The notes under the pieces: generated by a model
Database searches by the model: none
Told to the model about the DNA's origin: nothing
The model's input: only the letters and a program-made list of their open reading frames with translations
Shown: piece after piece, positions 1 to 32,000 of the stretch
Numbering within the stretch: the first letter of the stretch is position 1
Layout of the letters: each line of letters starts with the position of its first letter
Made by a program: the position numbers and the translations under genes
Assembly: GCA_017466325.1 (NCBI GenBank)
Contig: JAFTUK010000033.1
Location: 1 to 32,000, forward strand
Source of the DNA: Bacteroidaceae bacterium
GTDB taxonomy: Bacteria; Bacteroidota; Bacteroidia; Bacteroidales; Bacteroidaceae
DNA: 32,000 nucleotides
Direction of reading: 5' to 3'

Positions 1-125
1 CAGAGCTAATCTTAGAGGAGTGATAGACAAAAAATTTTTCCTGTTCAGAATAGCCAAACTTTTTGCTTTTCCACACTAATTAACTACTGAGCCCACAAAT
101 GGGCAAACTGATTTGGGGAACAGAC

Positions 126-172
126 AAAAACAATAAGTGAGGGAGATGCAATTGCATCTCCCTCACTTATTG
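126..172 (-). terminator. Intrinsic terminator of tRNA-Glu, 42-bp perfect palindrome
   Basis: Positions 131-172 form a perfect 42-bp palindrome (21-base arms, no spacer) that abuts the 3' end of the tRNA. On the minus strand it is followed at once by five T residues (complement of 126-130). A very long hairpin plus a U-tract is the expected form of an intrinsic terminator. The plus-strand side has no T-run, so it works in the tRNA direction only. The arm length is well beyond what termination needs. Confidence 0.85.
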
Positions 173-244
173 TAGCGACTACGGGAATCGAACCCGTGTT
201 CCATGCGTGAGAGGCATGTGTCCTAACCCCTAGACGAAATCGCC
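173..244 (-). tRNA. tRNA-Glu (anticodon CTC)
   Basis: The minus strand folds as a full cloverleaf. The acceptor stem is GGCGATT with AGTCGCT, including a G1-U72 wobble, and the discriminator base is A73. The D-arm begins TCGTCTAG, as in bacterial tRNA-Glu. The anticodon stem is CATGC/GCATG around loop CTCTCAC, so the anticodon is CTC and reads GAG. The T-arm is ACGGG-TTCGATT-CCCGT. CCA is not encoded. The more common Glu anticodon is TTC, so this is probably a second isoacceptor. Confidence 0.95.
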
Positions 245-261
245 ATTTCTAATTTCGAATG

Positions 262-293
262 CAAAGGTATAACATTTCCTTCAAACATGCAAA
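262..293 (-). promoter_or_regulatory. Promoter of tRNA-Glu
   Basis: Reading the minus strand, TTTG (290-293) is followed after 20 bases by TACCTTTG (262-269). This is an exact match to the Bacteroidetes primary sigma factor consensus (TTTG, 19-21 bp, TAnnTTTG). Transcription would start around 257, about a dozen bases before the tRNA. A short dyad (294-308) lies directly upstream. Confidence 0.75.
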
Positions 294-383
294 CTTTTTT
301 CAAAAAAGAACTACCTAAATAACAACATTGTTATACACAAAGGTGGCAACGAGTCTAATGACAACCACATTGTTTTTACATTC

Positions 384-899
384 TTACTCCTCTAACTCTC
401 TTTGGAGAGTCTCCCACCCTGTCCTATCCTGCCACCAAACGTATAGTGTCTTGTAACGCTGTCCGGGGAAACGACGGGTACCAAGCGAAATGCGTGCAAA
501 GGTGGAGGACCATTCGTCCAAGGTCTTTTCACGACGGTAGTCCCATTTGGAGTATTTGCGCTTCAGTTGCTTCTTTATCTGCCTGTACTTCAGCATGCGG
601 GCAATCTCGTTCTCCATGAACTCGGAAAAGCATACACTTACCTGATGCACCGTATGGCTCTTTGGGGTGGCATGCACCTCAATGATACATTGCACACCAT
701 CGAACATGCCGGTGAACGAAGCTATCGTTTCTGACATCGTCTGCACCTCGTAGCCCTTGTCCTCCAGACTGTCCACAAAGGTTTCAAGGTTGCCTCCCAA
801 CGGCAGACCGAGGAAGAGGGCATGCTCCCCGCTTTGAGAATAAAGCGGCAACATGGAATACAGCGAGATGCATAGAAATAATGTCAGTATTCGGTTCAT
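384..899 (-). CDS. Secreted protein of unknown function, 171 aa
   Basis: The protein has an N-terminal signal peptide (basic MNR, hydrophobic stretch to about residue 20, likely cleaved after the YS of LYSQ). There is no lipobox, so a periplasmic or exported soluble protein is expected. After the signal comes FLGLPLGGNLETFVDSLEDKG, an opening I associate with a family of small uncharacterised Bacteroidales exported proteins; that link is from memory and weak. The second half is rich in basic and aromatic residues. It lies alone between the tRNA gene and the GH33-GH95 unit, on the same strand. No clear promoter is seen upstream; a GC-rich repeat occupies that space. Function unknown. Confidence 0.7.
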   Translation of the reverse strand: MNRILTLFLCISLYSMLPLYSQSGEHALFLGLPLGGNLETFVDSLEDKGYEVQTMSETIASFTGMFDGVQCIIEVHATPKSHTVHQVSVCFSEFMENEIARMLKYRQIKKQLKRKYSKWDYRREKTLDEWSSTFARISLGTRRFPGQRYKTLYVWWQDRTGWETLQRELEE

Positions 900-933
900 T
901 GCTTATAGTAACAAAAATCATTCATACCCCTCC

Positions 934-968
934 GTCGCTATGCGACACCTCCCCTGTCTCAGGGGAGG
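934..968. repeat. GC-rich double hairpin, REP-like
   Basis: Two adjacent hairpins: GTCGC-TAT-GCGAC (934-946) and CCTCCCCT-GTCTC-AGGGGAGG (948-968, perfect 8-bp stem). No T-run follows on either strand, so this is not a classical terminator. It lies upstream of the small secreted protein and resembles GC-rich intergenic hairpins at 7371-7389 and in the block after lpxC. Confidence 0.6.
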
Positions 969-1029
969 AAAGCTGCCAAGCAATCCACGGTCCAGTAATG
1001 TCTTTCATGCCAGGAGTATGTCTTGTTAT

Positions 1030-1071
1030 CAAAAACATTCCGTCCGAAGTTGATGATGCTTCGGACGGAAT
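1030..1071 (-). terminator. Intrinsic terminator of the GH33-GH95 unit
   Basis: A perfect 13-bp stem (1037-1049 with 1059-1071, ATTCCGTCCGAAG and its complement) encloses a 9-base loop. On the minus strand it is followed by GTTTTTG. It sits about 40 bases after the GH95 stop codon. Confidence 0.85.
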
Positions 1072-1111
1072 GGTTATCTTCAGGGTTCACACCCTTGTTG
1101 CAGTCATGTCA

Positions 1112-4100
1112 TTACTTAGACACCTTCTTCTGTCCGTTCTGGATATAGACCTGACCGGCAGGAGTATCGGGCAGACGACGGCCGCTGAGGTCATAGATGG
1201 GAGCCTCACCGTTTTCTGTACCTGCACCGCCAACAGAAGAAATGCCTGTGGCTGTGGTGAAGTCAATCTCCACTACGTCATCCTTTTCACAAGGTATCTC
1301 GGCAACGCCGTTCTCGTCGAGTGTTACATACACTTCCACGCCATTAACCTTCACACTTGCCTCGTTCAGTGCCATAGCACCCTTAGCACAACGTACCTTC
1401 AAGGGAGCGCCGGCATGGCTCTGGATGCGTACAGCCTGACACTTGCCTGCAGACCAGTTGAAGTCTACTGTGAAGTTGCCGATGGCCTTCATACCCTTCA
1501 CGTTGCCCTGCTTGTTCCATACGGTGGGCACGGCAGGCATGATGTTGATGTAACCGTGTGCACTCTGCATGAGCATCTCGGCAATACCTGAGCATACGCC
1601 GAAGTTACCGTCAATCTGGAAGGGAGCGTGACTGTCGAACAGATTGTAGTAGATACCGCCTGCACCGGCATTTGTACCATAGTCGGTAGAGTGCTTCAGA
1701 GCGTTCTTGATGATGATGTGTGCGTGGTCGCCATCCTGGGCACGTGCCCACAGGTTAACCTTCCAGCCCATTGACCAACCTGTAGCGGCATCGCCACGGA
1801 GTTTCAGAGAGTTGACGGCAGGAGTGAAGTATTCGCTCTCGGGAGTAATCTGGTCCATGGGGAAGAGAGCCATCATGTGAGACATGTGGCGGTGACCACG
1901 GTCGTTACTGATGTCGAACGGACTGTACTTCCACTCGCGGAGCAACTTCTCGCCGGTCTTCACACCATTATAGGTTGCACCCCAACTGCCGGTATAGGTC
2001 TCTGTATGCAGACCCTTGTCGGTCTTTTCGAGGTAGAGGTTCAGTTTAGCAACGTCCTCGGTGGTAAGACCAGTGTTCTCCACGCCAAGGATACCGATAG
2101 CTTCGCTCAGGTTCTGGAACAGATAGTAAATCATCTGCTGGGCATGAGCGGTACCGTCCTCGGTCTGGTTGTCGTGCTGCTCAGCACTGAACTCGTTTGG
2201 AGCAACGAATGTGCCATCGGGATCGAACTTGTATGCAGGTTTGTAGTTGCGTACACGTTCCTGTTCGTCCTGAGTGCTGTCGAAACCGCGGTCCTCTATC
2301 AAGCGGTGGAACCAGAACTGTGCGCAATCCCACATTACGGGGAAGGCCTTGGCCAGGAACTCCTTGTCCTGAGTATAACGCCAGTGGGTCCACAGGTGAC
2401 TGGTGTACCATACGTTGGCAACGAGGTAGTTGTCGCCCCATGTGCTCATGCTATTGTAGAGAGATGTCTCTGTAAGTACGCTCCAACCATAACCACCGTT
2501 ATAGCGGGTGCCCACTTCCTTCCAACCGGCACTGTTTGCACCACGAATGATGAAGTTGACGAAAGGCTTGTGCAGGTCAGAGAGGTTGGTAATCTCTGTG
2601 GGCCAGTAGTTCATCTGGATGTTGATGTTGGTGTGGATGTCAGAGTTCCATGGAGAATTGGTACCACGGTCGTTCCAGATACCCTGCAGGTTGTTGGGGG
2701 CAGCAATGGGCTTGCGGTTTGAACTGATAGCCAGGTAGCGTCCATAGTGGAAGTACAACTGCTCCAAGAACAGGTGGTCGTTGGCTGTGCTTGTACCATT
2801 GGTGTTCTTGGGATAGTAGTTGTCAACAAGAGTCTTGGTGTCAACGCTGGGAGTCTGCAGACCGAGGTCGAAGGTCATACGCTTGGTGATGGCGGTGAAG
2901 TCTTCAATATGATCCTTCTCAACAGCCACAAAACCCTTTGCAACAGCGGCTTCGATTGTAGCCTTTACCTCCTCGCTCACGTCTTCTGGTGTAACGGCGC
3001 GGAAGTATGACTTTGAATCTACGTCACCGATAAAGTTTGTTGCCCCCTTGAGGTAGAAGGTAACTTCGGTTGCATTCTGCACACTGATGCCCCTGCTTGA
3101 AGATTCCACGATAGCACCCTCATCGGCAACGACATGCAGACGTGCAGCATACTTGACAGTCATCTTGCCGGTGAAGTACGCCATACCGTTTTCATAAGTA
3201 ACACCGCCTGCACTTATATCCGAACCCGGTTCGATAGTAAAGTTCAGGTTCATCTTGTCCTCGCCCTCTGCCTTATACTGGGCAGCGATTACCTGATCAG
3301 GAGCAGAACTGAAATATTTGCGTGTAAACAGAGAACCGTTGCCGTTCTTGAACTGGACACCGGCAATACCCTCTTCAATATCAAGATAGCGCACATAGTC
3401 TGTAACGCCTTCATTTATGCTCTTGTCCTTGTTCTCCACGAAAACAGAACCGAAGTCCATGAATGTACGCTGTCCGCCACCGGCACCGACAACATTGGCA
3501 GCACCACTCCAGAGAGTTTTTTCGTTGAACTGAATTTCCTCGTTGTGCACGCCACCGAATATCATACATCCCAGTTCGCCGTTACCTAAAGGCAGGGCAT
3601 ACTCCATCCAGGGATAACTTACACCACTTGCTTCGGCAGAAGTCTTGTACCACAGGGTATTGGGATTCTTGGGCGCAAACTCCGTTACGCCGGTGATGTT
3701 CTGCACCTCATAGTAGTATGTATCGGGATAATCGTCAGGATTAACCTCGGTGAAGAAGAACTTACTGCCGGTATCACCTGTCACGCTGCCTGTGTTCCAC
3801 AATGCCAGGAAGTTTCCTCTTTTGTTCCACCAATGGTTACCGCCGTCTATCTTGACATAGGAAGGTGTACTATTGAAATTGAAAGTACCAGAGAACAGCG
3901 TGCTGTAACCATCAGTGCCGTCTTTAACCATCGTAGCACGTGCATTGGCCTCAGTACCTGTGATACCCAACACCTTAGAGAGACCTGTAGAATAGTTATA
4001 CACCTTGTATTTGCCGGTACTCTGGCTTACGAATGCCCATAAACCCTTGTTGTCACGAGGTTTGGCACTATTGGTCAGCAGCAAATTACCACCGTCGGTA

Positions 4101-4861
4101 TAGTCGGAATTCATGCTAACGAATCCTCCGTGTCCGCCCTGAATGGTGTAGAACTTGGTGTCAGCATCGAAATAACTTACATAGATAGTCAAACCGTCCA
4201 CATTTACAACGGCAAAAGTACCGTCCACAGATGTTGCCTGCACGTCAGACGCCTTGATGACAGCCTTGGTCGTTATGGTAGCACCGTCCTTGTATTCCTG
4301 ACCGTCATAAGTGAAACCGGCAGAAGCGTCTTCTGTACCAAGGACAACAACGGCATAGACCTTATCCTCGGGAATGGCTTCCTCTATGTAGAAACAGTTA
4401 CCGGCATCGGTTGTGGTCCAATTGTTCACGGCTATACCACTATTTGCCTGACCAGCAATCTGCGTATTCAATCCCTGACCACCTACGCACATCTTCCAGG
4501 GGTATGATGCATTGTCTACCTTCTCTATTGTAAGAGCTGCACTTGCAGCATCGGTAAACTTACCGCCCTGCCCTACATACTTCTGTGCGCCAACACTGAA
4601 AAGATAGTAGTTGTTACCATTCTTCTGGATATTAAACTGCAAGTTAGGATTGTCCAGACTATAAGTAACACTGCCTACGGATTTACCTGTACTTGTACAT
4701 AATTCACCCGGCATCTTGTCGCTGAAGAGCAAGAATGCGCGTTCACTCCTGATGGTGTAGACCTTGTCGTTATCCAACTGCGACAGGTCTGTCACCTTTT
4801 CAGCCCATCCCTGCACTGTGCAACAAAGAAGGGCAAACATCAAAAGATAAATCTTCTTCAT
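1112..4861 (-). CDS. Secreted GH95 family alpha-L-fucosidase with N-terminal accessory modules
   Basis: This 1249-aa exported enzyme has a signal peptide (residues 1-20). Two beta-rich accessory modules follow (about 25-165 and 220-385; ricin-like or carbohydrate-binding is a guess). The GH95 catalytic region runs from about 400 to 1180. Landmarks are LPLGNGELGCMIFGG (423-437), NINIQMNYW (745-753, whose two Asn match the catalytic Asn pair of the bifidobacterial GH95 enzyme AfcA), E894 as likely general acid, and QIDGNFG with D1084. GH95 enzymes remove alpha-1,2-linked fucose from host glycans or milk oligosaccharides; some act on alpha-L-galactose. The tail (from about 1220, IYDLSGRRL through GQVYIQNGQKK) resembles a type IX secretion sorting signal of Prevotella glycosidases. 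The sialidase gene ends 33 bp upstream on the same strand, so the two are probably co-transcribed. Confidence 0.92.
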   Translation of the reverse strand: MKKIYLLMFALLCCTVQGWAEKVTDLSQLDNDKVYTIRSERAFLLFSDKMPGELCTSTGKSVGSVTYSLDNPNLQFNIQKNGNNYYLFSVGAQKYVGQGGKFTDAASAALTIEKVDNASYPWKMCVGGQGLNTQIAGQANSGIAVNNWTTTDAGNCFYIEEAIPEDKVYAVVVLGTEDASAGFTYDGQEYKDGATITTKAVIKASDVQATSVDGTFAVVNVDGLTIYVSYFDADTKFYTIQGGHGGFVSMNSDYTDGGNLLLTNSAKPRDNKGLWAFVSQSTGKYKVYNYSTGLSKVLGITGTEANARATMVKDGTDGYSTLFSGTFNFNSTPSYVKIDGGNHWWNKRGNFLALWNTGSVTGDTGSKFFFTEVNPDDYPDTYYYEVQNITGVTEFAPKNPNTLWYKTSAEASGVSYPWMEYALPLGNGELGCMIFGGVHNEEIQFNEKTLWSGAANVVGAGGGQRTFMDFGSVFVENKDKSINEGVTDYVRYLDIEEGIAGVQFKNGNGSLFTRKYFSSAPDQVIAAQYKAEGEDKMNLNFTIEPGSDISAGGVTYENGMAYFTGKMTVKYAARLHVVADEGAIVESSSRGISVQNATEVTFYLKGATNFIGDVDSKSYFRAVTPEDVSEEVKATIEAAVAKGFVAVEKDHIEDFTAITKRMTFDLGLQTPSVDTKTLVDNYYPKNTNGTSTANDHLFLEQLYFHYGRYLAISSNRKPIAAPNNLQGIWNDRGTNSPWNSDIHTNINIQMNYWPTEITNLSDLHKPFVNFIIRGANSAGWKEVGTRYNGGYGWSVLTETSLYNSMSTWGDNYLVANVWYTSHLWTHWRYTQDKEFLAKAFPVMWDCAQFWFHRLIEDRGFDSTQDEQERVRNYKPAYKFDPDGTFVAPNEFSAEQHDNQTEDGTAHAQQMIYYLFQNLSEAIGILGVENTGLTTEDVAKLNLYLEKTDKGLHTETYTGSWGATYNGVKTGEKLLREWKYSPFDISNDRGHRHMSHMMALFPMDQITPESEYFTPAVNSLKLRGDAATGWSMGWKVNLWARAQDGDHAHIIIKNALKHSTDYGTNAGAGGIYYNLFDSHAPFQIDGNFGVCSGIAEMLMQSAHGYINIMPAVPTVWNKQGNVKGMKAIGNFTVDFNWSAGKCQAVRIQSHAGAPLKVRCAKGAMALNEASVKVNGVEVYVTLDENGVAEIPCEKDDVVEIDFTTATGISSVGGAGTENGEAPIYDLSGRRLPDTPAGQVYIQNGQKKVSK

Positions 4862-4894
4862 TTGATTTGTTGTTTATTTAGGTTAGTAATATAT

Positions 4895-6466
4895 TTATTT
4901 CACTGAATAGAGTCCGCATGTTATTGCCTCTAAAGAAATAGGCACATACACCATGGAATACCATCCCGGTTCTTCCTCATAGAAGAAGCCTATGCGACCG
5001 TCCTTCTGCAGGGTCATGGTGCTATATGCACTGCCTGTATGGCTGACGTGGTATGGCTGTTGGTTCCAATCCTCGGCAAATGCCTTGGGTGAGGCGTATG
5101 ATGCGGCCTCGGTAATGTCTTTCCAGTAAATCTTCACATCCGAACGTCCGTCGCCGGTTGGCAAAGACTGCAGGGCAAGGGTACGCTGTGCCCCGTCTGC
5201 CTTTCTCCGTGCCTGAAGGATGAGTATCTCACCGTTGGTACTGTTGCGTCCCACCTTTATGCCACCACGTTGCTGGTCGCTGGCAACTACGTCGCCCCAT
5301 GCTCCGTCCACTTTTTTCGGGTCATCGGAATACTTGTAGATATTGAAGAAACGTCCGGCACCCTTGCGGCTGCTCAGCACCACACTGCCGTCGGGCAGTT
5401 CTTCGCACTTGGGTTCGTCGCCACGGGGACAGGGCAATGCGGCCTTGCCTCCAAGGGCATGCCATGTCTGGCCGAAGTCATCGGTATAGAGCACACGGTT
5501 GCCATGGTTCTTTGTCCACACGGGGGCATATACACGATAATGGGTTCCCACCTTAATGGTCTTGCTCTGTGTCAGTTTGCCACTGCCTACGAAAAGGCTC
5601 TGCACACGATACTTGTCAAAGCCTTCCTCGCCACGCTGCATGAACGCACTATAGAACACGTTCGTTATGTCAGACCACGAACACATGGCTCCCTTGGGAG
5701 CAGGAGAGTGCTTACCGTCCAGCGCATCGCCCCAGGTTTTGCCATTGTCGGTGCTGTACAGGCGTGCCACGGGATTCGGCTCGCCGTCGGGCCAGTTGCC
5801 GTGCCAGCATACAGTATGTCCGCAGACGTCTATGAGCAGTATGGCACCGGTCTCACGGTCTACCACCATAGCAGGATCGCCGAAACCGTCATCGCGTACT
5901 CCCTCGTCGCTGTAACTGCCTTGGATAACGTATTTCCCTTCGCTCCACTTGCTGCCGTCCTTGGAACCAATGCGCATCACCTGGTCTACACGTCCGTAAC
6001 CAATGTCATTGCCACAAGGGCGTGCATCGTTTATAGCCAGGAGTTTGCCGTTCTTCATGGTCACGATGCTGGGTATGCGGAAAGGTTCCTTGTCGTTGTG
6101 GAACCACAGATACTGGTACTCGCTCTCTGCGTCGGCATCATAAACAACATTCCACGCATCGGGATGCTGTTCTATGCAACGCAGTGTATAGCCATGCAGT
6201 TTGTGCGCTCCTCTCAAGGCAAAGAACGCTCCGTCGGGTACATCAAAAGTAATGGTCTTGCCTGCCTCGTCGGCCTTTACCGTATAGAGGCTTGCCTTGT
6301 CTGCTATGCGGACTTCCAGCACGCCCATCCACAGATTGGTCTTGGGCGAACGTGTCTTGCCGTTCAACTGCACGTTCACCTTCACCGTCTCTGCCGTCAT
6401 AGGCAATGCCATCAGCATCAACGTCACAAGCGAGAATAATTGCTTAAGACTCTTGTTCTTCATCAT
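4895..6466 (-). CDS. Secreted GH33 exo-alpha-sialidase
   Basis: Sialidase that releases terminal sialic acid from glycans, exported by a signal peptide (about residues 1-26). Numbering starts at the ATG at 6466; a second ATG at 6463 is equally possible, and the in-frame TTG just upstream is less likely. Seen in order: an N-terminal beta domain (about 28-115); the FRIP motif (129-132) with the first triad Arg; candidate acid/base Asp154; Asp boxes at about 168-174, 238-245 (STDNGKTW) and 328-335; an EELPDGS segment with E356; Arg367; and GSAYSTM with Tyr481 as likely nucleophile. These are standard landmarks for GH33. Length (523 aa) is normal. It is the first gene of a two-gene unit with the GH95 enzyme. 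Confidence 0.92.
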   Translation of the reverse strand: MMKNKSLKQLFSLVTLMLMALPMTAETVKVNVQLNGKTRSPKTNLWMGVLEVRIADKASLYTVKADEAGKTITFDVPDGAFFALRGAHKLHGYTLRCIEQHPDAWNVVYDADAESEYQYLWFHNDKEPFRIPSIVTMKNGKLLAINDARPCGNDIGYGRVDQVMRIGSKDGSKWSEGKYVIQGSYSDEGVRDDGFGDPAMVVDRETGAILLIDVCGHTVCWHGNWPDGEPNPVARLYSTDNGKTWGDALDGKHSPAPKGAMCSWSDITNVFYSAFMQRGEEGFDKYRVQSLFVGSGKLTQSKTIKVGTHYRVYAPVWTKNHGNRVLYTDDFGQTWHALGGKAALPCPRGDEPKCEELPDGSVVLSSRKGAGRFFNIYKYSDDPKKVDGAWGDVVASDQQRGGIKVGRNSTNGEILILQARRKADGAQRTLALQSLPTGDGRSDVKIYWKDITEAASYASPKAFAEDWNQQPYHVSHTGSAYSTMTLQKDGRIGFFYEEEPGWYSMVYVPISLEAITCGLYSVK

Positions 6467-6501
6467 CAAGTATTAGGTTTTGGTTGTGTATTTTCATAAT
6501 T

Positions 6502-6536
6502 GAGCACATGCGCCCGTATGCTACGGACACATGCTC
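6502..6536 (-). promoter_or_regulatory. Stem-loop in the sialidase mRNA leader
   Basis: On the minus strand GAGCATGTG pairs with CATGTGCTC (9 bp with two G-U pairs), and an inner CCGTA/TACGG stem closes a GCA loop. It lies between the candidate promoter (6558-6565) and the start codon. No T-run follows. A role in mRNA stability or translation control is an inference. Confidence 0.4.
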
Positions 6537-6557
6537 GTCACGCACTACATTGCGAAG

Positions 6558-6565
6558 CAAAGATA
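6558..6565 (-). promoter_or_regulatory. Candidate -7 element for GH33-GH95
   Basis: TATCTTTG on the minus strand matches TAnnTTTG. The -33 region is only T-rich, without an exact TTTG at the right spacing. The start codon is about 90 bases downstream, giving a leader that contains the stem-loop at 6502-6536. Confidence 0.5.
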
Positions 6566-6618
6566 GTGTTTTTTCCTAAAACAGAAAAGGGAAATGTCGG
6601 ATATTGTTACGAGGGACG

Positions 6619-7362
6619 TTATTTTTCCGCCAGATACATGGTGCAGATACCAAAGGTAAATCGTTTCCACTGCACGAAGCGGAAGCCGGCTTTCTGCAGG
6701 ATTCCCTGCATCACCTCTCCCTGGGGGAATGCTTCCATTGTGGCAGGAAGATACGAATAGGCCTTGCTGTCCCTGCTTACAATCCAGCCCACCAGAGGCA
6801 TAACCACATGGGAATAAAGCCAGAACAGTTGGCGCATGGGGAAATGCGGCGGTGTGGCAAGTTCCACAATGAGCAGATGACCACCAGGACGAAGCACGCG
6901 GTACATTTCACCCAGACCGGCGTCAAGGTCTTGAAAATTCCTTACACCATAGGCTACGGTCACGGCATCAAAAGAACTTTCGTCAAAGGTAAGGTGCAGA
7001 CAGTCCTCCTTCTGGAAAACAATCTCGGTGCTCTGCAGTTCCGAGGCAACGGCATCCACCTTGCGACGCGCCACTTCCATCATGCCCTCGCTGATATCTG
7101 CGCCGACAATCTGCTGGGGTTTGAGCAACCGTCCTACCAGAATTGCAAAGTCGCCCGTACCAGTGGCTATGTCCAAGACACGTTTGGGGGTATACTTGCC
7201 CAAGGCCTCCACAGCCTTGCGCCTCCAGCCCTTGTCCACACCCATACTGAGGGCATGGTTAAGAAAATCGTAAGTGGGGGCAATGCCGTCAAACATTGCC
7301 TCCACCTGCTCTACCTTCTCTCCCTGCTGGGAGTATGGCTTTATCTGCTCTTGATTGTACAT
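6619..7362 (-). CDS. ubiE: Demethylmenaquinone methyltransferase UbiE/MenG
   Basis: SAM-dependent C-methyltransferase for the last step of menaquinone synthesis (demethylmenaquinone to menaquinone), cytosolic and acting on a membrane-bound lipid quinone. The 247-aa protein shows the family opening MFDGIAPTYDFLNHALSMG (23-41), the SAM-binding motif VLDIATGTGDFA (62-73), the acidic ribose-binding region VGADIS, and YGVRNFQD followed by a VLRPGG motif. In an anaerobe without ubiquinone, the menaquinone reaction is the relevant one. It begins 47 bp after purC on the same strand, and a GC-rich hairpin fills part of that gap. Operon membership with purC is likely, but the hairpin could modulate read-through. 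Confidence 0.95.
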   Translation of the reverse strand: MYNQEQIKPYSQQGEKVEQVEAMFDGIAPTYDFLNHALSMGVDKGWRRKAVEALGKYTPKRVLDIATGTGDFAILVGRLLKPQQIVGADISEGMMEVARRKVDAVASELQSTEIVFQKEDCLHLTFDESSFDAVTVAYGVRNFQDLDAGLGEMYRVLRPGGHLLIVELATPPHFPMRQLFWLYSHVVMPLVGWIVSRDSKAYSYLPATMEAFPQGEVMQGILQKAGFRFVQWKRFTFGICTMYLAEK

Positions 7363-7370
7363 TACAGATC

Positions 7371-7389
7371 CCCTCCCTCGCTGGGAGGG
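7371..7389. repeat. GC-rich hairpin between purC and ubiE
   Basis: CCCTCCC-TCGCT-GGGAGGG forms a perfect 7-bp stem and is followed by CCGGGG. The arms are identical to the closing arms of the 111-bp element at 8481-8591 and 16529-16639, as if only the ends were present. No U-tract follows on the transcribed strand, so it is not read as a terminator. Confidence 0.55.
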
Positions 7390-7409
7390 CCGGGGTATAT
7401 GTTTTTCTT

Positions 7410-8360
7410 CTACTTCCTACTCTCCAGCCACTTCGTCACGTTGCGCTCAATACGCTGCTGTATATCGCCTTCGCTATCGGCAGGAACAAACTTAGTGCCC
7501 GTAATGTGCTCGTACAGCTCGATATAGCGGTCGCTCACACTCTGTGCATACTCGTCTGTTATCTCGGGCATAACGTCGCCGGGGCGGTTCATGAAGTCGT
7601 GCTCAATGAGCCACTGGCGCACGAACTCTTTGGAGAGTTGCTTCTGGGGCTCGCCCTTCTCGAACTTCTCCTCGTAGCCCTCGGCATAGAAGTAGCGTGA
7701 ACTGTCTGGGGTATGTATCTCGTCAATCAGGATAACCTTACCGTCGCGCTTGCCGAATTCATACTTGGTGTCCACGAGGATAAGGCCCATCTTGGCGGCT
7801 ATCTCCGAGCCGCGCTGGAAGAGAGCACGCGTGTACTGCTCCATCTGTTCGTAGTCTTCCTTGCTTACTATACCCTGAGCAATGATTTCCTCCTTGCTGA
7901 TGTTCTCGTCATGACCCTCATCGGCCTTGGTGGTGGGAGTGATGATGGGTTCAGGGAAACGCTCGTTCTCGCGCATTCCTTCGGGCAGACGCACACCGCA
8001 TATCTCACGGCATCCGTTCTTGTACTCGCGCCATGCAGAACCTGTCAGATAACCACGGATAATCATTTCCACGCGGAAGCCCTCGGCACGGAGGCCCACC
8101 GTCACCATGGGATCGGGAGTGGCCAGTTTCCAGTTGGGAACGATGTCGGCTGTAGCATCCAGGAACGAAGCTGCTATCTGGTTCAGGCACTGACCCTTGA
8201 AAGGAATTCCTTTAGGCAGGATTACGTCGAATGCAGAAATACGGTCGGTGGCTACCATAACGAGAAGGTCACCATCAATGTCATAAACGTCACGAACCTT
8301 GCCGTGATATACACTCACCTGACCTGGCAGGTTAAAGTCTGTACGAGTTAATGCTTTCAT
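7410..8360 (-). CDS. purC: SAICAR synthetase PurC
   Basis: Phosphoribosylaminoimidazole-succinocarboxamide synthase, the ATP-dependent joining of CAIR and aspartate in purine synthesis. Visible motifs are [10 protein letters not shown] (18-27, ATP-binding loop), [11 protein letters not shown] (39-49), GSAWREY, the signature region LVDTKYEFG, and [11 protein letters not shown] near the C-terminus. At 316 aa it belongs to the longer PurC form common in Bacteroidetes rather than the roughly 240-aa E. coli form. It lies upstream of ubiE on the same strand. Upstream it is separated from phoH by 162 bp that hold a tandem array and most of a repeat element, so purC may need its own promoter. None matching the consensus is seen. 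Confidence 0.96.
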
Positions 8361-8418
8361 ATCTATATAATTTATATTTTACCTATTATACACTCCCGGC
8401 TTTCCAGTTGTCATGGGC

Positions 8419-8454
8419 CACAGACGACACTGATACGACTGATTTACACAGATT
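8419..8454. repeat. Degenerate 9-10-bp tandem array between phoH and purC
   Basis: Four related units occur with CACAGA, CACTGA, GACTGA and CACAGA starting at 8419, 8428, 8437 and 8447 (spacings 9, 9, 10). It is one of several short arrays of this period in spacers of the window. Confidence 0.5.
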
Positions 8455-8480
8455 CCGATTTCCGTTTTCCACCCTATCTA

Positions 8481-8591
8481 CTCCCTCCCATTCAGGGGCG
8501 AACGAGGTCTTTAGAAGATGGACTAAATGTCCATCTGTGCCTTGTGAGGGGAGCAATCCCCATTGCGACGCGCGGACTGGCCGGGGAGGGG
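8481..8591 (+). repeat. 111-bp structured repeat element, copy 1
   Basis: This element is an ungapped 111-bp match, in opposite orientation, to 16529-16639; by hand count 23 positions differ (about 79% identity). The outer arms CCCTCCC (8483-8489) and GGGAGGG (8584-8590) can close it. Inside are an 8-bp stem AGATGGAC/GTCCATCT (8516-8523, 8529-8536) with loop TAAAT, and a hairpin GGGGA-GCAA-TCCCC (8548-8561) with a GNRA-type loop. A block conserved with copy 2 follows (8562-8580). The element covers the last codons and stop of phoH. Confidence 0.8.
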
Positions 8592-9533
8592 TCCGTTTTC
8601 ACCTTTTCGTTTATCATACGCCTCCACTATCCTTGACACCAGACGGTGGCGCACTATATCTTTACGGTTCATGTGCACAAATCCTATGCCGCTTACTCCG
8701 TCCAGGATTTCCAAGGCCTCGGAAAGTCCGCTTCTGACACCACGGGGCAGGTCCACCTGCGATGTGTCTCCAGTGATTATCATCTTGGTGTTCATGCCCA
8801 TTCGTGTCAGGAACATCTTTATCTGTGCCGAAGTGGTGTTCTGCGCCTCATCAAGGATAACAACGGCATCGTTCAGCGTGCGTCCTCGCATGAAAGCCAA
8901 GGGGGCGATCTGCACGATGTTCTGTTCCATCATCTCGCGCAACTTCTGTGCCGGAATCATATCCTCCAGAGCATCGTAGAGGGGCTGCAGATAAGGGTCT
9001 ATCTTATCCCTCATGTCACCGGGCAGGAAACCAAGTTTCTCACCTGCCTCCACTGCCGGGCGCGAAAGGATTATCTTGCGTATTTCCTTGTTCTTCAGCG
9101 AGCGCACGGCCAGCGCTATGCTCATGTATGTCTTGCCGCTACCGGCAGGTCCGGTGGCGAATATCATATCGTTCTCCTGATAAAGGCGCACCAGTTTCTG
9201 CTGGTTCTCGCTTCTGGCGGAAATAGGTTTGCCCGTTACGCTGTACACCACCACGCCTTCCACGCCCTCCTTGCTGACACGTTCGCCACGCAGGATATGC
9301 AGGATATCCTCCTCTGTCAGGCTGTTGTACTTCAGGCAGTGTTTCTGGAGTTTCTCTATATTCTCCTCCAGAGCGCACATTTCCAATTCATCGCCCATCA
9401 CATGGAGCACGTTGCCACGTGCCACAATGCGCAACTTGGGATAGAGGGCCTTCACCATCTGGATATTGGCATTATTGACCCCATAGAACACTACGGGGTC
9501 CACATCTTCCAGTATGATATGCTTTTCTATCAT
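8523..9533 (-). CDS. phoH: PhoH family ATPase
   Basis: Cytosolic P-loop NTPase of the PhoH family; the exact role is not settled, though RNA-related functions are proposed for the family. The 336-aa protein has a small N-terminal domain (about 1-100), the Walker A motif GPAGSGKT (128-135), SRPAVEAGEKLGFLPGD (157-173), the Walker B motif VVILDEAQN (224-232), and ITGDTSQVDLPRG. The conserved core ends near AYDKRK (305-310). The last 23 or so residues are low-complexity and are encoded by the 111-bp repeat element, with the stop codon inside its variable hairpin. This tail looks like an accidental extension. The start ATG at 9531-9533 lies just downstream of a -7 element. Confidence 0.95.
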   Translation of the reverse strand: MIEKHIILEDVDPVVFYGVNNANIQMVKALYPKLRIVARGNVLHVMGDELEMCALEENIEKLQKHCLKYNSLTEEDILHILRGERVSKEGVEGVVVYSVTGKPISARSENQQKLVRLYQENDMIFATGPAGSGKTYMSIALAVRSLKNKEIRKIILSRPAVEAGEKLGFLPGDMRDKIDPYLQPLYDALEDMIPAQKLREMMEQNIVQIAPLAFMRGRTLNDAVVILDEAQNTTSAQIKMFLTRMGMNTKMIITGDTSQVDLPRGVRSGLSEALEILDGVSGIGFVHMNRKDIVRHRLVSRIVEAYDKRKGENGPLPGQSARRNGDCSPHKAQMDI

Positions 9534-9553
9534 CTATTGAATGGTTTCGTGTA

Positions 9554-9561
9554 CAAAGTTA
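9554..9561 (-). promoter_or_regulatory. Candidate -7 element for phoH
   Basis: TAACTTTG on the minus strand matches TAnnTTTG exactly, about 20 bases before the phoH ATG. No TTTG is seen at the right upstream distance, so the -33 element is weak. It lies back to back with the plus-strand promoter at 9571-9602. Confidence 0.5.
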
Positions 9562-9570
9562 CATAATATA

Positions 9571-9602
9571 TTTGGATTATACGTCATTTTATAATAACTT
9601 TG
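9571..9602 (+). promoter_or_regulatory. Promoter of the DUF5715-like gene and aroE
   Basis: TTTG (9571-9574), 20 bases, TAACTTTG (9595-9602): an exact consensus match. Transcription would start near 9607, leaving fewer than 10 bases before the ATG at 9614, so the mRNA may be almost leaderless. Confidence 0.7.
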
Positions 9603-9613
9603 TCACGAAAATC

Positions 9614-10312
9614 ATGAGACGACTAAAGAAAAACTATTACCTAGCACTGTTTTGCTGCACGGTTGGCATACTGGGAATTGTGAGGATGGCGAATGGCGAA
9701 AGCCCCGCCACGGTCAAACAGCCCCTACCCCAACCCGCACACCGCCATCCCATATACTCCGTCCCTTCTTTCAGTGGTACGTTCCCCGATCTTCAGGAGA
9801 CGCACGCTGAGAGCGCGAGGCAGTGGGGTGTAAAACCTGTAAGAAACCGCATAGAGGCAGAAAAGAGGAAAAGCGAACTGGTATTCATAGGTTCCAACCC
9901 CTTCTACAAGATGGACCCTGGAATGAACAGCAGCATCCCCTATCTCGTGCCACGCGCCGCATCGGCACTGGAAACCATAGCACGCAACTATCTGGACTCT
10001 CTCCACGTGAAGGGCATTCCCCTGCATAAGATTCTGGTAAGCAGTGTTCTGCGAACCGAGGAGGACGTGGAAAGACTACGGCGCACCAACATCAACGCAT
10101 CCCCCGAATCATGCCACCGCTATGGCACAACCTTCGACATCCCGTACAACAGATACCACACCGTTGAGCCACCCCACGAGAACCGCCGCGCGGTGCAGAA
10201 CGACACCCTCAAATGGATACTTGCAGAGGTATTAAGGGATGTACGCGAAAATGGCCTGTGTCACATCAAGTATGAAGTAAAACAGGGATGCTTCCACATT
10301 ACAGCAAGATGA
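9614..10312 (+). CDS. DUF5715-like exported protein with M15 peptidase-type metal motif
   Basis: A 232-aa protein with an N-terminal hydrophobic segment (about residues 8-24; signal peptide or anchor), so probably periplasmic. The centre and C-terminus resemble DUF5715 proteins of Bacteroidetes, related to the M15 D,D-peptidase fold. SCHRYGTTFD (166-175) fits SxHxxGxxxD, giving metal ligands H168 and D175, and H228 in CFHITAR is the likely third. The catalytic Glu three residues before the last His (ExxH) is not present; glycine occupies that place. It may therefore be inactive or use another residue. I chose ATG 9614 because a longer in-frame start would be a TTG lying inside the promoter. 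The stop overlaps aroE (ATGA), so the two are translationally coupled. Confidence 0.75.
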   Translation: MRRLKKNYYLALFCCTVGILGIVRMANGESPATVKQPLPQPAHRHPIYSVPSFSGTFPDLQETHAESARQWGVKPVRNRIEAEKRKSELVFIGSNPFYKMDPGMNSSIPYLVPRAASALETIARNYLDSLHVKGIPLHKILVSSVLRTEEDVERLRRTNINASPESCHRYGTTFDIPYNRYHTVEPPHENRRAVQNDTLKWILAEVLRDVRENGLCHIKYEVKQGCFHITAR

Positions 10313-11100
10313 AGGAATACGGACTCATAGGATTGACACTGGGACACAGCTTTAGCAGAAAATTCTTTACAGAGAAATTCCAGCGAGAGGGCATTGACGC
10401 CCAATACCTCAACTTCGAGATACCCGACATAGGGTGTCTTGCAGACATTATTCACAAGCATCCGAATCTGGAGGGACTGAACTGCACCATTCCCTACAAA
10501 GAGTCCATACTGCCGTATCTTGACGACATCACGCCGGAGGCCCGGGAAATAGGTGCCGTGAACGTGGTGAAGATCCAACGTGATGAGAGTTACACCGGCG
10601 GCAGGTGCATGGATGGCATACGGCTGACGGGTTTCAACAGCGACATCATAGGCTTTACCGACAGCATTGCCCCCTTACTGGAACCACACCATAGGAAAGC
10701 CTTGATTTTAGGCACCGGTGGAGCAGCCAAGGCAATAAAGGTCGGACTGGAAAAACTGGGCATTCAATGTACCCACGTCAGCCGTCGAGCCTCTAAGGAC
10801 CCTAAGGACCTATCCTCCCCCTATCTTCTCGCCTACACAGAAATCACCCCCAGCACCCTTCAGGAATACCACATAATTGTAAACTGCAGTCCCGTGGGCA
10901 TGTTTCCCCACACCGAGGAAGCCCCAGTTCTGCCCTATGAGGCCCTTTCCCCCAGCCACCTTCTCTACGACCTCATCTACAATCCGGAATTGACCTTGTT
11001 CCTACACCTGGGAGCGCAGTACGGCGCCAAGGTGAAGAATGGACGGGAGATGCTGGAACTGCAAGCCGTTGCCAGTTGGGATTTATGGACATCCAGATAA
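10309..11100 (+). CDS. aroE: Shikimate dehydrogenase AroE
   Basis: NADP-dependent reduction of 3-dehydroshikimate to shikimate in chorismate synthesis. Motifs on the 263-aa protein are GHSFSRKFF with the shikimate-binding Ser14/Ser16, NCTIPYKE with catalytic Lys64, GFNSDIIGF with Asp112, and the nucleotide loop ILGTGGAAKA (133-142). An alternative ATG lies 21 bases upstream, but the ATG at 10309 gives the standard MKEYGLIG start and the ATGA overlap with the gene before. Residues 153-158 (KDPKDL) come from two copies of the 9-mer TAAGGACC(C/T), the same unit as the spacer array before lpxD. They lie in the NADP domain where a loop is plausible. Confidence 0.95.
   Translation: MKEYGLIGLTLGHSFSRKFFTEKFQREGIDAQYLNFEIPDIGCLADIIHKHPNLEGLNCTIPYKESILPYLDDITPEAREIGAVNVVKIQRDESYTGGRCMDGIRLTGFNSDIIGFTDSIAPLLEPHHRKALILGTGGAAKAIKVGLEKLGIQCTHVSRRASKDPKDLSSPYLLAYTEITPSTLQEYHIIVNCSPVGMFPHTEEAPVLPYEALSPSHLLYDLIYNPELTLFLHLGAQYGAKVKNGREMLELQAVASWDLWTSR
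10794..10811 (+). repeat. Two 9-bp repeat units inside aroE
   Basis: TAAGGACCC (10794-10802) and TAAGGACCT (10803-10811) are tandem. They are the same unit as the 9-bp array at 14452-14496. The 9-bp period keeps frame and encodes KDP-KDL. Confidence 0.6.
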
Positions 11101-11186
11101 ACACGCCGCAGACTCGCATAATTGCTCACTTTTCCGTATTCCTGAACATCGGCCTTAAGCCACTTCACTTGAAAATCTTTAATTTA

Positions 11187-11218
11187 TTTGATATTTTGCC
11201 CACTTCTTCGTATCTTTG
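11187..11218 (+). promoter_or_regulatory. Promoter of the purM-to-miaA cluster
   Basis: TTTG (11187-11190), 20 bases, TATCTTTG (11211-11218): an exact Bacteroidetes consensus. The start would be near 11223, giving a leader of about 23 bases before purM. It is the only strong promoter seen before the long plus-strand cluster. Confidence 0.75.
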
Positions 11219-11245
11219 TGCCCATAAATATAATACATTATCATT

Positions 11246-12412
11246 ATGAGCAACCAAAGATACATGATGCGCGGTGTATCCGCTGCCAAGGAGGACGTAC
11301 ACAATGCCATCAAGAACATCGACAAGGGACTCTTCCCCCAAGCTTTCTGCAAGATAATCCCCGACATTCTGGGCGGCGACCCCGAGTATTGCAATATCAT
11401 GCATGCCGACGGAGCCGGAACAAAGTCTTCTCTGGCCTACATGTACTGGAAGGAAACAGGCGACCTTGGCGTATGGAAAGGCATTGCCCAGGATGCACTG
11501 ATCATGAACACAGACGACCTCCTGTGTGTGGGTGCTGTTGACAATATTCTGGTAAGTTCCACCATCGGGCGCAACAAGATGCTCATCCCCGGCGAGGTCA
11601 TCTCTGCCATCATCAACGGTACTGACGAGCTGATGGCCGAGATGCGTGAAATGGGTGTAGGCATCTACGGCACAGGGGGCGAGACTGCCGATGTGGGCGA
11701 CCTGGTGCGTACCATCATCGTAGACAGCACCGTCACCTGCCGTATGAAGCGCAGCGATGTCATCGACAATGCCAACATCCGTCCCGGCGATGTCATCGTG
11801 GGCCTTTCAAGCACAGGACAGGCCACCTACGAGAAGGAGTACAACGGTGGCATGGGCAGCAACGGCCTGACCTCCGCTCGCCACGACGTATTCAACAAGT
11901 ATCTTGCAGAGAAGTATCCCGAGAGTTATGACCACCAGGTGCCTGAAGAACTGGTATATAGCGGCAAGTACAGGCTTACCGACAATGTGGAGGGCGCACC
12001 CCTCACAGCCGGCAAACTGGTTCTCTCCCCCACCCGCACTTATGCTCCTGTGGTAAAGAGACTGTTGGACGAGATGCGTGCCGACATCCATGGCATGGTG
12101 CACTGCACGGGTGGCGCACAGACCAAGGTGCTGCACTTCGTCAGCGACAACTGCCGCGTCATCAAGGACAACATGTTCCCCGTGCCTCCTCTGTTCCGCG
12201 CCATACAGGAAGAGAGCCAGACAGACTGGAGCGAGATGTACAAGGTGTTCAACATGGGCCACCGCCTGGAGGTCTACGTTGCACCCGAAATGGCAGAAAA
12301 GGTTATTGCCATCTCCAAGTCCTTCAACATCGACGCACAGATCGTGGGACACATAGAGGAGGGCAAGAAGAGCCTGACCATAAAGAGCGAGTTCGGCGAA
12401 TTCAACTACTAA
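11246..12412 (+). CDS. purM: Phosphoribosylformylglycinamidine cyclo-ligase (PurM / AIR synthase)
   Basis: Converts FGAM to AIR with ATP, the fifth step of purine synthesis. The 388-aa protein matches the longer Bacteroidetes PurM form. Seen are the PurM-type N-terminal core with HADGAGTKSSLAYMYWKETGD (the first residues of which correspond to the usual DGVGTK), an acidic metal-binding NTDDLLCVGA, the glycine-rich GIYGTGGETADVGD, GDVIVGLSSTGQ, and GMVHCTGGAQTKVLHF in the C-terminal half. It departs from E. coli PurM in length and several motifs, so assignment rests on the AIR synthase superfamily core and on Bacteroidetes practice. It is the first gene after a consensus promoter, and prfA follows after 19 bp. 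Confidence 0.9.
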   Translation: MSNQRYMMRGVSAAKEDVHNAIKNIDKGLFPQAFCKIIPDILGGDPEYCNIMHADGAGTKSSLAYMYWKETGDLGVWKGIAQDALIMNTDDLLCVGAVDNILVSSTIGRNKMLIPGEVISAIINGTDELMAEMREMGVGIYGTGGETADVGDLVRTIIVDSTVTCRMKRSDVIDNANIRPGDVIVGLSSTGQATYEKEYNGGMGSNGLTSARHDVFNKYLAEKYPESYDHQVPEELVYSGKYRLTDNVEGAPLTAGKLVLSPTRTYAPVVKRLLDEMRADIHGMVHCTGGAQTKVLHFVSDNCRVIKDNMFPVPPLFRAIQEESQTDWSEMYKVFNMGHRLEVYVAPEMAEKVIAISKSFNIDAQIVGHIEEGKKSLTIKSEFGEFNY

Positions 12413-12431
12413 ACCAAGAGACGTAAGAGAA

Positions 12432-13538
12432 ATGGCAAACAACTTGCTTGAACGACTGGAAGGCTTGGTATCACGCTTTGAGGAGGTATCCACCCTGATT
12501 ACGGACCCCAGCGTCATAGCCGACCAGAAGAGATATGTGAAACTTACCAAGGAGTACAAGGACCTTGGCCGCATAGTGGATGCCCGCAAGGAATACGTGG
12601 GTTGCATGCAGAACATTGCCGACGCCAAGGAAATGCTGGCCATGGAGGAGGACGCCGAAACCAGGGAGATGCTGCGCGAAGAACTATCCGAGAGCGAAAA
12701 GCGCATCCCCGAACTCGAGGACGAGATAAAACTGCTCCTCGTACCTGCCGACCCCGAGGACGACAAGAACGTCATCATGGAAATACGCGGCGGTACGGGT
12801 GGTGACGAGGCTGCACTGTTTGCCGGCGACCTGTTCCGCATGTACAGCAAATACATCGAGACCAAGGGATGGAAGATGGCAGTGTCCAGTTTCAGCGAGG
12901 GTTCCTCGGGCGGATACAAGGAAATAATCTTCAGCGTCACCGGCGAAGGCGTGTACGGCATCATGAAGTACGAGAGCGGCGTGCACCGCGTACAACGCGT
13001 ACCTGCCACAGAAACACAGGGTCGTGTGCACACCAGCGCCGCCACAGTGGCAGTCCTTCCCGAGGCAGAGGAGTTCGACGTGGAAATCAACGAGGGTGCC
13101 ATCAAGTGGGATACCTTCCGCTCAAGCGGTGCCGGCGGACAGAACGTCAACAAGGTGGAGTCCGGCGTGCGTGCCCGCTACATGTGGCGCAACCCCTTCA
13201 CCAACGAGGACGAGGAAATACTGGTAGAATGTACAGAGACACGCGACCAGCCCAAGAACAAGGAGCGCGCCCTGGCTCGCCTGCGCACCTTCATCTACGA
13301 CAAGGAGCATCAGAAGTATCTGGACGACATCGCCTCAAAGAGAAAGACAATGGTGTCCACCGGCGACCGCTCGGCAAAGATACGCACCTACAACTATCCG
13401 CAGGGGCGCATCACCGATCACCGCATCGGCTACACCATCTACAACCTCAGTGCCTTCATGGACGGCAGCATACAGGACTGCATAGACCACCTCATCGTGG
13501 CCGAAAATGCCGAACGACTCAAAGAAGCCGAACTGTAA
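12432..13538 (+). CDS. prfA: Peptide chain release factor 1 (PrfA)
   Basis: Class I release factor that recognises UAA and UAG and triggers peptidyl-tRNA hydrolysis on the ribosome. The 368-aa protein has a helical N-terminal domain (1-100), VQRVPATETQGR with the PAT (191-193) tripeptide that marks RF1 (RF2 would carry SPF), and GAGGQNVNKVESGVR with the catalytic GGQ (235-237). There is no internal frameshift, which would be typical of RF2 genes. It is 19 bp after purM and 78 bp before pyrF; that spacer holds a 9-bp tandem array. Confidence 0.97.
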   Translation: MANNLLERLEGLVSRFEEVSTLITDPSVIADQKRYVKLTKEYKDLGRIVDARKEYVGCMQNIADAKEMLAMEEDAETREMLREELSESEKRIPELEDEIKLLLVPADPEDDKNVIMEIRGGTGGDEAALFAGDLFRMYSKYIETKGWKMAVSSFSEGSSGGYKEIIFSVTGEGVYGIMKYESGVHRVQRVPATETQGRVHTSAATVAVLPEAEEFDVEINEGAIKWDTFRSSGAGGQNVNKVESGVRARYMWRNPFTNEDEEILVECTETRDQPKNKERALARLRTFIYDKEHQKYLDDIASKRKTMVSTGDRSAKIRTYNYPQGRITDHRIGYTIYNLSAFMDGSIQDCIDHLIVAENAERLKEAEL

Positions 13539-13541
13539 AGC

Positions 13542-13586
13542 AATACTATAGTCACTATTAAATCTATAGAATCTATAGGATCTATA
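13542..13586 (+). repeat. 9-bp tandem array between prfA and pyrF (5 units)
   Basis: Five consecutive 9-mers run from just after the prfA stop: AATACTATA, GTCACTATT, AAATCTATA, GAATCTATA, GGATCTATA. The last three differ only at the first two bases. The total is 45 bp, the same as the array before lpxD, but with an unrelated unit. Confidence 0.65.
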
Positions 13587-13616
13587 ATCCAAGTCTAACC
13601 CTTAACCCCAAATACT

Positions 13617-14444
13617 ATGACCAGACAAGAACTTATCCAGAATATCAAGACAAAGCGCAGTTTCCTCTGCGTAGGCCTCGACACCGACCTGAAAAAAGTC
13701 CCCGCCCACCTTCTGAACGAAGAGGACCCCATCTTCGCGTTCAACAAGGCTATCATAGATGCCACCGCCGCATACTGCGTGGCATACAAGCCCAACCTTG
13801 CCTTCTACGAGGCTTTCGGCGTGAAAGGTCTCATGGCTTTCGAGAAGACGGTAAAGTACATCCAGGAGAATTATCCCGACCAGTTCATCATCGCAGACGC
13901 AAAGCGTGGCGACATCGGCAACACCTCTGCCATGTACGCACGCACATTCTTCGAGGAATACAACCTTGACTCCGTTACCGTAGCGCCCTACATGGGCGAG
14001 GACAGCGTAACCCCCTTCCTGGGCTACGACGGCAAGTGGGTCATCCTCCTTGCACTGACCAGCAACAAGGGTAGCCACGACTTCCAGCTGACCGAAAGCA
14101 CCGACGGAGAAAAACTTTTCCAGAAGGTTCTGCGCAAGAGCCAGGAGTGGGCAGGCAACGACCAGATGATGTACGTTGTCGGCGCCACACAGGGCCAGGC
14201 CTTCGAGGAGATACGAAAGATTGTACCTGATCACTTCCTTCTTGTCCCCGGTGTAGGAGCACAGGGCGGTTCACTCAGCGAAGTATGCAAATACGGCATG
14301 ACACAGGAATGCTGCCTGCTGGTAAACAGTTCACGTGCCATCATCTATGCCGACAACACCGAGAACTTTGCCAATGCAGCGGCTGAGGCGGCAAAGGCCG
14401 TACAGCAGGAAATGGCAGCAGAGTTGAGCAACAGAAACATCTAA
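13617..14444 (+). CDS. pyrF: Orotidine 5'-phosphate decarboxylase (PyrF)
   Basis: Decarboxylates OMP to UMP, the last step of UMP synthesis. The 275-aa length and sequence fit the longer type 2 PyrF, a TIM barrel. Seen are LCVGLDTDL (17-25), [10 protein letters not shown] (56-65) and the catalytic [11 protein letters not shown] (93-103, with the Asp-Lys-Asp network D94, K96 and D99). A phosphate-binding region VPGVGAQGG near residue 217 is followed by NSSRAIIYA. Flanked by prfA and lpxD in the same direction, with short tandem arrays in both spacers. Confidence 0.97.
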
Positions 14445-14451
14445 CTCCCCC

Positions 14452-14496
14452 TAAGGACACTAAAGACCTTAAAGACCTTAAAGACCCTAAAGACCC
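14452..14496 (+). repeat. 9-bp tandem array between pyrF and lpxD (5 units)
   Basis: Five consecutive 9-mers: TAAGGACAC, TAAAGACCT, TAAAGACCT, TAAAGACCC, TAAAGACCC. The array starts 8 bp after the pyrF stop and ends 23 bp before lpxD. Its TAAGGAC form recurs twice inside aroE. Confidence 0.75.
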
Positions 14497-14519
14497 GTTA
14501 TAAACCCAACATCAATGAC

Positions 14520-15578
14520 ATGGAATTCAGCGCACAAATGATAGCAGGACTTGTCGGGGGAACCATCGTTGGCGACCCCCAAGCCACTGTTTCCGATTTC
14601 GCCAAGATAGAGGAAGGCCGCCCCGGCTGCATCAGTTTCCTGGCCAACGACAAATACGAGCATTACATCTACACCACAGAAAGCAGCATCGTGCTTGTCA
14701 ACGACTCCTTCGAACCCAAGCAGGAAATAAAGGCGACACTGATAAAGGTTGCCAACGCCCGTGAGGCCGTTGCCAACCTCATCAACATCTACGACAGCAT
14801 GAAACCCAAGCCAAAGGGCATAGACGCCACGGCATTCATAGATCCTACCGCCACCATTGGCAAGGACGTGTATCTTGGCCCCTTCGTTGCCATCGGACCC
14901 AAGGCGGTAATCGGAGACGGTTGTATCCTGCACCCACATGCTACCGTAGGAGCAAGGGCCACCATAGGTGCCAACACCGAGATGTATGCCGGCAGCGTGG
15001 TGTACCACGACTGCAGGGTTGGCGCAAGGTGTATCCTCCATGCCAATTCCGTCATCGGCGCCGACGGTTTCGGTTTCGAACCTACCGAAGAGGGCTACAA
15101 GAAGATAGCACAGATAGGCATTGCCGTACTGGAGGATGACGTGGAGATAGGCGCCAACTCCTGCGTGGACCGTGCCGTAATGGGCGAAACCGTCATACAT
15201 CGCGGCACGAAGATAGACAATCTGGTGCAGATTGGCCACAACTGCGAAGTGGGCAGCCATACAGTCATGTCAGCCCAAGTGGGTGTAGCAGGTTCCACAA
15301 AAATAGGCGAATGGTGCATGTTTGGCGGACAGGTGGGCATAGCAGGCCATGCCACCATAGCGGACAGGACCCAGGCCGGCGCACAGTCCGGCATACCCAA
15401 CAGCGTGAAGAAGCCCAACCAGCAACTTATGGGTTCTCCTGCCATTGAGCCTCGCACATGGTGGAAGGCTCAGGCCGTAATAAAGCAACTTCCCGACATG
15501 TGGGCCTCCATGAACCGCATGAAGAAGGAGATAGAGGAACTGAAGGCACAACTGCAGGAGCAGAAAAAGCAAGACTGA
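14520..15578 (+). CDS. lpxD: UDP-3-O-acylglucosamine N-acyltransferase (LpxD)
   Basis: Adds the N-linked hydroxyacyl chain in lipid A synthesis (third step), using acyl-ACP. The 352-aa protein has an N-terminal uridine-binding domain (1-100), a left-handed beta helix of hexapeptide repeats (about 100-310), and a C-terminal helical extension rich in K, E and Q (about 320-352). [12 protein letters not shown] places the catalytic His at residue 240, matching E. coli His239. [18 protein letters not shown] is a typical LpxD segment. The start at 14520 is preferred; an out-of-frame ATG lies 5 bases upstream. lpxC follows after 42 bp. Confidence 0.97.
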
Positions 15579-15608
15579 GTATCTGCAACAGAATACATAC
15601 ATTATATA

Positions 15609-15622
15609 ATATATATATATAT
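15609..15622 (+). repeat. AT dinucleotide run merging with the lpxC start codon
   Basis: Seven AT units run directly into the G of the lpxC ATG, so the start codon is part of the run. A change in unit number would alter spacing upstream of lpxC. The sequence alone cannot show that it varies. Confidence 0.5.
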
Positions 15623-16517
15623 GAAGCAACGCACACTGACATCATCCTTCACCCTACACGGCAAGGGACTTCATACAGGCATGGACCTCACAGTCACATT
15701 CTGCCCGGCTCCCGAAAACTACGGATACAAGATCCAGCGTGTAGACATGGAAGGGCAACCTATCATTGATGCCATTGCAGAAAACGTAGTAGAAACGACC
15801 CGTGGCACCGTACTTGGTATCGGAGATGCACGTTGCAGCACCATTGAGCATGGTCTGAGCGCCCTGTATGCCTTCGGTATCGACAACGTGCTGATACAGG
15901 TCAACGGACCAGAGTTCCCCATCTTGGACGGCAGTGCTGCACCTTACGTGCAGAAAATTCACGAAGCAGGCATAACCGAACAGCAGGCCGACAAGGATTG
16001 GTTTACCGTTACGGAACCCATAGAGATAAAGGACGAGGCAACAGGTTCGCACATCACCATAATGCCTGCCGACGACTTTGCCGTTTCCGTCACCATAGAC
16101 TTCAATTCTAAGATGATGCCCATACAGACGGCAACGCTGAGGGAGATCAACGACTTTGAAAAGGAGTTCTCGGCAGCCCGCACCTTCGTTTTTGTCAGAG
16201 AGATAGAACAGCTCCTGGCCTTGGGACTGATAAAGGGTGGAGACCTTGACAATGCCATAGTGATCTACGAGAGGGAAACCACTCAAGAGAGCATGGACAA
16301 ACTCTGCCAACTGACCAAGGCAGAATGGCACGATGCCACAAAACTTGGATACATACAGCACAAACCTCTTGTATGGGACAACGAACCTGCCAGACACAAA
16401 TTGCTGGACATCATCGGCGACATAGCCCTTGTGGGCAAACCCATCAAGGGGCATATCGTAGCCATCAAGCCCGGGCATACCATCAACAATAGGTTCGCCC
16501 GGTTGCTGAGGGGATAA
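15621..16517 (+). CDS. lpxC: UDP-3-O-acyl-N-acetylglucosamine deacetylase (LpxC), without a FabZ domain
   Basis: Zinc-dependent deacetylase, the committed step of lipid A synthesis. Zinc ligands are H77 (in TIEHGLSAL, after E76), H259 and D263 (in RHKLLDIIGD), and H286 aligns with the C-terminal active-site His. All key residues are present and the 298 aa equal a stand-alone LpxC. In Bacteroidales this gene is usually a fusion of about 460 aa with a FabZ dehydratase. Here the reading frame stops after RFARLLRG, and I find no FabZ-like sequence in any frame of the next 394 bp. That stretch is made of repeats. It lies in lipid A order between lpxD and lpxA. Confidence 0.95.
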   Translation: MKQRTLTSSFTLHGKGLHTGMDLTVTFCPAPENYGYKIQRVDMEGQPIIDAIAENVVETTRGTVLGIGDARCSTIEHGLSALYAFGIDNVLIQVNGPEFPILDGSAAPYVQKIHEAGITEQQADKDWFTVTEPIEIKDEATGSHITIMPADDFAVSVTIDFNSKMMPIQTATLREINDFEKEFSAARTFVFVREIEQLLALGLIKGGDLDNAIVIYERETTQESMDKLCQLTKAEWHDATKLGYIQHKPLVWDNEPARHKLLDIIGDIALVGKPIKGHIVAIKPGHTINNRFARLLRG

Positions 16518-16528
16518 GGAGAAAAAGC

Positions 16529-16639
16529 CCCCTCCCCAACCAGTCCGCGCGTCGCAATGGGGATTGCTCCCCTCAAAGGACACGAAAGTATATTCAATAC
16601 TTTCTCTAAAGGGCCTTTTCTCCCCTGCATGGGAGGGAG
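16529..16639 (-). repeat. 111-bp structured repeat element, copy 2
   Basis: Inverted copy of 8481-8591, same length, no gaps. Closing arms are CCCTCCC (16530-16536) and GGGAGGG (16631-16637). The inner stem GAAAGTAT/ATACTTTC (16584-16591, 16597-16604) has a different sequence from copy 1, yet pairs perfectly over 8 bp. Five of the eight pairs differ and all are compensated. The GNRA-loop hairpin and the block beside it are identical to copy 1. Confidence 0.8.
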
Positions 16640-16767
16640 CAGAAAACAAAGAACGCGGTTCACCCACTCGTAGGGACACACATATAGTTACACCCTCACC
16701 AACCTCTGCGCCCTCTGTCGTAGCGAAGCTTGCGACCCCTCCAGCGCCAGCGTGAATACAAAAAAAC

Positions 16768-16819
16768 TCTGCGTTCTTTGCGTAATCTGCGTGAGAACAA
16801 AAATGCGTGAGAGCAAAAA
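16768..16819 (+). repeat. 9-bp array followed by a 16-bp tandem duplication
   Basis: TCTGCGTTC, TTTGCGTAA and TCTGCGTGA (16768-16794) are in 9-bp phase. TGCGTGAGAACAAAAA (16788-16803) is followed directly by TGCGTGAGAGCAAAAA (16804-16819), one mismatch in 16. Confidence 0.6.
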
Positions 16820-16835
16820 CATACCAATAATAAAC

Positions 16836-16855
16836 GGACGCGGCATGCCGCGTCC
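16836..16855. repeat. Perfect 20-bp palindrome
   Basis: GGACGCGGCATGCCGCGTCC is its own reverse complement. No T-run follows, so it is not a terminator. It lies 56 bp before the lpxA start. Confidence 0.7.
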
Positions 16856-16911
16856 CTACTGCAAGACAACACAAAGAAAAACATTGACAAACCAATAACT
16901 ATTAACATACT

Positions 16912-17679
16912 ATGATTAGCCCCTTAGCATTCATCCATCCCGAAGCACAGATTGGAGAAAATTGTGAGATTGGTCCCTTCTGCTATATCGACAAGAATGT
17001 CGTAATCGGCGACAACAACATACTGATGAACAGCGTCACCATACTTTATGGTGCAAGAATAGGAAACGGCAACAAGTTCTTCCCAGGCGCTGTAATCGGA
17101 GCCATCCCCCAGGATCTGAAATTCCGTGGCGAGGAGACCACTGCGGAAATAGGCGACAACAACACCTTCCGCGAGAATGTCACTGTAAACCGTGGCACAG
17201 CAGCCAAGAACAAGACTGTTGTAGGAAGCGGAAACCTATTCATGGAGGGCGTGCACATTGCGCATGACGACATCGTCGGCAACGAGTGCATCATCGGCAA
17301 CGGTACAAAACTGGCAGGAGAAGTAACCATCGATGACCGTGCCATACTTTCTGCCAACGTTCTTGTACACCAATTCTGCCGTATCGGCAGTTATTGTATG
17401 GTAGGTGGCGGCACACGCAGTGCACAGGACATCCTGCCATACGCCATGATAGCACGCGACCCTGCCGCATATTGCGGACTGAACACCGTTGGTCTGCGCC
17501 GACGTGGTTTCGAGCGAGACATCATCGACAACATACACCGCACATACCAGATAATACTTCAAGGCACAGGACTGCTGAAAGACCTGCTTGCAAAGGTAGA
17601 GGAAGAAATCCCCAACTCTCCCGAGATTGAATACATACTGGACTTTATCCGCACCAGCAAGAGAGGTTTCATAAGATAG
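16912..17679 (+). CDS. lpxA: UDP-N-acetylglucosamine O-acyltransferase (LpxA)
   Basis: First enzyme of lipid A synthesis; transfers a hydroxyacyl chain from ACP to the 3-OH of UDP-GlcNAc. The 255-aa protein is a left-handed beta helix of hexapeptide repeats (about 1-185) with a C-terminal helical domain. GAIPQDLKFRGEET (63-76), TVNRGT (91-96) and GVHIAHDDIVGN with catalytic His118 (E. coli His125) are clear. LVHQFCRIG and the C-terminal RGFIR are typical. It follows lpxC after the repeat block and precedes the pRiA4b ORF-3-like gene by 7 bp. Confidence 0.97.
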   Translation: MISPLAFIHPEAQIGENCEIGPFCYIDKNVVIGDNNILMNSVTILYGARIGNGNKFFPGAVIGAIPQDLKFRGEETTAEIGDNNTFRENVTVNRGTAAKNKTVVGSGNLFMEGVHIAHDDIVGNECIIGNGTKLAGEVTIDDRAILSANVLVHQFCRIGSYCMVGGGTRSAQDILPYAMIARDPAAYCGLNTVGLRRRGFERDIIDNIHRTYQIILQGTGLLKDLLAKVEEEIPNSPEIEYILDFIRTSKRGFIR

Positions 17680-17686
17680 AATTATC

Positions 17687-18238
17687 ATGACACACCGTTT
17701 CCTATTATTCTGCGAAGAGGAGGCCAATTTTGTTATGGAAATCATGGCGTCACCCTCCACCACCTTCCACGAACTGCACACCCTCATACTGAATTCATGT
17801 GGATACGTCGAAAGCGGAAACCACCTATTCCTCATCTGCAACGAAGACTGGAAAATAAAGGAGAAAATACATCTGAACGACGTCGTCTCCACGGACTACG
17901 ACGAGGACATCTTTCTTATGGATAACTCCATTTTAGAAGATTTCATCGAAGAAGAGGGACAACACATGGCCTACATCTATGAACCAGACACCAAAAAGAA
18001 GTTCCTGATTGAACTTGTAGAAAATATCTTCGGTGAAAAGGCAGAAAAAGCCTTTGTCCGCAGACAAAAGGGCACCGTTCCCGTACAATTCAAAGATACG
18101 GCAATTCCATCTGCACAAACCGAAACAGCACCTACAGCAAACGACTCCGAGGAACAGGCAAGCGAAGACCTATTTGCCGAGGATTCCTTCAACGAGGACG
18201 AAATAGACACTGAGGGCTTTGAGGTAACAGAGATGTAA
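17687..18238 (+). CDS. pRiA4b ORF-3-like protein of unknown function
   Basis: A 183-aa cytosolic protein with no signal peptide. The first 130 residues (opening THRFLLFCEEEANFVMEI, then TTFHELHTLILNSCGY) fit the pRiA4b ORF-3 / IS1096 passenger-like family, a small alpha-beta domain of unknown role. The last 45 residues are a low-complexity acidic tail (many E, D, A, T). Despite the family name, no transposase or mobile element is nearby. Position between lpxA (7 bp before) and miaA (24 bp after) is one I recall from other Bacteroidales, which suggests a housekeeping role. Function unknown. Confidence 0.8.
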   Translation: MTHRFLLFCEEEANFVMEIMASPSTTFHELHTLILNSCGYVESGNHLFLICNEDWKIKEKIHLNDVVSTDYDEDIFLMDNSILEDFIEEEGQHMAYIYEPDTKKKFLIELVENIFGEKAEKAFVRRQKGTVPVQFKDTAIPSAQTETAPTANDSEEQASEDLFAEDSFNEDEIDTEGFEVTEM

Positions 18239-18262
18239 GGCACAGCCATTGGCGCAAAAATA

Positions 18263-19204
18263 ATGACACCAACTCTTATCGTAATATTGGGTCCAACTGC
18301 AGTAGGCAAGACGGAACTCACCCTTTCGTTGGCGGAATATTTCAACTGTCCCATCCTCAACTGCGACTCCCGACAAATTTACCGTGGCATGAGGATAGGC
18401 ACCGCCGCCCCAACGCCAGAACAGTTGGCCAAAGTCAAACATTATTTTGTCGGGCAGCTCGCATTGGACGAATATTACAGTGCGGCAAAATACGAGCAGG
18501 ACGTCCTACAGCTTGCTTCCGAACTCTTCAAGACTCACGACATCCTCATCATGTCGGGCGGCAGCATGATGTATATCGATGCAGTATGCAACGGCATTGA
18601 CGACATCCCCACTGTCGACGATGAGGTAAGGGCAACACTCGCAAGAAGGCTTCAGGAAGAAGGACTGGACCCGCTTCTGTCCGAACTGAAACTGGTAGAC
18701 CCCAAACATTATGCCCTTGTCGACCACATGAATGCCAAACGTGTGGTACACGCACTGGAGATATACTACACCACAGGCAAGCCTTATTCCAGTTTCCTGA
18801 CAAGGAAGACGCTACGATGCGGTGCTTCAACCTCGCTAACGGCAGACCGCCCGTTCAAAATACTGAAAATCGGCCTCGAGCGTCCACGTGAGGAACTTTT
18901 TGCACGTATAAACGCCAGAGTGGACCACATGATAGACTCAGGATTACTCCACGAGGCTATGACCCTCCTGCCCCACCGCCACGAAAACGCCTTGAACACC
19001 GTAGGCTACAAGGAAATGTTCAACGTCCTTGACGGCACTTGGGAACTGCCCATGGCCACAGAGCGCATGAAAAAGAACACACGTGTCTATGCCAAAAAGC
19101 AGATGACGTGGTTCAAACACGACACCAGCATCACATGGTTCCATCCCGACGACAGGGACAACATCATCAGACACATTGACAAAAAACTTACAACTGGGGA
19201 GTAG
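18263..19204 (+). CDS. miaA: tRNA dimethylallyltransferase (MiaA)
   Basis: Transfers a dimethylallyl group to A37 of tRNAs that read codons starting with U. Motifs on the 313-aa protein are the P-loop GPTAVGKT (10-17), NCDSRQIYRGMRIGTA with catalytic Asp35, SGGSMMYIDAVCNGID, MNAKRVVHALE, GLERPREELFARINARVD and LNTVGYKE. Around residues 188-200 a short stretch (LRCGASTSLTAD) looks longer than I expect at that place and may be a small insertion. It is the last gene of the cluster, and its stop codon lies inside the terminator hairpin. Confidence 0.97.
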   Translation: MTPTLIVILGPTAVGKTELTLSLAEYFNCPILNCDSRQIYRGMRIGTAAPTPEQLAKVKHYFVGQLALDEYYSAAKYEQDVLQLASELFKTHDILIMSGGSMMYIDAVCNGIDDIPTVDDEVRATLARRLQEEGLDPLLSELKLVDPKHYALVDHMNAKRVVHALEIYYTTGKPYSSFLTRKTLRCGASTSLTADRPFKILKIGLERPREELFARINARVDHMIDSGLLHEAMTLLPHRHENALNTVGYKEMFNVLDGTWELPMATERMKKNTRVYAKKQMTWFKHDTSITWFHPDDRDNIIRHIDKKLTTGE

Positions 19205-19226
19205 CACTGCATACTCCCCCTTTTTT
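19196..19226 (+). terminator. Intrinsic terminator after miaA
   Basis: GGGGAGTA (19196-19203) pairs perfectly with TACTCCCC (19212-19219) around an 8-base loop, then C and six T (19221-19226). The miaA stop codon (19202-19204) is within the hairpin. Confidence 0.9.
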
Positions 19227-19440
19227 ATCCTCACCAGAGAACAAGGATTCGTCCTCAAGAGAAGAATAATCCCAAATCGGCCATCAGACTGTTATGCGCT
19301 AATGAAACCATCTTTTTGTCATCTGCTTCCTCGCTTCTCGGTTACAATGAAACCCCATTGCGCCCTCAAAGCAACAAAACACATGTGCAAAAATAAAGGC
19401 TATTATCATCATAACGCTAATGACCGATGTGGGATGATTC

Positions 19441-19521
19441 GTCGCCAGTGGCGATAAAATGAGCCGCCACTGGCGGTAAACTTTATCGCCGAGGGCGGCT
19501 CATTTTACCGCCACCGACGAC
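19441..19521. repeat. 81-bp near-perfect inverted repeat
   Basis: Outer arms 19441-19468 and 19494-19521 match at 25 of 28 positions as reverse complements. After a 3-base mismatch (ACT against GAG), inner arms GGCGGTAAA (19472-19480) and TTTATCGCC (19482-19490) continue the stem to the centre at 19481. Two of the three outer mismatches, and the inner one, can be G-U pairs. There is no T-run on either side. Confidence 0.8.
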
Positions 19522-19762
19522 TCAGCAAGGCCCCCGATAAGGCATAAACAAGGAACCACAGCCAGCGACAGACGGCATCAGCACCTCCCAAAAATTAAGG
19601 AGGGTGCAGGACCACCAACGGCAAATGAGTGTACATAAGACACATCTGTTTCATGTCATGATTTTAACATTTCAAAGAAGACTTTTGGGATTTTTTGTGT
19701 TAAATTCCGCAAATTGGACTTATTCATACGGACACGAAGACCCGTTTTCGCAAAAAATATCT

Positions 19763-19770
19763 TAAATTTG
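19763..19770 (+). promoter_or_regulatory. Candidate -7 element for the FAS1-SusCD operon
   Basis: TAAATTTG matches TAnnTTTG. No TTTG is seen 19-21 bases upstream, only a T-rich stretch. It would give a leader of about 150 bases. Confidence 0.4.
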
Positions 19771-19925
19771 CTTTCACACTGCATATATTATGCGCAGATA
19801 AAAGGGGTAAATTGTGTTCAAAAGCCAATAGAGCCCATCGAGAGAACCGAAAAAATACAAACCGTGAAAAATGTGATAAAAGGCAAAACAATTTTTTAAC
19901 TAAACAATCTATAAAACCAAAAATT

Positions 19926-22900
19926 ATGCGTATGAGAAACCGTTTAAGCAAATGTAGCAAGCATGTGGCCTTCGCCGCATGTATGCTGGCTCTCGGCGGA
20001 AGCTTCTCGGCATGTCAGGACGAGTACACACTGGACGATGCAAAACCCGTGTGGCTCAACTCCAGCATCTACGAGACTCTTGAGAGCGACGGAAGTTACA
20101 CGAACTACCTGCGCCTGATTGGTGACCCCGATGTCAACACGGGAGAGAACAACGACGAAAGTTCTCTGGTGCAGATTCTGTCAAAGACCGGTTCTAAGAC
20201 AGTGTTTGTCGCCAACGACCAGGCATGGCAGAACTTCTTCGAGGCAAACAAGAAGTTGCCCAAGGCCAACCCTTGGCACTATGCCCAAAGTTACGAGCAG
20301 CTGTCCAAGAACCAGAAGAAACTTCTGCTTCACACCAGCATGCTGAACAATGCCATCACCATGGAGAGCCTGTCCAGCAACTCTGGCGAGACACCCACTC
20401 CTGGTATGTATCTGCGTCGCTACACTGATGTCGAGGTTGTGGACACAATCACAAAGATTGCTGTTACAGACCTGCCCAAGAGCTACTGGACTGCAGACAA
20501 GCAGGCCACAGAAGACGGTCTTGCACAACCCGAGGTAGACCAGTGGAGCCGTATCCGCAACTGCGGTCTGCTCGGTTATGACTCAATCTACATGGTTATG
20601 GACAGCTCCCTGACCATGATGATCCACTTCACCAACGAGTACATGGCCAAGAAGCAGATTACCGACGAGGACTTCCGCATCATCATGGGTCGCGAGCGTA
20701 TCACAAGCGACGTACATATCTATGACGCCCTTCTGGACAGCGCCGACATCGTTTGCGAAAACGGTTATATCAACATGACAGAAAAGCCCCTCGTGCCACT
20801 GGCCAACATGGCAGAGGCTATCCGTACAAACGGAAAGACCAACATCTACAGCCACATACTGGACCGCTTCTCTGTTCCTTTCCAGAACAAGACCGTAGCA
20901 CGTCTGTATTCCAAGTTGGACCCTAACTTCCTGGAAACCGACACTCTCTACACTAAGCGTTATTACTCTAAGCGCTCCTACGGTTCAACCGTTACCAGCG
21001 ACGTGGCTCTGACCAACGACGAGCGCGGCAACCTGTTTGCCAACGGTGAGGCGATCCTCAAATTCGACCCGGGATGGAACGAGTACTATCCCAACGGTGA
21101 ATCTCCTGAAACCGACATGGGCGCAATGTTCGTTCCCAACGACGCACAGATGATCGAGTACTTCAACACCGGTGGTGGTAAGACACTGCTTGAGGAGTAC
21201 TGTAAAGACCATCACATCGGACAATACAGTGCTAATACCGAACAGGATCTGGAACTTCTCTATCAGGACATTGACCAGATCCCCTTGAGCATATTCTACA
21301 GTATTCTCAACCATGGTATGTTCGACAGCTTCGTGGCCACCGTGCCCAGCAAGATGCTGAAGCAGCGCGAAACAACCACTCAGGAGCAGATCTTCACCGA
21401 GCCTGACACAAGGCTTGCAAAGGATGGCGGTAACATCGACACAGTCCTCGTGACATGTAACGGTGCCCTATATATTATGAATAATGTATTCACACCCTCC
21501 GACTTCAACTGTGTTGCCACTCCTGCGTTCATCCGTTCTACCAACAAGATTATGAAATGGGCCGTCTACAGCGATGCTACACTGACCAGCCCCATCATGA
21601 ACGTAAACTACTATGCATACCTCAAGGCCATGCAGAGCCGCTTCAGCTTCTTCCTGCCCAACGATGAAGCTATGCAGTACTACTATGACCCCATGAGTTT
21701 CACCAGCCGTTACCCCCGCGTAATGCGCTTCCTCTACACCTCCGGCAACTTCCCCTTTGCCACCAAGAGTTCAAAGGGTGTCTCCGTTCTGGCCAACTTC
21801 GACGTGACCACAGGTACCATCGGCCGTGACCTGTCTACACAGTCTACCAACCAGCAGGAGGTTGTCAACCGTCTGCGCCAGTTGCTTGAGCACAACACCA
21901 TTGTACACGAGAACGGTGTGAACGCCATCAATACCGAAGAGGACGAGTACTACCTCTCAAAGAACGGTATGGGTATCAAGGTTATACGCGACGAGACCGG
22001 TGTTATCAAGGCTCAGGGCGGTTTCCAAATCGAGAACGAGCGCGAAGGTCTGGCACACAACCACCCCGGTATCCTCTACTGTAACGTACTGGAAAAGGGT
22101 GACTACAAGAACGGTTGCACCTTCACTGTTGACGCTCCCCTGATTCCCGCTTCACGAAGCGTATTCAGCGTGATGTCAAACATCAAGCGCGGTCAGAAGG
22201 GCGAACCTCAGGACTACAACAGCCCCGAGACAATAGAGTCTAACCCCTACTATGAGTTCTTCAGACTCTGTAACGAGGCTAACTGGAACCTGATAGTCAA
22301 GTCTGGCGTTGTCGATGAGAACGACCCCAAGTATGACGTAAGTACCACACAGGGCGAAACTGCTCTTAACAAGGCTGTGAACAAGTACATGACCTTCGTG
22401 GACAACAATGCCGTAGACTACAACATACAGTTCTGGGACAACTTCAACTACACTGTATTTGCTCCCACCAACGAGGCCATCAGAGAGGCCGTAGCAAACG
22501 GTCTGCCCACATGGGAAAGCATCGAGGCTGATTTTGAGGCATGCGCCAACGAAGAAGGTGAACTGACTAATGCCACAGACAGTCTCCGTATCCAAGAGAA
22601 GATCATATACCTCACCAACTTCATCCGCACTCACTTTGCCGACAACACCATATTTGCCGACAAGTCTGACATGAAAGCAGAGATGTTTACCAGCAGTTTC
22701 AACAACGAGACTGGTCTGTTCGTCAAGTCATTCGTTCAGAGAGAGGGCGGTATGCTCAAGGTTAAGGACAACACCACAACCGGCCAGTGGATTACCACTA
22801 AGTACACCACAGACGACGGCCGCGATGTGAAGAACATCATGACCTGCGACCGCGAGTGTAACTCAAAGGTTAAGGACCAGAGCATGAACAACAAGACCAC

Positions 22901-23054
22901 AGATGCCAGCAACTATGCTGTAATACATCTGATTAACGGTGTTCTGAACCATGAAGACCTTGTTAACGGTCAATACCCCGACTTCCAGAAAGATGCAGAA
23001 GAAAATGGTGGCAAGGCCGCACGCGCATACATTCAGAAATTCGCAATCCGATAA
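19926..23054 (+). CDS. Surface lipoprotein with about four FAS1 (fasciclin) domains
   Basis: A 1042-aa lipoprotein with signal peptide and lipid Cys30 (GGSFSAC). QDE directly after the Cys fits the acidic export signal that sends Bacteroidetes lipoproteins to the cell surface. About four FAS1-like units can be placed by their strand motif: FVANDQAW (94-101), FVPNDAQM (402-409), FFLPNDEAM (575-583) and TVFAPTNEAI (843-852). FAS1 domains are adhesive modules that bind proteins or glycans. The start at 19926 is chosen because it gives a proper lipoprotein signal; longer in-frame starts do not. SusC follows after 11 bp. Codon use is strongly biased (GGT, AAC, CTG), as in highly expressed genes. 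Ligand unknown. Confidence 0.85.
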   Translation: MRMRNRLSKCSKHVAFAACMLALGGSFSACQDEYTLDDAKPVWLNSSIYETLESDGSYTNYLRLIGDPDVNTGENNDESSLVQILSKTGSKTVFVANDQAWQNFFEANKKLPKANPWHYAQSYEQLSKNQKKLLLHTSMLNNAITMESLSSNSGETPTPGMYLRRYTDVEVVDTITKIAVTDLPKSYWTADKQATEDGLAQPEVDQWSRIRNCGLLGYDSIYMVMDSSLTMMIHFTNEYMAKKQITDEDFRIIMGRERITSDVHIYDALLDSADIVCENGYINMTEKPLVPLANMAEAIRTNGKTNIYSHILDRFSVPFQNKTVARLYSKLDPNFLETDTLYTKRYYSKRSYGSTVTSDVALTNDERGNLFANGEAILKFDPGWNEYYPNGESPETDMGAMFVPNDAQMIEYFNTGGGKTLLEEYCKDHHIGQYSANTEQDLELLYQDIDQIPLSIFYSILNHGMFDSFVATVPSKMLKQRETTTQEQIFTEPDTRLAKDGGNIDTVLVTCNGALYIMNNVFTPSDFNCVATPAFIRSTNKIMKWAVYSDATLTSPIMNVNYYAYLKAMQSRFSFFLPNDEAMQYYYDPMSFTSRYPRVMRFLYTSGNFPFATKSSKGVSVLANFDVTTGTIGRDLSTQSTNQQEVVNRLRQLLEHNTIVHENGVNAINTEEDEYYLSKNGMGIKVIRDETGVIKAQGGFQIENEREGLAHNHPGILYCNVLEKGDYKNGCTFTVDAPLIPASRSVFSVMSNIKRGQKGEPQDYNSPETIESNPYYEFFRLCNEANWNLIVKSGVVDENDPKYDVSTTQGETALNKAVNKYMTFVDNNAVDYNIQFWDNFNYTVFAPTNEAIREAVANGLPTWESIEADFEACANEEGELTNATDSLRIQEKIIYLTNFIRTHFADNTIFADKSDMKAEMFTSSFNNETGLFVKSFVQREGGMLKVKDNTTTGQWITTKYTTDDGRDVKNIMTCDRECNSKVKDQSMNNKTTDASNYAVIHLINGVLNHEDLVNGQYPDFQKDAEENGGKAARAYIQKFAIR

Positions 23055-23065
23055 AAACATAAACC

Positions 23066-26000
23066 ATGAATAATATCATAAAGCTATTTTTGCTGTGGGC
23101 CGTGGTCACTATGGCTCTCCCAGCTAACGCACAACGCCGTATCTCCGGTACCGTATCGGACGATATCGATGTTATTATCGGTGCCAATGTTAAGGAGGTT
23201 GACAAGAACAACCGTATCCTGAATGCTACGGTAACCGACTTCAACGGTAACTTCACCATGACCCTGAAGGACGACAAGAGCAACCTTGTCATCTCCTATA
23301 TCGGTTATAAGACTGTTACCATCCCCACTGCCGGCAAGACAGTGTTCAAGATCCACATGGAGGACAATGCCAAGGTGATGCAGACCGTAGAGATAAAGGC
23401 CAAGAAGCTGGCCGCAACCACTGGTCTTGACATTCCTGAACGCGAGTTCTCCGGTGCAGTACAGAAATTCGATATGGCCGACCTCGACGGTCTGTCCTTC
23501 ACCTCTGTCGACGAGGCTCTGCAAGGTCAGATTGCCGGTCTGGACGTTGTTGCCAACTCCGGTAACGCCGGTGCCGGTACAACAATGCGTCTGCGCGGTA
23601 CCAGCACCTTGAACGGTAACGCACAGCCCCTTATCGTTGTTAACGACCACATCTTCGAACTTCCCGATGATGCCATGCAGGGAGTGGACTTCTCCAACAT
23701 GGACAACGAGGAACAGTTCTCCACACTGCTGAACGTAAACACCGAGGACATCGAGAGCATTACCGTACTGAAGGACGGTGCCGCTGCAAAGTGGGGTTCA
23801 AAGGGTTCTAACGGTGTAATCGAAATCAAGCTGAAGCGCGGTAAGCGCGGTAAGACTGCCGTTACCTTCAACTACAAGTTCACCGGCACATGGCAGCCCG
23901 ACGGCTACAAGATGCTGAACGGTGACGAGTACACCATGTACATGAAGGAGTCATATTACAACCCCACAAACACTTCCAAGAGTCTTCTGGAGTTGGACTA
24001 CAACAACACCTACGGCAGTATCTTCCACAACTACAACAAGAATACCGACTGGGTGGACGCTATCAGCCGCTTCGGTAAGGAGCACCACTACTACCTGACC
24101 CTCTCCGGTGGTGGTGAAAAGGCTACATTCCGTATCGGTGCAGGTTATGACATGAACGACGGTACTACCATCAACCAGGACTTCAACCGTTTCAGCACGA
24201 TGACCGCTCTGGACTACTGGGTCAGCGACCGCATCAAGTTCAGTTCAAACATCAACATGACCTTCACCACACGTCATAACAACACCGTTGCCAACGCTGC
24301 CAACAGCAAGGCCTACAAGGCTATGCCCAACATGAGCATCTATGCATACGACATCAACGGCAACCCCGTTTATGACCAGTATGGCAATCCCCAGTACTTC
24401 AACATGTTGCCCCTGGCTGCAAACGCCGGTTACACTAACGGTATAGAGAACGACGGTTTCCACACCTCTTGGGAACTCCGTGATATGTTCCAGAACGGCA
24501 ACCCCGTGGCTTATGCCAACCTGAGCGACAACAAGCAGAAGCAGTACAACCTGACTCCCCAGTTCAGCGTTGAGTACAAGCTCCTTGGCAAGGAAAGCGA
24601 CCAGTGGCGTCTGAACTACGTGGGCGACGTTCAGCTGAACATCTACAACACCAGCGAGGATGCATACAACCCCGCAGAACTCATCAACATGCCTTGGATA
24701 AACGGTGGTGATAACGGCGCTGACAACGGAAAATACAACAACAACCGTAACACCGTATATAACAGCGAGTACAAGTCATTGGAGTTCACTACCCGTCACG
24801 ACCTGCGTTTCTACAGCGCATTCAAGAACACCAAGCACAGTCTGAGCGGCCTTGCACGTTTCGAGATGTACTCAGGTAACTCTACCAGCCAGAGCAAGAG
24901 CATTTGGAACGTACCCGACGGCGTTCAGGATCCCACTTCTCCCGGTATGCTGTATCAGGCCAATGCCAGCAACGGTTCATGGCGCGGCCAGAGTTTCTTC
25001 TTCCAGGCACACTATTCTTACGACGGTAAGTACAACCTCGATGCCAGCGTACGTGTAGACGGTAGCACCAACTTCGGTGCCGGCAACAAGTACGGTACAT
25101 TCCCTTACTTCGCCGCACGTTGGAACATCTCTGATGAAAAGTGGATGGACTGGTCAGACAGTTGGCTCTCAATGCTCTCTTTCCGTCCCTCATACGGTAT
25201 CTATGGTAACAGTTCTATCGGTGCCAACAACCAGTACAACCGTTACGGCAACGGTGGCATGTACAACGGCCACACCGTAATTATCCCCGAGAACCTCTCT
25301 CTGCAGAGCATCCGTTGGGAGAAGAGTTCTATCTGGAACATGGGCTTCAATCTGGGTCTGTTTAAAGACATGATTACCGTTGACGCAGAAATCTATGGTA
25401 AGAGAACCAAGGACCTTCTCATCAGCGACATCCGCATCCCCTCAGCAAACGGCTTTGCTTCACTGTCCAAGATGAACGGTGGTGTAATGTACAACAAGGG
25501 TTGGGAAGTCTACATCTCTTCAGGCAAGTTCGCCAAGGTTGGCAAGTTCAGCATGAAGGCTCGTTTCAACATGTCTCAGAACTTCAACAACGTGGAAGAA
25601 CTGAACAGCCTCTATCTTGAGTCTGTGAACGGTGCCGAGAACTATCAGCCCGGTAACCTCAGCTACAACCGCCGCGTACAGATTGGCAACGCTCTCGGTT
25701 CCATCTATGGTCTGAAGTACAAGGGCGTTTACCGCTACGACTACGAGCACAACGGTTACACTCTGAACACCTGGAGCAAGTACGGCTACAACGAGACCAT
25801 CATCGTTGACGGCAAGGAGCGCCGCGCCAAGGACTATGCCGAGTTCCTGCAGTACAAGCACACAGCTACCGGTAGAGACATCAAGGGTAACCCCATCAAC
25901 ACAGCAGCCGCAGCCGAGCGTCGTGGTGAGAACTTCACCTGCCCCGTGGCATACGACAAGAACGGCAACATGCTGACAGACGCAAAGGGCGAACCCCTGA

Positions 26001-26644
26001 AGATGTACTACGTTTACAACAACGACGGCGGCACACGCTACCAGTTCAACGGTGGTGACGCTATCTACGAGGACGTGAACAGCGACGGCCAGATCGACCG
26101 CTATGATATGGTCTACCTGGGCAACTCCAACCCCAAGTTCTACGGTGGTGGCGGTCTCACCTTCTTCTATGACAAGATGAGCCTGAACATCGGTCTGAAC
26201 TTCCGTGTAGGCAGCCAGGTTGTCAACCTCGCCCGTATGACCTACGAGAGCATGCGCGACAACAACAACCAGTCATACGCTACTACATGGCGCTGGAGAA
26301 AGAATGGTGACATCACCGAGATTCCCCGTGCCATCAACACATTCGGTACCGGTGCGTACAGTTACAACTCCCTGCCCAGCGACCGCTATGTTGAGGACGG
26401 CGACTACCTGCGCGTACAGTACATCCAGTTCCGCTACGACATGGATCCCAAGAAGTTCGATTGGCTGAAGAAGTGCGGCGTACGCACCCTGAACCTCTCT
26501 GCTTCAGTCAACAACCTGTTCTGCTGGAGCAAGTACACCGGTGTTGACCCCGAAGTTAGCCCCAACGGTTTCAACCCCGCCATTGACTACGCTAAGGTTC
26601 CCCGCTCTAAGTCATTCACTTGCAGTATAAATCTCGGATTCTAA
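23066..26644 (+). CDS. SusC/RagA-type TonB-dependent outer membrane transporter
   Basis: A 1192-aa outer membrane barrel that imports oligomers with its SusD partner. Seen are a signal peptide (1-22, cleaved after ANA), a carboxypeptidase-regulatory-like domain (about 25-100), a TonB-box-like TVEIKAK (107-113), the plug domain (about 120-260) with TTMRLRGTSTLNGNAQPLIV, and the SusC signature at 228-254. The signature reads AAKWGSKGSNGV where most members have AIYGSRGANGV. The barrel ends with a terminal Phe. There is no STN domain, so direct sigma/anti-sigma signalling is not indicated. susD follows after 12 bp. Confidence 0.95.
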   Translation: MNNIIKLFLLWAVVTMALPANAQRRISGTVSDDIDVIIGANVKEVDKNNRILNATVTDFNGNFTMTLKDDKSNLVISYIGYKTVTIPTAGKTVFKIHMEDNAKVMQTVEIKAKKLAATTGLDIPEREFSGAVQKFDMADLDGLSFTSVDEALQGQIAGLDVVANSGNAGAGTTMRLRGTSTLNGNAQPLIVVNDHIFELPDDAMQGVDFSNMDNEEQFSTLLNVNTEDIESITVLKDGAAAKWGSKGSNGVIEIKLKRGKRGKTAVTFNYKFTGTWQPDGYKMLNGDEYTMYMKESYYNPTNTSKSLLELDYNNTYGSIFHNYNKNTDWVDAISRFGKEHHYYLTLSGGGEKATFRIGAGYDMNDGTTINQDFNRFSTMTALDYWVSDRIKFSSNINMTFTTRHNNTVANAANSKAYKAMPNMSIYAYDINGNPVYDQYGNPQYFNMLPLAANAGYTNGIENDGFHTSWELRDMFQNGNPVAYANLSDNKQKQYNLTPQFSVEYKLLGKESDQWRLNYVGDVQLNIYNTSEDAYNPAELINMPWINGGDNGADNGKYNNNRNTVYNSEYKSLEFTTRHDLRFYSAFKNTKHSLSGLARFEMYSGNSTSQSKSIWNVPDGVQDPTSPGMLYQANASNGSWRGQSFFFQAHYSYDGKYNLDASVRVDGSTNFGAGNKYGTFPYFAARWNISDEKWMDWSDSWLSMLSFRPSYGIYGNSSIGANNQYNRYGNGGMYNGHTVIIPENLSLQSIRWEKSSIWNMGFNLGLFKDMITVDAEIYGKRTKDLLISDIRIPSANGFASLSKMNGGVMYNKGWEVYISSGKFAKVGKFSMKARFNMSQNFNNVEELNSLYLESVNGAENYQPGNLSYNRRVQIGNALGSIYGLKYKGVYRYDYEHNGYTLNTWSKYGYNETIIVDGKERRAKDYAEFLQYKHTATGRDIKGNPINTAAAAERRGENFTCPVAYDKNGNMLTDAKGEPLKMYYVYNNDGGTRYQFNGGDAIYEDVNSDGQIDRYDMVYLGNSNPKFYGGGGLTFFYDKMSLNIGLNFRVGSQVVNLARMTYESMRDNNNQSYATTWRWRKNGDITEIPRAINTFGTGAYSYNSLPSDRYVEDGDYLRVQYIQFRYDMDPKKFDWLKKCGVRTLNLSASVNNLFCWSKYTGVDPEVSPNGFNPAIDYAKVPRSKSFTCSINLGF

Positions 26645-26656
26645 TATCAACAGATA

Positions 26657-28507
26657 ATGAAAACATATAAGAATATATTCAAAGCAACTTCCCTTCTGGC
26701 CGTGATGTCCCTGGCTATGACATCATGCAATGACTGGCTGACAGTTCATCCCCAGACACAGATTGTGGAAGAAAACTTCTGGGAAGACAAGAACGACCTG
26801 GAAGGTGTACGCTACGGCGTATACAAGAATATGGCCGATCAGGTGGAGAAGATGATCATTTGGGGTGATCTTCGTGCAACTGACGTGTACAATCTGACCG
26901 CCCAGAGAACAAGCGATCAGGGCAACCGCGACAACTTCCGCAATATCATCCAGGCCGACATAGATACCACATGGGCATACTATGACTGGAGTGGCATGTA
27001 CCGCACCATCGGTTATTGCAACAAGGTGCTCCAGCATGGCGAAGAGGTATTGGAGAAGGACAAGCAGTTCACTGCCAGCGAATGGCGTCAGATGAAGGCA
27101 GAAATGGTGACAATGCGTGCACTGAGCTACTTCTATCTGGTACGTGCATTCAAGAGCATCCCCTACACCACAAAGGTGGTTAACAGCGATACCGAGGTGG
27201 AATACTTCCCCCAGTTGCCCGCTCTGGATGTGATGGACAGCCTTATCAACGATGTTGAAAGCGTGGCAGGACAGGCCCGCAACCGCTTTGTCGATGTCAA
27301 GGAGACCAAGGGCATGATAACAAACACTGCCATCTATGCCCTCCTCAGCGACATGTACCTGTGGCGCGCAAGCATGCGTCAGGGCCGCTCTCTCGGCGAC
27401 TCTACCATCACACAGGCTATGATAATCGATGACTACCAGAAGTGCATCCTGAACAGCGAACTCTCCATCAGCAAACTGAAGGACCAGTTCGACGAGGAAA
27501 GAAAGGGTCTGGGTGCAAACCTTGGCAAGAGCGACTATGTAAGCTGGAGCAATGCACCTTCCTTCAACGGCAAGACCATCGACTTCATGTACACCAACGA
27601 TGTAGATGAAGCCAACCGCGGCAACTTCGACCTGATTGCCCAGAAGAGAATCTTCAACCAGGGCAACAGTTACGAGAGTATCTTCGAACTGCAGTTCAAC
27701 ACCAGCGACAGCCGAAAGAACGATGCGGTGAACAGCATTTGGGGTGCCTTCAACAAATCCCATCTTGTAAGCACATTCCCCTACACTGGTGAAGAAGCAG
27801 ATGGTGTATATGACACCCGCTACTGGTTCAGTGCCTGGAACAAATTACTTGGCAACGACAATCCTGTCGACTTCTACTGCCTGAAGTGGGCAGACGCTCT
27901 GCCTTTAATTCAAGGTAACATCGGCCAAGCAGATGCCGACATCCAGGTTTCTTTTGAACAGGACGAGTACAAGAACTGGATTGTGTATCGTCTGAGCGAT
28001 GTTCTGCTTATGAATGCTGAGGCACGTGCATGTCTGGGCGAATTGAAGGTTGACGCAAGCGAAAACAACAAGGTTTGCCAGCAAATTCTGCGTATGGTAA
28101 ACAGACGCTGGTGGATTAACGTAGTGAGCGGTGGCGACTTCAACACCAACGTTAACGTCAACGACGCCAATGCAGATGCCTACTACAACTCTCCCAACAA
28201 CCTGATGAACGTAATGAACACCCGCAAGCGTGAGTTCATCGGCGAAGGCAAGCGTTGGTTCGACCTCGTACGTTATGCAGAACGCATCAGCGAGAGCGAC
28301 GAGAGCATCGAAGGCACAAAGGGCGAGAATGGCATATTTGAGACCTTCATGGGTAATGTGGATGGTATAGACATGGTAAAGAACCGTTGTGAAAACCTCT
28401 GGGCTTTGTATTGCCCCATCTACTACATGGAGTGCAAGGCTTACCGTGCAAATGGTGCCAACATCAACCAGAATCCCATCTGGAACAAATCTAAGTATGA
28501 CAGATAA
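26657..28507 (+). CDS. SusD/RagB-type surface lipoprotein
   Basis: A 616-aa lipoprotein (Cys24 in LAMTSC, followed by NDW) that forms the lid of the SusC barrel and captures ligand. Typical SusD features are FWEDKNDLEGVRYGVYKNM near the N-terminus, helical TPR-like repeats in the first half (WRQMKAEMVTMRALSYFYLVR), and the C-terminal region with YRLSDVLLMNAEA and NTRKREFIGEGKRWFDLVRY. It is longer than many SusD proteins but within the family range. The substrate cannot be told from sequence. Confidence 0.95.
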   Translation: MKTYKNIFKATSLLAVMSLAMTSCNDWLTVHPQTQIVEENFWEDKNDLEGVRYGVYKNMADQVEKMIIWGDLRATDVYNLTAQRTSDQGNRDNFRNIIQADIDTTWAYYDWSGMYRTIGYCNKVLQHGEEVLEKDKQFTASEWRQMKAEMVTMRALSYFYLVRAFKSIPYTTKVVNSDTEVEYFPQLPALDVMDSLINDVESVAGQARNRFVDVKETKGMITNTAIYALLSDMYLWRASMRQGRSLGDSTITQAMIIDDYQKCILNSELSISKLKDQFDEERKGLGANLGKSDYVSWSNAPSFNGKTIDFMYTNDVDEANRGNFDLIAQKRIFNQGNSYESIFELQFNTSDSRKNDAVNSIWGAFNKSHLVSTFPYTGEEADGVYDTRYWFSAWNKLLGNDNPVDFYCLKWADALPLIQGNIGQADADIQVSFEQDEYKNWIVYRLSDVLLMNAEARACLGELKVDASENNKVCQQILRMVNRRWWINVVSGGDFNTNVNVNDANADAYYNSPNNLMNVMNTRKREFIGEGKRWFDLVRYAERISESDESIEGTKGENGIFETFMGNVDGIDMVKNRCENLWALYCPIYYMECKAYRANGANINQNPIWNKSKYDR

Positions 28508-28510
28508 TAG

Positions 28511-28516
28511 AGGAGG
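28511..28516 (+). promoter_or_regulatory. Strong Shine-Dalgarno AGGAGG before the second FAS1 gene
   Basis: A full AGGAGG lies 8 bases before the ATG at 28525. Strong Shine-Dalgarno sites are uncommon in Bacteroidetes; other genes in this window have none this clear. Confidence 0.6.
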
Positions 28517-28524
28517 ATTATAAA

Positions 28525-30765
28525 ATGAAAATCATATCAAAAATCAAGAGTTTCATACTTCTGCTCCCTATGGTGGCAGGAGTGGCCCTGACTCAGAGTT
28601 GTACGGAAGATATTGACACTTCATCAAGATACACATTCACCGGCAACACCGTCCTCAGTTATCTTGAGGACCATGCCGATGTGTACAGCGAATACCGCAG
28701 CCTGCTGGATACCGTGAAGGTCAGTGACTTCTCCAACTCAACCGTGAGTCAGCTTCTTTCAGCACGTGGTAACTACACATGTTTTGCCCCCACCAATGAG
28801 GCAATCCACAATTACCTCGTACATTTGGTGGACAGCGGCATCATCAGCGATTCCACATGGAGCGCACCTGAATTCCAGGAAGTGAACCCCGAGACCGGCA
28901 AGAAAGATTTGCTGTATCAGATCCAGTGCAATATCGTGTACAACAGTATCATTGATGCCGGCGACAACTCTGCTGCCTTCCAGACCAGCGACTTCAGCGA
29001 ACGTGCTCCCAAGAACGAAGTACTCAGTCTTCCCAACATGAAGGAGCGCAAACTGCAGATAACTGAGGGTAATGGTACAAGATATGCCATCGAAGGTAGC
29101 AATATCGACGACAACAACTGCAACATCTACACCATCAATGGTTACATCCATCAGGTACACAAGGTTATTGACCCCAACGAACAGACTGTTACCGACATCT
29201 TCCAAAAGATGATCGAGGAACAGCAATATGGGTTCTATACCTATGCTGTTCTGCTCGAAGCCTGCGGCCTTTACGAGGAACTGACACAGAAAGAAGACGA
29301 GGTTTACTACCAGATGCTGATGTCTGGCGAACTGGAGCAGCACCTCAGCGAGCCTCACCCCACCTACTCTGGTGCCGGTGACCCCGAAAGAGGTAAGGGT
29401 GCAAACGGTGGCAACAACTCTTACGGTTGGTACCCCAAGCGCAGGATGATTGGCTACACCCTGTTCCTGGAGAAGGACAGCTGGTGGGAACAGGCTCTCG
29501 GTCTGGAAGACAGCACTATCCACACCAAGCCCGCAGAAGAAATTATCGCTATGGTAGCAAAGTATGTAGAAAACAACAAACTCCACATGCCCAATGCTTC
29601 TCACAACGACAACTACACCAGCACCGACAATGCGCTGAACCAGTTCGTAACCTATCACGTCGTTCCCGGAAAGGTGGAAAACAACAAGTTGGTTATCCAC
29701 TTCAACGAGTACGGTTATAGCCAGGACCTGAGGCAGCCCAAGTCTTGTGTATACGACTTCTACATCACTGCAGGCGAGCGCAGACTTTTGAAGACATACA
29801 AGTCTCCAGGCAACAAGAACACCATTTACCTGAACCGCTTCCCCGTCATCAACAATGCTACCGACGGCGACTATACCGAGGTTAGTTGCGAGGACGAGAA
29901 GGCCGGTGTTGAAATTCTGGTAGACGAAATGTTACGTCCCTACAATGCCTTTGTCTACCCCATCAGCGATTGCATCTACTTCAACGAGCAGATGGCAGAA
30001 ACCTTCGGTAAGGAGCGTATCCGAATCGACGTGGCAACCTTCTTCAAGGAGTTCATGACAAACGACATCCGTTCAAACGAGAACTCCACATGGCCATACC
30101 AGTGCGTCGGCATACCCATCACCAGCAAGTACACATACTGCGAAGGTCTTGAAATTGGCGACGAGACACGTTTCCACTATCTGAGCGGACGAGTAGGTGG
30201 CGGCAGCTGGGCAAACTACCAGGGTGACGAGTTGAACGTGGTAGGTAACTATGAAATGACAATGAAACTGCCTCCCGTTCCCAAGGACGGTGTATATGAG
30301 TTGCGTCTGGGTCTGAGTACCAACAACCGCCGCGGTATGTGCCAGGTTTACTGGGGTACCAACAAGAATGCCCTGCCCGCAGTGGGTGTGCCTCTGGACA
30401 TGCGTATGACAGGTACACAAACCCTGGTAATGTCAGGCCAGTCATTCCCCTCTATCGTAGGTTGGGAACCTGACGTAAAGGGCGATGACGATGTCAATGC
30501 CGAGGTGGACAAGAAGATGCGTAACAACGGATACATGAAGGGGCCCAAGTATGTCAACTACATGGGCGGTAACCAATTGCTGCGCGACCGTCAGGAAGCC
30601 CTCAGAAAAATCGTCATCAGATCTGAGATGAAGGCCAACGAGACCTACTACATCCAGTTCAAGAACGTATTGGACAACCTCGCCACTGAGTTCTTCATGG
30701 ACTACATCGAATATTGTCCCAAGGAAGTTTATGACAACCCCCTGATACCTGAGGACATCTGGTAA
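28525..30765 (+). CDS. FAS1 lipoprotein with C-terminal beta-rich domain
   Basis: A 746-aa lipoprotein (Cys26 in ALTQSC, then TED, a surface-export type signal). A clear FAS1 unit spans about 40-217 (CFAPTNEAIHNYL at 86-98, closing with YTINGYIHQVHKVI). A second, diverged FAS1 unit (about 220-495) is interrupted by a Gly/Asn-rich loop (283-301). The C-terminal part (about 540-735) looks like a beta-sandwich, with YELRLGLSTNNRRGMCQVYWG and TYYIQFKNV. It may bind carbohydrate, but I cannot name a family. It follows susD by 17 bp with a strong ribosome-binding site. A surface accessory protein of the SusCD transporter is the best reading. Confidence 0.85.
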   Translation: MKIISKIKSFILLLPMVAGVALTQSCTEDIDTSSRYTFTGNTVLSYLEDHADVYSEYRSLLDTVKVSDFSNSTVSQLLSARGNYTCFAPTNEAIHNYLVHLVDSGIISDSTWSAPEFQEVNPETGKKDLLYQIQCNIVYNSIIDAGDNSAAFQTSDFSERAPKNEVLSLPNMKERKLQITEGNGTRYAIEGSNIDDNNCNIYTINGYIHQVHKVIDPNEQTVTDIFQKMIEEQQYGFYTYAVLLEACGLYEELTQKEDEVYYQMLMSGELEQHLSEPHPTYSGAGDPERGKGANGGNNSYGWYPKRRMIGYTLFLEKDSWWEQALGLEDSTIHTKPAEEIIAMVAKYVENNKLHMPNASHNDNYTSTDNALNQFVTYHVVPGKVENNKLVIHFNEYGYSQDLRQPKSCVYDFYITAGERRLLKTYKSPGNKNTIYLNRFPVINNATDGDYTEVSCEDEKAGVEILVDEMLRPYNAFVYPISDCIYFNEQMAETFGKERIRIDVATFFKEFMTNDIRSNENSTWPYQCVGIPITSKYTYCEGLEIGDETRFHYLSGRVGGGSWANYQGDELNVVGNYEMTMKLPPVPKDGVYELRLGLSTNNRRGMCQVYWGTNKNALPAVGVPLDMRMTGTQTLVMSGQSFPSIVGWEPDVKGDDDVNAEVDKKMRNNGYMKGPKYVNYMGGNQLLRDRQEALRKIVIRSEMKANETYYIQFKNVLDNLATEFFMDYIEYCPKEVYDNPLIPEDIW

Positions 30766-30840
30766 TCGGAGGGAAATGTCGACATAACTCATATAATATA
30801 ATAAACAACCTAAACAATTCACTATTCATATTACATATAT

Positions 30841-32000
30841 ATGAAAAAAGGAATAAGCAAATATCTCGGAGCACTCGTAATGGGAACTGCCTTAATGGCA
30901 GTCCCCTCGTGCACCGACACCTGGAACGAGCATTACCAGGCAGAGGATGCCTACACCGCTAATGAAAGCCTGTGGGAACTGCTGGAAGCACGTGAAGACC
31001 TGAGCAACTTCTGCTCAATCGTTGCTAAGGCAAAGTTCTACCGCGACGAGACACATCCTGCCTATACCATTAACGGCAAGGATACCGTGTACTACACATT
31101 CAAGGATATTTTGAATGCAAACTCTCCCGTTACCGTATGGGCTCCCACCAACGACGCTCTGACAGCCGAGGAATGGCAGAAGTTCGAGGAAATGGCAGAG
31201 AACGACGGTTACAACCTGCAGCAGCAGTTCGTGGGTAACCACATTGCCCTTTACCGCAAGACAATGAGCAAGAACGGTAAGGAGACCCTGCGTCTAATCA
31301 ACAGCAAGTTCGCCGTTATCAACTACGAGGAAGGCACACTGCAGAAGGCTCAGGTAGTAGAGAAGAACATCGGTGCACGCAATGGTCTGTTGCACGTTCT
31401 GGACAGTCAGAACGAGTTCCTCTTCAACCTGTACGAGTACATCAAGTTCAGCGGTGAAGTTGAGACTTTCCGCAACTACCTTGTACAGCGCGATACCGTT
31501 TACTTCTTGGAGTCTGCAAGTATCGAAGGTCTGCCCGACGAGAACGGTAACCCCACCTACGTGGACAGCGTTTACTTCCAGGACAACATGTTGTTCAACA
31601 ACCAATTCTATAACCCCACAGGTGCCGATGCCGAGGATGCGTGGATGAACAGCATCAAGATGTTCTATGCACAAATCAACACCGAGGACTCTGCATTCGT
31701 AATGGTTGTTCCCACCGATCAGGCATGGCAAAATGCCACAGAGATGCTCAAGCCCCTGTACAACTACGTGAGCACCTATCCCAGAATGGACAAGGTGAAC
31801 CTCACCGCCACAAAAGGCGAGACTATGGACATCTTCGGTGCAAGAAAGACTTTTGCCAACGGCAAGGGTTACGAGACCGTTGACTCCCTGCAGGACGTAA
31901 ACATCAATATGGACATCATCAGCCCATTGGTGTTCAACGTGAACCTCCAGCCCCAGGTAAACGGCCAGATATGGACAGCAGAGAAGTTCATGAACGGCGG
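30841..32000 (+). CDS. FAS1-domain lipoprotein, cut by the window end
   Basis: An open frame from ATG 30841 runs without a stop to the end of the window (at least 386 aa). It has a lipoprotein signal with Cys24 (AVPSC) followed by TDTWNEHY, a start I associate with Bacteroidetes FAS1 lipoproteins. A FAS1 unit spans about 40-195 (TVWAPTNDAL near 98, closing around NGLLHVLDSQ). A second begins about 200, with FVMVVPTDQAW near 282-292. It is the third FAS1 protein of the operon and follows the second by 75 A/T-rich bases. Its size and C-terminus are unknown. Confidence 0.85.
   Translation, partial: MKKGISKYLGALVMGTALMAVPSCTDTWNEHYQAEDAYTANESLWELLEAREDLSNFCSIVAKAKFYRDETHPAYTINGKDTVYYTFKDILNANSPVTVWAPTNDALTAEEWQKFEEMAENDGYNLQQQFVGNHIALYRKTMSKNGKETLRLINSKFAVINYEEGTLQKAQVVEKNIGARNGLLHVLDSQNEFLFNLYEYIKFSGEVETFRNYLVQRDTVYFLESASIEGLPDENGNPTYVDSVYFQDNMLFNNQFYNPTGADAEDAWMNSIKMFYAQINTEDSAFVMVVPTDQAWQNATEMLKPLYNYVSTYPRMDKVNLTATKGETMDIFGARKTFANGKGYETVDSLQDVNINMDIISPLVFNVNLQPQVNGQIWTAEKFMNG

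Follow-up and report, generated by a model that had tools for sequence, protein, structure and literature searches.

A widespread, structure-conserved and probably mobile repeat of the REP kind in Bacteroidales

Results

The window analysed here is a stretch of 32,000 nucleotides from the draft genome of a Bacteroidaceae bacterium (G000; 2.59 Mb, 56 contigs, 88% complete), which we call the source genome. It carries the same repeat twice, as copies A and B (Table 1). Copy A overlaps the end of phoH. Because the phoH stop codon lies inside the core of this copy, the last ~22 PhoH residues are encoded by the repeat; they fall beyond the PhoH domain (residues 104-307). At the phoH site of the relative G077 the repeat is absent, as read from the sequence. 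Copy B follows lpxC (15621-16517), which encodes 298 amino acids with the LpxC domain as the only domain match; the C-terminal FabZ fusion that is common in Bacteroidetes is missing. Elsewhere the window holds a GH95 glycosidase gene beside a gene with a BNR repeat match (sialidase-like; 1112-6469) and, at 19812-31998, genes for a fasciclin-domain protein, then a TonB receptor with a plug domain and then a SusD-family protein.

The original prediction described two 111-bp copies on opposite strands (8481-8591, +; 16529-16639, -) that align without gaps, and this is indeed the case, with 88 of the 111 positions identical. Its reading of the inner stems, AGATGGAC/GTCCATCT versus GAAAGTAT/ATACTTTC, was also correct: five pairs are changed, all five are compensated, and the loop is TRAAT in both. 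The 111-bp stretch is a composite, consisting of an 82-nt core and both arms of a REP-like repeat.

Table 1. Positions of the two copies of the repeat and of their parts in the window.
Feature	Positions	Strand	Basis
Copy A, whole unit (core inserted in REP-like repeat)	8481..8593	+	comparison with REPs of this type that lack the core
Copy A, 5' arm of REP-like repeat, CTCCCTCCC	8481..8489	+	
Copy A, 82-nt structured core	8496..8577	+	covariance model R1, E 4.9e-26
Copy A, helix P2 (8502-8508 paired to 8539-8545; internal loop and P3 lie between its strands)	8502..8545	+	
Copy A, helix P3, 8 bp, TAAAT loop (the inner stem of the original prediction)	8516..8536	+	
Copy A, helix P4, GCAAT-CCCC-ATTGC	8553..8566	+	
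Copy A, tail GACGCGCGGAC 3' of P4 (on the reverse strand, CGTC adjoining the hairpin)	8567..8577	+	
Copy A, 3' arm of REP-like repeat, GGGGAGGGGTC	8583..8593	+	
phoH, stop codon and last ~22 codons within copy A	8523..9533	-	
Copy B, whole unit, ~10 bp past the lpxC stop codon (16517)	16527..16639	-	
Copy B, 82-nt structured core	16543..16624	-	covariance model R1, E 1.5e-23
Copy B, helix P3, TGAAT loop	16584..16604	-	
Copy B, helix P4	16554..16567	-	

A BLAST search of the source genome with copy A and its flanks gave 22 matches at E<=1.9e-7, copy A itself included. From 21 of these we prepared alignment A2, omitting L021, the 3' half of which is replaced, and from A2 the covariance model R1. 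With R1 we detected 24 copies in the source genome at E<=1.9e-14, the next candidate having an E value of 0.017. The recurrence of the repeat thus far exceeds what chance would give. In most of them the core reads GGGCGA-P2-CUUUAGA-P3 (CURAAUG loop)-GU-P2'-GAGGGGA-P4 (YYCC loop)-GACGCGCGGAC. P2 has 7 bp and is followed by an asymmetric internal loop, UUUAGA opposite GU, and by P3 with 8 bp and the CURAAUG loop. The 3' part comprises the purine run GAGGGGAG, P4 with 5 bp and the tail GACG..GG.

The stems vary in a compensated manner. In the source genome, two-sided changes occur in 13 of the 20 pairs and 96.1% of the cells are paired; the covariation score is 0.534, compared with 0.236±0.019 for shuffled alignments and 0.04-0.15 for versions in which the structure is slid. 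Alignments A1 and A2 were made with MAFFT, structure not used. Over 83 distinct copies all 20 pairs show two-sided changes, 92.2% of the cells are paired and the score rises to 0.656 (shuffled, 0.196±0.009; slid, 0.04-0.10), in an alignment fitted to the structure; A4 and A5 are model-aligned and hence biased towards it. A covariance search of the source genome and its relatives had been proposed as a check of the fold; further copies are present in both, their stem changes are compensated, and the idea that selection keeps the fold rather than the sequence is strongly supported. RNAalifold, given no structure, returned the same three helices together with a fourth that joins the CTCCC of the REP to the GGGGA of the core, the pairs of which vary on one side at most, with no two-sided change.

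The GNRA hairpin that the original prediction placed beside the stem (GGGGA-GCAA-UCCCC in copy A) fared less well. It can form in most source-genome copies (95.8% of the cells pair), but it shows no two-sided change in 19 distinct copies and its covariation equals that of the shuffles, whereas the overlapping P4 hairpin, GCAAT-YYCC-ATTGC, has two-sided changes in three of its five pairs (12 cells; none of 500 shuffles reached this cell count). The GNRA hairpin is thus not supported as the conserved unit; it may be an alternative fold. A possible H-type pseudoknot of the P4 loop with adjacent G runs, judged by eye, was dropped because the pairing is missing in some subfamilies.

The forward strand folds more stably than the reverse strand in 109 of 114 distinct cores, a set that includes some weak model matches. 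Additionally, non-standard cells are more often G-T than A-C (24:4 and 51:17, a single pair giving 27 of the 51). From the stability and the G-T excess, the relevant strand seems to be the top one, either as RNA or as single-stranded DNA.

Within the genus, R1 found the core in 87 of 139 genomes, with at least 33 matches in two of them, and no match in the other 52 under strict filters; copy numbers per genome thus run from none to at least 33. In the family it is found in 47 of 399 genomes and 7 of 30 sampled genera, and a first sample of 16 genomes from other families gave no match to R1. A second model, R2, built from 90 matches, detected the element in 4 of 393 genomes of the order, namely the source genome and three genomes of one genus in another family. 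The copies of this second family have a longer P2, and their internal loop can accommodate an additional hairpin; most keep the P3 loop, P4 and the CGACGG-type tail. Since the genus, family and order searches used stricter Infernal filters and scored no more than 33, 11 and 11 candidates per genome, respectively, the absences are soft and the highest copy numbers should be read as minimum values. Most of the counts rest on draft assemblies, and many copies are located close to contig ends. An exact pattern matched 36 stretches in named genomes, titled Bacteroidaceae, Prevotellaceae or Bacteroidales, and the named animal sources are all ruminants. The same pattern gave no match in viral contigs, nor did blastn at E 1e-5 against 50,697 phage and 72,556 plasmid records; on these results we rejected a phage or plasmid passenger.

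Most cores of the source genome follow a run of G within the 3' arm of a REP-like palindrome. A TCCC(C)TCC palindrome arm lies directly 5' of the core in 18 of the 24 copies, and the remaining six cores lie 3' of other C-rich hairpins. The palindrome also exists alone: the pattern CTCCCCTCC-N3-7-GGAGGGG-N0-6-GGGGGNGGG gave 54 intact core-free copies, the reversed control none. Close neighbours (<=260 bp, cores counted with REPs) form 20 pairs, of which 17 are head-to-head, three tandem and none tail-to-tail. With the strict pattern and within 260 bp, head-to-head pairs take in 26 of the 54 REPs together with 8 of the 24 cores.

Several other contexts are unrelated to this palindrome. In G016 the core lies 3' of the CCCAGGGCG..GCCCTGGG repeat (the CCCAGGGC repeat). 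In relatives it occurs downstream of 5S rRNA genes, within a copy of the 5S 3' end in inverted orientation, and Rfam detects 5S rRNA in 5 of 12 related loci. At L098, L100, L103 and L106 the region 3' of the 5S genes contains copies of the 5S 3' end in both orientations, with terminator-like hairpins, and the core lies between these copies. In the second family, cores are located ~30-200 bp from tRNA genes in three of nine loci (L271, L272 and L274; tRNA-Lys or tRNA-Arg). Tandem cores are seen there at L266, L271 and L272, and at L266 an ORF with an Omp85 domain stops exactly where a core begins, at its first base. Incomplete cores immediately upstream of complete ones (L061, L187, L188, L190 and L191) suggest, from their arrangement, insertion into older cores. 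A universal rule of insertion after a hairpin was rejected, because the excess of stems of at least 5 bp that end at the first three bases of the core is only modest (24 of 68 context clusters versus 22% of 2563 control sites). A flank-to-flank palindrome as a general rule was dropped as well, since the 5' flanks pair no better with their own 3' flank than with that of another copy (49 of 300 shuffles were as low).

Orthologous sites were compared between the 24 source-genome copies and ~0.76 Mb of the 2.6 Mb relative G076. Ten copies have a match of at least 250 bp there; L032 matched on one side only and is uninformative. Both genomes hold the core at L034 and L037. At L038 and L047, G076 has the REP without the core, and at L035, L041 and L044 it lacks the whole unit. 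The L038 site reads CCCTTGTGG-core-GGGCTGG in the source genome versus CCCTTGCGGAGGGGCTGG in G076, so that ~2 nt are replaced with no target duplication; overall, no clear target duplication was seen and ~2-3 nt of the target look replaced. L039 is filled in both genomes, with a REP loop and P2/P3 stems that differ and a P4 and tail that are the same, a patchwork indicative of gene conversion. The REP loops differ between the genomes at L038 and L047, too. At the site of copy B (L043), G076 lacks the core and has other repeats, so it offers no clean empty site; its lpxC-lpxA gap (L217) contains copies of other repeats, ..GGCATGCCGCGTCC.. and ..GCTTCGCTACGACAGAG...

The original prediction had offered a REP-type (RAYT) transposase as a possible partner of the hairpin. 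PF01797 (Y1_Tnp, RAYT/IS200) has no match in the source genome, 88% complete, or in the copy-rich relatives G016, G126, G076 and G077, in a search that did match five control genomes. These relatives, like G052, G128 and G049, belong to the 8 of 16 element-bearing genomes, all drafts, that gave no match; five of the other eight score well and three weakly. In a further set of element-bearing genomes the domain was found in G013 (well) and in G003 and G010 (weakly), and no match was obtained in G001, G005, G008 and G015. IS110 elements often target REPs. PF01548 (IS110, DEDD transposase) is present in 4 of the 16 element-bearing genomes and without a match in 12, including G000, G016, G126, G076 and G077. 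Given this patchy occurrence, neither domain is linked to the element in these drafts, and mobilisation by RAYT or by IS110 is not supported.

The element also matches no named RNA family, as the original prediction had supposed. At the gathering score, Rfam 15 gives only a tRNA in the window and only 5S rRNA in the 12 related loci, and under permissive settings copy A yielded three matches, all far below the gathering score (best E 0.4); a known RNA family is thus not supported. In the open-access literature, searched by title and the start of the abstract, no description of the element is found among the matches listed. Passages on candidate RNAs in PMC8040213 and PMC2864571 do not describe it.

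Discussion

The repeat is real, widespread and structure-conserved, it is of the REP kind, and it is probably mobile: sites differ by presence or absence in G076, copy number varies, and the contexts (REP, 5S, tRNA, nested) are unrelated. We lean, if only slightly, towards a non-autonomous mobile repeat whose top strand folds and which is moved in trans by a candidate enzyme. Such an enzyme would recognise the folded top strand by its shape and conserved loops, in the way REP/IS200-type transposases recognise single-stranded hairpins, and would insert the core 3' of the G run in C-rich/G-rich palindromes; copies might additionally swap parts through gene conversion. The fold, the strand preference, the presence or absence of copies at orthologous sites and the several unrelated contexts are observed; the action of an enzyme on the folded strand, and the choice of single-stranded DNA over RNA for that strand, are our inference. 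The mobile reading has to bear that the PF01797 and PF01548 searches of the 16 element-bearing drafts produced no mobilising gene, and it is weakened because gene conversion is sufficient to bring a core into a REP that is already in place (L039). Of the two options in the original prediction, a structured RNA or a hairpin recognised by shape, recognition by shape fits these data; the RAYT given as its example is not supported.

It is somewhat unlikely, in our view, that the core is a functional RNA (3'-UTR or trans-acting) which is selected for a cellular role and spread as a passenger of the REP. Compensated stems, fixed loops, tolerance of G-U and stability on one strand are all traits of structured RNAs, and some copies in relatives come after 5S rRNA. 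Furthermore, in 11 of the 24 source-genome cores an ORF pointing at the core ends either inside it or no more than ~45 nt from its 3' end, the ORFs having been called mechanically and left unannotated, some of them spurious. A cellular role sits poorly with the many genus genomes that lack a match under strict filters and with copies that one genome has and another lacks at the orthologous site. In 15 of the 24 copies the ORF that lies closest on the 3' side runs antisense to the core, although a constant neighbour gene is possible among these unannotated ORFs. Homologous recombination is a further candidate: the core may have spread solely by gene conversion between REP-like repeats after rare founding events. 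The differing core and REP loop with a shared P4 and tail at L039, the REP loops that differ at the same site at L038 and L047, and the same kind of REP 5' of the core in 18 of 24 copies all fit this idea. The core nevertheless also stands in unrelated sequences (5S-derived ones, the CCCAGGGC repeat, gene ends and other cores) in which no recombinable shared flank is seen, and we consider conversion as the sole route quite improbable.

Movement by a RAYT (Y1 tyrosine transposase) would account for the short REPs and cores that stand head-to-head in 17 of 20 close pairs, the inverted doublets of RAYT-mobilised REPINs. A GTAG before P2, the foot of RAYT-type REPs, is found in 15 of the 114 distinct cores, though in none of the 21 aligned cores of the source genome, and well-scoring Y1 transposases occur in 5 of 16 element-bearing genomes as well as in G013. 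Against this stand the missing PF01797 matches in the source genome, G016, G126, G076 and G077 in a search that did match five control genomes, and this explanation is very improbable. To return to the non-autonomous mobile repeat that we prefer, its boldest form is an undescribed class of minimal mobile element: a gene-less 80-nt sequence propagated via a conserved three-helix fold of one strand, inserting behind runs of G in palindromes (REPs, inverted 5S ends and other copies of the element) through a mover outside the Y1 and IS110 families, possibly via an RNA intermediate. We regard this as unlikely.

The element provides a covariance-backed family of gene-less, probably mobile repeats from ruminant and gut Bacteroidales, with more than 100 distinct copies. 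Filled and empty orthologous sites, together with near relatives that differ in copy number, open the spread of REPs without a dedicated transposase (the CGTC class) to a direct test. Should the fold function as RNA, the family would be a structured RNA that Rfam lacks.

On the best reading, the closest kin are CGTC-tagged REPs and REPINs. REPINs/BIMEs with RAYTs were reportedly described by Nunvar et al. in 2010 (PMC2817692). As characterised by Bertels and Rainey 2011 (PMC3116915), they resemble the host REPs, which form inverted head-to-head pairs with a spacer and also occur as singletons. They differ in that the source genome has no RAYT match and that one arm of eight pairs holds an extra covarying core. 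CGTC-tagged REPs occur in Bacteroidetes without a dedicated transposase, according to Di Nocera et al. 2013 (PMC3733652). The likeness extends to a dispersed palindromic repeat in Bacteroidetes hosts and to a CGTC that adjoins the P4 hairpin on the reverse strand of most cores: 95 of the 114 distinct cores have GACG 3' of P4, within their last 18 nt, and 19 do not. As to a transposase, neither of the two families searched, PF01797 and PF01548, is linked to the core. By the same paper, CGTC-tagged REPs are single stem-loops of 20-40 bp with a stem of 8-9 bp, complementary A-T in the first two positions and a CCA tail, whereas the core has 82 nt and three helices, and its P4 has 5 bp and starts with G-C in 18 of 19 distinct source-genome cores. 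Because stem length, tail and overall size do not fit the class, we do not file the core as a member; by analogy, it may work like a CGTC-tagged REP. Unlike in that class, the core here sits inside a second, different REP.

HEARO/IS605-type structured elements are mobile structured sequences on one strand that are probably moved in trans, as the present element may be; the core is much shorter than these and has no Rfam match. BOX and ERIC elements are repeats scattered between genes that fold in an RNA-like way and have no transposase of their own. The core shares these features and differs in that it is nested in other repeats and occurs in many species, with stems that covary.
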